From NCBI GenBank assembly GCA_003134555.1, contig PLBO01000135.1, positions 1 to 64,000 of the forward strand: a stretch of 64,000 nucleotides of DNA, in the 5' to 3' direction. The notes beneath the pieces are model-generated. The model searched no databases and was not told the DNA's origin. It saw only the letters and a list, made by a program, of their open reading frames with translations. This DNA comes from Actinomycetota bacterium. Lineage in GTDB: Bacteria; Actinomycetota; Acidimicrobiia; IMCC26256; PALSA-610. This document shows positions 1 to 64,000 of this stretch, in pieces. The number at the start of each line of letters is the position of its first letter. Positions within the stretch are counted from its first letter, which is position 1. The position numbers and the translations under genes were made by a program.

Positions 1-224
1 GATAATTCCTAGTTATCCGAAAGGCTTCGGTCCGACATGGGTGCGGATTGTAACGGTGTTCGACGACTTAGGCGGTGGGCGCGAGCCGATAGGTAACCGG
101 AGCATCGGCGGTCGCTGGCGGCGATCCGGCGACTGCGGCTATCTGGTTGATTTCGCGCAGCCCAGGCCCGTGCTCGCTGTCGATCGAGCCAACAAGGAAC
201 GCGTCACGGCGATGACAGCCCGAC

Positions 225-737
225 ATGCACAACCATCTGACGAATGCAGCGATAGTCAGCAGATCGGACACGATGTCGCCGGGAGCTCCACGTCCCATCT
301 TTGACGCACCCGTCGCAGCTGCGCACGCGGAGGACCTCGACCTGCGACAGCAACAGCAGCCGAGCGATTGCACCCGTGCGCGGGACTGGATCGACCATGC
401 AGAGCGCACCATCACGTTGATCGACTATGGCCAGAGCGTCGACAACATGACGCGGACGGTCCTACACGAGCTCGCCCACTACTGCGATCCCGTAGCCGGA
501 GAACGGCGCGCCACGCGCGGAGACCCGGTTCTCGAGATCGTCGCCGAATGCGCGGCCTGGCTCGGCGGAGACAGCGTCCTGGGCTTGGAGATGACTGACG
601 CGTCGGCGACCTACGTCGCCGCATGGCTCGAAGCACACGACTCCGATGACGATTCTGTTGCGCAAGTTAACGAGCACACCTCGCAGGTCGCAAAGCGGCT
701 CGAGGAGGCTCTCGTCACTCCGACATCGACACCGTGA
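225..737 (+). CDS. ArdC/ImmA-IrrE-like metallopeptidase-domain protein (C-terminal domain)
   Basis: 170-aa ORF with TVLHELAHYCDP (HExxH) followed by IVAECAAWLGG and ATYVAAWLEAH, the pattern of the ArdC C-terminal metalloprotease domain; N-terminus uncertain. Confidence 0.6.
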   Translation: MHNHLTNAAIVSRSDTMSPGAPRPIFDAPVAAAHAEDLDLRQQQQPSDCTRARDWIDHAERTITLIDYGQSVDNMTRTVLHELAHYCDPVAGERRATRGDPVLEIVAECAAWLGGDSVLGLEMTDASATYVAAWLEAHDSDDDSVAQVNEHTSQVAKRLEEALVTPTSTP

Positions 738-779
738 CTGATGGCATCGCCCGCGGATCCGATGGTACGGGGAACATTC

Positions 780-810
780 AGCCGGGAGAGCGCTTATGTC
801 TCTCCCGGCT
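780..810. terminator. Intrinsic terminator-like hairpin
   Basis: AGCCGGGAGAG (780-790) / CTCTCCCGGCT (800-810), perfect 11-bp stem with 9-nt loop, followed by TTTC; just after the 737 stop. Confidence 0.7.
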
Positions 811-1022
811 TTCACGTTCGCGGCGGTGCCTTTCGTTGAGCGGCTCCGCGGCGCGTCGAATCAGCTGCAACGGACCTACCTCGAGTGCCCTGGCGATCGG
901 TCAGAAGTTGCACACCGACGCAGCGTTCTTCCCAGACGGGCGCACCGACCGCTGGCGAAGACAAGCACGCTCCATAACCACATCGTCGGCAACCGGCCTC
1001 ATAGCGGATCGCCGTCGCGTCG

Positions 1023-1391
1023 TCAGCGCTTCTTCGCTGCGGCCCGCTTCCTCTTGACGGCACGCGACGCCTTCGTGGTCGCCCGCTTCGCCGCCTTGTG
1101 CTTCGCAGCGCGCGCGGCACGCGCCTTCACCAGGTTCTGCGCCAGTTTCGCGCGCGCTTCAGGTGACATCGGGCGTCGTTTCTTCGTCACCTTCTTGATG
1201 GTCTTTTTTGCCGCACTTGCCGACTTGCGCGGACCACTCGACGCAGACGGCCGACCCACGGCCGGGGCGACATTCGCGATCTCGACGCCCTCACCGCCGA
1301 GGTCGTTCGCGACGATCGCTGCCTGATACGGATTAGCGGCCTCAACGATTTCGACGGTGGTACGTCTTAGGGTGACTCGGTAGCGCGGCAT
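1023..1391 (-). CDS. Small basic Lys/Ala/Arg-rich nucleoid-type protein
   Basis: Frame starts MPRYRVTLRRTTVEIVEAANPYQAAIVAND; C-terminus KKTIKKVTKKRRPMSPEARAKLAQNLVKARAARAAKHKAAKRATTKASRAVKRKRAAAKKR is histone-H1-like. Confidence 0.6.
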   Translation of the reverse strand: MPRYRVTLRRTTVEIVEAANPYQAAIVANDLGGEGVEIANVAPAVGRPSASSGPRKSASAAKKTIKKVTKKRRPMSPEARAKLAQNLVKARAARAAKHKAAKRATTKASRAVKRKRAAAKKR

Positions 1392-1683
1392 CGTGTATTC
1401 CTTCCTAGGTCGGTCGACGGCGACAATGTAGTACGGGTAATCAGCGTTGCGCGCAATCGCGCGGGCGAATGCCTCTGGTGCTTGGTGGCACCAGATTGAA
1501 GACAGCCCGTCGTGAACGCCGACGAGGGCTCCGAGCGACGCTCGCAACGAAACGTCGCGTTCGAGTTCGTTGTCGCTGCCTTGTTCGGTAATCCGTACGA
1601 TGGCTCGTTCTGCCAGCGCGGCAATGCGTCGATTCACTGTAGATCGCAGGTATTGCAACAGGCGTGCTGAAGTTGGAGTATGG

Positions 1684-1760
1684 CGGGGGATGGAGCAGCT
1701 TGGTAGCTCGTCGGGCCCATAACCCGAAGGTCGCTGGTTCAAATCCAGCTCCCGCCACCA
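1684..1760 (+). tRNA. tRNA-Met (CAT), initiator-type, atypical
   Basis: D-arm GAGCAGCTTGGTAGCTC, anticodon arm TCGGG-CCCATAA-CCCGA (GGG/CCC stem), T-arm GCTGG-TTCAAAT-CCAGC, encoded CCA; 77 nt. Confidence 0.8.
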
Positions 1761-1774
1761 AAATCAACAGGTCC

Positions 1775-1800
1775 GAGGCCATGTCAATCGACATGGCCTC
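1775..1800. terminator. Perfect hairpin downstream of tRNA
   Basis: GAGGCCATGTC-AATC-GACATGGCCTC, 11-bp perfect stem with 4-nt loop. Confidence 0.6.
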
Positions 1801-2004
1801 CTCGTTTGTGATCACGAATGTCATCACTGGCGATGGTCGCAATGACTTCGCGCGCTGTTGACGTCGTGCGCTGTCGGCATCGCGGTGGCCCTGTTCGCCG
1901 TCGCCGTGGTTCACGGCGGGCACGTTCGCGCCGAAACCATGGCGGTCTCAGGGGATCAACGCATCAGCTCCTTCGATCGAGTTGGATCGATCGGGAGGTG
2001 TTTG

Positions 2005-2440
2005 ATGGAACGGTTGTCGGAGCGGGAGAAGGACGAGATCGCGAGGTTGGCTGCGGCGGGTTTGCGGAGCCGGCTGATCGGTCACCAGATCGGGCGGCAC
2101 CATCGTACGGTCTGGGGTCATATCGCTCGGTTGCGTCGTCCGGTGGTGCCGGAGCCGGTGCCGTCTGCGTTGCGGTTGTCGTTGGCAGAGCGTGAGGAGA
2201 TGTCGCGGGGGCGCGCGGTGAGTCGTTGCGGTCGATCGCGCGGCGATTGGGCCGGTCGCCGTGGACGATCTCGCGCGAGGTCGCCGCGCATGGTGGACGG
2301 CGGCGGTATCGCGCGTGCCCGGCCGATAAGACTGCAATGCTTCGGGCGCCGCGCCGGCGCACTGGAGGTACCCGCAGCGCGACAGCGGTCTATCCGCAGC
2401 GTGCAGCACGAACGTACTGGCGCGGTTGTCAGGTATGAGG
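2005..2440 (+). pseudogene. IS30-family transposase N-terminal remnant, frameshifted
   Basis: MERLSEREKDEIARLAAAGLRSRLIGHQIGRHHRTVWGHIARL and LSLAEREE in one frame, continued by MRSIARRLGRSPWTISREVAAHGGRRRYRACPAD in another; no DDE domain. Confidence 0.75.
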
Positions 2441-3017
2441 GGTCCCCATAAGTTCGCAGGTGGGCTGCGCGTGCCGTGCCGGGTCACCCGCCTCGGGCGC
2501 GGCGCGCGCAGTCCACCGAAAAGAGATCTCGCCGGTCACGCGCCCGGATTCGGCTGACGCGTCGCGGATATCTGGCGATGTGCGCGGTGACGCACCCAGC
2601 CCGGCCGCGTCACGGACGGTCAGGTGAATCGGCCTGCCGTCGGCGTTCCTCACGGTTCGCTCGCCAATCCCACAACGGTGGCTGGTGGCGTCGGTCTTTC
2701 TCGCCCGCCCGGCCTCGTTCCGTCTCTCGGCGTAGGCGAGGCTGGCCTCGTCGACCAGTGCCTGGAGATCTGCGTCCATGGGGCTGTCCTCGGCGTAAGC
2801 CGGGCCGAACAAAACAGTACTTTCCCGCATTTCGGAATCTCCGTGTAGGCCGGGTGCAACCTTGGCGAAGCCCTCAACCGGCTCCGCATCCTCGCCAAGG
2901 CGAACGAAATGACGCTGGACGAGGCCGCGTTCCGGGTGATCGAACACGCCGTCCGACTCGACGGGTAGCCAGCGGTCGTGAGCAGCTCAAGCACGACCGT
3001 CGGCCGAAGCGTTCGGT

Positions 3018-3710
3018 CTAGGGATTGAAGACGATTGCTAGGACGGGATGGAGCTCTATGCCGTTCTTGGCGACGCCGCGTTGGTTGTGGATGCGGTCGA
3101 AGAATCCGACGCCGCGGACGGTGACGGAAACGTTTGGCTGCTTGTACTTAGTCGTCGCGCGATATTTGGCTTCAAACGCGGTGCGCGCTTTGGCGATCAC
3201 GGTTCGGAATGGACCGCTGCGCACGCATTCGGGTGCGGGGATCTCGGCGATCATCTTGTTGCCGTTATCGTCGGCGAGCGCGAGGTGGTAGTCGCTGTCG
3301 GGTTCACGTTTGAAGTCCGTGAGGGTCGCGGTGACTTCGTAGACGGTGTCTTCGACGGGAGTGACGCGCGCCTTCGGGGATTTCGGGGCGACGATCGCGT
3401 TGAGATCTGCGACGGTGGTGTCGTCGACCGCCGACTGGTCGACGCCGGTCGCTGCCGAGTCGGTCCCTGTCTTGACGTCCCACCGTTCGGTGCCACAGGT
3501 AATCGTCGGCTCGATCTCCCCTTCGGTGTCTCCGGATGCCGCGCTGGTCGGCGTGGTCTCGGCGGGTTCGGTCGTCGCGACCACCGGGCTCCCGTGATGG
3601 CGGGCGGGCCGGTAGTACGCGTCGGCCGCTGCGATGCCAGTACTGGCGGCGGCCAGCAAGACGCCGCTGAGCCCGGCGGCCGTGCGGGTTCGCGTGCGAC
3701 GGTGTGTCAC
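3018..3710 (-). CDS. Secreted protein with signal peptide
   Basis: N-terminal signal MTHRRTRTRTAAGLSGVLLAAASTGIAAADA; C-terminal motifs DYHLALADDNGNKMIAEIPAPEC and GVGFFDRIHNQRGVAKNGIELHPVLAI. Confidence 0.75.
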   Translation of the reverse strand: MTHRRTRTRTAAGLSGVLLAAASTGIAAADAYYRPARHHGSPVVATTEPAETTPTSAASGDTEGEIEPTITCGTERWDVKTGTDSAATGVDQSAVDDTTVADLNAIVAPKSPKARVTPVEDTVYEVTATLTDFKREPDSDYHLALADDNGNKMIAEIPAPECVRSGPFRTVIAKARTAFEAKYRATTKYKQPNVSVTVRGVGFFDRIHNQRGVAKNGIELHPVLAIVFNP

Positions 3711-4477
3711 CTTGGCGTCCCGTCAGATGCTGCCACCTCAGCCCCGTCAGGCGCGGCCTGCTCAGGGTCGATGGTGGCACCCGAGAGGGCCTTCTTTGTC
3801 GTGTAGGTCGCCGCCGCCAACCCCGAGAGGGCGATCAAGGTTGGTGGCAGGTCGGGGAGCCCGTCGGCGGGGTGGGTCAGGAACTGCACGAAGAAGAACG
3901 TCAGCGTCAACAGGTTGAATGCGAGGTACTGGAAGTCGAGGAGATCGAACTCACCGACGTCGTTGCTTGCGATTTCCCGGAGGCTCTGGCGAAGCCCTTT
4001 CGCGTTCGGATCTTCAAGCGGCGGCTTGTCCAAGCCGTCGTCGACTTGTGCCTGGGTGATCGCCTTTGCCGCGACCGCGACACCGAGCGGGAACCCCAAC
4101 AAGACGAAATACTCGGCCTGCAAGCCCCGATTCACGAAATCGTCGAACGCGCTGCGCGCCTTGGTCGCCTCCACACATACGGCGGAGCCTTTGTCCTTCG
4201 CGTCGCCGCATCCGACCGAACGGCCCCACACCAACATGAACGCAATCGCGAAGAACACCGCAAACGTCCACAACACCGCCTGGACCTTCGATGTCGAGGC
4301 TCGCCCGTCCGTCCCGATGACCAAGGCGCCAAGCCCGCTGCGACGCGCTTCGACCACCGGGCCACCCGCGGGCGGCCGTTTGCCGATGAACTGACGAGCG
4401 AGCAGCAGCGGCACCACGAGCGCCGCGAGCGCGAACACACACGCTAACGGGCGATTGACCGTAAACGTCGCCAACAT
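3707..4477 (-). CDS. Multi-pass membrane protein (family A in this window)
   Basis: Several hydrophobic segments; AVAAKAITQAQVDDGLDKPPL...DLLDFQYLAFNLLTLTFFFVQFL...LPDLPPTLIALSGLAAATYTTKKAL; TGA overlaps ATG of the 3018-3710 gene. Confidence 0.75.
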   Translation of the reverse strand: MLATFTVNRPLACVFALAALVVPLLLARQFIGKRPPAGGPVVEARRSGLGALVIGTDGRASTSKVQAVLWTFAVFFAIAFMLVWGRSVGCGDAKDKGSAVCVEATKARSAFDDFVNRGLQAEYFVLLGFPLGVAVAAKAITQAQVDDGLDKPPLEDPNAKGLRQSLREIASNDVGEFDLLDFQYLAFNLLTLTFFFVQFLTHPADGLPDLPPTLIALSGLAAATYTTKKALSGATIDPEQAAPDGAEVAASDGTPR

Positions 4478-4869
4478 GGCACCCCGCCACCGTGTCCAAC
4501 CGACGGCCGAAGTCGTCGACGGACACCATCCGACTGACTCTTCCATCGAGCCAATCCGTCTCACGAAGTTAGTAGCACTCACCCGATTCGATGTCGAGAG
4601 ATTTCCTGCGCGTGTGGCGTCCAGGTTTTGCCAGCTGAGAAGCGGATGAGCTTCGCGAGTTCTCATCGCCGACGCGCACGCCGTTGGCGAGTCGCTTGAT
4701 GCAGACAAAAGAGTTGCCGCGAGCTCGGCGAGTTCCACGTGACCATGAGCTGGCCACGGTCTTGCGGACTTGCCGTAGGAAGACACTGCCTTGGATGCAT
4801 TCGGTTGACCGGATCTCATCGGGCTCGTATTGTCGATGCGCCAACTTGCTTCGGCGATGGGAGTCGTTA

Positions 4870-5082
4870 ATGGCGCAGGCCGAAAGTATTCAAGTCGCCG
4901 ATCTGGCGACACAGATCGCAAGTGCATTGGCCTTAGCAGTCGAGCGCAGCGATCGGCTGCAGAAGGTTCTCGGTAGCGACGACGCCGTCGTTATCTTCAA
5001 TCCGATCATCCGCTTCGGCGGGCTCATTGCGGTTGCACGGGGAGGCCTCGGGAACGTCATCCAGCAGCAACTCGAAGGCTGA
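4870..5082 (+). CDS. Small 70-aa conserved-looking protein
   Basis: MAQAESIQVADLATQIASALALAVERSDRLQKVLGSDDAVVIFNPIIRFGGLIAVARGGLGNVIQQQLEG; stop 4 nt before the next start. Confidence 0.55.
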   Translation: MAQAESIQVADLATQIASALALAVERSDRLQKVLGSDDAVVIFNPIIRFGGLIAVARGGLGNVIQQQLEG

Positions 5083-5085
5083 GCA

Positions 5086-5505
5086 GTGCGCGATGACCTG
5101 TGTTGTCCGTCAGCACAGCCGGATTGGCGAGACGCCGAAGCCTTCGGCGTCGTTGGCGGCACAGCGGAGGAACCGCGCGTCGCGTACCTGGAGCGCGCTA
5201 TCGATATCGCCGATCTGCCCGCCGTGGGTTCGGATCGGGCTATCACGGAGGTTGTCCGAGTAGCCGCGCCCTGCGCACAGTCTGCGTGTCGACACTTCGA
5301 CGGCTCAAACTGCACACTGGCGAGTCGCCTAATCAACCTGCTTCCCACAGTCGTGCAGCGCGCACCGCGTTGCCCGATCCGAACGCGCTGCCAGTGGTTC
5401 GCGCAGGAAGGGCTAGCAGCGTGCCAACGCTGCCCTCAGGTCGTGACCGACTACGCCACCGTCGACTCAACCATCGCTCTGGTTGCGACGCCGACCGACC
5501 GATGA
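5086..5505 (+). CDS. Cys-rich protein, putative metal or Fe-S binding
   Basis: GTG start 5086; PCAQSACRHFDGSNCTLASRLINLLPTVVQRAPRCPIRTRCQWFAQEGLAACQRCPQVV (7 Cys in about 60 aa). Confidence 0.55.
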   Translation: MRDDLCCPSAQPDWRDAEAFGVVGGTAEEPRVAYLERAIDIADLPAVGSDRAITEVVRVAAPCAQSACRHFDGSNCTLASRLINLLPTVVQRAPRCPIRTRCQWFAQEGLAACQRCPQVVTDYATVDSTIALVATPTDR

Positions 5506-5639
5506 CCCTCTCGAACCATTCCACGAATTTCCGACTCAGGGGCGACGACGTCGTGCGCGGGGTCGCCTCGCGGTGTGCATAACCCCGACCTTCCGGATGG
5601 CGGCTTCGAGTCGTCGCTCGCGCAGCGCCGGCAAAGACT

Positions 5640-5830
5640 CGTTGCAGCTTCAACGGCCGCGTCCGCGAACTGTTGAACATCGAAGAGGTCGGCTCGTTCC
5701 TCGAAGCCCAAGTCGTTGTCGAAGCCTGGCGGATCGAGTACAACACCTACCGACCTCACGGCGCCCTCGGTGGACTCACCCCCGCCGAAGTACGCGCCGC
5801 ATGGACCACCGAACACCAACCAGCACTCTC
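5640..5830 (+). pseudogene. IS3-family transposase C-terminal remnant
   Basis: FNGRVRELLNIEEVGSFLEAQVVVEAWRIEYNTYRPHGALGGLTPAEVRAAW. Confidence 0.8.
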
Positions 5831-6003
5831 ATCACTGCTGAACCACCAACTGCGGTCCCGTCACCGTGTGCCTCGACCGCCCGTCTTCCTGATCCGCGGT
5901 CGGTCGCCCGGTTGGCGATTTCCCAAGCGCGGGCATTGTCGGTCGTGGTTCCATGCGATTCGGTTCCGTCGACCGACCGGCGAAGTTGAATTGAGATTCG
6001 GAA

Positions 6004-6783
6004 TCACCAGGGTCGAGGATCGCCGCAGCGATACGGGACTCCATTGCGAAAGCGTGTGCTGAGCCGTTGATTCGCCTCGGATTTGGCGAGAATCAGAACG
6101 CTGTTCGGCACGAAACCCGATGGCAGCTCCGCGAGGTCGCAGAGGTATTCCACTTGAGCCTGGTTGGGTGAATGGAAGTAGTGACCATCAGTTGTGAACT
6201 TCCACATGTCACCGAAATTGAACTGACTGACCGTGTGCCAATAGAACCAATCGCAGGCGCTGCCACTCGTCGTGCACGCGCCGATCGGCCCCTGCATGTG
6301 GTCCGGGTTGTAACCATGCTTGTGTTGCCAGTGGTGCCAGCCTTCGTGGACGTAGTCGCCCGAGCGCGTCGCTGGATTGTTGGTCGACGCACCGAGGTCG
6401 AAAAGCAAGCAGCCCATCAACGTTCGATCCTGCGCGAGAAATCGGCCGGTCTCTGCGGCTGCGAGATAGCTGCGATCTTCGCTAGGCGCATAGTAGATCT
6501 CGTTGTGGGTATCCGTTTCCCACGCTTCGGCGGCATGGCGATAGTCGATCGTGGCATGCCATTGCAAGGCGTAATCATCGCGCAGACCATACGTGATTAG
6601 GTACGACGCGTTCACAGCTTTGGGGTACGGCATCGCGACGTTGCAAGCATCGTCGAAGCCGTAGCCATTCCATTCGCTGTCGTGCATTCTGTACGCTTGG
6701 TACTGCCAGAGCACGAAGGCCCACCAGCAGTTGTGCGTTGCCCACAGGTCCTTGTCGGACTGCGATGCACCGTCAATACACAT
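6004..6783 (-). CDS. Hypothetical protein with His-rich HEGWHHWQHKHG motif
   Basis: 259-aa ORF, Trp/Tyr/His rich, DYVHEGWHHWQHKHGYNPDHMQGP. Confidence 0.6.
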   Translation of the reverse strand: MCIDGASQSDKDLWATHNCWWAFVLWQYQAYRMHDSEWNGYGFDDACNVAMPYPKAVNASYLITYGLRDDYALQWHATIDYRHAAEAWETDTHNEIYYAPSEDRSYLAAAETGRFLAQDRTLMGCLLFDLGASTNNPATRSGDYVHEGWHHWQHKHGYNPDHMQGPIGACTTSGSACDWFYWHTVSQFNFGDMWKFTTDGHYFHSPNQAQVEYLCDLAELPSGFVPNSVLILAKSEANQRLSTRFRNGVPYRCGDPRPW

Positions 6784-6824
6784 GGCTGTTCCTCAAACTT
6801 TCGTTTCCGCTGTCTAAGCGTTCG

Positions 6825-7550
6825 CTAGCCGTCCAGTCGTCGCGGCGGCTCGGTGGGCTCAGGCGGAGGCGCCGGGCGTTCGGCCTCCGGCGCAACGTGC
6901 TCGGGATGTAGGTCGTAGAAGCGGGTGAGCGCAGCGTTGAATTCGGCCGGATCACTGACAACGAGTCGACTTGTGCGGTCGAGAGACGACGCGTCATCGC
7001 GGCGTAGGATTTCGAGAAGCCGAGCGCGCGCTCGTTCGTGGTCGGGCGCATGGTGCAGGTACGCGGCGATCGCCGCTGAACGGACGGACGCCGCGGGATG
7101 CTCCGCCGCGATGCGAAGTGTCTCCCGCTCGGCTTCTGTCGTCGGCAGATAGGCGATGCCCTCTGCGGCCTTCGACTGAAGCATCTCCAGGACGTCAACC
7201 TCGCTCAGTGCACCGTGCCCTGCCGGCTCGGCTTCAGGCGCACGCGTCCAGACGAGTGCAATGAGACGGTCGAGCGCGGCGCGACTCCGCAGCTCTCCGA
7301 TGATGCTCAGTATCAGCAGCGCGAGGCCCGTGTCCGATCGCTGCGCGGTTTCGTACCTCTCGAAAAGCCCGTCGATGATATCGGGCTCGTTCTCCGCATC
7401 CGCGATGAGCGCTCGCACTGCTTCTCGTTCGTCGGCCCGGGATTGTCCGGCGAAGCGAATGAAGTCATCGATGGTGTGGCGGCTGAGCCCGATCCGAACC
7501 ACCCGCTCGAAAGCAACAGTTTCGCGGCGACTCGGCGGCTTGGACGGCAT
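6825..7550 (-). CDS. Alpha-helical, HEAT-repeat-like protein
   Basis: Repeated helical segments, e.g. RSAALDRLIALVWTRAPE and AAEHPAASVRSAAIAAYLHHAPD. Confidence 0.5.
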   Translation of the reverse strand: MPSKPPSRRETVAFERVVRIGLSRHTIDDFIRFAGQSRADEREAVRALIADAENEPDIIDGLFERYETAQRSDTGLALLILSIIGELRSRAALDRLIALVWTRAPEAEPAGHGALSEVDVLEMLQSKAAEGIAYLPTTEAERETLRIAAEHPAASVRSAAIAAYLHHAPDHERARARLLEILRRDDASSLDRTSRLVVSDPAEFNAALTRFYDLHPEHVAPEAERPAPPPEPTEPPRRLDG

Positions 7551-7634
7551 GCTGGCCGCCTTTCATTGTGGAGCCATGGCTCAACAAGGACGAAAACATC
7601 TCCACGGGCACGATCGCGGCTCGTCGCGCGGTTG

Positions 7635-8101
7635 TCAACCGCGCGACGAACTTCGCTGGCCCGGCCGCTGATCGGCGACGCGGAGCCGATGTCTCGTGCG
7701 GACAGGCCGTCGTTCAGATTCTGGAACGTCGGTAGTGAGACCGCGGTCTCTCATGTCTGGCGGACGAGGAGCTTCCGTCCGCGCGCTTTCTTCGTCCGAG
7801 GAATCAGTTCCGAGGGTCGGAAAGGTCGCAAACGCGTCGAACGGCGCCCACAGAGACCGCACCGGCATCGCGCTCTCGCGACCGGCCCGCACGGCCACAA
7901 CAACCGCGTCCGCGTCCACGTCGAAGGAGACACCCTCAACGACCGTGCGCGTGAGCCCGCACGCGTGTTCCCATACGCTCTTGTTCCGCACCCCGCCTTA
8001 CCTCCTGGATCGAAGCCCTGAGACAGCTCCGAACCTAAGAACAAGGTGGGGTGCAACCGGGGACCACCCCCGCTACCACCCACGGATACAACAGGAGAAC
8101 C
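7635..8101 (-). mobile_element. ISL3-like element remnant (5' end and transposase N-terminus)
   Basis: MRNKSVWEHACGLTRTVVEGVSFDVDADAVVVAVR matches the frame at 43646; end GGTTCTCCTGTTGTATCCGTGGG (reverse complement, ending 8101) resembles the end at 43535; internally degraded. Confidence 0.65.
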
Positions 8102-8616
8102 AGATATGGCGTGCAAATTGCACTGATGGTTGACTGCGTGGACGCGTTGCGATGGTTTCGAAGCGTCGAGGGCGCCGGCGGGGCGTCTCGAGAATGCCGT
8201 GCCGCTTGTGGCGAGCGGTGACGGCGCGGCGGGTGAGAATCACACTCGAGATCTCGTTGACCACTGATTCGCTCCAACCCGACGGGTCACCACACCTGCT
8301 CCGGTGAACGCGCTCTGGACCGTGCCCGCGCTGGTATCGAAGTGCGTGGCAACTCGCGCCAAAGATTTGCCCGGCTCGCAGAGCCGCTTCGCTTCGTCCA
8401 GTCGGCCTAGCAGACGGTCGTAACGGGCCTCGACTGAGGTAACCGCCGACACTGCGGTTCCTCCGGGTGCTTTTGAACTGGCTACGCAGCAAGGGCGAAT
8501 CGCTCCTGCTTGACGCGTGCCGGTAACGGCGGCAGTATCGCCGGCGCAGATCCGCAGCGACATTCGCGCAGCGGTGTTGTGCGCCGTTCCGGCGCACGTA
8601 AAAGGCGGGGGACAAC

Positions 8617-10752
8617 ATGACGGACGCGGGTGCAATCACGCGGTCGTGGTTCGACGCGAACGTGCGAGGCCGATCCGGTCTCCGTTTCGGCGTTGTGTGC
8701 ACCGTCGCGGTGTTGTTCACGGCGGGACTCGTAGGCTTCGTCAATCGAACGATCGCGTCGGCCGGCCCGACCGCGGTGACGCTGACGGCGCTCGCGACCG
8801 GGTTTCCGCATCCCATCGCGATCGACTACTACGAACCGACGAATCAGGTGATCGTCTCCGACAACTACTCCAACGGCCTGCCTCACAACTTCGACCTCGT
8901 CGCGGCCAACGGCACGTTCAGTGCATTCCCGACGACACCCGTCACCGGGAAGACGAACGAGGTGTACATGACCGCCATCCGCTCGAGCTCATGTGAAGGT
9001 GGCTTCACCGTCGGCGACGTCTATTTCGGCACTGGTGCGCCCGGTCAGATCGGGAGGATCTCGAACGGTGTGGTGACGCCGAACTGGGTCACGCTGCCGG
9101 GCGAAACGGGGCTCTTGCGCGGTGGTCTGTTCCAGGACGTCTACTGCTCCTTTCAGGGCGCCCTCATCGTGAGCACCGACACCGGCCTCGGCACCAAGGG
9201 CAACGTCTGGACCGTGACGTCCGCCGGGGTGACGCACAAGGTTGCGAGCGCAGTCGGAGACACCCTGGAAGGCCCCACCACAGTGCCGAACAACGTGGCG
9301 AAATACGGCCCGTGGGCCGGCAAGATCCTGGTGACGTCGGAGGTGGCGAACACCATCGAGAGTGTCGACAGCGCCGGCACCATCACGACCTACACCGGCT
9401 ATTGCGGGATGGCGAATTGCGTGGGGGGTACCGGCGCCGAGGCCGTCCACATCGTCCCGCCCAATGAGAACTTCTACGGCGTCGACTACGCCGCCTCGAC
9501 CTTGCGCGGTGCTCCCGCGTCTCAGTTCGCGAACATCGTCGGCGACATCGTCGTCGCCACCGAGGTGAAGGGCAGGCTCCTCGACGTGGAGTGGGACCCC
9601 ACCGCCAACTCGGGTGCGGGTGGCTTCAACTCCTATGACCTCCTCACAACGGATGCGCAGCAGTGGGAGGGCACGACCTTCGCCCCGGCTGCCCTGCCCG
9701 GGATCGCGGGCGCCACGCTCAAGATCTGCAAGGTCGCGGGATTCGGTGTGTCGCAGAACACGATGTTCCCGTTCATCATCCAGACGGCGACCGTGACTGC
9801 CCTGTCAAACGCCGTCAACGTCAACACCTTCGCCGGTGCCGGCGTGCTAAACGTCGGCTCGACCGGAGGACTTCCTCCTTCGGGAACCATCTACGTCAAG
9901 ACGAGCACGGGGATCGCAACGCTCACGTACACCGGCGTCACGGGAACGACTCTCACCGGAGTCACGACGACCGTCGGTACCGGCACCCTTGCAACCGGTG
10001 GCGCAGTTTCGCTGACGAAGGTGAGCGTCCCGGCCGGACCCGCGCCCGGCGGGTATTGCGAGCTCGTCGGATCGTTTTCGGGAACCGTCACGATTGTCGA
10101 GGGCGTACCAGGCGGCGATCGCGTGACGGGGATCAGCTCGAATGCCGCGCTCGCCTCGACCACGAACCCCGCCACCGGAACTGCCGCCGTCGTCATGAGC
10201 TCCGGTGTCTCGGTGGTCACCTACACCGACTCGGCGACGACGTCGGGTTATCTCGAGATCTGCAAGAAGGTCGCGCAGGGAACACCCGTTCCGGCTCCAC
10301 CGTTTGTGTTCACCGTCGGAACGCAGCCGGTCGTGGTCCCGGCCGGTGCATGTTCCCCGCCGATCAACGTGGCCGCGGGACCGGCCGTCACAGTCACGGA
10401 AGCGGCGAACCCCGCCTACGCGATGGAAGGGTGCACGGCTCAACCTTTGCCCGCCGTGTGCGACCCGGTGAATCGCACGGCAACCGTCAACGTCGCGGCG
10501 GGCGGCGTCTCGCAGGAGACGATCCTCACCGTAACGAACGGCAAGTGCACGACCGTCACCGACGCAATCATCACCGGGAGTACGTTCAGGTCCGCCACGG
10601 CGCACTTCACACAAGCCGACAAGGGCTCCCCAGTCACCGGAACCGGTATCCCAGCCGGAACAGTGATCAGCACCGTGGTGTCGGCGACGACCGTCGTCAT
10701 GTCTCATGTCGGCACCGCGTCGGCCGTGCCACGGACCATCAAGTTCTGCTGA
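8617..10752 (+). CDS. Large secreted protein, beta-propeller-like N-terminal half with C-terminal repeat modules
   Basis: TM/signal near N-terminus (VVCTVAVLFTAGLVGF); GYLEICKKV segment; C-terminal ITGSTFRSATAHFTQADKGSPVTGTGIPAGTVISTVVSATTVVMSHVGTA. Confidence 0.7.
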   Translation: MTDAGAITRSWFDANVRGRSGLRFGVVCTVAVLFTAGLVGFVNRTIASAGPTAVTLTALATGFPHPIAIDYYEPTNQVIVSDNYSNGLPHNFDLVAANGTFSAFPTTPVTGKTNEVYMTAIRSSSCEGGFTVGDVYFGTGAPGQIGRISNGVVTPNWVTLPGETGLLRGGLFQDVYCSFQGALIVSTDTGLGTKGNVWTVTSAGVTHKVASAVGDTLEGPTTVPNNVAKYGPWAGKILVTSEVANTIESVDSAGTITTYTGYCGMANCVGGTGAEAVHIVPPNENFYGVDYAASTLRGAPASQFANIVGDIVVATEVKGRLLDVEWDPTANSGAGGFNSYDLLTTDAQQWEGTTFAPAALPGIAGATLKICKVAGFGVSQNTMFPFIIQTATVTALSNAVNVNTFAGAGVLNVGSTGGLPPSGTIYVKTSTGIATLTYTGVTGTTLTGVTTTVGTGTLATGGAVSLTKVSVPAGPAPGGYCELVGSFSGTVTIVEGVPGGDRVTGISSNAALASTTNPATGTAAVVMSSGVSVVTYTDSATTSGYLEICKKVAQGTPVPAPPFVFTVGTQPVVVPAGACSPPINVAAGPAVTVTEAANPAYAMEGCTAQPLPAVCDPVNRTATVNVAAGGVSQETILTVTNGKCTTVTDAIITGSTFRSATAHFTQADKGSPVTGTGIPAGTVISTVVSATTVVMSHVGTASAVPRTIKFC

Positions 10753-11364
10753 TCACCAAATCACAGACGGCGTCTCGCCCGCTCGCGGCCTAACGACCGC
10801 ACGTCAGTGTGGCTCGGAGCGTGTCGATGTCGGGATCGGCCAGTGTCGTGTGGCCAGACTCGTCGTCGCCGCCGGAGGAAGACGTCGTGGATCTCGATTG
10901 CGAGCACTGCGCGCGGGGTCGGGGTGGGCGGAACCAAGCCGTTGGGAAGTTGGTCGGCGTGTTCGCAAGGAACGCCTCCGCGGCTTGTACCGCTTCGTGC
11001 TCGATCCGGTCGGCGTCGGTGGATGCCCGAACCCCTAACTGGCGATCGCCTCGCGCACGATCGCGTCGTGTCGTGCCAACGCCACCCGCATCGCGTCGGG
11101 GTCGTCCTCCCACCGGCGCGTCGAGCCCTCGATGTCGGTGAAGAGAAACGTCACCGTGCCCGACGGCTGCACGCCCATGGACGAGAGCGCCTCACAGCAC
11201 CCGTGCGCTCGCTAGGACACGGCGAAGCACTCACGTCCAAAGGAGCAGAGCAATGTGCCGCCGGCGACTGCGCGCGCGAGCGCTCACTATTGCGACATTT
11301 CGTACGCTTGCATCGCGCGTGGTGTCGTGAATTCTGCCGCGGATGTCCGTACTGGGCGGGACGT

Positions 11365-11769
11365 TCATCCCTGGCGGATCAGCCGTCGGAGAAGCCGCAC
11401 CGCTGCCGGCCCTTCACCCACGCGATAGGACTCTGATACATAGCGGGCCACCTCAGGTGCTTTGAGGATCGCCGCGATGAGGAGGCCGATCGCCGCCACC
11501 CATGTCGCCGACAACAAGACGAGTGGCACCTCCGGACTTCCATCGGCGAACCACGACCGCAACACGGTCGGCGCCGCCCAGCCGACGAACACCACCAGCC
11601 AGCCGACCAACAGCAGCCCTGCCCCCAGCGTGCGCCACCCCTTGCCCGAGTGTCGCTCGTTGCTGGCGAGCACGTTGCGCGCATAGCCGAGCAGCGCGCC
11701 CACACCCAGAATCGACGGGCCGCCCGCCAACGTGAGCAGCGCCTTGGCCGTGTCGTTGGGTGATGCCAT
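11365..11769 (-). CDS. Small membrane protein
   Basis: Three hydrophobic segments (GPSILGVGALLGYA, GAGLLLVGWLVVFVGWAAP, VPLVLLSATWVAAIGLLIAAIL). Confidence 0.55.
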   Translation of the reverse strand: MASPNDTAKALLTLAGGPSILGVGALLGYARNVLASNERHSGKGWRTLGAGLLLVGWLVVFVGWAAPTVLRSWFADGSPEVPLVLLSATWVAAIGLLIAAILKAPEVARYVSESYRVGEGPAAVRLLRRLIRQG

Positions 11770-11887
11770 GGCAAGCTACTTCGCCGGGAGTTGATCTTTC
11801 GGGAAGTCGTCGCCGACCACGACCTTCCACGGCTTCTTCGGGTCGCCGAGCACCGTCGCGACATTGGGCGCAACGCGGGGCGTCGCC

Positions 11888-13117
11888 CTATGGGCGCCGG
11901 ACGGCTCGCCGCAATGCGGCCGCCACCTCAACCACATTCCGATCGATCAGGCCGTGAGAGGCTACGCAGCGCCTCGCCCGGGAACCGATCTTGCTTCGCA
12001 TTGCGGGATCTGCCGCCAACTGACGCGCGAAGCGGCTGAGAAGATCATTGGAAGTCGCGACGTATCCCGCGGCGCAACATCGAATCTGGCGCTCGATCCC
12101 TCCTACGTCGCGACCAACAACGGGTCGGCCCTTCCACATTGCCTCCGCGACAGCTAGGCCATAACCCTCCGCTCGGCTCATCGCGAGGTGAACGTCGCCC
12201 GCACACTGAACGAGCCCGGTCAGACGTTGAGCCTTGTCATTCTGGTCCGATGGAAGCGACCAAACATGCATGCGGCGACGAAGGTCGTCCCGTTGTGCCT
12301 CCCTCTCGGTCATGGTCGCGATAAGTGTTTCGTCTGACTGTGCTGTATTGGACGACGCGCCAGCGAGAAGTATGTGTGCTGTCGGAAGCGAGTTCAGTAC
12401 TGGAGTAGCGACGCGAAGCGCCGCAACGGGGTCCTTCAGCGGCGCCCATCGCGCAAGTTGGACTAGCAACACGTCGGCCGCGTCGAGCGAGCCGGCATCG
12501 TCGGAATGAATCTCGACCCGGTCCGGCAGGCCGGCCAACTCGCGTCGCGCCTCAGATGGCTCCATCTGTGTCGCGTTCTTGACAGTCAGTCGGTCGATTC
12601 CGGGCCGTACCTCATAAACGCTCGCGCCGAGGTTCGAGGGAACGTAGCGTTGGTCGTGCACGATTATTAGAGCGCAATCCTGGAGATAGCTGCCCACCAG
12701 CGACCAGAACTGGCGCGTATACGCGTTCGGTGTCGTCGTTCCGAGGTGAAGGCGCCAGACTACTGGTAGGTTGAGTTTGGCTAAGACGGGCGCGAGTCCA
12801 AGCGTGTGAGGATCGTGGAGCACGACGACATCGATGTGGGACCCGAGAAGCTCCTGTTCCACGGGCATGGCCGCGATGTCGGTGGTGAGCGCCTGTCGAA
12901 TCTCGTCGTGAGAGATCGAAATGTCCGGCGCTGCGCCGTAGCACAACATGTTGAGCGCGCGGGCCGTGTCGAAGGCGCGCTCGCTTGGCATCGCTAGTCG
13001 CAGCCAGCGACGGTGGACGCCCCAGTGATGTCCGTACCGACTCTCGCCACGGAGTAGCTCAGCCAGACCGCCTTCGGTGTGGCCGACGGTGATGTCGGTA
13101 GCGTTGATGTCGGTCAT
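11888..13117 (-). CDS. GT4-family glycosyltransferase (trehalose synthase-like)
   Basis: VVVLHDPHTLGLAPVL, VVWRLHLGTTTPN, SRAEGYGLAVAEAMWKGRPVVGRDVGGIERQI (GT-B donor-site motif). Confidence 0.75.
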   Translation of the reverse strand: MTDINATDITVGHTEGGLAELLRGESRYGHHWGVHRRWLRLAMPSERAFDTARALNMLCYGAAPDISISHDEIRQALTTDIAAMPVEQELLGSHIDVVVLHDPHTLGLAPVLAKLNLPVVWRLHLGTTTPNAYTRQFWSLVGSYLQDCALIIVHDQRYVPSNLGASVYEVRPGIDRLTVKNATQMEPSEARRELAGLPDRVEIHSDDAGSLDAADVLLVQLARWAPLKDPVAALRVATPVLNSLPTAHILLAGASSNTAQSDETLIATMTEREAQRDDLRRRMHVWSLPSDQNDKAQRLTGLVQCAGDVHLAMSRAEGYGLAVAEAMWKGRPVVGRDVGGIERQIRCCAAGYVATSNDLLSRFARQLAADPAMRSKIGSRARRCVASHGLIDRNVVEVAAALRRAVRRP

Positions 13118-13234
13118 CTCGCCGGACCCGAACGATTGAGCAGTGACGTTTGGCGTAGGTACACATGGCTGCCGGTCACCCGTCGTATAGGACCGATGGG
13201 TTAGATGTTACCACTGATTCAGATATGGACAGTC

Positions 13235-13756
13235 TCAGGAGGGCTTTGGGCCCGCAGGCAACCAGTTGTTGGTGTAGGGATTCGCGTCCGACGTATCCTT
13301 GGTTGCATACTCGGGCAGGATGAACCAGAACCGGCCATGGTGCAGACCATCTTGGGTGATATCGCACCACCCTGATTCCTCGAACAGTTGCACGACCTCT
13401 GGTAACTGGGGGCATTCAACGCCACGATTCGTCCAATCAGCAAAACACTTGAATTGAAGCCCACTGTTGAGTGGGTACGAAACGCGAAGCCGGCGAAGCG
13501 CGTGCGCCGCGATTGTGAACGTCAGACCACGATTTAGTAGCGGCGCCGCGTCGGGCCCTTCGCGCACCAGCAACAAGGAGAATCGGAACGGAAGAGCCGC
13601 GACAGCGTCCGAGAGCCGTAGCTCGATCGTGACCCAGCCGCGACCGCGCCGTCTGCTGACGGCCTTGGATGCGTAGCCCAGGACCCCAACGATCCCGACG
13701 ACGGCGACTCCGCCAACGATGGCAACGATGATTTCAGTCGTGCTGCTGGCTGCCAC
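13235..13756 (-). CDS. Single-TM protein with soluble C-terminal domain
   Basis: Possible GTG start 13756; TEIIVAIVGGVAVVGIVGVLGY TM helix. Confidence 0.45.
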   Translation of the reverse strand: MAASSTTEIIVAIVGGVAVVGIVGVLGYASKAVSRRRGRGWVTIELRLSDAVAALPFRFSLLLVREGPDAAPLLNRGLTFTIAAHALRRLRVSYPLNSGLQFKCFADWTNRGVECPQLPEVVQLFEESGWCDITQDGLHHGRFWFILPEYATKDTSDANPYTNNWLPAGPKPS

Positions 13757-14173
13757 GTAGGTCCCCCCGGCGGCAATGGGCGCGGGTGACAGTATACGCC
13801 CCTGCCGATAGTCGGTCCTTGGTGTCTCTGGTGCCGGCTGCGGTTGTGACTCCTGTATGTCGCGGCCACGCCAGTGCGAACAGGGCAATCCAGATGCCCC
13901 GAGGTTGCCCTCGAGCGCGCCGGCGCCGGCCGCAGCTTTCGGACGCCCTCGGCCCGCGCGTTCGAACGTTGGTGCACGCGCTGCGCGCGCTGTCTGCGTG
14001 GCAGCGTTCCCCTGGTGGGTCAAGGGTTCGAAGAGCCGTGCGTTGCCGTTTGCCACCGTTTGCAGTGGTGGGTCTTCATGAGCTCTCACGTCACCGGTAG
14101 CGGTCCGGTTGCCGCGGCGGCGTTCGCCGCGGTTGTAGGACGGACCCTGTCGCGACCGGGGCGAGGTGGCATT

Positions 14174-14830
14174 TCATGTTGCGGTGGTCCAGTCGGTGGC
14201 GATTTCTTGTTGCGCTTGGTTGAGCGGGACGGTTCCTGCGCAGACTTCGCGGTGGAGTCGGTTCTCGATGACGTCTTTGGATTCTGCGCCCTCGCCGGCC
14301 GGGAGAAACTGCGCGTCGCGTCGTTCCCACGCTTCGAGCCACAGGTTCTTGGGGTCGGTGGGGTTGCCGCCGAGCTCGAGGCTGATGAGGTGGTCGAGCT
14401 CGTAGTCGCTGGGCGTCCCAGGCAGGTGTTCGCCGGTGACTTGATACGTCGTGCCGTTTGGTGCGGTGATGGTGCCGCCGTTGCCGATCTCGAGTTTCTT
14501 GAGCTTGTTGGTGTACGAGGTCGGTGGTCGGACGGTCTTGGTGCTGAACGTGCGGGAGCACAAGCGTGCGGTGGTGAGTGTTGGGTCGATGGCTCCGGGG
14601 TGGAGCACGGAGTCCGGTTTGACGAGCGCGAGGAGGGGGACTTGACGGGTGCTGGTCGAAGTGAGACCGGTCGTCTCGGTCGTGCTTGTCGCCGTCGTGG
14701 TCGTTGTGGTGCGGGTTCGATGGTGGCTATCAACTATGGCGAGCGCGCCGCCGCCGGTTGCAAGCCCGAGCCCGAGCAGGATGCCGAGGACGCTGGTCTG
14801 TCGTGACCACAAGCTTGCCGATCGGCTCAC
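14174..14830 (-). CDS. Secreted HNH-fold-like nuclease candidate
   Basis: N-terminal TM/signal TSVLGILLGLGLATGGGAL; DYELDHLISLELGGNPTDPKNLWLEAW...KDVIENRLHREVCAGTVPLNQAQQEIATDW; GTG start overlaps stop of upstream gene. Confidence 0.65.
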   Translation of the reverse strand: MSRSASLWSRQTSVLGILLGLGLATGGGALAIVDSHHRTRTTTTTTATSTTETTGLTSTSTRQVPLLALVKPDSVLHPGAIDPTLTTARLCSRTFSTKTVRPPTSYTNKLKKLEIGNGGTITAPNGTTYQVTGEHLPGTPSDYELDHLISLELGGNPTDPKNLWLEAWERRDAQFLPAGEGAESKDVIENRLHREVCAGTVPLNQAQQEIATDWTTAT

Positions 14831-15588
14831 CGCCTGACCCCAACCGTTGCTGATGGCGATGCCACGCCGTCGCTGTCGAGGATCACGATCGTGGCGGTCG
14901 ACCCGTCGCCAATCGCGGTGACCGCTGCAGGAGTGAGTTGGGCAGTGACGCGATTGTCTTGCCATTCGGTGATTTGGAGTGGCTGGCCCTGTAGTAGCGC
15001 CTGGCGTTTGCTCGGGTCTTGGTTGTTCGCGGGCCCGGGCCCGAAACCGGTCCCGACAATGGTGATCACGGTGATCACATCGGTGACGAAGGGGTCTGGG
15101 ATGACCCGCGCAATGCTGGACGTGATATCGGTTTCGAGGGCCTTCTTTGTTGTGTAGGTGACGACGGCGACGCCGGACAATGCCAGCAGTGTCGGCGGAA
15201 GGTTTGGCAAACCCAACGCCGGATGACCGAGCAATTGCACACCGAAATATGTCAAGGTCAACAAGGTGAATCCGAAGTACTGGAAGTCGATCAGATCAGC
15301 GTCGCCCTGATCGTTGGTGACGATCTCAGCGGCTGCGCGCGCGACGCCGCTGAACATTGGCGGCCGTACCGCCGGCCTGGACAGCGCCGTCACCCGCGGG
15401 CGGTGCTCCGTTCCCGTCTCGACCGCCACCGGCGATTGCGGCTACGCCGCCACTCGCGTCGGCACCGTCACCGCCTCCTGCGTTTCCTCCACCCGCGCCG
15501 CCGCCGGTGATCGGCGGTTTGGTGAGCGTGCCATTGGCGATCTTGTTGACCGTGAGGGCCTTCGCCGCAACGGCCGCGGTCAACGGAA
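14827..15588 (-). pseudogene. Family A membrane protein with C-terminal IPT/TIG-like domain, frameshifted and cut by IS3
   Basis: AVAAKALTVNKIANGTLTKPPI (ORF 15326-15583) and GVARAAAEIVTNDQGDADLIDFQYFGFTLLTLTYFGVQLL...LPNLPPTLLALSGVAVVTYTTKKAL (ORF 14827-15429) align with the 3707-4477 protein; IS3 end at 15589. Confidence 0.7.
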
Positions 15589-15790
15589 TGATTCGGCCTG
15601 GTATCCGCGGGTGCTCCCTGCCTTGGAAACGAGGATGGAGCTATGGCAACCAGTGGAACGCGGCGTAGGCCGCAGAAGTATCCGGATGAGCTGCGTGAGC
15701 GGGCGGTCCGGATGGTGTTGGAGGTCCGGCGCGAGACCGGCGAACGGCATGGGACGATCACCCGTGTGGCTCGTGAACTCGGGGTCGGCG
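15589..15790 (+). mobile_element. Truncated IS3 left end (202 bp)
   Basis: Apparently identical to 48568-48769, including terminal TGATTCGGCCTGG and OrfA start MATSGTRRRPQKYPDELRERAVRMVLEV. Confidence 0.9.
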
Positions 15791-15944
15791 ACGCGATCCG
15801 CGCGTCCGAGCTCTCGGACGGTTGGGAGCGGCGCCTCGGCGGTGACGGGTCGTGTGAGGATCGGACCGTGCAGTTGGGCGATGAGCCAACCGGCGGAGAA
15901 AGCAGCGCAGACGGTCGGGCTGTTGGGCGCAGCGTTGCTTGTGG

Positions 15945-17516
15945 TCATGTCGTGGGGTCCTGGGTCGCGGTTGCGTCGGGGCGAGGCGTCGTCGACGGCG
16001 GAATGGTCCGGCTGATGAGACCGGCTGCTTGCGCGGCGCGCACGCGACGCGAGACGGCGGGAGTAGCCGGCGGCCAGGCCGTCGCGGGGGCCGGCAGCGT
16101 GGGCGGGACTAGGAACGCGGGCGGTGCGTGGAGGTCGATCATGTCGAGCGGGGCGACGGCGGCCCGGTCGCGTTCGGTGAGCGGCGGCAGGTTCCACTTT
16201 TGTTCGATCAGTTTCAAGACTGAGGTGTGGTCGTAAGCGGTGGATGAGACGTAGCCCGGCTTGGCGTACGGCGACACGACGACCGCGGGGACCCGGAACC
16301 CGTAGCGGTCGTAACGGCCGGCGCCGGTGTCGATGGCTTGGAGTTTCTTCCACATGCCGAGCTTTTGGAGGAGCCAACGCAATGGTCCACCCGAAGTGAG
16401 CAAGCTGCGCGGAAGCACAGTGTCGGGTTCAACTGCGGGAGGCGGCGGGACATGGTCGTAATAGCCACCGTGTTCGTCGTAGAGCCAGACGAGCAGCGTC
16501 TGCGGCCAGCCCGGGCCGTGCATGACCGCATCCACGACCGCAGCCGCAAATCCTTCGCCGAGCTGAACGTCTTGCGGGTTCTCTTCTGAGCAGGAACGGA
16601 AGTCGGGGTCGACGATGCTGACGGCCGGGAGCTTGCCGCTGGCCGCTTGGGTGAAGAACCGGTCGATGCTGCGCAGGTGACGTAGGGCGCGCCACGCTCC
16701 GAGCGGGTAGACGTTGGCGGTGTATTGCAGGTTGCCTTGCGCGATATTCAGCAGGCTCGGAAAGATGTTCGCGAGTGCCAGTCCGATGCCACGTAGGCCG
16801 CGCGCAAACAGGCGTTTGAACAGTGCCCGGAATGGCTTGACGTGGTGGTAGTTCGTCCACGAGATGCCGTGTCGGTCGAGCAGGTCGAAGATCGTCCCGT
16901 TGGGGGGATAATCGATCATGCCGAGGGGGACGTCGTCGATGAGCCCGTTTGCGGTCCCGGCAAGGAGGAACCGTCGGTTCGGGAACGTCGGCCCGAGGCA
17001 TGGGCTGTACCACCGGTCAGCTAACGGGAACGTGCGCGCCAGCCCCGCGTAGAACGGGAGATCCTCGGCGGTCCAATAGCCCATCGCGAGCGAACCGTCG
17101 CCGCCGGGAACCGTTTGTTCGATACTCGAGACGAAGCCGTCGTTGGCGCCATCCGCGAACTGCAGATGAGCTGCGTGCCAACTCTGGCTCGGGACGCCCG
17201 AATGCTGCACCGTCGATCCGAACCGAAACGCTCGCGTCTCACCGGATTTACCGGTGTTTGTCGCGGTTGGCTGTCCGTCCGCTCCGAGTGTGAACCCGTC
17301 GCCGTGACCCAGCATTCCGAAGTAGTTATCGAACGAATGGTTCTCCATCATCAATACGACGATGTGAGCGATCTCGGGAAGGCGGTCGGTACCCGCCGGC
17401 AACGACGGGTCAGGCAGGCGGTCAGCGTCGCTCGTCTTGTCGCGGCGACGGAGATGCCAGTGAGCACCGATCCGGTCGAGTGGCGAGACCATGGCGACAT
17501 CATGCACCGAGTCCAA
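15945..17516 (-). CDS. Phosphoesterase, phospholipase C / acid phosphatase A family
   Basis: HIVVLMMENHSFDNYFGMLGH, PFYAGLARTFPLADRWYSPCLGPTFPNRRFLLAGTANG, VSIVDPDF, YDEHGGYYDHVPPP. Confidence 0.85.
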   Translation of the reverse strand: MDSVHDVAMVSPLDRIGAHWHLRRRDKTSDADRLPDPSLPAGTDRLPEIAHIVVLMMENHSFDNYFGMLGHGDGFTLGADGQPTATNTGKSGETRAFRFGSTVQHSGVPSQSWHAAHLQFADGANDGFVSSIEQTVPGGDGSLAMGYWTAEDLPFYAGLARTFPLADRWYSPCLGPTFPNRRFLLAGTANGLIDDVPLGMIDYPPNGTIFDLLDRHGISWTNYHHVKPFRALFKRLFARGLRGIGLALANIFPSLLNIAQGNLQYTANVYPLGAWRALRHLRSIDRFFTQAASGKLPAVSIVDPDFRSCSEENPQDVQLGEGFAAAVVDAVMHGPGWPQTLLVWLYDEHGGYYDHVPPPPAVEPDTVLPRSLLTSGGPLRWLLQKLGMWKKLQAIDTGAGRYDRYGFRVPAVVVSPYAKPGYVSSTAYDHTSVLKLIEQKWNLPPLTERDRAAVAPLDMIDLHAPPAFLVPPTLPAPATAWPPATPAVSRRVRAAQAAGLISRTIPPSTTPRPDATATQDPTT

Positions 17517-17842
17517 TCTCGCTGCACGTGCTGATCATTCAGGCGCGGTTTCCCGTAAGAAGCGGTGGTAGCTGAGGTGAACAAACGGAAATCGTCAAGT
17601 CCGGTGCCACACGCAAACCGCAACGTGCTCGGGAGCTGATGCCACTACACAGCCCGCACTCTGCTGCGTCGGTTGACAAGCGATGACGGGGCCGACGATG
17701 TTTTCGGACGAGTTGGCGGGGTTTGCGATGCGGGGTTCGAGCGAGTGCTGGGGCACGGTTTCTACCTGGACTAGACCGGTGCTGCCTGCGATCCAATCGC
17801 TGAGCGGGATCAAGAACGGCCAGTGATCTCGCGGACTCTTCG

Positions 17843-19397
17843 ATGATGGTGGAGGCCGGCCCTGGGGCGAAGGCGTTGTGGCGCGGAATGAAGTACGTGG
17901 CGCGATTTTTACCGCCTCTGATCGTTGCCGCCGTGCTCGTGTGGTTGGCGGTTGAGGCGTTTGGCAGTTCGCCACCACGGAATTCAGGCCAACTTGTGTC
18001 GAACGTTGAGGGTCGCGGCCTCAGGATGCAGCTGACGTTCGGTGTGACGCGCAGCGCGCTGACCCGCTCGACGCGCATCAACGTGTGTGCGGAGCCAACA
18101 GCGGCGGTGTCATCGGAATGCCCGAAGACGAAGGGGACCGTTCGCGATACGAATCCTGCGTCTGCGAAGAGCAAAACGGTCCCCGATCGCCCGCAGGTTC
18201 AGAGCGTCGGACTCGCCGAAGATCTCGCGAGAGATGACGGTCGCAGCGAGTTTCCCGCCAATCAAATCAGTGTGACCGCGACCAATGTCGGTAACCAGGG
18301 TCTTCTGATCTCCGTCACAGCCGATCCGAGCACGCCGCATGAGGTGCTCGACGGCAGCTACTCGGGTCTCATCGTGGTGGAAAGGGCCGGTGGAACCGCG
18401 CCGCTGGTCGTCAAGATGCACGCCGTGCTCGATAAACGCACCGGCAAGACCAGTGAACGCGCGATCGCCGCGCTGCTCCTCGGCGCCTTGCTCGGCGGCG
18501 GTATCAGATGGCTAGACACGGTGTTCGCTCCCATGGCGCAGCTGCGCCGTAGACAACGTCGCCTGCGCGCTTGGCTGGTGAAACGTCGCGGCAACCTTCC
18601 CGAAGGCGCCGTCACCGCGTATGACGACGCGACTGGCGCGTTGCGGAACCTCGACACGGAGGGAGTCGAGGCAACGTTTGGCCAGCTGAGTACTGCGGAG
18701 CCGGAGCTCCTGGCGTTCGCGTACGCCCGCGACGTAGTGCAACGCGAGATTGCTGAGCAATTGCGAGTTCTTGCCCACGCGACCGCCGGACTTCCCGATG
18801 TCGCAAATGCCATCGCGACAGAACAGGCCTACAGCGACGACCTCGTGCACCGGCCATGGCCATGGGAGGCAACAACCGATGTCCGGGCCGGGTATCTCCA
18901 AGCGCTCGAGCATGTCCGCGCGTTGACGGCGGCACTGCGGCTCGCTGCGCTCAACTCCGCAGACCCGGCTGCCGCCGAGGCTGCAAACACTCTTGCCAGG
19001 CAGATCGTGGTCGCCGGCAGCGCCAGCCTCGATCAGCCCCTCCCAGCGACAAAACCGGCGGCGCACGGAGCCGCCCTGCCCGGCCTCAAGGTCGAAGTTG
19101 CGAAGCCGCGCCGTATCGCCGAGCCCGAGCAACAAGCGGAGCAGCCACCGAAATTTCGCGCTGCTCGCACTCGACAACGTCTGGTGGATCGCGCTCATCA
19201 TCACTGCCGCAGTTGTGACGTTCTTCGGCTACCAGAATCAGTTTCTCGACAACAAAGACTTCAACGGCAGCCTGACCGACTACGTTCAACTCTTCGGTTG
19301 GGCACTCGCGCTTCAGATCGCCGGCACAACCATCATCCAGGTCATCGGTGGACTAACGAGCACCGGCGCCGGCACCAGCGCAACGCCCGCGCCGTGA
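17843..19397 (+). pseudogene. Family B membrane protein (beta-domain, TM, C-terminal two-TM), split by a frameshift near 19150
   Basis: ORF 17843-19720 coherent to about EQPPKF; C-terminal ...NFALLALDNVWWIALIITAAVVTFFGYQNQFLDNKDFNGSLTDYVQLFGWALALQIAGTTII lies in the +1 frame (ORF 18993-19397). Confidence 0.65.
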
Positions 19398-19459
19398 TTT
19401 CCCCACGTCCCGTCGCGACTGGGCTGCGATCGTGCGTACATACGACTCGAAAGCGCGGG

Positions 19460-19675
19460 TCAGTCCTTCGGACGCCAGATCTCGACGTCGCTGAACTCGC
19501 ATTTCCGAATGATCCGGTCCGCCATATTCACGGCGTCGCTTTTGTTGTCGTACCCCTGACCGCCGTCAGTGGCAATGATCTGCTCGTTGCCGGCCCGGAG
19601 TCGCCAGGCCCACTTACGATCTGTGCGCAGATACACCTCGATACAGGGGTATGTCTTGCTTTGCCCGTCGGCCAT
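19460..19675 (-). CDS. DUF1508/YegP-like small protein
   Basis: IEVYLRTDRKWAWRLRAGNEQIIATDGGQGYDNKSDAVNMADRI. Confidence 0.7.
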   Translation of the reverse strand: MADGQSKTYPCIEVYLRTDRKWAWRLRAGNEQIIATDGGQGYDNKSDAVNMADRIIRKCEFSDVEIWRPKD

Positions 19676-20087
19676 ACATCCTCCCGTTTTTACCGACCCA
19701 ATGAGTCGCTGACCCCGTAAGAGAGGCTATCGGCCGGACGGCTCGGGCGGACTAGCCGAGGCGCCGAGTGTTCGATGCGCCCGTCAGGATCTGGGCCGGC
19801 CAGGCGAGGCGCCCAACGTACATTCGGCGGCATGCCACATCAGTAGGGATCCACTCGTGCGCCCTACATCTGAACCGCGAAGGGACTGCAGCTCCGATTC
19901 GTCGTCTCGTGTCGGTGGCGCAGCCTCACAATGTTGGACCAGTTGCTGCGCAGTGCGGCGTTACCAGAATCCGACCTGCCCGGCCGAACCGCGAGAGCGA
20001 TGCGTCGACCACGCCGCGTGAATTCTCTGGACCTTCGGTCAGTATTTTCCGGAGGTGCGTGCGCAGACGTGTGGTTTGAGCTAGGTA

Positions 20088-23000
20088 GTGATCCGCTTCG
20101 TTCTGCTTGTTTCCCTGGGGGTGGCCGCTGTGCCTCGTACGCATGTTTTCGAGCGACGTTCGTTGCGTGACCGAGCTCTGGCGTTGACGCTGGTGCTCGC
20201 GGTTGCGTTCTCGTGGGTTGCGACACATGAGTCGATGGGTGATTCGACCGGCCGAGGCGGCGCTTCGTTCGGGACGTTGGTCGCGGCGATTGGTCACGAG
20301 GTCGCCGTTGGCGCCAACGCCGCCTCGCATGCGATTGCGTCAACGACGGTGGCCGTCGCTGATCGTGCAATGTCGTTGCTTGGGGACACGCGGGCCAAGC
20401 GCACGCGGCGTGTCGTAGCGGCTGGCGGTGGAACCGGATTGCTCGGCGGCGCGCGGCGTGCGGCGGCTGCATCGAGTAGTGGCGGCGATCCGGGGATCAA
20501 CCCGGCCCTAGTGTCGACCTGGGCGGGGAGCGGGACGAACGCGACGGTCGACGGAACGGGCGCGAGCGCGAGCTTCCGGACCATGGGCGGCGTTGTCGTG
20601 GTCGGGAGTTTCGCTTATGTCGGCACGACTGGCTCGATCCGCAAGGTAGATCTCTCATCAGCAGCAGTGACGACCCTGGCCGGTGATGCGTCGGCGACGG
20701 GATGTACCGATAGCTCGACGCCAAGCGCTGTGCGATTTGGGCAGGTCGTTGATGTGGCAACGGACGGGACGTACCTGTACGCGACGCAGAGCGACTGTGG
20801 GTCCGGTTTCACGTATCTGGTGCGCAAGGTGACGATCGCGACGGGTGCGACGACGACGTTGACGACCGCGCCATCGGCGTTCTCGTATTCGGGCTATGTG
20901 ACGTACTCGGGTGGCTACCTGTTCATGAGCGGCAGTTCGGTGTTGAAGATCGACGTCAGTTCGGTTCCGGACACGTCGTCGACATTCGCGACGTTGGGCG
21001 ACACGGGGCACGGCATCGTCGGTGACGGTACGAGCTTGTGGGTGTCGGTCGGCTCGTCGTCTTCGTCGTCTGCGATCGAGAGCGTCTCATTGTCGACGGG
21101 CACGGTCGGAACGCTGGTGTCGGCGTCAGACGCGACGCTGTGGACAAACTCGATCGAGGCGGCCGGATCCTCGCTGTACTTATCGAGCGGGACGTCGTTG
21201 CGTCGTTATTCGGAGTCGGACGGTTCGTGGTCGAACATCGCGGGCGCGGCGGCCGGGTATGCGGACGGGACCAGCTCGGACGCGTGGTTCTCATCCCAGA
21301 TCAGCGGCATCGGGTCCGATGGCTCGAGCTTGTACGTCGCGGACTTGGGGAACTATCGGCTCCGCAAAGCAGTGCCGGGGACCGCGCTACCCGCAGGACT
21401 GCAAAGTTACGCGTCGACGCGGGTGTCGATGTCACTTGCGCAGGTCTCAACGTTCGCGGGGAACGGCACCAACCAGAACATCGACGGGACCGGGACATCG
21501 GCAAGTTTCGGAAGCCCGGCCGGTGGCGTCGTGGTGGGTGGGTACGCGTACGTGGGGACATCGACCGCGATTCGCAAGGTGTCGCTCGCGACAGGCGCGG
21601 TGACGACGCTCGCCGGTGATCTGTCGACGTCGGCGTGCGTCGATAGTGCCGATCACACTCAGGTACGGCTAAGGAACATTTCGGCGTTGGACACCGACGG
21701 CTACTACCTGTACTCGCTGAGCGACGCCTGCTCAGGCGCGGCCGTCGCGTTGCGGCGCACGTCGCTCGCGACCGGCGCGACCTCGACCATCTTGTCCAAT
21801 CTCAGCTCGGCGTTCCGGCTCACCGTCGGCCCCGGAGGAACGATCTACTACATCGTCGGCTCGTGGGTGTACAGCGTCGATCCTCGCACCGGCGTGTCGA
21901 CGCAGATCGCTACGCTCCCCGATAACGGCACCGCGATCGCCGCGGACGCGAACTACCTGTGGGTCACCTCCGGGCACGCCGGCGGCGTGAACGGTCCCGG
22001 CGCGTCATATCTGGATCGCATCACGGTCGGCGGCACGCACACGATGACTCAGATCGCCACCGCGCCCGAAACACCACTGATGGCGACCGCGTTGGTGTCT
22101 ACCGGCGACTATCTGTACGGCCAGGTCCGGATCCCGAACGGCACTTCATACGACCTACCGGTGACACGCATCTCGAAGGCCGATGGCGCATACGTAGTCA
22201 TCGCCGGGAGCGGCAATAACGGTTACGTCGACGGGCTCGGTACCGCGGCACAGTTCACGACGATCGTGGGCCTGGCTTCTGACGGCACGAACCTATGGGC
22301 GGTCGACAACGGAAACTTCCGGCTGCGCAAACTCGTTCAATCGGCCGGACCGAGCACACAGGAGAGCTGGGTCCCCAACGCGAGCGAGCTCGGCTACTGC
22401 AGACGATGCCACGCGCAGCCGATCGACTCGGCATCGGGCAACTTCTATGAGACGTATGTCGATATCGCAATCCCCGGACGTAGTCCCGCGTTGGGCGAGT
22501 CCCGCACCTACGGTTCCCTGAACGCGAGTTACAACGGCCCGTTCGGATATGGATGGTCGTCGAGCTACGACATGCACCTCCAACTCGGAGCGGGCACACC
22601 ACCATCGACGGTCGACGTCGTGCAAGAAAACGCCGCGTTCGTGTCGTTCTCCTGGAACGGCACGCAATACGTCGCACCACCGCGCGTCCTCGCTACTTTG
22701 GTGCGCAACGGTGACGGCACCTACACGTTCACGCGCCGTCTGCAGTCACAGTTCGTGTTCGACGCGAACGGCCTGCTGATCAAGGAGATCGCCCGCAACG
22801 GTTTCGCAGGAAGTCCGAGTCCCGGTGTCGTCGCGGCGTACACGACCACGCTCGCATATGTGAGTGGCCGACTGTCGACCGTGACCGACGCCGCGGGCCG
22901 GACGCTCACCTTCTCTTACGGGACGAACGGAAAGGTGTCGGGTGTCGCCGACTCGACGGGCCGTTCAGTCGGCTACGGCTACGACGGCGCCGGGAACCTG

Positions 23001-26000
23001 TCCGACGTGACTGACGTCGGCAGCGGGAACACCCACTTCGGATACGACGCGAACCATCTGTTGCAGACGGTGCGTGACCCACGCGGCAATACGGTCGAAA
23101 CGAACGTGTACGACTCCATTGGCCGAGTTCTCACCCAAACCGACGCGCTGACGCGCACCACGACGTTTGACTTCACGTCGATTCCCGGATCGACGAAGGT
23201 GACGGACCCGAAAGGCAATGTCACGGTCGAGGCGTTCACCAACAACATGCTCATGTCCGAGACGAAAGGCTACGGAACCGCGAGCGCCGCGACCTGGACG
23301 TACACCTACGACTCGTCCACGCTCGGCGTGCTCAGCGTTACGGACCCGAACCTGCACGCGAAGAACTACACCTGGGACCCGTCCGGCAATCCCCTCACCG
23401 CGTCCGACGCCTTGACCCACACCACCACCTGGACCTACAACGCGTTCGGCGAGCCCCTCACTGTTCAGGACGCCAAGCTGGTCACCACAACCAATACCTA
23501 CGACACCGCCGGGAACTTGACATCGACAGCGACCCCGCTGGTCGAACAACCCGGCCAGACCCAGACCACCACATACACGCATGGCGACACGGCTCATCCG
23601 GGAGACGTGACCTCGATCACGGACCCGCGCTCGAAAGTTTCGACGTTCACCTACGACACGTCGACCGGCGACCTGTTGTCGCAAACCTCACCGTTAGGTG
23701 ACAAGACCACTTACACGTACAACGCGGCCGGGCAGCGGCTCACGATGGTCACCCCGGCTGGCAACGTGACCGGCGGCAACCCCGCGACCTACAGGACGAC
23801 ATACGTGCCGAACGTGTTCGGACAGGTAACGAGCATCACGGATCCGCTCAGCCATCAGACCCAACAGGTATACGACGCGGACGGAAACCTTCATCAGGTC
23901 ATCGATCCGCTCACTCACACCACGACCTACGACTACGACGTCGCGAACCAGCAGATCACGATCACGCGGCCCGATACGACCGACTTGCATAACGACTACT
24001 GGCCCGACGGTTCGCTCAAAACCCAAACCGACGGCGCCGGGAACATCACCTCCTACGCGTATGACCCGCTCGGGCGGCTCTCATCGACAACGGACCCGAA
24101 GAGCCGGGTGACGAACTACACGCACGACGGGGCCGGGAACCTCAAGACCAGCCAAGACCCCGCCTTGCGGACCACGACGCTCGGTTATGACATCGCGGAC
24201 CGGTTGACGAGCGTCACCTACAGCGACGGCATCACGCCGAACGTCGCGTACACCTTCGACAACGACAACCAACGCCTCACGATGGTCGACGGTACGGGAA
24301 CGACGACCTCCGTGTGGGATTCGCTTCACCGCCTGACTTCCCAGACGAATGGTTCGAGCCAGACGATGGGCTACGGCTACGACCTCGCGAACAACCTCAC
24401 GACCATCACCTATCCCGGCTCGCACACGGTCACCCGCGTCTATGACGACGCGGGACGCCTCCACACGATCACCGACTGGCTGACCCACGCCACCACGTAC
24501 GACTATGACCACAACTCGAATCTGACCACGCAGACGTATCCGAACACGACCGTCGCGACCTACACACCCGACGCTGCCAATCGGCTCATGAACATCGCCG
24601 ACACCAAGTCCGGCAGCACCTTCGCGAGCTTCGGCTACACCCGCAACAGCGCCGACCTGTTGACCGGCGTCACGCCGACCGGGGTCGGTCAGTCCAACGA
24701 GACCTACGGCTACACGTCGCTCAATCAGCTGAACGCGGTCAACGCCTCCAGTTACACGTTCGATTCTGCCGACAATCTCACCGGGATGCCGTCCGGAACG
24801 AAACTCGCTTACGACACCGCCAACCAGCTCTGCTGGACGGCAACGACCACGGCGGCCTGCGCCAGCCCGCCGGCCGGAGCGACGACCTACAGCTACGGGT
24901 CCGCTGGTGAACGCACGACGATGACGCCACCCACCGGCAACCCGACCATCAACTACGCGTACGACCAGGCGTATCGGCTAACCGATGTGCGTGGCGCCGG
25001 CTACCGCACCGCAGTCCTAGCGTCGAACCCGGTGGGATACTGGCGGCTCGGCGAAGCCAGCGGAACCAGCGCGGCCGACAGTTCCGGCAATGCGCACGCC
25101 GGCACCTACACCGGCGGCGGCCTTACCTACGGCGTTTCTGGCGCGACGGCAACCGACGCGAATACTGCCGCAACCTTCAACGGGACGAGCAGCTACGTCA
25201 ACACTGGCAATCTCGGCGTCGGCAACTTCAGCACGTTCACTGACGAAACGTGGATCAAGACCTCAACGTCGGCCGCGCCCTACTTCCTGGCCGAGGGCAA
25301 CAGCGGCACGTCGACCCCGTTCCAGGGTCTGCATCTCAATGCCACCGGCCACGTCCTGTTCACCGTTCGCGACAACGTGAACGTCGTCGCCGAAATCACG
25401 GGCTCCTCGGTCGTGAACAACAACGCGTGGCACCACATCGTCGGAGTCCGCAACGGCACGACGGTCTCGCTGTACGTCGACGGCAAATCGGACGCCACTC
25501 CCGTCACCGTCGGCACGCTCGGCAGCCTGACGCTCACCACGAGCACGATCGGAGCGCTCAGCCGCACCAGCGTCGCGAACTTCTTCGCCGGCACCATCGA
25601 CGAACCTGCCCTCTACCCGGCCGCGCTCACTGCGGCACGCATCAACAACCATTACCAAGCGGCGAAGTCCAACTATGCCGGCACCGTCACCGGGAGCACG
25701 CCCGATGTCTATTGGCGACTCGGTGAAACGAGCGGCACCACCGCCACCGACACATCAGGCAATGGCCAAACTGGCACGTACACTCCCGCATTCCCAGTGA
25801 GCGCGACTGGTGCGCTAACCAGCGACACAGACAAGGCCGTCACCTTCAACGGAACGACCCAATACGTGAACGACACCGTCGCGGCCGGAACCGCATCCAC
25901 GTTCACGATGGAGGCCTGGGTCAAAACCGCACAGAGTTCGGGGGCCGCCCCGTACTTCATCGGCAAAGGCTCGACTTCATCGAACACGCCGTTCGAAGGA

Positions 26001-27320
26001 CTGACCCTCTCAGCCGCGTTCACGAAAGCGGTCTTCACCGTCCGTGACAACTCGAACATCCAAGTGAGCGTCACCGGCACAACAACCATCAACAACAACG
26101 CCTGGCATCATCTCGTCGGTGTCCGTAACACCACCACCAACCTGATGTCACTCTACGTCGACGGAATACTCGATGGCAGCGCTAATGGCGCCTCACTAGG
26201 AGCACTTACAACCAATACGACAACCGTCGGCGCCCTCAAACGGCCGGCAGTCGGCAACTTCGTCAACGGCACGGTAGATGAAGCCGCGTACTACACAACC
26301 GCGCTCGACGCCGCGTCCATCGCACGCAACTACTACAACGGTACCCATGCCAGCCCGACCGTCGCCTCGTACACCTACAACGCTGACGGCACCCGCACCG
26401 CCAAAGCCGTTGACGGCATCAAAACCAACCTCACGTGGGACAACGCCGAAGGCCTGCCGCTCCTCGCCTCCGACGGCACCAATCAATACGTCTACGGGCC
26501 CGGCGGCGCACCGCTTGAGCAAGTCAATATCAGCAACTCGAGCGCCGTCTACTACCACCAAGACCAACAAGGCTCCACCCGCGCCGTCACCGACCAAGGC
26601 GGCAACCTTCTCAGTACCTACACCACCGACGCCTTCGGTAATCCGACGGCGTCGAGCGGCATTGCTCAAACACCACTCCGATATGACGGCCAGTATCGCG
26701 ACAATGAAACCGGTTTCTCATACCTCCGCGCCCGCTACTACGATGCGAGTACTGCTCAGTTCCTCAATCGCGACCCGATAGACGCCCTTACCCGCTCCGC
26801 GTACGGCTACGCGGAGGGTGATCCGCTCAACGGAGATGATCCGACCGGGCTGTGCAAGCACCACAAGGGCATCGGCGGCTGGTTCCGCGACAAGGCATGC
26901 CAGGCGGGCAACACGTTGGATCTCGGAAGCCCGGACAATCCGCTGCGCAAAGCCGCCGAGAACGGCTCGGGTGTGTCGACCGTAATCGAACGCGCCGATC
27001 CCGCCTACTACATGGTCAGCGGCTACTACAACGAGTGGAAGGCCGCCGAGGCCGGCTGCTCCGGCTGGACCGTCGCCAAATATGGCGCCGAAGGCGTCGC
27101 CGGCGCCGTCGCCACGGTCGGCGTTGCGGCCGTCGGCGGCGAAGTCGCTGGCTTCATCGAGAGCCCGGACGCGGTATGGGAGATCGGCGATCGCGGGTTC
27201 CACTTGCACTACGACGACGTTCCACATGGAGACATGGGCTCACATCTGCAGCTCAATACCTGGCTAGATGGCGTCAAGGGAAGCGGTCGGGACTGGCGCT
27301 TCCCTTGGCCACCGTGGTGA
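20088..27320 (+). CDS. RHS/YD-repeat protein with two NHL propeller segments, two LamG-like domains and a variable toxin-like C-terminus
   Basis: 2410-aa ORF; many YDxxGRLxxxTD repeats; CRRCHAQPIDSASGNFYETYVDIAIPG start of the RHS region; RYDGQYRDNETGFSYLRARYYDASTAQFLNRDPI core end, then a unique C-terminus. Confidence 0.9.
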   Translation: MIRFVLLVSLGVAAVPRTHVFERRSLRDRALALTLVLAVAFSWVATHESMGDSTGRGGASFGTLVAAIGHEVAVGANAASHAIASTTVAVADRAMSLLGDTRAKRTRRVVAAGGGTGLLGGARRAAAASSSGGDPGINPALVSTWAGSGTNATVDGTGASASFRTMGGVVVVGSFAYVGTTGSIRKVDLSSAAVTTLAGDASATGCTDSSTPSAVRFGQVVDVATDGTYLYATQSDCGSGFTYLVRKVTIATGATTTLTTAPSAFSYSGYVTYSGGYLFMSGSSVLKIDVSSVPDTSSTFATLGDTGHGIVGDGTSLWVSVGSSSSSSAIESVSLSTGTVGTLVSASDATLWTNSIEAAGSSLYLSSGTSLRRYSESDGSWSNIAGAAAGYADGTSSDAWFSSQISGIGSDGSSLYVADLGNYRLRKAVPGTALPAGLQSYASTRVSMSLAQVSTFAGNGTNQNIDGTGTSASFGSPAGGVVVGGYAYVGTSTAIRKVSLATGAVTTLAGDLSTSACVDSADHTQVRLRNISALDTDGYYLYSLSDACSGAAVALRRTSLATGATSTILSNLSSAFRLTVGPGGTIYYIVGSWVYSVDPRTGVSTQIATLPDNGTAIAADANYLWVTSGHAGGVNGPGASYLDRITVGGTHTMTQIATAPETPLMATALVSTGDYLYGQVRIPNGTSYDLPVTRISKADGAYVVIAGSGNNGYVDGLGTAAQFTTIVGLASDGTNLWAVDNGNFRLRKLVQSAGPSTQESWVPNASELGYCRRCHAQPIDSASGNFYETYVDIAIPGRSPALGESRTYGSLNASYNGPFGYGWSSSYDMHLQLGAGTPPSTVDVVQENAAFVSFSWNGTQYVAPPRVLATLVRNGDGTYTFTRRLQSQFVFDANGLLIKEIARNGFAGSPSPGVVAAYTTTLAYVSGRLSTVTDAAGRTLTFSYGTNGKVSGVADSTGRSVGYGYDGAGNLSDVTDVGSGNTHFGYDANHLLQTVRDPRGNTVETNVYDSIGRVLTQTDALTRTTTFDFTSIPGSTKVTDPKGNVTVEAFTNNMLMSETKGYGTASAATWTYTYDSSTLGVLSVTDPNLHAKNYTWDPSGNPLTASDALTHTTTWTYNAFGEPLTVQDAKLVTTTNTYDTAGNLTSTATPLVEQPGQTQTTTYTHGDTAHPGDVTSITDPRSKVSTFTYDTSTGDLLSQTSPLGDKTTYTYNAAGQRLTMVTPAGNVTGGNPATYRTTYVPNVFGQVTSITDPLSHQTQQVYDADGNLHQVIDPLTHTTTYDYDVANQQITITRPDTTDLHNDYWPDGSLKTQTDGAGNITSYAYDPLGRLSSTTDPKSRVTNYTHDGAGNLKTSQDPALRTTTLGYDIADRLTSVTYSDGITPNVAYTFDNDNQRLTMVDGTGTTTSVWDSLHRLTSQTNGSSQTMGYGYDLANNLTTITYPGSHTVTRVYDDAGRLHTITDWLTHATTYDYDHNSNLTTQTYPNTTVATYTPDAANRLMNIADTKSGSTFASFGYTRNSADLLTGVTPTGVGQSNETYGYTSLNQLNAVNASSYTFDSADNLTGMPSGTKLAYDTANQLCWTATTTAACASPPAGATTYSYGSAGERTTMTPPTGNPTINYAYDQAYRLTDVRGAGYRTAVLASNPVGYWRLGEASGTSAADSSGNAHAGTYTGGGLTYGVSGATATDANTAATFNGTSSYVNTGNLGVGNFSTFTDETWIKTSTSAAPYFLAEGNSGTSTPFQGLHLNATGHVLFTVRDNVNVVAEITGSSVVNNNAWHHIVGVRNGTTVSLYVDGKSDATPVTVGTLGSLTLTTSTIGALSRTSVANFFAGTIDEPALYPAALTAARINNHYQAAKSNYAGTVTGSTPDVYWRLGETSGTTATDTSGNGQTGTYTPAFPVSATGALTSDTDKAVTFNGTTQYVNDTVAAGTASTFTMEAWVKTAQSSGAAPYFIGKGSTSSNTPFEGLTLSAAFTKAVFTVRDNSNIQVSVTGTTTINNNAWHHLVGVRNTTTNLMSLYVDGILDGSANGASLGALTTNTTTVGALKRPAVGNFVNGTVDEAAYYTTALDAASIARNYYNGTHASPTVASYTYNADGTRTAKAVDGIKTNLTWDNAEGLPLLASDGTNQYVYGPGGAPLEQVNISNSSAVYYHQDQQGSTRAVTDQGGNLLSTYTTDAFGNPTASSGIAQTPLRYDGQYRDNETGFSYLRARYYDASTAQFLNRDPIDALTRSAYGYAEGDPLNGDDPTGLCKHHKGIGGWFRDKACQAGNTLDLGSPDNPLRKAAENGSGVSTVIERADPAYYMVSGYYNEWKAAEAGCSGWTVAKYGAEGVAGAVATVGVAAVGGEVAGFIESPDAVWEIGDRGFHLHYDDVPHGDMGSHLQLNTWLDGVKGSGRDWRFPWPPW

Positions 27321-27339
27321 TTTGAGAAGGGTGAAGCAC

Positions 27340-27723
27340 ATGGCGCGGCAGCTCGCACACGTACGAGGCGTCGAGCAACTCGAAGACGTCGACGCAATCC
27401 TTCATGACCTGGCGTTCTCAATGGAGGAGATTGCTTACGACCCAGACCGTGGAACGGTGACGATCGCGTTTCACAAGTCACCGAGAACTCATGACGTCTT
27501 CCGGAGACGACCCCGTCGCGGAGATTCTCGCGAGGAAAGCGGTCGACGCATCATGGAGATCTCGAGCGTCTCCAACGTCGAGGTGCGTGATCTCGCTGGA
27601 ATCGTCGACCATACCTACTCGCGGCTCGACGCATCCGAGCGCGGCAGATTGACGCTGCAATCGAACTTTCCTGGCAGCGTCGACATAAGTGTTGCCGGTG
27701 TTGACGTGCGCATCACCACGTGA
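27340..27723 (+). CDS. Candidate immunity protein for the RHS C-terminal toxin
   Basis: 127-aa ORF starting 19 nt after the RHS stop, same strand; MARQLAHVRGVEQLEDVDAILHDLAFSMEEIAYDPDRGTVTIAFHKS. Confidence 0.5.
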   Translation: MARQLAHVRGVEQLEDVDAILHDLAFSMEEIAYDPDRGTVTIAFHKSPRTHDVFRRRPRRGDSREESGRRIMEISSVSNVEVRDLAGIVDHTYSRLDASERGRLTLQSNFPGSVDISVAGVDVRITT

Positions 27724-27962
27724 CGCGTGCAGGTGAGATCGACGACGAGGCACGGCAAGGGCCGACATCAGCCGAACATGATCGCGGTGGTGGCCTTGGG
27801 TGTCGCGTTGTTCGTCGCGCGTTCGTGTCTGAGGCCGTCTTCCACATGAGCGTCGACCCAACCGAGAGCACTTTCGCAGTCACTTTGCACAACGACACGC
27901 CGAGTGCCGTCGTGGCCGCGGCCTGGGATTCGAAACCTTGATGCCGTCGACGGAGTGTTGAC

Positions 27963-28008
27963 CGAACGCGTGTTCGCGTTCACAATGAGTCGTGCCGAAC
28001 ACTGTTCG
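27963..28008. promoter_or_regulatory. Two LexA/SOS-box-like palindromes
   Basis: CGAAC-GCGT-GTTCG at 27963-27976 fits CGAACRNRYGTTYC up to its last base; CGAAC-ACT-GTTCG at 27996-28008 has a 3-nt spacer. Confidence 0.5.
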
Positions 28009-28024
28009 GCGCCAGAATGAAGGC

Positions 28025-28220
28025 ATGGCGCGACGGAAGCTCAGCCCCCGCGAACTAATCGAGCCAACCAGGTGACAAGCGTTACATCCGACGCGATGAG
28101 AAGGGCCGGATCGTAGAGAGCGTGGACCTCAATCGCTCTCTCAGCGCCGACGACCGGCGAAAGGCAAAGAACGTCGCCAAGCCCGGTCAGGGTGACCGAG
28201 GCGACGAACGTAGTCGTTGA
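28025..28220 (+). pseudogene. Small conserved basic protein interrupted by a frameshift
   Basis: MARRKLSPRELIEPTR* followed in the +1 frame by DKRYIRRDEKGRIVESVDLNRSLSADDRRKAKNVAKPGQGDRGDERSR. Confidence 0.55.
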
Positions 28221-28461
28221 ACCTGACGACTGAGGCACCCAAGCTCCTGGAGCAGCGCCACCAACGATCGGTCAGGGTTCGAAACGTGGTGCACTAGGTC
28301 CGCCAATACCGACAATTAGGGCAATTGTAACAGGGGTAGTGAGCACCCCATCGGTACGTGAGCGTTGATGTCACTGACACAACGCGGTTGTGTCTGACCT
28401 CTGTTGAAGGGTTCGAATCCCACTTCTTCGTTGACTCTATCGGTACATGGTTTCACACTAA

Positions 28462-28971
28462 GTGTGTAAGAAGAGACATGTACCGGTGCCACGACTCACA
28501 TTCAATGACTATATACATCAACGCGCCTTTTTGAAACTGGCCTGGGAAGAGTTCGACCAGATCTATTCACTACTCCCTGTAGACCAGCAACACGCGTTGC
28601 ACCGTTATTACCAGCCGTTGTCTGATCACACGATCGAGCAACTCAAGGACTACCGCGCCAATATCACCAAGCGCGAGCCCTCACTCCCCGCTCGGGCCGG
28701 CAAGTGCTACGCCAAGCTACGTCGGGTCTACGAGACCGGCATCGAGGCCGCCAAGGGCAAGCAACGTGAACCTCGCCGGCGCTCGAAGCGATCGACAGCA
28801 CCGTCCCCAGCTGTAGTCGGGTCGAGAAGTATTACGGTTCGAGCCGTGGCCAGACCGGATCCGGATCTGAAGAAGCTGGCGCTGGTGCTGATCGAGGTAG
28901 GCAAACAGGTGGCAGGAAATGAGCGCGTTCCTAGGCAGAGGACATCAAGCTCGTTGAAATCCGAGGACTGA
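28462..28971 (+). CDS. Hypothetical protein upstream of IS21
   Basis: 169-aa ORF, PRLTFNDYIHQRAFLKLAWEEFDQIYSLLPVDQQHALHRYYQPL; lower local GC. Confidence 0.4.
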   Translation: MCKKRHVPVPRLTFNDYIHQRAFLKLAWEEFDQIYSLLPVDQQHALHRYYQPLSDHTIEQLKDYRANITKREPSLPARAGKCYAKLRRVYETGIEAAKGKQREPRRRSKRSTAPSPAVVGSRSITVRAVARPDPDLKKLALVLIEVGKQVAGNERVPRQRTSSSLKSED

Positions 28972-29033
28972 AATGGGAAAGAAGACGAAGCGTCGAGGGG
29001 GTCTCGAAGCGCGAGATCTGTCGTGATTACAAG

Positions 29034-30428
29034 ATGGGCTGGCGGACGGTCGACAAGATCCTCGAGCATGCGGAGCCGCCGGGCTATCGGCTTGGGGTGC
29101 AGCGGGCGCAGCCCAAACTGGGTCCGTTCATCGGGTTGATCGACGAGATGTTGGAGGCCGATCGGGACGCGCCACTGAAGCAGCGGCACACGGCCCGGCG
29201 GATCTTCCACCGGCTCCGCGACGAGCACGACTATCGAGGCAGCGAGGTTCAGGTCCGCCGTTACGTCGCCCAGCACCACCGACACGGCGCAGAAGTCTTC
29301 GTTCCGCTCAGCCATCCGCCGGGCGAAGCGCAGTTCGATTTCGGTGAAGCAACGGCCGTGATCGCCGGCGAGCGAACCAAGGCCGCGTTCGCGGTGATGA
29401 CCTTGCCGTTCTCGGATGCGTGGCATCTGTCGGCGTATCCGCGCGAATGCACCGAGACGTTCCAGGCTGCGCATGTCGCCGCCTTTGAGTTCTTCGGCGG
29501 TGTGCCGACCCGCACGAGTTACGACAACACGACGATCGCGGTGAAGAAGGTCGTCGGCCGGGAACGAGATCTGACCAGGGAGTTCCTGCGGCTCGAGTCC
29601 CACTTCTTGTTCGCCCATCACTTCTGTCGCGTCGCTCGCGGCAACGAGAAAGGAGTCGTCGAAGGCCTCGTCGGTTACGGGCGTCGCAACACGATGGTCC
29701 CGATCCCGGAGTTCGACTCGTTCGCCGCACTGAACGTCTATCTCGAAGCATGTTGTCTCGGGGACCTCACGCGCCGCGTGCGGGGCAAGGCCCAGACCAA
29801 AGCCGAGCTGTTGGAGATCGACCGGGCCGCGCTCCTCCCCCTACCGACGAATACGTTCGAGGCGCGTCGGGTGGTCGGCGCGAAGGCGAACTCGTTGTCG
29901 TTGGTGCGGTTCGACCGCAACGACTACTCGGTCCCGACCGCATGGGCGCATCATGACGTCACTGTCGTTGGCGGCATCGACGAGGTCCACATCTCGGTCG
30001 GCGCGACCGTGGTCGCCCGCCACCCACGCGTGTGGTCCAAGGAACGAACGACGTACGACCCTCGCCACTATCTGGCGTTGCTGGAACGCAAGCCTGGCGC
30101 GTTCGACGTCGCTCGACCACTCGAACGTTGGGAACTTCCCGCATGTTTCGCGATCTTGCGACGACGTCTCGAGTCCGATCTCGGCTCGACTGGGACCCGC
30201 GAGTTCATCAAAGTGTTACGGCTCCTCGAGTCGGCATCGTTGCGGGAACTGACCATGGCGGTCGAACAAGCGTTGTCGATCGGCGCGACCGGCGCCGACG
30301 CCGTTCGTCTCATCTTGTTGCACCGGGCGGAGCGGCCGGTCGGGTTGTTCAGCCTCGACGGCCACCCGCACCTGAAGTTGTTCGCGATCGATCCACCCGA
30401 CCTCGGCGCCTACCGCGCCCTCACCTAG
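29034..30428 (+). CDS. istA: IS21-family transposase IstA
   Basis: PLSHPPGEAQFDFGEATAVIAGERTKAAFAVMTLPFSDAWHLSAYPRECTETFQAAHVAAFEFFGGVPTRTSYDNT...NEKGVVEGLVGYGRRN; true start may be upstream. Confidence 0.9.
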   Translation: MGWRTVDKILEHAEPPGYRLGVQRAQPKLGPFIGLIDEMLEADRDAPLKQRHTARRIFHRLRDEHDYRGSEVQVRRYVAQHHRHGAEVFVPLSHPPGEAQFDFGEATAVIAGERTKAAFAVMTLPFSDAWHLSAYPRECTETFQAAHVAAFEFFGGVPTRTSYDNTTIAVKKVVGRERDLTREFLRLESHFLFAHHFCRVARGNEKGVVEGLVGYGRRNTMVPIPEFDSFAALNVYLEACCLGDLTRRVRGKAQTKAELLEIDRAALLPLPTNTFEARRVVGAKANSLSLVRFDRNDYSVPTAWAHHDVTVVGGIDEVHISVGATVVARHPRVWSKERTTYDPRHYLALLERKPGAFDVARPLERWELPACFAILRRRLESDLGSTGTREFIKVLRLLESASLRELTMAVEQALSIGATGADAVRLILLHRAERPVGLFSLDGHPHLKLFAIDPPDLGAYRALT

Positions 30429-30441
30429 ATCGGAGCCTGAC

Positions 30442-31254
30442 ATGAAGACCCTCGAAACGAAATCGATGGTGCTGTTACGCCACCACCTCAAAGCGTTACG
30501 CCTCCCGACGATCGGTGCCGAATGCGAGAAAGTCGCGCACCAAGCCGCCGCCGACAACGCCGATCACCTCACCTACCTGCTGCAACTCACCGAACTCGAA
30601 CTCCTCGAACGCGAGAAACGAGCGGCCGAACGCCGACTGAAAGCTGCCCGCTTCCCAACCATCAAGACACTCGACACGTTCGACTTCACCGCCCGACCGT
30701 CGGTCAACAAAACGCTCGTCACCGAACTCGCACGCGGCGAGTTCATCGACAAACGCGAAAACGTGCTGCTGGTCGGGAACCCCGGCACCGGCAAGTCCCA
30801 TCTCGCGACCGCGCTCGCAGTCGCGGCATGCCACAAGGGCTACAAAGTTCGGTTCTTCCGGGCCACCGAACTGGTCACCACCCTCATCGAAGCCCGCGAC
30901 GAGCGCACCTTCCTACGACTCAAGACCCAACTCGCGAAACTCGACCTGCTCGTCCTCGACGAGCTCGGCTACGTCCCCGCATCCAAAGTCGGCGCCGAGC
31001 TGTTATTCGAAGTCATCTCCACCGCCTACGAACGCACCAGCCTCATCGTCACCACCAACCTGCCCTTCGAATCGTGGACCGAGGTCCTCGGATCCGAACG
31101 ACTCACCGGCGCCGCCCTCGACCGCCTCACACACCGCTGCCGGATCATCGAAACCAAAGGCGAGAGCTACCGCCTCCACGACGCCAAAACCCGAACCCGC
31201 CGAACCCGAAACCCCGACCCGGTGGCCAAGACCGGCACCACTCAGACAGACTGA
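30442..31254 (+). CDS. istB: IS21-family helper ATPase IstB
   Basis: ENVLLVGNPGTGKSHLATALAVAACHKGYKVRFFRATELV, DLLVLDELGYVPAS. Confidence 0.92.
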   Translation: MKTLETKSMVLLRHHLKALRLPTIGAECEKVAHQAAADNADHLTYLLQLTELELLEREKRAAERRLKAARFPTIKTLDTFDFTARPSVNKTLVTELARGEFIDKRENVLLVGNPGTGKSHLATALAVAACHKGYKVRFFRATELVTTLIEARDERTFLRLKTQLAKLDLLVLDELGYVPASKVGAELLFEVISTAYERTSLIVTTNLPFESWTEVLGSERLTGAALDRLTHRCRIIETKGESYRLHDAKTRTRRTRNPDPVAKTGTTQTD

Positions 31255-31639
31255 CAATCAACCAACGCGCTGTCGTTTTCGACGAACACGCGCTGCCAGA
31301 TTCGAAGAGCGTTCACATCACTGCCCGCCAGAGCGCCATGGCCCACGTCGGTACCCGAGGCGCGGCCGACACAGTCATCGGAAACACCGCGACGACAGCC
31401 CCACTCCGTGAACCGAGCGCGACGACTGGATCGCAAGCCGTGCACTTCTACCCGATGTCGACACGTGATGCCGGGTAGAACCCGTGCGGCACCACTCCCT
31501 CAGTCCCCGCATAGCGTCCCCCGCCCACTCGGGGAAAGCTTCCTCGTGCGTTTAGCGCTTGTCAACCGCCGCTTCGAGTCGAACTCGACGAACCTCGCGC
31601 GTCAGCCATACGTCGCAGTCGTAAACGCAGAGTAAAACT

Positions 31640-32390
31640 GCGGGACGGCGTCAGCTCGAGGCCGACGCGCTGACTGCCGCGATACGCGCGGGAAGCGCGC
31701 GTGCGGCTGGAGCGCCGAGGGACATCGCTGCCTACACGACTCTCGCCGCAGCTCGCCTCGAAGCGGGTTGCCTTCGGCGTCCTGCAACGCCTTTCGCACG
31801 ACGACCAGTCCCAGGCAGCGGTCGTCCTCGGGCTCGGGATGGAAGAACGCTTCGCCGGGATAGGCGCCCTGTTCGCGGGAACGAAGAACGAACCGATCGC
31901 GGTAACAGTGGCGTGTCCATCTCGGAACAACGCGTCAGTCTTGGTATTTGGATCGGGAAAGTCCGCATTGCCCATCCACTCGTCGGAGATGGTGTGGAAC
32001 TGATCCATCGACGCCTGGAAGCTCACGAACAGCAAGCCGGCTTCGCAGTGACCGTCGGCGGTCAACTCCGTGAACGGCAGCCCGCGCCGGAAGATGCGGA
32101 CGCGGTCTGGAGCCTCGCCCCGAGGGCCTGCCTTGGCGATGTGTGAATCGAGTGGGAGGGCTGTTCCGCTCGTGATCTCGCCCTCCTGGTCGATGGGAGC
32201 TCCTTCTGCGAGGTCGAGGCGGGAGCCATCACCTTTGCGTCGGCCGACGATCCGCTCTTGCTCGGCCGGATCGATCGCGTCCCACGCGTCGAGGTCCTGC
32301 AGAATCCGCATCGTGACCATATAGCTGCCGTCTTCTGCGGCCTCCGGCTCCTCGGGCGACTCATCGCGATCGACGAACCTTTCGAGGTCC
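31640..32390 (-). pseudogene. Dyp-type peroxidase fragment, 5' end missing
   Basis: RDESPEEPEAAEDGSYMVTMRILQDLDAWDAIDPAEQERIVGRRKGDGSRL...RIFRRGLPFTELTADGHCEAGLLFVSFQASMDQFHTISDEWMG. Confidence 0.75.
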
Positions 32391-32822
32391 TACCGTAGCG
32401 ACCATCGGTTGCTCGCCTTTAGCATTGAGAGGGTAGAAGTCGTCGTGCAGGTCGCCGACGTCTCCAGTTGCCGTCTTTCGCTTGTACGGTTGGCAACGAA
32501 ACTCAAGCGCAGCGATGTCTTGGTCTTTGCTCAGAGCGTCGACGTGTTGTAGCGGCGGGTCGAAGGTGCAACGGATGCGAATACCGAGCGAGGTATCCAT
32601 CCGGCAGAAATCGCGTGGCAGGTTAAAGCTTGCCATGCTGGGCCACCGGTTGCCGAGCAACAGATCGATGGCATGTAGCACTGCAGTCTTGCCAGCACCG
32701 TTCGCACCGACCAGAGCGGTGAGCGGGTCAAGTGACATGTCGAACTTCTCGAGCGACCGCCAGTTTTCGATCTCGACGTGAGAGATCATGGGACTGCTGA
32801 CGAACACCTCTGTCTTTGCCAC
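32390..32822 (-). pseudogene. OLD-family/SMC-like ATPase, N-terminal fragment
   Basis: ISHVEIENWRSLEKFDMSLDPLTALVGANGAGKTAVLHAIDLLLG (Walker A); no downstream ATPase or TOPRIM parts. Confidence 0.75.
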
Positions 32823-33051
32823 AAAGGCCTCTCTTTACAACCTATTTTAACATTTCTGCGCAAGCGAGGCCCAGGACTTGAGCGTCCTATACAAGCTGCT
32901 ACTGGGCGCCGCCAGTGCGCGATTTCTTCGTGGCGTCGGAGCGGCGGCTTGGTAGAGCGACGTGATACCGAGCTGAAGTTGGCGGTGCCGGACCGCGACC
33001 CCGAATGGAAAGAGGCGAAGTTGATCGTCTGGCGCACACCGCGATGAGTGG

Positions 33052-34398
33052 TCACCGAGTTGACACCGACTCTCGTTTCTTCTGATGCCGAGATCGTCGA
33101 CGGTGCCACATGAGGAGTCCTATCGCAGCGACGATGCAACCTACGAGGACGACTTGACTAGCTCCTGCGGCCGCCCCCTTGTGCCGAGCCGCTGCCGGCG
33201 GAGGTCCCGGCGCGTCGAGCGGACGCGGCACCACGAGGTGATCTGCGACCAGGAAGTGGATGCTGACGGTGTCGATGTTCGACTGCAACTGGCTCAGGCC
33301 GTGTCCCTGCCCGTCGTAGGAGACGAGTTGGCAATTCTGTCCACTTGCTCGAATGCGCTCACAGTCGTGGTCGGCACGGGTCAAGGGGTTGATGTGATCC
33401 AGTGTGCCGTTGAACATGAGCACCGCCGTCGACGTCCTGTGCAAGGGCGTCGCTGACGGAATGGCGCCGGAGATCGAAAGGGCGACTGCGACCGGCGGCA
33501 TAGAGGGTAGCGGATGGGTTGCGAGCTCGAGCGCCGTCGCGGCACCGGCGGATATGCCGGCGACAATGACTGCATCGCGATCGATGTGATACTCGGTGGA
33601 ACGCACCACCAGCCATTCGACCGAAGAGCTCGCGTCTTGCGCAGCGTCGTCGATTGCCTGCGCGATCGCCGGATTGGTTGCGTCCGTCCCGGGTGCGAGT
33701 CTGTAGTCGATTGTCGCCGCGACGTAGCCCCTGCGAGCCCACGTGCGCGCCAACGCGTCGAGGTCTTCCTTCTGGCCAAGCTGGTAGCCGCCGCCATGAA
33801 TCCAAACGATGAGTGGGCGCGACGGGAGTGTGTCATGTACCGGCTGGTAGAGATCCAACCGCAGCGGCAACGCTGCGCGCCGGACATACACGAGGTTGCG
33901 TGTCACCTTCACGCCGGCGAACACTGCGTCGACGAATCGCTGTGGATGGTCGGACCGCGCGAAGGAAATGGGATGTGTGGCTATCAGAGGTTCCGCCAGC
34001 ATTCCGGCCGGGGACGGCCTCAACCCAGCCGCACCGAGTTCGCAGCGGTCGACGCGACAGTCGACCTTTCGACCGTTCGTCGTTTCAAAGGTGGATTCGA
34101 CTGCGAAAGTGGTCGAGAAGGCTCCGCGCGTCCGCGTCAGCGCGGCGGTCCAGTTGTTCGGATCGCAGCCGGTATCGGTAGCGCGAGCGTCCAGTGCGCA
34201 TTGCCAGACGGAGCGAATAAGGTCGGACGGGTCTCGACCGTTCACAACGGCGAGCGCACCGTACTCGAGGCCTGCCGCAGGCGTGGCTCGAATCGTCAAG
34301 CCGACGGATGCGGCGGCGACGGGCGATGAATTGACGAAGCTCGCAGTGAACCATGCGAGGCCTGGAAGGATCAGCGCAATCCGGCGCACACATTGCAT
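33052..34398 (-). CDS. Secreted/anchored alpha/beta-hydrolase with N-terminal neocarzinostatin-like domain
   Basis: ATG 34398 with signal peptide; VGLTIRATPAAGLEYGALAVVNGRDPSD...CDPNNWTAALTRTRGAFSTTFAVESTFETTNGRKVDCRVDRCELGA then IVWIHGGGYQLGQKEDL, VIVAGISAGAATALEL; C-terminal TM. Confidence 0.75.
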   Translation of the reverse strand: MQCVRRIALILPGLAWFTASFVNSSPVAAASVGLTIRATPAAGLEYGALAVVNGRDPSDLIRSVWQCALDARATDTGCDPNNWTAALTRTRGAFSTTFAVESTFETTNGRKVDCRVDRCELGAAGLRPSPAGMLAEPLIATHPISFARSDHPQRFVDAVFAGVKVTRNLVYVRRAALPLRLDLYQPVHDTLPSRPLIVWIHGGGYQLGQKEDLDALARTWARRGYVAATIDYRLAPGTDATNPAIAQAIDDAAQDASSSVEWLVVRSTEYHIDRDAVIVAGISAGAATALELATHPLPSMPPVAVALSISGAIPSATPLHRTSTAVLMFNGTLDHINPLTRADHDCERIRASGQNCQLVSYDGQGHGLSQLQSNIDTVSIHFLVADHLVVPRPLDAPGPPPAAARHKGAAAGASQVVLVGCIVAAIGLLMWHRRRSRHQKKRESVSTR

Positions 34399-34573
34399 TG
34401 TCGCAGGCCGACGACTGCTCGCGCTGTCGCGTGTGAACCTACGGGGCGCCTCGCGTCTTTGAGATCCGGCTCTAGCGCAATGGGTCGGAAAGTGACAAGA
34501 TACGCTCTCCAAGAGTCCGGCGAGCGCGAGGACTCTTTGAGCGCGTGTTTCGACCCCTAGGGGGTGACCTCGG

Positions 34574-36016
34574 GTGGACGGCGAGCTGTTTGGCACCCTC
34601 CTGGATGGCAGCCTCGGGGGGATGATCGAAGCCGTCGGCGAGGGCCGCGTCACACGAGCAGACTTGATTGCGGCTGCGATCGAGCGCATCAATGAGCGCA
34701 ATCCGTCTCTTCGGGCCATCGCCACTGTCGACGAGGGGCGTGCGCTCGCGATGGCGAGCCTCGCCGATTGTTCGCGCGAACGTCGTGTGCTTGATGGGGC
34801 GTTTCTGAGCATCAAGGACACCATCGAGACGAGTGGACTGCGAACAACCGCCGGCACAACACGATTCGCCGACCACGTTCCAGCGGCCGACGCCCTTGTC
34901 GTGTCCCGACTGCGCGGCGCGGGGGCGATCGTCGTCGCCAAGTCCAACGTGCCGCCGCTCGCCGGGGATCTTCACACCGAGAACTCCATCTTCGGGGCGA
35001 CGGTAAACCCGTGGAACGAACAGCGCACCGCGGGCGGGTCGTCGGGCGGATCCGCGGCGGCGGTTGCATCACGAATGGTTCCGGTCGACGTCGGAAGCGA
35101 CTTTGCCGGCTCGTTGCGGATACCGGCTGCATATTGCGGCGTATACGCGCACCGGCCAACTACCGATCTTGTGCCGACCCAAGGTCATATTCCACCGATG
35201 CCGGGCGCCAGAGCACCGAGGGATTTGCTTGCCATCGGACCCGTTGCGCGCGACCCGAGCGACCTCGAGCGCATCCTTGGCGTGATTGTCGGGCCGGCCT
35301 GGCCCTTGTCGAGCGTGTGGCGTGTCGACTTGCCGCCGTGTCAGTTGTCAACATCCGCGTGGCGCGTTGCGGTCACCTTGGATGACTCCTCGTGCCCAGT
35401 TGCGCACGATGTTCGCGAAGGCATCGAACGGCTTGTTGCGCGTCTCGAAACGCTCGGCGTCCGGGTGTCGTTCGAGCATCCACCCGCGCCACTTGGGGAC
35501 ATCGATGAGTGCTTCGGGAGGCTACTTGGCGCCGCGGTCTCGCCGACCCTCTCGGTCGAGCGGTATGAGCAAACTGTGGCCGTGGCGTCAGTCTTGGAAG
35601 ATCCCTACGCTCGTCGAGATGCCCTCGCCGTGTGCCAAAGCCATCGTGAATGGCTGCTCCTGCAGGAATGGCGCTCGGAGATCGCCGCTCGGTTCGAGCA
35701 ATTCTTCCATGGCTTCGACGTCTGGCTCTGTCCGGTTACACCCACGGTCGCTCCGCCGGTATGGAACGACGCGGACCGCTACGCGCGCAAGATCGACGTC
35801 GATGGTGAGCAACGGCCCTACTTCGATCAGCTCGTGTGGACGGCGGCGCCCGCTGTCGCGCAGCTGCCGGCAACCGTCGCTCCGATCGGTGTTGCCGGTG
35901 GTTTGCCTCTATCGGTTCAGGTCATCGGCAGTCGGTACAGCGACTATTCGACTATCGCGTTCGCGAAGCTGATCGCGCGGGAGCATGCTGCATACACGCC
36001 GCCTCGAGGCTGGTGA
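34574..36016 (+). CDS. Amidase signature family hydrolase
   Basis: AFLSIKDTIETSGLRTTAGT, NPWNEQRTAGGSSGGSAAAVASRMVPVDVGSDFAGSLRIPAAYCG (Ser-Ser-Lys triad retained). Confidence 0.88.
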   Translation: MDGELFGTLLDGSLGGMIEAVGEGRVTRADLIAAAIERINERNPSLRAIATVDEGRALAMASLADCSRERRVLDGAFLSIKDTIETSGLRTTAGTTRFADHVPAADALVVSRLRGAGAIVVAKSNVPPLAGDLHTENSIFGATVNPWNEQRTAGGSSGGSAAAVASRMVPVDVGSDFAGSLRIPAAYCGVYAHRPTTDLVPTQGHIPPMPGARAPRDLLAIGPVARDPSDLERILGVIVGPAWPLSSVWRVDLPPCQLSTSAWRVAVTLDDSSCPVAHDVREGIERLVARLETLGVRVSFEHPPAPLGDIDECFGRLLGAAVSPTLSVERYEQTVAVASVLEDPYARRDALAVCQSHREWLLLQEWRSEIAARFEQFFHGFDVWLCPVTPTVAPPVWNDADRYARKIDVDGEQRPYFDQLVWTAAPAVAQLPATVAPIGVAGGLPLSVQVIGSRYSDYSTIAFAKLIAREHAAYTPPRGW

Positions 36017-36022
36017 CGGGCA

Positions 36023-37495
36023 TCAAATGGGCTCTGCGTGCGCGATGAGCTCGTCGAGCATGCGACGGCGCGGGACTCCGTCGTCGGTTAGCGGGAGAGT
36101 CGGAACTCGCAGGAGGCGTTGCGGAACCGTCTGGTCGTTCGCGCGGCAGACCTCGATGATCGAGCCACGCGTCGGCTGATCAGAACAGACGAGGAGTGCA
36201 TAGATGTCCGATTCGCTCCCGACGCGACCCGGTCGTGAGAGCACCGCCGCGATTTCGACCATCGGGTGACGCTCGAGTGCGCGCTCGAGCTGTACCGGAT
36301 CGATGTTCTTGCCGCCACGAATGATGAGGTCATCGGCGCGTCCTGTGATGACAATGTTGCCGTCCGTCCCGGAATATCCACGATCGCCCGTCTTCCACCA
36401 ACCGTCGGCGTCGGTGAACCGCTCGATGCCATTCGAGCGTACGTAGCCGAGCGCGAGTGATCTGCTTCGCACTCTGACGATGTCTTCGTCGAGGGCGACC
36501 TCGACGCCCGGAAGGGCTCTTCCTACCGTGCCGTGCCGAACTTCGCGCGAATCGTTCAAACGTGAGATCGAAATCGGTCCACCGGCTTCGGTTGCGCCGT
36601 ACCCGACGGTCACGGCGGCAGCGAGCGTATCTTCGAGATCGGCCGCTATGGCAGCCGGTGCTAAACCACCGCCGATGCCGACATGCAGCAGCGAATCGCC
36701 CGTAGACCGAGACTCGCGTCTCAGGAGGCGAACGAGTTGTTGCGCCATGAACGGCGCGAGCGAGAGGTTCGTGACGCAGTGCGCATCGATGTCGTTTGCG
36801 AGTCGTTCGAGCGAGAACCCGTTGTGGAGCACGATGTGATCGCCGCAGCAAAGCGCTTGGAATGCGATGGTCAGGCCCGCGACAGTCCAAATCGGCATGC
36901 CGCCGAGATAGGTCAAGCCCAGATTCGGGCCGGAGGCGGTTGCCTGAAGTTGGGATGCAACGTCGTCCTCGATCGGTGTGCTAGGGAGCATTTCCGCGCG
37001 TAATCGCTGCAGTTGGTAGATGGCATGCGCAAGGCTCGCGTCGTCGTGCACGATGCGCTTCGGCTCCCCCGAGGTACCGGCGGTGGACAGGCAGACGCTG
37101 CCCGGTGGCAATGCGATGCGCGGCCGTAATGTGGGGAATACGGAATCGGAGTATGGCATCGCGCCGACGACGAGGTCCGCGATCTCGGAGTGCTTCGCAT
37201 GGGAGGTCGGTGCACATACGGATATCGGTGTGCCGGACCCGAGAGCAGCTAGCAACCAAACGAGTGTCGACGCGGGTTCGTGCGCCAGAACCGCGACCTG
37301 ACGTGCGTGCAGCGTTTCCAATACGCTGGCCACCCGCTCGACCTCGTCGAGCAAGTCGCTGTAGGTCCAGACCCCGAAGTCAGCCGTTATGGCTCGTTGC
37401 GAAGCATGCGCGCGAGCAGCCGCCGTAACCGTCCGAGCGACTACCGAGGATTGATTCGACCGCCCAAATCGACTGTTCGCCGCCACTTGTTCCAT
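36023..37495 (-). CDS. AMP-dependent acyl-CoA/ACP ligase (ANL family)
   Basis: Start MEQVAANSRF; STAGTSGEPKRIVHDD, VGYGATEAGGPIS, GWWKTGDRGYSGTDGNIVITGRADDLIIRGGKNIDPVQLERAL. Confidence 0.87.
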   Translation of the reverse strand: MEQVAANSRFGRSNQSSVVARTVTAAARAHASQRAITADFGVWTYSDLLDEVERVASVLETLHARQVAVLAHEPASTLVWLLAALGSGTPISVCAPTSHAKHSEIADLVVGAMPYSDSVFPTLRPRIALPPGSVCLSTAGTSGEPKRIVHDDASLAHAIYQLQRLRAEMLPSTPIEDDVASQLQATASGPNLGLTYLGGMPIWTVAGLTIAFQALCCGDHIVLHNGFSLERLANDIDAHCVTNLSLAPFMAQQLVRLLRRESRSTGDSLLHVGIGGGLAPAAIAADLEDTLAAAVTVGYGATEAGGPISISRLNDSREVRHGTVGRALPGVEVALDEDIVRVRSRSLALGYVRSNGIERFTDADGWWKTGDRGYSGTDGNIVITGRADDLIIRGGKNIDPVQLERALERHPMVEIAAVLSRPGRVGSESDIYALLVCSDQPTRGSIIEVCRANDQTVPQRLLRVPTLPLTDDGVPRRRMLDELIAHAEPI

Positions 37496-38448
37496 CACAC
37501 CTCCGAAGGAATCGGGGAATCTTCCGCGCGAGAGTCCAGCGGCGCCGATTGATGCCGTTGCCGGAACCAGCGGCGATACGCCGCTATCGGATCCGTGCGC
37601 TTGAGGAGCGGCGCCGCGAGATACCGGCGATGCGCCCATATTTCAGCGTCCTGGCAGAACTGGTCGTAGAGCCCATCGGCGAGCGCCGCCAACACGGGTC
37701 CACGGAATCCGCGAGCGGTCCGGGGCTCGGCCTTGATGCACGTCGTCGAAATCGTCTCGTGGGCCGTTACCGGCGTGAGCCCGCCCACGACTGTTAAGGA
37801 GACGATGCTGTCGAAGCGGGCGACCGTCATTCCAGTCCCGATGCACGCCACGGAGATGACCGCCTGCCGCAAGCTCTCCCCAAGTCGCACTTCGTGGCTC
37901 GAGCTCACCGAGAAGCCAACGTCGTCGAACTCAAGGCTTTCGAGCCGAGGCGGACCGGCGGTCGCATGGACCCAGCTGAAATGGTCCATGTCAACGAGGT
38001 TCTCGAGCACGTCGTGCACACTCGCACTGATCCGCTCGGACCAAGATCGGACCTCGATCCTTGCGTCCAACTTCCATGGAGCGAGCCGCCGATCGATCGA
38101 GGCTACGTCAGGATTGGATCGTCGGGCGCCGAGCGCGCCGAACAGCAGCGAATCGACTTGCATCAGCGGGACCGAGCTCGTCGTCGGTCCGATACTCGCA
38201 CAGACGCATCGTCGCGCTTCGAGCCCGGATCCAGTCGCGTTCCAGGCAGGACATCCGCACGTGGTGCACAACCACGAGTCGCCTTGTAGATGGCCACGAG
38301 AGTCCGAGTGAAGCGCCACGTCACCGAACAGCGTCTCTACGCGCCCGCCCATGGGTTCGAAGCGGTCGATGGTTCCCAAGCAGAACCAGCCACCGGACGG
38401 AAGTGGTGACTCCCGAGAGTTCGCGTCCACACCCCGTCGCTCCGGCAC
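37495..38448 (-). CDS. Rieske non-heme iron oxygenase homologue (KshA-like) with degenerate Rieske motif
   Basis: SGGWFCLGTIDRFEPMGGRVETLFGDVAL; ENLVDMDHFSWVHATAGPP mononuclear Fe site; AEIWAHRRYLAAPLLKRTDPIAAYRRWFRQ; no CxH...CxxH. Confidence 0.7.
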   Translation of the reverse strand: MPERRGVDANSRESPLPSGGWFCLGTIDRFEPMGGRVETLFGDVALHSDSRGHLQGDSWLCTTCGCPAWNATGSGLEARRCVCASIGPTTSSVPLMQVDSLLFGALGARRSNPDVASIDRRLAPWKLDARIEVRSWSERISASVHDVLENLVDMDHFSWVHATAGPPRLESLEFDDVGFSVSSSHEVRLGESLRQAVISVACIGTGMTVARFDSIVSLTVVGGLTPVTAHETISTTCIKAEPRTARGFRGPVLAALADGLYDQFCQDAEIWAHRRYLAAPLLKRTDPIAAYRRWFRQRHQSAPLDSRAEDSPIPSEV

Positions 38449-38452
38449 TGAC

Positions 38453-39079
38453 TCACGAATCGAGCGGGGTCGTCTTCATATAGGCCTCGCGATAGAGGGC
38501 CAGGATCAAGAGATCCCAATAGCGCCCCGCGTAGAACTCGTGATCACGCATGCATCCCTCAATCTGAAACGCCTTCCCGGTTCCACTGGAGAATTGAGCG
38601 AAGTTGAACTCGGGAACCTCGGCGTACAGCTTGCGCAACGGCCACATCGAGAATGTGTAGTTGATGAACATCTTCCCGGCCTCGAGCGTCCAGCCGCGTC
38701 GAACGAGACTCGGCTTCACGGCCATCGCGATGAAGGCGGTCTGGAAGCGGAAGTTTGCGTTGTACACGAAGACGTGGCCGACTCGTTGGCTGTCGGCATT
38801 CGCGCAGATCACGAACTGGGCGAGGATCCCGGTCCACAAGCCCTGATGAAACGCGTCTGGGCTCGGCGTTTCGCCGCGGTGACGCCAACGAAATCCGAGT
38901 TCCTCGTCGCAACCGAGGGCGTACAGAAAATCGTAGTCGCTCTCGTCGACCGGTCGGAGCGTTGTCCGTCTCCCGGTCAGGGTCGGGACGTTCGTCACGT
39001 CCGCCGGAGTATACGAGCCAACGTGAGGACCCAGCACTGGGTGCGTCGCCGTCTGCAAGCCGTCTCGCATTGAAACCAC
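38453..39079 (-). CDS. GNAT-family N-acyltransferase
   Basis: LTGRRTTLRPVDESDYDFLYALG...QFVICANADSQRVGHVFVYNANFRFQTAFIAMAV; homologous to the N-terminal part of 54044-54892. Confidence 0.82.
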   Translation of the reverse strand: MVSMRDGLQTATHPVLGPHVGSYTPADVTNVPTLTGRRTTLRPVDESDYDFLYALGCDEELGFRWRHRGETPSPDAFHQGLWTGILAQFVICANADSQRVGHVFVYNANFRFQTAFIAMAVKPSLVRRGWTLEAGKMFINYTFSMWPLRKLYAEVPEFNFAQFSSGTGKAFQIEGCMRDHEFYAGRYWDLLILALYREAYMKTTPLDS

Positions 39080-39090
39080 GACTGGTCTCC

Positions 39091-39348
39091 TCAGCTCTGG
39101 AGGTACACGGAGTAAAGATCGCCGAACGTCGTGATCGACTCCAACGCGCTGTCTGATATCAGCGCGCCGAGATCGTCTTCCACAATCGTCAGGAGCTCGA
39201 ACACCTCGATGGAGTCGAGCGCGAGTCCTTCGAATGTGGCCGTCTCTCGCGGAGGATCGCCAAGCGAGATCGCGGCCGAGAGATGGGCGGCGAAGGCGTC
39301 GTAGCTCAGTCGTTCGCGATCTGGTGCGGCGCTTGCGTTGGTAGTCAT
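39091..39348 (-). CDS. Acyl carrier protein
   Basis: Start MTTNASAAP; EGLALDSIEVFELLTIVEDDLGALISDSALESITTFGDLYSVYL with DSI phosphopantetheine site. Confidence 0.82.
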   Translation of the reverse strand: MTTNASAAPDRERLSYDAFAAHLSAAISLGDPPRETATFEGLALDSIEVFELLTIVEDDLGALISDSALESITTFGDLYSVYLQS

Positions 39349-39863
39349 GTGCTCACCTCGAAGGCAACAGCGGCCATGAGTGCGCCGCGATGAATCGTCA
39401 GCCGCCAGCAACCCGACGCGTCAGGAACAAAGCCGGACCCATATTCACTTCCCGGATATTTTCGAGTCGATCCAGGATGAAGCTCGGGACCGAACAACAA
39501 TGCCGCGGGCGCGCCGACAGGGTTCGACAGAACGAGCTTGGGCATTCCCGACCCGGTCACGTTCCAGACGATCTTGATCTGAGATCCAACGAGATACCGC
39601 CGATACTGGTAGGCGGAGGACTCGACGAAGACCACGGCTTCGCCTCCGGTCGCGGGCAATCGGAAGTTCGACTCATTGGGGCTGAGCGCGTTCGGACATG
39701 ACGACACGACTGTGCGCGTCGTCGGCGGCACCGATCGGACCGCCGACTGCGTCGACCTCGGGCGGGAAGGGTCTGTCCCGTTGGCGCAGGCCGTGACCGT
39801 GACGCTCGCCAACGTGGCGGCGAAGAACGTCGAGGCCCGCTTGCGCCCGAGATGCGCGTTCAC
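39345..39863 (-). CDS. Secreted/lipoprotein-like protein
   Basis: ASTFFAATLASVTVTACANG signal with weak lipobox; TGA overlaps the ACP ATG (ATGA). Confidence 0.6.
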   Translation of the reverse strand: MNAHLGRKRASTFFAATLASVTVTACANGTDPSRPRSTQSAVRSVPPTTRTVVSSCPNALSPNESNFRLPATGGEAVVFVESSAYQYRRYLVGSQIKIVWNVTGSGMPKLVLSNPVGAPAALLFGPELHPGSTRKYPGSEYGSGFVPDASGCWRLTIHRGALMAAVAFEVST

Positions 39864-39872
39864 GTCGTGACA

Positions 39873-40160
39873 CTACGAGAGATGTCCGACAGTCGTGCCC
39901 GATGCCGCGCTGACCCACACCGGCCCGTCGGCCTCCGTCACGACATCCATGAGCCTGGGGGTCATCGAGCCCGAGCCCGATGCGACCATCGCCGATTCGA
40001 TGCCGGCACCGTACGTCGGTTTCACCGGACCCCAGTACCACGCGAACTCGTCGACTGGGACCACACCTGTGTCGGTCTTTTGCATCCCGCGGCTGATGTG
40101 CACGACCGTGACGCCATTGCGGTCTTCCACGAACACGAAACCTCGATCGAGTCTGGGCAT
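39873..40160 (-). CDS. Small hypothetical protein in the operon
   Basis: MPRLDRGFVFVEDRNGVTVVHISRGMQKTDTGVVPVDEFAWYWGPVKPTYGAG; ends 10 nt before the next gene. Confidence 0.5.
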   Translation of the reverse strand: MPRLDRGFVFVEDRNGVTVVHISRGMQKTDTGVVPVDEFAWYWGPVKPTYGAGIESAMVASGSGSMTPRLMDVVTEADGPVWVSAASGTTVGHLS

Positions 40161-40187
40161 TGGCTTGTTCCCTTCCTGTTGGCCGGA

Positions 40188-40571
40188 CTAGGACGCCGGC
40201 GCGTGCAACGCCGCCTTCGCCTCGAAGGCGCGGCGCATAACTTGTGACCAACTACCAACGGTGTCCATGATGTCGGATTGGAAACGCACCCCGTGGTTCA
40301 ATGCGTAGTGCGCCGCGTCGATGTGACGTGCGCACCCACCCATCGAGAACATCGAGGCCTGATCGCTCCAAATCGAGAGCGAGATCAACTCGCGTTCGCG
40401 CCACCGAAGTCGCGTCTTTCCTGTGACATAGGCGGCGCGGGTCCTCTTCACCTCCCGTTCGATGCGCCACGCCCGCAGGCGCAGGTGCAGGAGATGTCGA
40501 CGTTTGTCGCACTGGAACCGCACACAAACCGCGATCGGCGCGTGTAGTTGTCCATTGTCGGCGTTCGACAT
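40188..40571 (-). CDS. Heme-degrading/antibiotic-biosynthesis monooxygenase-fold-like small protein
   Basis: MSNADNGQLHAPIAVCVRFQ...RWRERELISLSIWSDQASMFSMGGCARHIDAAHYALNHGVRFQSDIMDTVGSW; ATG 40571. Confidence 0.5.
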   Translation of the reverse strand: MSNADNGQLHAPIAVCVRFQCDKRRHLLHLRLRAWRIEREVKRTRAAYVTGKTRLRWRERELISLSIWSDQASMFSMGGCARHIDAAHYALNHGVRFQSDIMDTVGSWSQVMRRAFEAKAALHAPAS

Positions 40572-40585
40572 ACGGTTCCTCTCGA

Positions 40586-41212
40586 TCAGATGACGCGCAT
40601 GGCGACCACGATCAAAGACGCCAAAATCGCGACGCGACCTGCCCATCGCGCTCGCTGCCGCTCGACGGTGACGAAGTCGGTGCTCTGAATGACCAACGAC
40701 GACCGTCGCGCCGAGAGCGGCACGCGGCGCTGTTCTTGATTGCGCCCGAGTCGCTCGAGGAAGCGCGGGCCGAGCAGGTACGTCGTGATCGTCATCGCGC
40801 CGTACGTAGCCGTGCCGACGATCGGGGCCGGGCCACCCAGCCAGAGTGCGAACGCCACCCAGGCCCAGAAGACGTTCGAGACGCGATACGTGGTCGCGCC
40901 CAGACCAATATCGAATCCCGCGATCGCGCCTGCGGTCAAAGGCGTGAACCTGTCGAAGGAATTCTTGGGCGTTTGCCGCCGCATCGTGAGGACGTGGTCC
41001 GAGACGTCTGCGGTCAACAAGAGTACAAGTGTTGTGAAGATCAACACGGTCGGGAGCGGGCTCGACAAGATGTCGTCGGCCAGCTTGTCGACTCCTACGA
41101 GGACTGATGCCGAGACTGCAGCGGCCACGACCGTCCCGAGGATGTACCCGGCCGCGATCTGGCGACTGCGAGCTGGAGACGAGCGAGTCAGACGACCGGT
41201 CACGCCGATCAA
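40586..41212 (-). CDS. Integral membrane protein
   Basis: ILGTVVAAAVSASVLVGV, LPTVLIFTTLVLLLTADVSD, VFWAWVAFALWLGGPAPIVGTATYGAMTITTYLLG. Confidence 0.65.
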   Translation of the reverse strand: MIGVTGRLTRSSPARSRQIAAGYILGTVVAAAVSASVLVGVDKLADDILSSPLPTVLIFTTLVLLLTADVSDHVLTMRRQTPKNSFDRFTPLTAGAIAGFDIGLGATTYRVSNVFWAWVAFALWLGGPAPIVGTATYGAMTITTYLLGPRFLERLGRNQEQRRVPLSARRSSLVIQSTDFVTVERQRARWAGRVAILASLIVVAMRVI

Positions 41213-41221
41213 TGAAAGACC

Positions 41222-41284
41222 TCAAAAGCTGTACAGCTGCGCGTAGCCAGCGATCGAAGCAAGCGCAACCACGACGAAGACCAT
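41222..41284 (-). CDS. Possible 20-aa membrane micropeptide
   Basis: MVFVVVALASIAGYAQLYSF between two operon genes; below the ORF-track cutoff. Confidence 0.3.
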   Translation of the reverse strand: MVFVVVALASIAGYAQLYSF

Positions 41285-41289
41285 GCCCG

Positions 41290-41706
41290 TCAGAAGCTCC
41301 CACACCCGCCATAGGTGGAGTAGCTCTCGCAGTAGCACTCACCACAGCAGTATTTCGGTGTGCCAGAGTGATGTACGGTCGGGCACGTCCATATGTACTT
41401 GTCGCTGCCTGTGCACCCGCAGTTGTTCATTTCGGAAAGCGGCTTGACGTTGTTCAGAAAGCGGAGGTTGCAACAGCCCGGAGATGCCTCCGCGCTCTCC
41501 GAGCCCAACTGCAAGGTGCCGAACGTGGCGCCGGCCACTGCGAGCCCGGCGACGCCCATGCGCTGGACGAACGAGCGGCGACTGATGTCATTGGAACCAG
41601 TACTCGCGCGAAATCGCGATCCGCGCGCGAACGCCGCGAATCGGTGCGTACGAGGACGCGATTCGTCGGCCATGGTGGGTGAGTGGTCTTGAAGGATTGT
41701 CGGCAT
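41290..41706 (-). CDS. TAT-exported Cys-rich small protein, MauA-like C-terminal pattern
   Basis: SRRSFVQRMGVAGLAVAGATFG twin-arginine signal; mature CCNLRFLNNVKPLSEMNNCGCTGSDKYIWTCPTVHHSGTPKYCCGECYCESYSTYGGCGSF (10 Cys). Confidence 0.75.
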   Translation of the reverse strand: MPTILQDHSPTMADESRPRTHRFAAFARGSRFRASTGSNDISRRSFVQRMGVAGLAVAGATFGTLQLGSESAEASPGCCNLRFLNNVKPLSEMNNCGCTGSDKYIWTCPTVHHSGTPKYCCGECYCESYSTYGGCGSF

Positions 41707-41754
41707 GTGCGACCTCTCCTCTCGGAGACGTTGGGACGAACGATTCGAACTTGA

Positions 41755-42348
41755 CTAAGACGGAGTCGGAACGGTCGTGGAGGTAGCGGTGCTTTCATCG
41801 GTCAGCGAAACGACGCGTGGTTCGGGCCGGGCCCGAACGTCGGCGATGTGCGGGAGGTCGTAGATGGTGTAGGCGCCACCGAGCCGGCCGTTGCGAACGC
41901 GAATGAGCAACGGCGACAGGCTGATGCCGAAGGTCGTCCGACACCATTTGCCGCCCGGGTCTACGTATGTCACGTACTCGTGGAGGTCGTACTGATCAAC
42001 GAAGCCGGCGCCGAGAGGCTCACCCGAGGTCGATATCACGATCCGAACCTCGACACCCCTATTGGCGGGGGGCGCATTACCGAGCTGCTCCGCCACGTGG
42101 TGGCACGACGCGCAGAGCGTGCTCAGGATCAACACGTCGAACGAGTCGTCGTCCGCGTCTCCACCTGGCCAATGAACGGGCTGGACCGTGCTCGCCGACA
42201 GATCCACACGGGTCGGCGATGCCGTGTACGCCATGTCCACGGCAGGTGCCGCCGCAACCCCGTTCTTCACCCGGGCCGCCAGCTCAGCCATCATCGCGAA
42301 CAAGAAGGCGATCGCGACCGTGAGCACGGCGATGGGAATCCAGATCAC
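41755..42348 (-). CDS. MauD-like membrane-anchored thioredoxin-fold protein
   Basis: N-terminal TM IPIAVLTVAIAFLFAMMAELAARVKNG; VLILSTLCASCHHVAEQL (CxxC); FGISLSPLLIRVRNGRL. Confidence 0.72.
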   Translation of the reverse strand: MIWIPIAVLTVAIAFLFAMMAELAARVKNGVAAAPAVDMAYTASPTRVDLSASTVQPVHWPGGDADDDSFDVLILSTLCASCHHVAEQLGNAPPANRGVEVRIVISTSGEPLGAGFVDQYDLHEYVTYVDPGGKWCRTTFGISLSPLLIRVRNGRLGGAYTIYDLPHIADVRARPEPRVVSLTDESTATSTTVPTPS

Positions 42349-42878
42349 GCGCCAGCCCCTTTCAACCCGATGTCGATCACCGGACGCAGTCCGGCTCGAC
42401 GGCGATACACGATCGAGGCCGCAATTGCTGCGCTGATCACGACCGCGGCGATCGAGCTCGCCGCGCGTGCTGCGTCTGACCTCAAGTCATTGCCGAACAC
42501 GAGGGCCGCAACCGATCCGCCGAGAAGGGCGAGCGCGAGCCAACTCGCCATACCGCCGACGTCGGCGACCGCGCCAAAGCACCCGCAATCACGTGCAACG
42601 GCATGTTTCGTCAACCGCTCGAGCGCGTTAAACGCTACGAAGCCCGCCGTCAAGATCAGTGCGACGATCAGCGCCGCGCGAGCAAAACCGGCTATGAGCA
42701 ACGGCGTCGGACTGCACTCCGCCAACGCGACGAGTGAGACGAGTACCGCTGCAAGGCGAGGAGAAACTCGCACGACCCGGGCAAGTTCACTGGCGGCGGC
42801 GGCTGGCGCGAGCAGCTTCCCGAGACCGGAGAGAAGCAACGTTGCTGCAACCACTGAGGCCGCCAAAGTACCGACCAC
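42345..42878 (-). CDS. MauE/DoxX-like membrane protein
   Basis: ATLLLSGLGKLLAPAAAASELARVVRVSPRLAAVLVSLVALAE; DCGCFGAVADVGGMASWLALALL (CxCFG motif); TGA overlaps MauD-like GTG. Confidence 0.72.
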   Translation of the reverse strand: MVGTLAASVVAATLLLSGLGKLLAPAAAASELARVVRVSPRLAAVLVSLVALAECSPTPLLIAGFARAALIVALILTAGFVAFNALERLTKHAVARDCGCFGAVADVGGMASWLALALLGGSVAALVFGNDLRSDAARAASSIAAVVISAAIAASIVYRRRAGLRPVIDIGLKGAGA

Positions 42879-43330
42879 CGCAGGCTCCCGTCGTACGCAG
42901 CGTTCCCTGCTTTGCTAAAGACACGCTCCTCGTTCTCGAAGGTACTCAGCCGCGGTGGGACGGTCAAGCCCCGTCTTGTTGACGGCTTACTCATACGGCA
43001 GCGGTTTCCCGCAACACCCATACGGCTTCGCGTCTGACGAGCGCGTGATCCGCTGAATCGGCCATGCACAGCCGAACACCTCCAGTGAGAATCGACCGCA
43101 CTGTGTAGTCCGTAGGGACGCTGACGAGGCCGATCAGCGTGGCGGCGCCAGCGCCAGGACTCGGAGATCGAGCCGAGGTGATCGGACCATTCGACGTGAC
43201 GTCATCCCACACCCGCGCTGCACCGACCGTCACTCCGGCAAGGCGCTTTCAAACCCGCCGGAGACGTTTCAACGCCTTCTTCCGGTCCTCGAAGACGATC
43301 CGGGCGCCCGCGCGCTGGATCCCGCACGGT

Positions 43331-43382
43331 GTTCTACAACCGCGCCCGCCGGCACAGCTCGATTGGGGTGTTTCCGCTCTGA
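43331..43382 (+). pseudogene. IS3-family transposase C-terminal scrap
   Basis: FYNRARRHSSIGVFPL. Confidence 0.5.
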
Positions 43383-43385
43383 GAC

Positions 43386-43534
43386 CTACTGGCCTTGCGC
43401 ATTCGCTGGTTGCCAGGCGGCGAACGACGCCGCGAGTGCTGCTCCACCGACCTTGCCGACAAGCGCGACGACGCTCGGGATGGTTGCGCTCCAGCTGACA
43501 TCGTTCGCGTATGTCGCTACGAACGCAGTTATCG
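43386..43534 (-). pseudogene. Family B membrane protein C-terminal fragment cut by ISL3-like element
   Basis: ITAFVATYANDVSWSATIPSVVALVGKVGGAALAASFAAWQ matches ITAFVATYSNDSSWAFSLPALVGLLSKVGGAALAASFATWQ of 62685-63626. Confidence 0.75.
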
Positions 43535-44145
43535 GGCTCTTCTGCTTGATCCGTGGGGTGGTTGCGGTGTTGGTCCGCGAGTGCACCCCGCCCGTTTTCT
43601 AGGTTCGGAGCTGTCTAAGGGCTTCGATCCAGGAGGTAAGGCGGGGTGCGGGACAAGAGCGTATGGGAACGCGCGTGTGGGCTCACGCGCACGGTCGTGG
43701 AGCGTGTTGAGTTCGACGATGCCGCGGACGCGATCGTGGTGGCGGTGCGGCCCGTCGCCAGAGCGCGGAGCAGGTGCGGCCTGTGTGGTCGCCGCTCGCC
43801 GGGCTATGACCTTGGTGACGGTCGGCGGCGGTGGCGGGCGTTGGATCTGGGGACGACGAAAGTGTTCCTCGAGGCGACCGCACCCCGGGTTCGGTGCCGG
43901 ACGCATGGGGTGACGGTCGCGGCGGTGCCGTGGGCGCGTCATGGTGCGGGTCATACCCGCGACTTCGACGATCTGGCGGCGTGGCTCGCGGTGCGGACCT
44001 CGAAGAGCGCGGTGATGGAACTGTTACGGGTCGCGTGGCGCACCGTTGGGTCGATCGTGACGCGTGTGAACGCGGACATCGACGCGACCGTTGATCGGCT
44101 CGACGGGTTACGGCGGATCGGGATCGATGAGATCTCCTACAAGCG
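43535..44145 (+). mobile_element. ISL3-family element, 3'-truncated
   Basis: Left end GGCTCTTCTGCTTGATCCGTGGGGTGG; transposase MRDKSVWERACGLTRTVVERVEFDDAADAIVVAVRP...CGLCGRRSPGYD...RRIGIDEISYKRG then loss of frame and similarity. Confidence 0.75.
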
Positions 44146-44814
44146 CGGACTTCCTCGCCGTGCAGGTAGCTCCCATCGTGGCCGAGGTCGACGACACATC
44201 GGACCAATACCTGCTCGGAGCCCGCGGAGTCACGATTGAAGTTGGCCTCCGATATCGCGAGGACTGGTCACCGTCGACCAGTTGGCAGCCGGCCGCGCAC
44301 CACTCCCGATCGCAAGAGAACTACTACCTCCAGCGCCAAGCAAGACTCTGGGATCACCTTGCCGTGTCGATCGTGCTGCGCGACCGCCACTTCCTTTCGT
44401 CGCTGCGTGAACTCGTCACGAAGGACGCTGAATAGCAGCCCCGGGCCACCGACGTCGCACGCCGCTGGGGTCCCGGCCCTGACACTCCCGACGGTCGCGA
44501 GCCCGGTCGATGGGTTCGGCGTGGCCGAGGAGCGTGGCCGACTACGAACGAACCACGGCCGCGCTTCGTGCTGCGAGTAGCGGGACCGGCCTGCGGTGTC
44601 GGATTAGATCACGGGGTTCCGGCGACGCCTTCTCGGTCGGAGGAGCGGACTCGCTGTAAGCCTTTACGCGCAAGACGCTTCGGTGAACCGTGATCCTGCA
44701 GCGATGCGGCTCGCCGAGCTGATTGCCCGTTATCAGAACGAGCCGGTGTTTGTTGACGTCTGGGTGAAGAGGCGTTCACGCTGCGTTACTTGACGTCGGG
44801 TGGAGGATGACCGC

Positions 44815-44843
44815 GGCGGACGTCAGTTTCGCTGACGTCCGCC
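44815..44843. terminator. Strong perfect hairpin
   Basis: GGCGGACGTCAG-TTTCG-CTGACGTCCGCC, 12-bp perfect stem; no T-tract, so termination role uncertain. Confidence 0.5.
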
Positions 44844-44952
44844 TGCCCAGACCTCGCAGTCGCACGCCCGAGGGGTTCTCTTGTGCGCTGCTGGCAGCTC
44901 TGGGATCGCCTCTTGGAAGGCAGTCGCGTTCTCAGATTCAGTCCGGGGGATC

Positions 44953-47205
44953 ATGATGCACTCTCGTTCGCACGTTCGGTCGTTGTTCTTGAAGAACGAG
45001 CAGGGCGGACTCCGACCAGCTCCGGTATTCGTCGCCATCGCTGGCCTCGTGGCACTGAGCGTCGTTCCTGTTCGGGCGGTCTTGGCGCAAACTCAAACAG
45101 CGCCCGGGCCGGCGAAAGCCCAGCCCGGGCGCCAGGTTTCCGCGGCCGCTCCATTTCAGCTCGCGAGTGGCACGACGACGAATGGGCTTGGGCAGGATCC
45201 GAACACGTCGTTTTGTTTCCAGCCAAATCCCGCCCCCACCGAGACGCCTGGCGGTATCCCCTCCACGTCGAACCCCCAAACGATTGCAACCGATCCGGTG
45301 AATCCCACCTGCAGCACAGCGACTGGGGTGCCGCCGAATCCGTTTATCGTCACCAAATCGCCGCTGCCCTGGCCCGGAGCCATCGCGGGTGCGAAATGGA
45401 TCGGAGCGCGGGCGGATGGCGGGGACAGCGTCGCCGGCACATCGCCTCCCCAGTGGTACATCTATGACCGTCACTTCGATGTTCCGTGCGCTTCTGGTTC
45501 GCTGAGCGGAAGTGCGTATGCGGACAACGCGGTCGCGGTGTTCCTCAACGGTCAACTGCTCGCGTCGCAGACCGACACGGGCGGCGGGGGTGCAGACGCC
45601 AAGAACTTCGGCGGCAACTCAGCGCCGCCTCTGGCGTTTGGCGCACCGCTCACGCATACATCCAATGTCGTCGACTTCGTCGTCCGGGACGCCTCAGCGG
45701 CCAGCACGGGTCTCGACTACAGCATGACCGTCACGCCGGGTACCACGAACTGCTGCACGCTCGGAGAGTTCGGCAACCCTCCCGACGCGACGAGTCAAAT
45801 GCAGGTGGCGTGCACTCTGACGACGCCGGCCGCGACTGCGGCGGCCCTCACGCCGAAGACAGAGGATTTTCCCGAGACACTGTGGCACTGGGGCGCCGCG
45901 CGCAAGACTGCCGCGGACGGCTCGACAACCATGGGCTCGAAGAACATCGCCTCGGCATCGGCGCACTTCACGGCGGCGGACATCAACCACGGGATCAGCG
46001 TGATCAGTGGTCCGAACTGCATCCCGGTCCGCGCGTTCATCATCGCGGTCGGGGGCCCGAACAACGCGACCATCAACCTGACCTCGCCATGTAATTCCGG
46101 TGGCGCGGTTTTCTTGATCGAGAACTCCCCGGCGCGCTCGGTGATCGACGGCCACTGCAGCCAGGCAAGTACTACGCTGACGTCGGCCACCGCGAACTTC
46201 AATCCTTCAGATGTCAACAAGAGCATCGAAGGACCGTGCCTTCGGCACGGCACCGTCATCACGGCGGTCTCGAGCCCGTCAACCGTGACGATCAATCAGA
46301 CCCCGGCGAGCAGCACGTCGATGGGACTGTTGACGATCGGGGAGGAACAGCCAAGCAGCACGACACGAGAAGCCAGCGACGGACACACCACCAGCGCGTC
46401 GACGACAGTGACGTCGGCGTCGGCGAACTTCCAACCCACCGACACAAACCTCCCCATCACCGGCTCGACGTGCATCCCCGCGGGCGACTACATCAAAACC
46501 GTCACGAATGCGACGACGGTGGTCCTGAACGCCGTCGCAACGTGTACCAGCGCAAGTGTGGTTCTCACCATCGGGTTGCCGAACCGTGACGCGCCCCTCA
46601 GCGGCGACGTCATGACCCAGTTGGGCTCTGAGAGCGACATAAATCCCGCCCTCGGTCCGAATCCCGATCTCAACGAGTCCCAAGGCGCGGATCCCTGCAG
46701 TGCCAATACCCCGGAGGGTCTGAACTTCCAGGGCCAGTGGTTCAACCCGGGTTCGTTCCAATCCGTGGGTGTCCTGGGCGCGTATCCGCAGGCTTCGCTT
46801 ACCTCTCCGGCGATCGCTCAGATCGTGATCCGCACTCAGTTCGCCAGCTGGGCCGGATACGTCACCCAGGTCACAGCCGGGATGGCCGGCGAGTCACAAC
46901 CGGCCGCCCACTACGACGTCACCTGGCCGTTCTGGCCGCTCGGCTCCCTTGGGATGTGTCCGTCCCCCAGCACGCTGGGCGCGGCTTGGTCGTGGCAATA
47001 CAACGGGATCACCGTCACCCAACAGGGGCTTCAGGCGGGTCTGGGCACCCCCGGCACCCAGACAGTGCGAGACACCAAGGACTTCCTCTTGGGCCAGACA
47101 ACGAAGACGACGACGGCGTTCGAACACCTCGGCACGTTGACCATGTCAACGAACTGCACTGAGACCTACCCCGACACGACTGACTTCGGGTGTGGCGACG
47201 GCTAA
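44953..47205 (+). CDS. Large secreted protein with tandem repeat modules
   Basis: Signal PAPVFVAIAGLVALSVVPVRAVLA; three copies of a (T)LTSATANFxPxDxNxxI...GTxIxxVxxPxTVxI module. Confidence 0.75.
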   Translation: MMHSRSHVRSLFLKNEQGGLRPAPVFVAIAGLVALSVVPVRAVLAQTQTAPGPAKAQPGRQVSAAAPFQLASGTTTNGLGQDPNTSFCFQPNPAPTETPGGIPSTSNPQTIATDPVNPTCSTATGVPPNPFIVTKSPLPWPGAIAGAKWIGARADGGDSVAGTSPPQWYIYDRHFDVPCASGSLSGSAYADNAVAVFLNGQLLASQTDTGGGGADAKNFGGNSAPPLAFGAPLTHTSNVVDFVVRDASAASTGLDYSMTVTPGTTNCCTLGEFGNPPDATSQMQVACTLTTPAATAAALTPKTEDFPETLWHWGAARKTAADGSTTMGSKNIASASAHFTAADINHGISVISGPNCIPVRAFIIAVGGPNNATINLTSPCNSGGAVFLIENSPARSVIDGHCSQASTTLTSATANFNPSDVNKSIEGPCLRHGTVITAVSSPSTVTINQTPASSTSMGLLTIGEEQPSSTTREASDGHTTSASTTVTSASANFQPTDTNLPITGSTCIPAGDYIKTVTNATTVVLNAVATCTSASVVLTIGLPNRDAPLSGDVMTQLGSESDINPALGPNPDLNESQGADPCSANTPEGLNFQGQWFNPGSFQSVGVLGAYPQASLTSPAIAQIVIRTQFASWAGYVTQVTAGMAGESQPAAHYDVTWPFWPLGSLGMCPSPSTLGAAWSWQYNGITVTQQGLQAGLGTPGTQTVRDTKDFLLGQTTKTTTAFEHLGTLTMSTNCTETYPDTTDFGCGDG

Positions 47206-47224
47206 CAAGCCGAACGAAGAGGCT

Positions 47225-47258
47225 CTTCTGCCGCGGGCGATCCCGCCCGTGGCAGAAG
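47225..47258. terminator. Intrinsic terminator-like hairpin
   Basis: CTTCTGCCGCGGGCG-ATCC-CGCCCGTGGCAGAAG, 15-bp stem with one G-T wobble, 19 nt after the 47205 stop. Confidence 0.7.
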
Positions 47259-47429
47259 CAGCAACAGGTAGTGGCCTCGTTTGACTAACTCACGCGCCAC
47301 CGCCCTGGCGGTCGGAGTCGCGAAAGCGCAAGACTTCGACCATGGCCGACCCAGCGGTGAGTCCTGAGCATGTCGCCCATGTGCGCCACGTGACCGCCGA
47401 ACTACGGGAACTGATCCCGACCCGTCGCT

Positions 47430-48294
47430 TCGGTCGCGGGCCACGCCCGCGCCCTGTTCGATGCCGACGTGTGCGACGTCGAGGTGAACGATCGGGTGCT
47501 CGCCCCACCGATGGTCGCTGCGGCCGTGGCGGGTCGAGACGTTCAAGTTGTCGAATGATCCGAACTTCGAATCGAAGCTCGTTGATGTCGTTGGGTTGTA
47601 TCTCAATCCACCGGAACGGGCGGTGGTGTTCAGCTTCGATGAGAAGACGCAGTACCAAGCGTTGGATCGCACACAGCCGTCGTTGCCGATCAAGCCGGGC
47701 CGAGCCCGCACGATGACCCACGACTACAAACGCAATGGCACGATCGATCTGTTCGCCGCGTTGAACGTCGCGACTGGCGAAGTTCTGCACGAGACACGTC
47801 AGCGACATACCGCCGACGATGTGTTGGCGTTCTTCAAGTCGGTCGACGCGCATGTCCCGAAACATCTTGATGTGGATGTCGTGCTCGACAACCTGTCCGC
47901 GCACAGCGCACCACCCGTCGCGAAGTGGCTCGAGCACCCAAGACGAGCTCGTTGGCACCTGCATTTCACGCCCACGAGTTCGTCGTGGCTCAATCTCATC
48001 GAGGGCTGGTTCGCGCAGCTCACGAACCGGCGGCTCCGCACCGGCACCTTCGATTCCGTCACCGCCTACGAACGCACCAGCTTGATCGTCACGACCAACC
48101 TGCCGTTCGAATCATGGACCGAGGTCCTCGGATCCGAACGACTCACCGGCGCCGCCCTCGACCGCCTCACCCACCGTTGCCGGATCATCGAAACCAAAGG
48201 TGAGAGCTACCGGCTCCACGACGCCAAGACCCGAACTCGGTCAACGAAACATCAGGCAGGGGTGGCGACACCCAAGACCCCCACGGCAGACTGA
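47430..48294 (+). pseudogene. IS630-family DDE transposase remnant fused in frame to an IstB C-terminus
   Basis: AVVFSFDEKTQYQALDRTQPSLP...DVVLDNLSAHSAPPV...FTPTSSSWLNLIEGWFAQLTNRRLRTGTFDSV then TAYERTSLIVTTNLPFESWTEVLGSERLTGAALDRLTHRCRIIETKGESYRLHDAKTRTR as in 30442-31254. Confidence 0.88.
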
Positions 48295-48621
48295 CAATCA
48301 ACCAACGCGCTATCGTTTTCGACGAACACGCGCTGTCGGATTGAAGAGCGTTCACACTCATTGGGGTAACGGCTGTCGGAAGCGGGGCCTGCGTGTGTGC
48401 GCGGTGGCTTCCGCACCTGCCTTCGGTCGCAGAGCTTGGCTATAGACCACCCCTCAACTGCGTACCGAGAAGCGCATGTCGCGACCTCGTGCTCGCGAAC
48501 CGGTTATTCCTGGCTCTACGCGATGGAGCGTGGTTGGCGGCCTCGCACTCTTGCGGTTGGGACAGTGTGATTCGGCCTGGTATCCGCGGGTGCTCCCTGC
48601 CTTGGAAACGAGGATGGAGCT

Positions 48622-48960
48622 ATGGCAACCAGTGGAACGCGGCGTAGGCCGCAGAAGTATCCGGATGAGCTGCGTGAGCGGGCGGTCCGGATGGTGTTGG
48701 AGGTCCGGCGCGAGACCGGCGAACGGCATGGGACGATCACCCGTGTGGCTCGTGAACTCGGGGTCGGCGCGGAGTCGTTGCGGCACTGGGTGAGCCAGGC
48801 CGAGATCGATTCGGGTCGTCGGCCGGGAACGTCGAGCCTGGACGCGCAGCGGATCGCGCAACTTGAACGCGAGAACCGCGAGTTGCGTCGAGCGAACGAC
48901 ATCTTGAAAGCCGCGTCAGTTTTCTTCGCGACCGAGCTCGACGGTCGTCCGAAGAAGTAG
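48622..48960 (+). CDS. IS3 OrfA (HTH)
   Basis: MATSGTRRRPQKYPDELRERAVRMVLEVRRETGERHGTITRVARELGVGAESLRHWVSQAEIDSG...LERENRELRRANDILKAASVFFA. Confidence 0.9.
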   Translation: MATSGTRRRPQKYPDELRERAVRMVLEVRRETGERHGTITRVARELGVGAESLRHWVSQAEIDSGRRPGTSSLDAQRIAQLERENRELRRANDILKAASVFFATELDGRPKK

Positions 48961-48962
48961 TC

Positions 48963-49817
48963 ACGTTCATCGACGCTCACCGGAGCCGCGACTCCGGTGG
49001 GCTGCGATGGGGGATCGAGCCGATCTGCCATGCGTTGGAGATCGCCCCCACGACCTACTGGTCGGCCAAGACCCGACCGCCCTGCGCGCGGGCGTTACGT
49101 GACGCGGTGGTGGGCCCGAAGATCGAGGCGTTGTGGCTGAAGAACTACTCGGTCTATGGGCGACGCAAGCTCGCGAAGGCTGCTCGCAAAGCCGGCCTCG
49201 ACGTGGGCCGGGATCAGGTCGCTCGGTTGATGCGCACCCACAGCATTCGAGGGGCGAGCCGGGCTCGCGAACGGTTCACGACCCATGCCGATCCCGCCGC
49301 GGTGCGCGCACCGGATCTGGTGTGCCGTGACTTCACCGCGACCCGCCCGGACCACAAGTGGGTCGCGGACTTCACGTATTGCTCGACGTGGAGCGGGATC
49401 GTCTACGTCGCGTTCGTCGTCGATGTGTACTCGCGTCGGATTGTCGGCTGGAAAGCGGCGCGGACGATGCACGCTTCGCTGGTCGTCGACGCGTTGAACA
49501 TGGCCGCGTGGACGCGGCGCGACACCAGCCTCGACGGGATCGGCGCGTCGCCATCGATCGGCACCGTTGCCGACAGCTACGACAACGCCATCGCCGAGTC
49601 GGTCAACGCGCTCTACAAGACCGAACTGCACCGCAACCCCGCCGCACTCGCCGCCAACGGCGGTCCGTGGCGCGGTCTCGACGACCTCGAGATCACGACC
49701 TGTGGGTGGGTCGGCTGGTTCAACAACGAACGCCTCCACGGCGAACTCGACGACCTCACCCCAGCAGAGATCGAAGACAACTACTACCGTCACCAATCTC
49801 AGACCCACGCGGCCTGA
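48963..49817 (+). pseudogene. IS3 OrfB transposase with internal deletion
   Basis: TFIDAHRSRDSGGLRWGIEPICHALEIAPTTYW...KWVADFTYCSTWSGIVYVAFVVDVYSRRIVGW...TSLDG-IGASPSIGTVADSYDNAIAESVNALYKTEL; the HSDxGSQYTS segment is absent. Confidence 0.85.
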
Positions 49818-49841
49818 GAAATCCAACCCAACGAGCACCCG

Positions 49842-51113
49842 TCAAACCCAGGCCGAATCAGTGTGCCACTGCACGCCGCAGTGCAACAGGAGGCGTAGCC
49901 GGTAGTTGTTGAAGTTGCGGAAGCCGTGACCGACGCGTTTGACCTTCTTGATCAACAAGTTGATCCCTTCGGTCGGCCCGTTCGAACGGCCGGTCGTGTG
50001 GAAGGCGAGCACTTCGGCTTCCCAGGCTCGGATGGTGCGCGCGAGTCGTCGGCATTCGCGCACGCCGGTCTGGTCGCAGTGTTCGTAGAAGCGACGCAGC
50101 CGACGACGCGCGGCGCGGACCGTGCGCGCGTCGTACACATCACGCAGAAGCTCCTTCGCGAAGTAGGTCGCGGTGACGTCACCGTGCCGGTCGCCGTGAC
50201 CCAACATCGTGAGCACCCGTTCGTGTTGTTGGTCGGTGAGGCGTTCGTGACCGACGAGCAGGCGGCGGCGGATCCGATACAACGGATCGTCGCGTCGACC
50301 ACGATGACCGAGCGATTCTTGTTGCACGCGGCGACGAGCATCGTCGATCGCCTTGTTCGCCAACCGGATCGCGTGGAAGTGATCAACCACGATCGTCGCG
50401 TCGAGCCGGTCGGAGAGCCCGGTCGCGTAGCCGCGGAACGGGTCGATGACCGCAACGTCGATCGCCGCAACCCACTCGGATGGTTGATCATCGAGCCAGT
50501 CGCGAACGACCTGACCAGAACGCCCTTCGGCGACATCGAGAAGCTTGTGCCGGTCCAGGTCGACGAACCCGGTGATCATCACCCGCGAGCGCTTCGGACC
50601 CGACCGCAAGAAGCTGGTCTCGTCCAGCCCGAGCGCGCTCGGCGCGCCCAGACGATCCGGATCAGCCACGAGCCGCTCCCCGTGTTCGCGCACCGCAGCC
50701 ATCGCGGTGTGCCATCCGACCCCGAACGCGCGAGCGACCTGCGCGACGCTGTCGGCGTCCTCACCGACCCGGCGGCAGATCTCGACCCGAGCTCGTCGCG
50801 TCAACGACGCCCGCGGGCTGATCTGATCGTGCGTCTCGCTCCACGTTGCCGTCGCGCAGTCGCCGTCCGGGCAGCGCCAGACGCGCTTCGCACACACCAG
50901 ACGGACCGGCCGACCCGCGATCGGAAGATCACGCACGTGCACCCGCCGGCGGCCATGACCGACCGCCCGCACCCCACACGCCGGACAGCCCACCCGATCG
51001 GCCGTCGTCTCAACCAACCACCACCACTCGCCACCTTCGAGCACATGCGCAACGACCACGAAACCGACAATGTCGAACAACGCGGTCGCGCCATCACTAC
51101 CGTGACCAATCAC
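49842..51113 (-). pseudogene. ISL3-family transposase, C-terminus interrupted by IS3
   Basis: CPACGVRAVGHGRRRVHVRDLPIAGRPVRLVCAKRVWRCPDGDC, LGLDETSFLR, VDHFHAIRLANKAIDDARRRVQQE, KKVKRVGHGFRNFNNYRLRLLLHCGVQWHT; remaining VPTARVRGRQPRSIA* is left of the IS3 at 48516-48567. Confidence 0.9.
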
Positions 51114-51330
51114 CAGGGGTCTCCCTCTCGAGCAGCCTTCGACAGCCGCAAGAGTGGCGAGGCCCCTGGCCTCGTTGGTGGACCTACAAACCCGGCCCGA
51201 TCACGACACGCCCCCAACGTTCATCGCGAAGAGCCGCGTTAGGCCAACCCGCGGCAAAGCTGCTGGCGCCGGTGATCACTTGCGTGGGGTGTGAGCGTCT
51301 TTGGCTGAGCGCGTGTCAACCGCCGCGCAC

Positions 51331-51825
51331 TCAGCCCTTCAGCCCACAGCCTTTCGACAATCGCGCTCCCGCCGCGGCGACCGCATCGGTAGACAAGACG
51401 GTTAAGTCGTTTGTCTCAAGCGCCTGCCGCGAGGCTCGAATTACGATCGGTAGATCCGATGCGGCCCATGATGGAACGGCCTTCAGCTCTGTAGCGAACT
51501 GAGGTGAAAACGATTTCAGAATCCGGAGACCCTGATCCTCAGACTTTGCCTGGCTCGCAGCCCGATCGATTCGAGACAGAAAGACGCACACGGCCGGCGT
51601 GCCTCTAACAGAGGCCGGCGGCCTGGAAACGGAGGCCGCAACAGTAGACGTGGAGGCCGACGTCGCGGATGGAGTGCTCTGGGAGCAGCCGACGAGCAGA
51701 ATGATCGGGATAACAGATAACAGTAGAGCGAGGCGGGTTCGTCGATGACGCAGCCGAAGCAGCAACGGGGTTGCTCGGTCTGTAGTCGTGGTAAAATATA
51801 GACGAATGCAAGGGCGCAAAAACAC
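51331..51825 (-). CDS. Lipoprotein
   Basis: LALLLSVIPIILLVGCSQS lipobox. Confidence 0.6.
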   Translation of the reverse strand: MFLRPCIRLYFTTTTDRATPLLLRLRHRRTRLALLLSVIPIILLVGCSQSTPSATSASTSTVAASVSRPPASVRGTPAVCVFLSRIDRAASQAKSEDQGLRILKSFSPQFATELKAVPSWAASDLPIVIRASRQALETNDLTVLSTDAVAAAGARLSKGCGLKG

Positions 51826-52108
51826 TAGAAACTCCCGCTCACGCGTGCTTTTCGGTGAACCGTTGACGGACGATCAGCGAGCAACGCGGCGTGCGATCGG
51901 TCGTGAAAGTCCGTGGCAGGTTCATGCGACCTTTCTCTTGGGTCTTCCGGTCGCTTGGCTGTGTGACCGTCTTCTTGTTCACTCTCACGTCACCACTTCG
52001 TATCGAATTCCAATCGCAATTGTCACCTGCATTGTCGGCGGTTCTTTCATTCTCAAAGGACTCAGGTCGCTCTACCACCACGCAGTCCTTCGTTGGAACG
52101 ACCGCTAA
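51806..52108 (+). CDS. Small membrane protein
   Basis: MQGRKNTRNSRSRVLFGEPLTDDQRATRRAIGRESPWQVHATFLLGLPVAWLCDRLLVH...IAIVTCIVGGSFIL. Confidence 0.5.
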   Translation: MQGRKNTRNSRSRVLFGEPLTDDQRATRRAIGRESPWQVHATFLLGLPVAWLCDRLLVHSHVTTSYRIPIAIVTCIVGGSFILKGLRSLYHHAVLRWNDR

Positions 52109-53529
52109 CACGCCGCTGCGGACCAGAAGATCAAGCCGAAGACGCGACGCTCGCGGAGACACTCTCCCTGAGTCGCAATATCGAGCGCGATGTGCGTCTC
52201 ATGATTTGCTTCGAGCTTTTGTCCGAGTGCGTTAGCACCGCCGGCAAAGAGGCCGGCGCAGGCGACTGTTAGGAACGCGCTCAACGCTCGATATGTCTGA
52301 ACCCCGACCTCGACAGCGCCAGGGCCAGTCTCACTGGCCGCTCCCGCCGCGAAGATCCCGGCGCCGGTAGCGAAGGCTTTCGAAAAGACTCCGCACGCGT
52401 AGTCTGCTCCCGAGCTGAGCCAACCACCATTCTTGATGCTGTCGATGACGCCAAGGGCATCGCAAACGCTCTTAGCGGCCTCGTTCGTTGGAAAGCCGGC
52501 GTAGGCCGCCGCGGCTGCAATCAGAGCGCACTTCATTTCGGGGGAGAGATTTAGACCAGCTGGCGCGCCGAAGCCCTCGCATTGCTGATACAGACTCGCG
52601 GCTCGATCGTAATCCGTCTCGGTGCCACCGAAGATGCCGTGCGTGGCCTGACTACCACTTCCGTAGATCGCGAGGCACGGGTCTCCGCTCACCGGCTGCG
52701 AGTTCCCACCTGAGCTCGTCGTGGGCGGCCCGCCAGTACCACCGCCAAGCGAACCACCCGCTGACGTGCTGGGAACCGGAGTGCCTTGCTGGCCGCTTGT
52801 CGGCGGCGGTGCCGGTCGTGAGCCCCAAGCGACGTGGTTCGACTCGACGCCGCTCGCGACCACCCAGTGGTCCGGCCCGTCGTTCGATCGACATTCGTTG
52901 CTAAAGCTCGCACTTCCCGCAGCGTCCACGCGAATGCTGAAGGATCTGAATCCCGCAGGACTCACACTGTCATAGCAACTGACCGACACTTCGCTGCCGC
53001 CAGAGAACCCGCTAAGAGCGATGGTGTACCAATACCCGATAGACGCTGCCGGTCCCTGCGTCAGTTCCGCGTGAGGGCCTGGCGGTGGTGGTGGCGGAGG
53101 AGGAGGTGGTGGCGGAGGTGGTGCACCGCAGTCGGGAACGTTCCAATCGGTGTTGTGGGTGTATGGCCCGTTCCAGGGGTCACCGTTCATGAAGGTGTTC
53201 GCCGCGGCGTAGTACTGGTCGTTCCACGGTGCGCTAGCGATGCGATACCAATATCCGTCAGGGTTCACGCTCTGGATGTACGTGTCGTACACCTTGCACG
53301 ACACGTCTACCCACTGAGCAGCGTCAACGCGCGGGCCCATCCCGGAAGCATTGTGGTAGTCGGTGAACGTGTTCGCGCCGTGATGACCTTCTTGTTCGGA
53401 GAGCGTCGATGCGCCAACGGCAGCTGCGGTGATCAGACTGCCGAAGGACACGGCCACCACGACAATCATCGCCGCCACACACAGCCTGAACGATCGATCG
53501 TCGTTGCGTGCTCGGGACCCGTTTCGCAT
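52105..53529 (-). CDS. Secreted protein with polyproline linker
   Basis: TM/signal LCVAAMIVVVAVSFGSLITAAAVGAS; PPPPPPPPPPPPPPGPHAELTQGPAASIGYWYTIALSGF. Confidence 0.7.
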   Translation of the reverse strand: MRNGSRARNDDRSFRLCVAAMIVVVAVSFGSLITAAAVGASTLSEQEGHHGANTFTDYHNASGMGPRVDAAQWVDVSCKVYDTYIQSVNPDGYWYRIASAPWNDQYYAAANTFMNGDPWNGPYTHNTDWNVPDCGAPPPPPPPPPPPPPPGPHAELTQGPAASIGYWYTIALSGFSGGSEVSVSCYDSVSPAGFRSFSIRVDAAGSASFSNECRSNDGPDHWVVASGVESNHVAWGSRPAPPPTSGQQGTPVPSTSAGGSLGGGTGGPPTTSSGGNSQPVSGDPCLAIYGSGSQATHGIFGGTETDYDRAASLYQQCEGFGAPAGLNLSPEMKCALIAAAAAYAGFPTNEAAKSVCDALGVIDSIKNGGWLSSGADYACGVFSKAFATGAGIFAAGAASETGPGAVEVGVQTYRALSAFLTVACAGLFAGGANALGQKLEANHETHIALDIATQGECLRERRVFGLIFWSAAAC

Positions 53530-54043
53530 GTCGGCCTTCCCGCCGGAGTGGCAAACGCGACTTTGCCTAAGGTCTAGCGTGTCGAGGCTGTCCTCGCCAG
53601 GAGGATCGCGCGGCGCCGTACGCCGTTGACTATCCGAACGGGTGTAACGGGTCTCCGCCTCCGCACGCCACAGATCACCCCATCACTGCCGTACGACGGA
53701 GCTCGAATCGCTCCCCCAACTCCAGGATCGTCACGCCACCCTCGTCGGTGAGTTTAGAGAAGGTCGAGTGACCCCAGGACGGCGAGCACGCTCACGATGA
53801 AGCCAAGAATGAAGCCTGCGAGGCAACAGTTCATGAGTCGCTTTCGGCGTTCCGCGACGGCCGTGCTCGCTTCTGGAGCCGCAATCTGCGAGGCGGGCGC
53901 GGACTGCTGCCCGGCCGTGCGACGCACCATTCACGCCACGGCGGGGACCGGATCGGTCTGCCTTGGATGCCCGGGCAAGGGCCAGCGTGCGGCGCATACT
54001 GGGAAGGCCATGATCAGCGCGCAGCAGTTGACCGGGAGTGGAG

Positions 54044-54892
54044 TTACCCCCGACCAGGCAGACGCTGCTCCAGCCACGAGTAAACGTCATCCAATGACCG
54101 CCATTGGTCAAGTACAGGATCTAACACTGCCTCGCCAGCAAGCTCCTCGACCAGGACAACCAACGCATAAAGGGAGAGAGAGTCTAGCTGTATGTCGTTG
54201 AGCGAACTTGAGATGGTGAGCATGTCACTCTCATCGAGCAGGAGCTCCACTCTCACCAGATCCAAAAACTCCTCGGCGTTGTCCGGAGGCCGCTGTGACG
54301 CACGTCGGCGGAGATCGTTCTCCCAGTCCGTGCGATGGAGCGCCAGGATCAGGCGATCCCAGTATCTACCGTCGAAAAATTCATGGTCAACCAAGCGCGC
54401 TTCTTCGCGGAGCAAGCGCTCGGGTGCGCTTGCAAACTCGACCTGACAGTACTCAGGCGACTCCAAGTATAGCTTTCGAAATTGCCAGTTTTGGAAGCAA
54501 TAATCTATGAGCAGCTCAATGCCCTCAATCGCCGCAGGCCTTCGGCGCCAGACTTCGGCAGAGAGAGCTGCAAGATAGGCGACACCATTCTTTAAATCGG
54601 CGTTGTAGCAAGTTACTACGCCGACGATCGACCCGCTGTCAGTGCTCTCGACGACAAAGCTTGCCAACACGCCTTCGAAGAGCGAGCGAGCATACTGCTC
54701 GGGGCTCGGGGTCGACGCGCGAAACCTCCATCGGTAGATGTTTTCCGGGGATAGCTCGATGCTATACAGAGGCCCGAAGTCGGCCGGTTCAATCGGGCGC
54801 AGGAGGACGTGCCGGCCGCGCAACGTCACCGAATGATGTGAACTAGCCGTTACGCCAAGCGTCGATGCAGGCCTCTCCGGCTGAGTCAGCAC
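54044..54892 (-). CDS. GNAT acyltransferase fused to an acyl carrier protein domain
   Basis: VTLRGRHVLLRPIEPADFGPLYSIELSPENIYRWRF...YWDRLILALHRTDW then LVRVELLLDESDMLTISSSLNDIQLDSLSLYALVVLVEELAGEAVLDPVLDQWRSLDDVYSWLEQRL. Confidence 0.82.
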   Translation of the reverse strand: MLTQPERPASTLGVTASSHHSVTLRGRHVLLRPIEPADFGPLYSIELSPENIYRWRFRASTPSPEQYARSLFEGVLASFVVESTDSGSIVGVVTCYNADLKNGVAYLAALSAEVWRRRPAAIEGIELLIDYCFQNWQFRKLYLESPEYCQVEFASAPERLLREEARLVDHEFFDGRYWDRLILALHRTDWENDLRRRASQRPPDNAEEFLDLVRVELLLDESDMLTISSSLNDIQLDSLSLYALVVLVEELAGEAVLDPVLDQWRSLDDVYSWLEQRLPGRG

Positions 54893-54896
54893 AGGC

Positions 54897-55589
54897 CTAG
54901 CGCGCCACAGCGGTAGCGCTCCCGTAAAGCGTCTTGGCCTCGGCGAGGAGCCTGTCGAGTGAATAGTTACTCACTTCGCCTATCAACGTTATGCGGACGT
55001 TGCCTTCGAGCCAGTCCAGACTGAGATATTGCGGTCCGACGATCGCCAGGCCATTGGGCCCCCCCGGAATCGGCACGGTCGAGAGCGCGACCGCGCTACC
55101 AGCGGCTTGTGGATGATTCTGAGGGAAGGCGTCAAGGTCTGCCTGGGTCGTCTGTGCGATCGCTCGATATAGCAACACTCGGCCCGAAGCCGGGGTCAGT
55201 TCAAAGACGAGCGTAGGCACCTGAGCGTCGGATGTAGTGATCCACATACCACTTACGGCGCCTGCATCCGTTGGCACGTCGACGCCGTAGTTAACCAAAC
55301 CCTTCGCAGTCGCGGCGTCCGTCGGTTTGCCACCGCCCTCGAGAGGATTATTCCAATCGATCGTGTGAGCAGGGTGGTCCGCGGCCACAGTCGAAGATGT
55401 CGACACGTCAGTCGTCGAAGAAACCGACGAGTCGCTCGTCGACGAGCTGGCGGTGTCGCTGCCGCTCGCACGAACGCTAGTAGAGGACCGAGTTCCGCCA
55501 CAGCCCGCAAGAGCCAACGCAACAGCGGATGCGCCAATCACGGCGCGCCCGACACGCTGATTCGCTCGTGGATTCACGCCGATGCTCAT
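54897..55589 (-). CDS. Lipoprotein
   Basis: MSIGVNPRANQRVGRAVIGASAVALALAGCGGTRSS. Confidence 0.7.
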   Translation of the reverse strand: MSIGVNPRANQRVGRAVIGASAVALALAGCGGTRSSTSVRASGSDTASSSTSDSSVSSTTDVSTSSTVAADHPAHTIDWNNPLEGGGKPTDAATAKGLVNYGVDVPTDAGAVSGMWITTSDAQVPTLVFELTPASGRVLLYRAIAQTTQADLDAFPQNHPQAAGSAVALSTVPIPGGPNGLAIVGPQYLSLDWLEGNVRITLIGEVSNYSLDRLLAEAKTLYGSATAVAR

Positions 55590-55650
55590 GCGAACTCCTC
55601 CCGCCAACTCCCGCCCCGTTGACGTCGTGCGAATCGAGAAGTGAGCAGCA

Positions 55651-56409
55651 TCAGGTGCAGTTACTGCTGCCCGGTAATATGTGGTATTGGGTTGCGGAAT
55701 CCTGATAATTTTGCCAACCGGATGCATTGTCAAAGAAGCAGAGATTGTTCGCCCACGAGGTCCAGTTGCCACTAGAGCTATTGAGATAAAGCAGACCCTT
55801 CTGCGTATCCGCCATGGAGGGGCTCGAGCCCGCCCACTTGCCCGTTTCACCGGCCGAATACCCGTTGCCGTAGGTCGTGTGCGCGACGAACGCTACGTCG
55901 CGGAAGCCAGATCCGTCTTCGCAGTCGTAGGACTCAGTCCAGATTTCAGAGCCACTGTTGTAGACCTTGTAATGCGAGTAGCCGCCACTGGGCCTGTTGG
56001 TGCAACCGGATGGCTCGGCAGGGTACAAAGTGCCAATCGTGTTGAAATTGAGTCCCCACTCAACGAACTTCTTCAGATAAAAGTAGCCAGCACCGCTGCG
56101 CCGCTCGAGCCAGCCAAACTCGACCCAGTTTCCGTAGATACCGCCAAGCATGACGTGCGCAGTGCTCCACGTGATTGTGGAGTCGTTACCACAGGCGGTG
56201 TTGTTACCGCGATAGGTGTTTGCGATCTCATTCGATGTACCTTTGCCCAGAACCCATTCGAAGATGTATTGGTTATCAACGAAGATCAGTGCTTCGTTCG
56301 AACCGCAGTAGTCGGCAGCGGCGACACCAGCGCTGCGCGCCACGACCGCCGACGTGGCCAAGGTCGTCAAGGCGAAGGGCGCAACAAGCTTCAGTGGGCG
56401 GCGTCTCAT
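55651..56409 (-). CDS. Secreted protein
   Basis: MRRRPLKLVAPFALTTLATSAVVARSAGVAAADYCGSNEALIFVDNQYIFEWVLG. Confidence 0.65.
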   Translation of the reverse strand: MRRRPLKLVAPFALTTLATSAVVARSAGVAAADYCGSNEALIFVDNQYIFEWVLGKGTSNEIANTYRGNNTACGNDSTITWSTAHVMLGGIYGNWVEFGWLERRSGAGYFYLKKFVEWGLNFNTIGTLYPAEPSGCTNRPSGGYSHYKVYNSGSEIWTESYDCEDGSGFRDVAFVAHTTYGNGYSAGETGKWAGSSPSMADTQKGLLYLNSSSGNWTSWANNLCFFDNASGWQNYQDSATQYHILPGSSNCT

Positions 56410-56599
56410 CTCGGAGCTCCGCTTCTCAGCCGCGTGCCAAAAACCCACTGCAGGCGGCTAATCCACAGCGGACTCATCCGTAGACCTTCGAACGCAGCAC
56501 ACGCTCTAGGCGACAGAAGTGTCGTCCGACACGCACTTGGTGTCAAGGCCAAACAAAGGTGCGGACGTCGCCTAGGCCGCGCCGGATAGATCGGGGCAC

Positions 56600-56938
56600 C
56601 TACCCGCAGCCCAAAGAGGTGATGTAGTTCCGGGTTGCGGCGATCGCATCCGGCAGTTTGCACACGTAGTCGAGTTCCGCGCCGCCTCGCAATCGCAGGA
56701 TCAGCACCGGTCCGGTCGCGCACGTCCGGCGAGGATGCGCGGCGGGAAGTTGCGCCGGGAGCCGCGACAAGGCCGCCGCCCAATGCGGATTCTGCGGCGT
56801 GAATCGCAAGACGGGGCTCTCAGGCACCGACTCCGCATCGATCTCGATCACCTCGCCGCGACTAACAGTTGCCTTGGTCGTAGGACTGCATCCAGCAATG
56901 ACCAGTCCCATAAGCAGAACGACAGCGACTCGGCTCAT
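56600..56938 (-). CDS. Small lipoprotein
   Basis: MSRVAVVLLMGLVIAGCSPTTKATVSRGEVIEIDAESVPE. Confidence 0.65.
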   Translation of the reverse strand: MSRVAVVLLMGLVIAGCSPTTKATVSRGEVIEIDAESVPESPVLRFTPQNPHWAAALSRLPAQLPAAHPRRTCATGPVLILRLRGGAELDYVCKLPDAIAATRNYITSLGCG

Positions 56939-57049
56939 GCTTGGTCTCAGGGTATAACCGTCACGGAGCATCTTACCCTCTCGCCGCCGGTCCGCCGCAC
57001 GCTCCCGGCTTCTGCTCTACGGTCGGGCCGACATGGACCATCCCCCGCT

Positions 57050-57223
57050 TACGGCCCGCAGAGCGACCGCGTTTCCCAGGCGATCGGAATGATCTCGGTT
57101 CAGGTCAGCTGCACGCTCGCACAAGCATTCGACCTACTCCGAGAACGAGCATTCGCTCTGGATCAGATGTTGGAGCTCACTGCACTCGATGTGATTGATG
57201 GCTGCATCCGGTTCGACGAGTAG
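57050..57223 (+). pseudogene. ANTAR-like RNA-binding domain fragment
   Basis: DRVSQAIGMISVQVSCTLAQAFDLLRERAFALDQMLELTALDVIDGCIRF. Confidence 0.5.
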
Positions 57224-57710
57224 CGCTACGGGCATTCGGGCTCCGCGCGCGAGAGCATGACCCGGTAGCCGTTGATCGAATCGCAACGGAGTGTCGGCAC
57301 GATGCCCATGTGGTCAACCAGCCTCGGAGTAGGCACGAGTTCATAGACCAGCTTCGCGTCGATATTCATCGCTCGCGCTACTTGCAGCGGTTGCCGAAGC
57401 TCGGACAGCGCGATGCACCGGTCCGCTGCCATGTGTCGGCCGGCGGGGCTCCGAAGTGGGTCTCGTAGTGCTCAAGCGTCCGGTCATAGGCATTGCCGAG
57501 AGCCTGCGCGTCTTGTGGCCCGCGCATACCGAAGTACGGGAAGTGGTGCAAGAAGAACCCGAACAGGTTCTCGCATGGCGTAGGCCTGCGTATCGAGGAT
57601 GTGGTAATGCGAGAAGGTGCTCTTTCAAACCCGAGCGCCGCAACCCTCCGAAGTTGCTCGCCCGGCCGACGAGTGGGCCGCGGCCGGCTTCCAACACCTG
57701 AGATCGGCTG

Positions 57711-58640
57711 TTACACCGTCTGGTTCCACCGCTCGACCGTTTGGACGGCCCAGAAACCGGCGAAGAGAAGGATCTCAACGGCTTCGATCGCCAACACGAG
57801 GTGCCCACCCAACGCCGACTTGTTGTGAGCGTGAAGGATCAGGAACCCTGCCCCGGAAGCGACCATGAGACCGCCGACGAGGGCGTATGCCCCCGCATAC
57901 CAGGTCTTCTTCCGGCGCTGTTTGAAGCCGAACCAGCTGTTGGCGCCGGCCGCCGCGGCCAGGAACAAGAACATGGCGCAGGCGGCCCGTGCGTGGGCGT
58001 CGAGCAGCCAGTTCCATTGCCAGTGGAGCAGAACCGACCCCGTGATCGCCAGTGCAAGGCCGCCGCCGATGGTCATCCAAAACGCGCTCGCGTATCCCGC
58101 AACCGACCTGGTCCGCAGGAGGCGAATGAACGGCGCGATCAACGCCGCGCCAACCGCGACGTAGCCGGCAAAGACAAACGCGTGGAGGTTGTTGTTCGCT
58201 GATGCATGGACGAAGAAGGATCCCTGCGGATCAGCCTGGTAGTGGCCGACCGCCAGCATTGGCGTTCGGCAAACGCCGTGCGTGTCGTCGCTCGTCGGTA
58301 TGAACGCCACGATCGGCGCCATCAGACCGGCGAGTGTCAGGCACGCATCCTCGATCGCCGTCCGTCCCTTGATGACGACCAGCGTGAACCCAATCGCCAC
58401 CATCAGTCCGACAAACACGGGATGAACGGGTGTGTAGTAGTAACCGCTGATCGACCCGAGGTAGCAGTGGACTCCGCGCCTACGAGACTCCTCGACAATC
58501 GAAAAGGCGAGTGCGACAACCGCGACCAGCATGCCGAGCCTCAGACAGTTGTACGTCCTGCCGGCCCAAGGATCCGGACCGGCGCCTGACACGCGACGAA
58601 TCGTCGCACCCTTGAACACAGAACTACGCGAGCGAGTCAT
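57711..58640 (-). CDS. Multi-pass membrane protein
   Basis: Seven or so hydrophobic segments; VHPVFVGLMVAIGFTLVVIKG, LHAFVFAGYVAVGAALIAPFIRLL. Confidence 0.7.
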   Translation of the reverse strand: MTRSRSSVFKGATIRRVSGAGPDPWAGRTYNCLRLGMLVAVVALAFSIVEESRRRGVHCYLGSISGYYYTPVHPVFVGLMVAIGFTLVVIKGRTAIEDACLTLAGLMAPIVAFIPTSDDTHGVCRTPMLAVGHYQADPQGSFFVHASANNNLHAFVFAGYVAVGAALIAPFIRLLRTRSVAGYASAFWMTIGGGLALAITGSVLLHWQWNWLLDAHARAACAMFLFLAAAAGANSWFGFKQRRKKTWYAGAYALVGGLMVASGAGFLILHAHNKSALGGHLVLAIEAVEILLFAGFWAVQTVERWNQTV

Positions 58641-59049
58641 GCGCGCCTCCCCCGACCCACGACTGTGCTACGCGGTCACTATCGCGCACGAATCGTGGCA
58701 ACAGGGGGAATACGCGTACGTTCCTTGAGGCATGGGAGCGATAACCATAAATCGCCAGGTCGCCGTTCCGACCCTTGCGGCTATCTCGCAATATGGGTCA
58801 CCTGGGGAACGAGTGCTGAGATTGGAATCACGGACCACCACTTGACGAGCCCAGAGCGCGCTGATCCCCGATTAGGTCAGGAACGCGGCTGGAAGACGGC
58901 CGCGCAGGGCTTGACCCGAGACTACGCATCTGCGCCGGTGGTCATGAGACACGGTTCGACCACACGTAGGGCATCAGTCGACAATGCCATCGCCGATGTT
59001 CGCTCGGCAGTGTGTTCAGCGACGCTCGCTAAAGAGTTGGGGTTAAAGA

Positions 59050-59652
59050 TCAGAGCGAGGTCTCGGCCAACGTGACTTCGAGCTGACGCGGGCTTGACTT
59101 CATGCGGGCATCGGCTCTTTTTGCCCTCACATACCGGTAAATCGTGGTCATCGGCTTGGCCACCTGCGAAAACACCCCGTAATGGGGTACGGCGGCCCCA
59201 GCTGTCGACATAATCGCTTTGCCGAGTTCAACCTCCGGTGACCCCGTGCCCTGCATGATCGCTGCGACCAAGGGCTGGCGGACATCGGTGTCGTACCGCG
59301 TACAGATCTGACTGCAGTAGTCGCGGAGCGACCTCTTGGTCGCTTCCTGGTTGTCGATCGAAGGATCAACCTGCCACCTCCGAAGCGCCAGGAGGTAGCC
59401 CAATCCAAGATCAGCTCGGATCTTGACCAGGTCCGACGCATTAACGGCGATCAACACGTCAAGAGGCGGCAGTTCCACCTCGCAACGGAAACCCTCCTCA
59501 GACGACGGAGCGCTATCAAGGGGCGACCGCAGGAGCGAGTCCATCAAGAAGTCGTGGTCGATGTTGTAGACGGGGAAATTCATGGACGTGTCAAAGTACC
59601 TGGATTGGTTCAGGTGATGGCACTGGGTCACCCACTTCAAGAAGATCTCCAT
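59050..59652 (-). CDS. Hypothetical protein
   Basis: 200-aa ORF without clear competing frame; no recognised motif. Confidence 0.4.
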   Translation of the reverse strand: MEIFLKWVTQCHHLNQSRYFDTSMNFPVYNIDHDFLMDSLLRSPLDSAPSSEEGFRCEVELPPLDVLIAVNASDLVKIRADLGLGYLLALRRWQVDPSIDNQEATKRSLRDYCSQICTRYDTDVRQPLVAAIMQGTGSPEVELGKAIMSTAGAAVPHYGVFSQVAKPMTTIYRYVRAKRADARMKSSPRQLEVTLAETSL

Positions 59653-59725
59653 GGCCAGTCTCTGCTCGGGATCTGAACAACGCTGGAGGGACTGCTGCGG
59701 GTTTGGTTGACTCCACGGTTTGGAG

Positions 59726-60000
59726 TTAGGCCGCTCGCGCGGTGGTGGTCAGGATCTCATATTCGATGGGTGTGAGTCTTCCGAGGGCGCGTTGTCGGCG
59801 TCGACGGTGGTAGGTCCGTTCGATCCAGGTGACGATCGCGATGCGGAGTTCGTCGCGAGTGACCCAGCGTTGTCGGTCGAGGACGTTCTTTTGGAGTAGC
59901 GAGAAGAACGATTCCATCGCGGCGTTGTCACCACACGCGCCGACACGGCCCATCGAGCCGACCAGTCCGTTGGCGCGTAAGGTCCGCACGAAGGCGTGTG
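59726..60000 (-). pseudogene. IS3-family transposase C-terminal remnant
   Basis: TQFRSHAFVRTLRANGLVGSMGRVGACGDNAAMESFFSLLQKNVLDRQRWVTRDELRIAIVTWIERTYHRRRRQRALGRLTPIEYE. Confidence 0.88.
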
Positions 60001-60056
60001 ATCGAAATTGGGTGGATTCAACTGGTCGTTGCAACACCTCGATGATGGAGGTGTTG

Positions 60057-60857
60057 ATGGGAAGGCCAGCGGGGTGGATGAAGGAGTTGACGGGCCGGTC
60101 GCCGATGAAGTCGCCGGGCGCGCCGTCGCATCGCAGAGAGGTCGAGCGCGAGTTCTGGCGTGAGATCGCAAGAGGAATCACGAGCGAGGAGGCCGCTGCG
60201 TCAGTCGGCGTGTCGCAGGCCGTTGGTGGGCGGTGGTTCCGGCATCGTGGCGGTATGCCCTCGATCGGTCTTGCCCCGTTGTCCGGCCGGTATCTGTCGT
60301 TTCGCGAGCGCGAAGAGATCGCCATCTTCAGGGCTCAAGGCGCGGGGGTCAGGGCGATCGCTCGCCAGCTGGGCCGCGCTCCTTCGACGATCTCGAGGGA
60401 GTTGCGTCGCAACGCGGCGACGCGCGGCGGAAAGCTCGACTACCGCGCATCGGTCGCGCATTGGAAGGCAGAACTCGTGGCCCAGCGCCCCAAGACAGCG
60501 AAGCTCGTCGCCAATGAGCGGCTGCATGCGTATGTGCAGGATCGGCTGTCGGGTCAGGTTCGTCGCCCGGACGGGACTGCAGTTCGGGGGCCAGCGACTG
60601 CACCGTGGAAGGGGCGGAATAAGCCGCACCGCCAGGATCGCTCGTGGGTCTCGGCGTGGAGCCCCGAGCAGATTGCTCAGCGGCTGAAGATCGATTTCCC
60701 CGATGATGAGACCATGCGGATCAGCCATGAGGCGATCTATCAGGCGCTCTACGTCCAGAGCCGCGGTGCGCTCAACCGCGAGCTCGTCGCGTGCCCACCG
60801 GGCGGGCGCTTCGCGTTCCACGTGCAAGGGCGCGACGCCAGGCATGGGCGCACGTGA
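60057..60857 (+). pseudogene. IS30-family transposase lacking its DDE domain
   Basis: MGRPAGWMKELTGRSPMKSPGAPSHRREVEREFWREIARGITSEEAAASVGVSQAVGGRWFRHRGGMP...LSFREREEIAIFRAQGAGVRAIARQLGRAPSTISRELRRNAATRGGKLDYRAS...WSPEQIAQRL. Confidence 0.88.
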
Positions 60858-60867
60858 CGCCCGAGGT

Positions 60868-61030
60868 GGCACTGTTGCGTTGGACGCAAATGGGACACGA
60901 CGCCGGCTCTCCGTGAGGCTCTCTAGGTAGGCAAATGCACCACCGGGGTCTATTCCACGCTGGACAAATCACCCATCCGGCGTCGCGCGGCGGCCCGGAA
61001 GGTCCTGCGCCGCCGTAATGCAACAGTGCC
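60868..61030. repeat. 163-bp segment bounded by IS6-like inverted repeats
   Basis: GGCACTGTTGCGTT (60868-60881) / AATGCAACAGTGCC (61017-61030), 13/14 match; resembles IS6-family GGCACTGTTGCAAA ends. Confidence 0.6.
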
Positions 61031-61135
61031 CCGTCGCCATATATTCACCGCGGGCGTGACCGATGAGGCCCGGCTATCGCGTCAGAATCACCACCATGGC
61101 AGTTCGGTCTGAACCACGACAGACTGCAATCGTTT

Positions 61136-61996
61136 CTATCCGCCGTCGCGATCAACGGATTCCACGCGTCGGCGGGCTGCCTCCGTGGTCAGGTCGTCAA
61201 TAGATCCGTGAAGAGCGCGTTCAAGCGACTGCTCGGGGCCATGGCCGTGGAGCTCGGGACACAGATAACTACCCCGCTCCCGTTCGCCTTTGTCGGGTTC
61301 GACTGCCAGTGGATTAGCGCGGGCCCAGGCATCATCGCGCACCGCCGTAACCTGCCAGGACACACGCTGTCCTGGGACACCACCGGCGATGCGGAACCGT
61401 CCCTCGGAAATCTCGTCGGCGACGTGTAGTTCCGGTGACGCACTCCCAAGAGACGTCAGCTGGTAGCGGTAGTCCACGTTGAGAGCAGCGAACCAGTCCG
61501 GTAGCACCAACACCGCCGAGCCACTGTCATCGACCTCGACGACGCCGTCATAGATGTTCTTTCGTTCGGGCGACTCAACGAAGGAGTGCACGAGATACTT
61601 CTCACCGGGTGCGAGCGGGTGGTCGATCTTGAACCCACCGCCGAGCTTGTCAAGGTTGCCTCCGACATGCACGTCCCCGTGGAACCAGTGCCCGTAAACT
61701 GATGCCAAATAGGCTGCGTGATCATTGTTCGGATTGGTCGCAAGAACGCCGGCGTTCCCGCCGTTGCCAACGACGCCGAACTTGTACGCGAACGACACAC
61801 CCCATACACCATTGCCATTGAAGCTGAGACCAGCGACACCGACATCGAAACTACTAATCGCGCCGACAGCCCAATCGGACCGGCTCGTTCCGAAGACGCC
61901 GATGCCGCTTTGCGAATCGCCCCACACTGCATACGGGATGCCCTGCAACGTGTTTCCACTCGCCTGACCGTTGGTGTCGGTCTGATGTTCGGCCAT
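61136..61996 (-). CDS. Conserved hypothetical protein with DHPLxPxxKYLxHSFVESPE motif
   Basis: VGGNLDKLGGGFKIDHPLAPGEKYLVHSFVESPERKNIYDGVVEVDDSGSAVLVLPDWFAALNVDYRYQLTSLG. Confidence 0.75.
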   Translation of the reverse strand: MAEHQTDTNGQASGNTLQGIPYAVWGDSQSGIGVFGTSRSDWAVGAISSFDVGVAGLSFNGNGVWGVSFAYKFGVVGNGGNAGVLATNPNNDHAAYLASVYGHWFHGDVHVGGNLDKLGGGFKIDHPLAPGEKYLVHSFVESPERKNIYDGVVEVDDSGSAVLVLPDWFAALNVDYRYQLTSLGSASPELHVADEISEGRFRIAGGVPGQRVSWQVTAVRDDAWARANPLAVEPDKGERERGSYLCPELHGHGPEQSLERALHGSIDDLTTEAARRRVESVDRDGG

Positions 61997-62684
61997 ATTC
62001 GGACCCTCCCGCCGCGTTGCGCGAACTTCTATTCCGACTTGCATCCCCCGAACAAGTCCGAGGACGCCCACTCCTCACGACGCGCCGCTGCGGATACTCG
62101 GCTCGCCATTCGGCCAATACCGTCGCGATCGCGGTGACCGCAGCACGGCCTCGCGCGCTCGATCCGGCGCCCACTCCCCGCTCACCCTTGGCCCTTCGAA
62201 AGGCTCTAACCCGCCTGCCAACGATGCCCGGCCCGGGCACCCGGTAGACCCTCCGCTTGCGGTCTACGCCGCGGGTCAACACCTGTCAACGAGATTCTTG
62301 CACGGCACACCAAAGACCCACCTACCACACGCAACACTGTTCAGCCCTCAATGAGGCGGCGAACGCTCGCCTCCATTGCGGTCCCCGATCGTTCGAGCGC
62401 ATCCCCGTTGCGGATAGTCCGCAGTCGCCGCTGGACGACAGAGTTGCGTAGGTGATCTCTTCAGAGCATGCGGTCGGATGCGATATCGGGGCCGACGGAA
62501 GCCGGATTCGTTAAGCGCGACGGATCAACGGTCGTGTCGAAGATCGAGCGAGCCCGGCAGCGATAGGGGACGTGAACCGAACCGTCATGACTGCAGTTCG
62601 TTGACTTGATTATTGTGCTCGACGAAATCCCGTGTTAAGCCAGTGCCCGAGGCACGAACGGGTGCTCGGGCTTTAGGGGATCGC

Positions 62685-63626
62685 ATGCGGGGACGATCGG
62701 CGTTTCGCATTGGCTTCTTCGTCGCGTTCACGGTTGCGCTGACGATAGGAGTCCTGGCATGTCTCCAAGTCGCCGCTGGCGCGGCGACGACGACGTGCGG
62801 ACAGACGGCTGCTGGTTCCACGACTGTGGCGCGCGCGGCAATGACGGCGGCGCCCGCGTCGGCAACGACGGATCTGGGCAACGACGGCGGCGGGGACCGA
62901 CAGGTTTCCTTCGACGTCTCCACCGACGGGCAGTGCGCGCTACCGTCGAACGTGCCGGTCGCGGTCGGCATTCTGGCGGGGAAGTTCAACGATCTCGACA
63001 GCCAAGCAGCGGTCACCACGAGCGCGACCGTGGACGGCAATCTCGTCCACGTCGTCGTCACGATCCATCGAGCGAAGGTACCGGCCGGCAGCTATACCGG
63101 GACGGTTCGGATCGGTGACGGCACGATCGGCGCGACCACCGCCCAGCTCACCGTGACGCGCCAGGCCCCACTCTTTTGGGTACCGCTACTCCTCGGCATC
63201 ATCGCCATGATCGGCGGCATCGTGTTGGCCGGAATGCGCCGACTCTACGAGGACGGCGCGAAGACCCCGACCCCGGTGGCCAACGCGCGTGCGAAATCGA
63301 AGGCGAATCAAGACGCGGCCGCGAACGTCAGCGTTGCGAAGAAGTTCGGTGCGTCGACGTGGCGGTCGCTACTGGCAGTCTTGTTGCCGATCGAGGCCGC
63401 GATCCGGGTGGGCTCGCACCTCGTCGCGAACGCGTTTTCGGCCCAACATGCTTGGCCGGTGCTGGTCGGCCTCGGCGCCGCCATTACCGCGTTCGTTGCG
63501 ACGTATTCGAATGACTCGAGTTGGGCGTTCAGTCTTCCGGCTCTGGTCGGGCTGCTAAGCAAGGTCGGTGGCGCGGCCCTCGCGGCCTCATTCGCCACCT
63601 GGCAGGCAGCCGACCACGCGGCCTGA
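62685..63626 (+). CDS. Family B membrane protein (signal, beta-domain, TM, C-terminal two-TM)
   Basis: GSYTGTVRIGDGTIGATTAQLTVT, PLLLGIIAMIGGIVLAGMRRL, GLGAAITAFVATYSNDSSWAFSLPALVGLLSKVGGAALAASFATW. Confidence 0.7.
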   Translation: MRGRSAFRIGFFVAFTVALTIGVLACLQVAAGAATTTCGQTAAGSTTVARAAMTAAPASATTDLGNDGGGDRQVSFDVSTDGQCALPSNVPVAVGILAGKFNDLDSQAAVTTSATVDGNLVHVVVTIHRAKVPAGSYTGTVRIGDGTIGATTAQLTVTRQAPLFWVPLLLGIIAMIGGIVLAGMRRLYEDGAKTPTPVANARAKSKANQDAAANVSVAKKFGASTWRSLLAVLLPIEAAIRVGSHLVANAFSAQHAWPVLVGLGAAITAFVATYSNDSSWAFSLPALVGLLSKVGGAALAASFATWQAADHAA

Positions 63627-63691
63627 GCAAGAGGCTTCGACACCGACACGATTCTCGCCACCTCTGCACATGCTGAAAATGGGAGTGACGA

Positions 63692-64000
63692 ATGACGGGG
63701 ACCTGGGCGTCGCTGACGAACCAACCGACGTTCGCGGCCAGTACATCGTTTCTCTTGACCGACGGCCGCCTCATGGTCCAAGCGCAGGACTCGAACCGAT
63801 GGTGGGCGCTCGTACCTGACGCAACCGGCGACTACCACCAAGGCACGTGGCAGTCGTTGGCACCATCGGCGCACGGTCGCATGTATTACGCCTCGGCGGT
63901 GCTTGCTGACGGGCGGGTACTGATCGCCGGCGGCGAGTTCAGCGACGCCGGATCGGATTTCGACAATGCAGAGATCTACGACCCGTTCGTCGATACCTGG
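63692..64000 (+). CDS. Kelch-repeat protein, 3' end outside window
   Basis: MTGTWASLTNQPTFAASTSFLLTDGRLMVQ...GRMYYASAVLADGRVLIAGGEFSDAGSDFDNAEIYDPFVDTW; open to window end so absent from the ORF track. Confidence 0.75.
   Translation, partial: MTGTWASLTNQPTFAASTSFLLTDGRLMVQAQDSNRWWALVPDATGDYHQGTWQSLAPSAHGRMYYASAVLADGRVLIAGGEFSDAGSDFDNAEIYDPFVDTW

What the first reader, a model, noticed from the sequence alone, without database searches (positions are those of the whole stretch)
41222..42878. MauE-like/MauD-like redox pair next to a TAT-exported 10-Cys MauA-like protein, without other mau genes
Seen: coupled genes (GTGA overlap at 42345-42348) encode a MauE/DoxX-like protein with CxCFG and a membrane-anchored thioredoxin-fold protein with CASC. 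They are followed by a twin-arginine-signal protein whose mature part, about 60 aa, has 10 Cys including KYIWTC and YCCGECYC. Established: MauD and MauE are needed for disulfide formation in the methylamine dehydrogenase light chain MauA, which has six disulfides and a Trp-derived TTQ cofactor. MauA reads SPISWIGTC and CCGKTACGRCQC at comparable places. Inference: this is a miniaturised MauA-type substrate with its own oxidative folding pair. No MauB heavy chain or MauG diheme enzyme is seen in this window.
Basis: partly seen in the sequence, partly recalled or inferred. Interest (0 to 1): 0.75.

Follow-up and report, generated by a model that had tools for sequence, protein, structure and literature searches.

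The report
Mau-type folding cassette for exported miniprotein
A rare but widely scattered bacterial gene set pairs three relatives of the proteins that help a methylamine-oxidising enzyme fold with a tiny exported cysteine-rich protein, a hidden 20-residue membrane peptide and a small oxygenase-like protein, suggesting a dedicated assembly line for a disulfide-locked secreted miniprotein rather than a small methylamine enzyme.

Summary
The MauE-like, MauD-like and TAT Cys-rich genes are the first three of a tightly spaced minus-strand operon (42878 to 36023). Six other loci (four Streptomyces, two in the phylum of a "Ca. Dormiibacterota" genome) carry the same order: mauE-mauD-cys-micro-ORF-mauF-ABM-95aa. 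They were found with MauD or the ABM protein as bait, never with the Cys-rich protein, and all six have it.

The 208-aa neighbour is a MauF relative (hhalign 2e-6, 0 of 100 shuffles). A 19-25 aa hydrophobic micro-ORF (41222-41284) sits before MauF in every locus, including a bridging Thermomicrobium locus with real MauA-like proteins. MauE- and MauD-likeness are confirmed.

"Miniature MauA" is not supported. The mature peptide has no detectable similarity to MauA (80 of 200 shuffles score as well), only one Trp is invariant (TTQ needs two), and no MauG-family protein was found in six cassette genomes.

Best reading: a Mau-derived E/D/F oxidative-folding module dedicated to an exported disulfide-rich miniprotein, probably RiPP-like. 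decRiPPter (PMC7794033) already proposed mauE(/mauD) plus Cys-rich peptides as candidate RiPPs, so this is a new variant of a known candidate kind. Product and activity are unknown.

The parts
42345..42878 (-). MauE-like membrane protein (177 aa, GTG start) with invariant CGCFG
   Evidence: Pfam MauE PF07291 36.4 bits, above cut-off 27; profile vs canonical MauE 1.3e-12, 0/100 shuffles
41755..42348 (-). MauD-like membrane-anchored thioredoxin-fold protein (197 aa), CASC; 4-nt overlap with mauE
   Evidence: no Pfam hit alone; profile of 7 vs canonical MauD 4e-8, 0/100 shuffles; CAxC invariant in 7 loci
41290..41706 (-). TAT-exported Cys-rich protein (138 aa); mature part about 41293-41484 (64 aa, 10 Cys, one Trp in Y-x-W-x-C)
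   Evidence: TIGR01409 TAT signal; ortholog in the same position in 6 other loci (alignment)
41222..41284 (-). conserved micro-ORF, 20 aa hydrophobic peptide MVFVVVALASIAGYAQLYSF
   Evidence: 19-25 aa counterpart just upstream of the MauF-like gene in all 7 cassettes and in Thermomicrobium; per-locus chance 0-0.006; 27 of 39 Streptomyces differences at third codon positions
40586..41212 (-). MauF-like multi-pass membrane protein (208 aa, TTG start)
   Evidence: profile vs five MauF proteins 2e-6 at the R.QVP..GxxLGL..T block; 0/100 shuffles, reversed 0.4; controls 0.25 and 0.42
40188..40571 (-). ABM-fold (antibiotic biosynthesis monooxygenase-like) protein, 127 aa
   Evidence: AlphaFold pLDDT 75.5; Foldseek best hits SnoaB, Rv0793, ActVA-Orf6 family; weak PF13826 in 3 of 5 members
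39873..40160 (-). 95-aa cassette protein of unknown fold
   Evidence: ortholog in the same position in 6 other loci
39345..39863 (-). predicted lipoprotein (172 aa)
   Evidence: counterpart after the 95-aa gene in L057 and L076 and upstream of mauE in L056
39091..39348 (-). acyl carrier protein (window-specific extension of the operon)
   Evidence: PF00550 22.7 bits, above cut-off; ATGA overlap with the lipoprotein; not found beside other cassettes
38453..39079 (-). GNAT acyltransferase (window-specific extension)
   Evidence: PF13302 36 bits; 11-nt gap
37495..38448 (-). Rieske-type oxygenase (KshA_C), window-specific extension
   Evidence: PF19298 61.8 bits; 4-nt gap
36023..37498 (-). AMP-forming acyl ligase, window-specific extension
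   Evidence: PF00501 99.2 bits; 4-nt overlap

Best explanation
A dedicated export-and-oxidative-folding cassette. The Cys-rich precursor is exported by the Tat system and its leader removed at AEA|S. The membrane pair MauE/MauD (CGCFG and CAxC), helped by the MauF-like protein and probably the adjacent micro-peptide, then forms or proofreads the disulfides of the 57-66 aa miniprotein. The ABM-fold protein, the 95-aa protein and, in this genome, the ACP/AMP-ligase/GNAT/Rieske genes are candidate tailoring or support functions. The product is most likely a secreted disulfide-locked RiPP- or bacteriocin-like peptide. Shown: gene set, order, conservation, family relationships, ABM fold (predicted model). 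Inferred: substrate relationship, disulfide chemistry, secretion, biological role.
For: Six-gene synteny over 25-35% identity in seven loci. The loci were found with MauD or ABM baits, and the Cys-rich ORF was present each time. MauE, MauD and MauF relationships by profile, with shuffle controls. The E-D-substrate order matches mau and aau clusters. TAT signal. Invariant CC...Y-x-W-x-C...CC...C pattern. Published parallel in Streptomyces: mauE(/mauD) plus peptides with at least 8 Cys (PMC7794033).
Against: No disulfide, export or activity data. AlphaFold gives no fold for the peptide (pLDDT 41). Cys count varies (8-12), so the disulfide map cannot be deduced. No obvious immunity gene, protease or peptide exporter is conserved. 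Natural-product character rests on analogy and on extension genes present only in this genome.
Confidence: 0.62

Rival explanations
1. A true miniature amine-dehydrogenase light chain: a MauA descendant carrying a TTQ (or CTQ) cofactor.
For: Same E-D-A order and a MauF relative; TAT leader aligned with MauA's leader; superficially similar CC / W..C / CC arrangement; Thermomicrobium bridges MauA-like proteins with the micro-ORF and MauF-like gene.
Against: No PF02975 match; mature domain scores like shuffles (80 of 200 as good); one invariant Trp only; no CCP_MauG in six genomes; no MauB-like propeller identified in the cassette.
Confidence: 0.07
2. The Cys-rich protein is a metal- or cofactor-binding protein folded before Tat export; the Mau-like proteins keep it reduced or serve another substrate.
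For: Tat usually exports folded, often cofactor-bearing proteins (general knowledge); Cys density would suit metal binding; the lipoprotein and 95-aa protein could be partners.
Against: No recognisable metal motif or Pfam/NCBIfam match; characterised MauE/MauD act in maturation of the disulfide-rich light chain (PMC7794033).
Confidence: 0.13
3. MauE/MauD/MauF form a general thiol-redox module and the Cys-rich gene is only a frequent neighbour, for example a redox buffer or cell-wall protein.
For: Other solo MauE genes exist in the genome.
Against: The Cys-rich ORF is between mauD and mauF in seven of seven loci across phyla; cassettes are rare (2 of 397 Streptomyces by the ABM marker), unlike housekeeping redox systems.
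Confidence: 0.1

Closest known systems
mau / aau clusters (methylamine and aralkylamine dehydrogenase), Paracoccus and relatives
   Same: MauE, MauD, MauF relatives; E-D-substrate gene order; TAT-type leader on a small Cys-rich exported protein
   Different: No MauB or MauG identified; substrate half the size, no MauA similarity, one invariant Trp; extra ABM, 95-aa and micro-ORF genes
decRiPPter mauE/mauD candidate RiPP families in Streptomyces (PMC7794033)
   Same: mauE, in one family also mauD, beside a precursor with at least 8 Cys and no other mau genes
Thermomicrobium roseum plasmid locus NC_011961 (L078)
   Same: MauE fused to a propeller-like part, MauD-like, micro-ORF, MauF-like in one run
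   Different: Carries two MauA-like proteins (PF02975 36 bits for one) and propeller-like proteins; no ABM or Cys-rich miniprotein
Antibiotic biosynthesis monooxygenases (SnoaB, ActVA-Orf6)
   Same: fold of the 127-aa protein
   Different: 10-16% identity, substrate unknown; not seen in the mau, aau or Thermomicrobium loci examined

Membership tests
MauE family (PF07291) | profile match above the curated cut-off | tested here: met
   36.4 bits against 27; profile vs canonical MauE 1.3e-12
MauD | membrane-anchored thioredoxin fold with CxxC, profile similarity to MauD | tested here: met
   CAxC invariant, 4e-8 vs four MauD proteins; but no NCBIfam match and a generic thioredoxin relation is hard to exclude
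MauF | profile similarity to MauF | tested here: met
   2e-6 over 57 columns, 0/100 shuffles; similarity is local and the window gene alone is divergent
MauA / methylamine dehydrogenase light chain (PF02975) | profile match or mature-domain similarity | tested here: not met
   no match; mature profile no better than shuffles
MauA / methylamine dehydrogenase light chain (PF02975) | two Trp for the TTQ cofactor | tested here: not met
   one invariant Trp in seven orthologs
MauA / methylamine dehydrogenase light chain (PF02975) | MauG diheme enzyme available | tested here: not met
   no PF03150 match in six cassette genomes
MauA / methylamine dehydrogenase light chain (PF02975) | partner heavy chain MauB | tested here: inconclusive
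   none identified in the cassette; the MauB family was not searched genome-wide
RiPP / bacteriocin | short gene-encoded precursor, leader removed, post-translational modification | tested here: inconclusive
   small precursor with TAT leader and redox partners; modification and activity not testable with these tools; no known bacteriocin family matched

The most novel reading that the evidence does not exclude
The cassette builds a Trp-derived redox cofactor on a 60-residue miniprotein without MauG. The single invariant Trp (Y-x-W-x-C) would be oxidised, perhaps crosslinked to a Cys as in CTQ, by the ABM-fold protein, a relative of SnoaB- and ActVA-Orf6-type oxygenases, while MauE/D/F and the micro-peptide set the disulfides. 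It would be a minimal quinoprotein or a Trp-modified RiPP made by Mau machinery.
Probability: 0.08. Interest if true: 0.9.

Novelty: new variant of a known kind. Interest (0 to 1): 0.62.

Why it matters
MauE, MauD and MauF are known as folding factors of one enzyme family. Here the set appears, with a hidden conserved micro-peptide and an ABM-fold protein, dedicated to a tiny Tat-exported Cys-rich protein in unrelated bacteria. That offers a small, genetically tractable model for how the Mau proteins place disulfides. If the product is a RiPP, it defines an anatomy (TAT leader + E/D/F + micro-ORF + ABM) by which further members can be found.

Tried and rejected
Searching with the Cys-rich protein itself found only itself or TAT-leader and low-complexity noise. 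MauA membership rejected. PDB matches to DMBT1/SRCR domains at E about 0.06 rejected as Cys-composition noise. Selenocysteine was considered because tRNA-Sec/selDAB lies beside the Streptomyces cassettes; reading through TGA gave nothing conserved in the cassette genes. RNA hairpins in the gap after the Cys gene: no excess stability, but this exposed the micro-ORF. MauJ similarity of the ABM protein: none. Of the other MauE genes in the genome, the one examined closely (L048) has no cassette around it. A viral-contig scan failed on the machine.

Full report
What is there. On the minus strand an operon starts at 42878 with a MauE-like gene (42878-42345), followed by a MauD-like gene (42348-41755, 4-nt overlap) and a TAT Cys-rich gene (41706-41290). 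Spacing stays at -4 to 77 nt through eleven genes down to 36023. The further genes are a 208-aa membrane protein, a 127-aa protein, a 95-aa protein, a lipoprotein, then an acyl carrier protein, a GNAT acyltransferase, a KshA_C/Rieske-type oxygenase and an AMP-forming ligase.

Conservation. The Cys-rich protein alone finds no relative. The MauD-like protein, however, hit a Streptomyces anthocyanicus plasmid, and a two-row MauD profile found S. tibetensis, Streptomyces sp. Ncost-T10-10d and a 'Ca. Dormiibacterota' MAG. The 127-aa protein then found one more Streptomyces and one more genome in the phylum sample of that MAG. All six carry mauE-mauD-Cys-mauF-ABM-95aa in one order and strand. The cassette is rare: 2 of 397 Streptomyces sampled (one of them the centre of the sample) and 2 of 151 in the Dormiibacterota-phylum sample (again including the centre), and only the window's own genome among 238 of its phylum.

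Family relations. MauE passes the Pfam cut-off. Profiles of the seven cassette proteins against proteins taken from annotated mau/aau clusters give MauE 1.3e-12, MauD 4e-8 and MauF 2e-6, with none of 100 column shuffles reaching the observed score and reversed profiles failing. The MauF match is new relative to the finding. It centres on a block reading RxQVP...GxxxGFDLGLxxTT in the cassette and RAQVP...GLYGLSLGLDYLT in Paracoccus. In canonical clusters the order is mauF-B-E-D-A or B-E-D-A, so the E-D-substrate order is shared. Published work (PMC7794033, quoting van der Palen et al. 1997) links MauE to disulfide formation in the light chain and leaves MauD's exact role open; that MauF is also needed for light-chain formation is my own knowledge, not tested here.

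Hidden micro-ORF. In every cassette a 19-25 aa hydrophobic reading frame lies between the Cys gene and mauF (window 41222-41284, MVFVVVALASIAGYAQLYSF; Streptomyces MVTWLVIAGVAAVLQVFSP). The Thermomicrobium locus has MTLWLVPLALASGCSALWSP in the same place. Simulated gaps give such an uncharged hydrophobic frame with probability 0-0.006 per locus, and among the four Streptomyces 27 of 39 pairwise nucleotide differences are at third codon positions. No such frame precedes mauF in Paracoccus or its relatives. It is not annotated in the one annotated cassette record, the S. anthocyanicus plasmid. That it is translated is inferred.

ABM protein. AlphaFold (pLDDT 75.5) gives a beta-alpha-beta-beta-alpha-beta fold, and Foldseek places it with SnoaB, Rv0793, ActVA-Orf6 and similar antibiotic-biosynthesis monooxygenases. 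A remote relative in Streptomyces matches DUF3291/ABM weakly. Enzymatic function is inferred only.

MauA test. PF02975 does not match the protein or its orthologs. Profile comparison aligns only the TAT leader. With mature domains alone the score is 3.7 against a shuffled mean of 4.0, and 80 of 200 shuffles do as well. Mature orthologs are 57-66 aa with 8-12 Cys and a single invariant Trp in Y-x-W-x-C, whereas TTQ needs two Trp. No CCP_MauG protein was found in six cassette genomes. So the resemblance noted by eye is real as a string but not supported as homology; it may work like a MauA-type client, but membership fails.

Bridge. A Thermomicrobium roseum plasmid region carries two MauA-like proteins (PF02975 36 bits for the annotated one), propeller-like proteins, a propeller-MauE fusion, a MauD-like protein, the micro-ORF and a MauF-like protein. 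It shows that micro-ORF plus MauF-like occurs together with MauA-type maturation genes, and suggests the miniprotein cassette derives from such a set with the substrate replaced or reduced beyond recognition. That last step is inference.

Mechanism. Shown: gene set, order, conservation, family relations, predicted ABM fold. Inferred: Tat export and cleavage at AEA|S; disulfide formation by MauE/MauD/MauF outside the membrane; micro-peptide as a small partner of MauF; ABM and 95-aa proteins as support or tailoring; in this genome the ACP/ligase/GNAT/Rieske genes may add an acyl group. The product is most likely a secreted disulfide-locked peptide.

Prior art. decRiPPter (PMC7794033) listed three Streptomyces candidate RiPP families with mauE, one with mauD, each with a precursor of at least eight Cys and no other mau genes. 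The general idea is therefore published. Features I did not see described in the passages read are the MauF relative, the TAT leader, the micro-ORF, the ABM gene, the cross-phylum conservation and the MauA/MauG negative tests. Whether those families are the same as this one could not be checked.

Noticed in passing
L055, L056, L058, L069 (downstream of the 95-aa gene): All four Streptomyces cassettes abut a tRNA-Sec gene on the opposite strand; selD-selA-selB follow in the annotated plasmid locus L055, and SelD-like frames lie next to it in L056 and L058. No conserved in-frame TGA was found in the cassette. Either an integration hot spot or an unexplained functional link.
   Followed up: partly
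L078 (Thermomicrobium roseum plasmid NC_011961), 684-9316: Unusual Mau-like locus: two MauA-like proteins (one unannotated, about 5800-6280), several propeller-like proteins, a propeller-MauE fusion, MauD-like, micro-ORF and MauF-like.
   Followed up: partly
window 54047-54892 (-) and 38456-39079 (-): Two GNAT proteins 39% identical lie 15 kb apart in the window; the second is outside the operon.
   Followed up: no
window 44881-47205 (+), 43646-44580 and 47548-51113: A 774-aa protein with a signal-like N-terminus and no Pfam match lies upstream of the operon between transposase-like fragments.
   Followed up: no
window 20088-27320 (+): 2410-aa RHS-repeat protein with laminin G domains.
   Followed up: no
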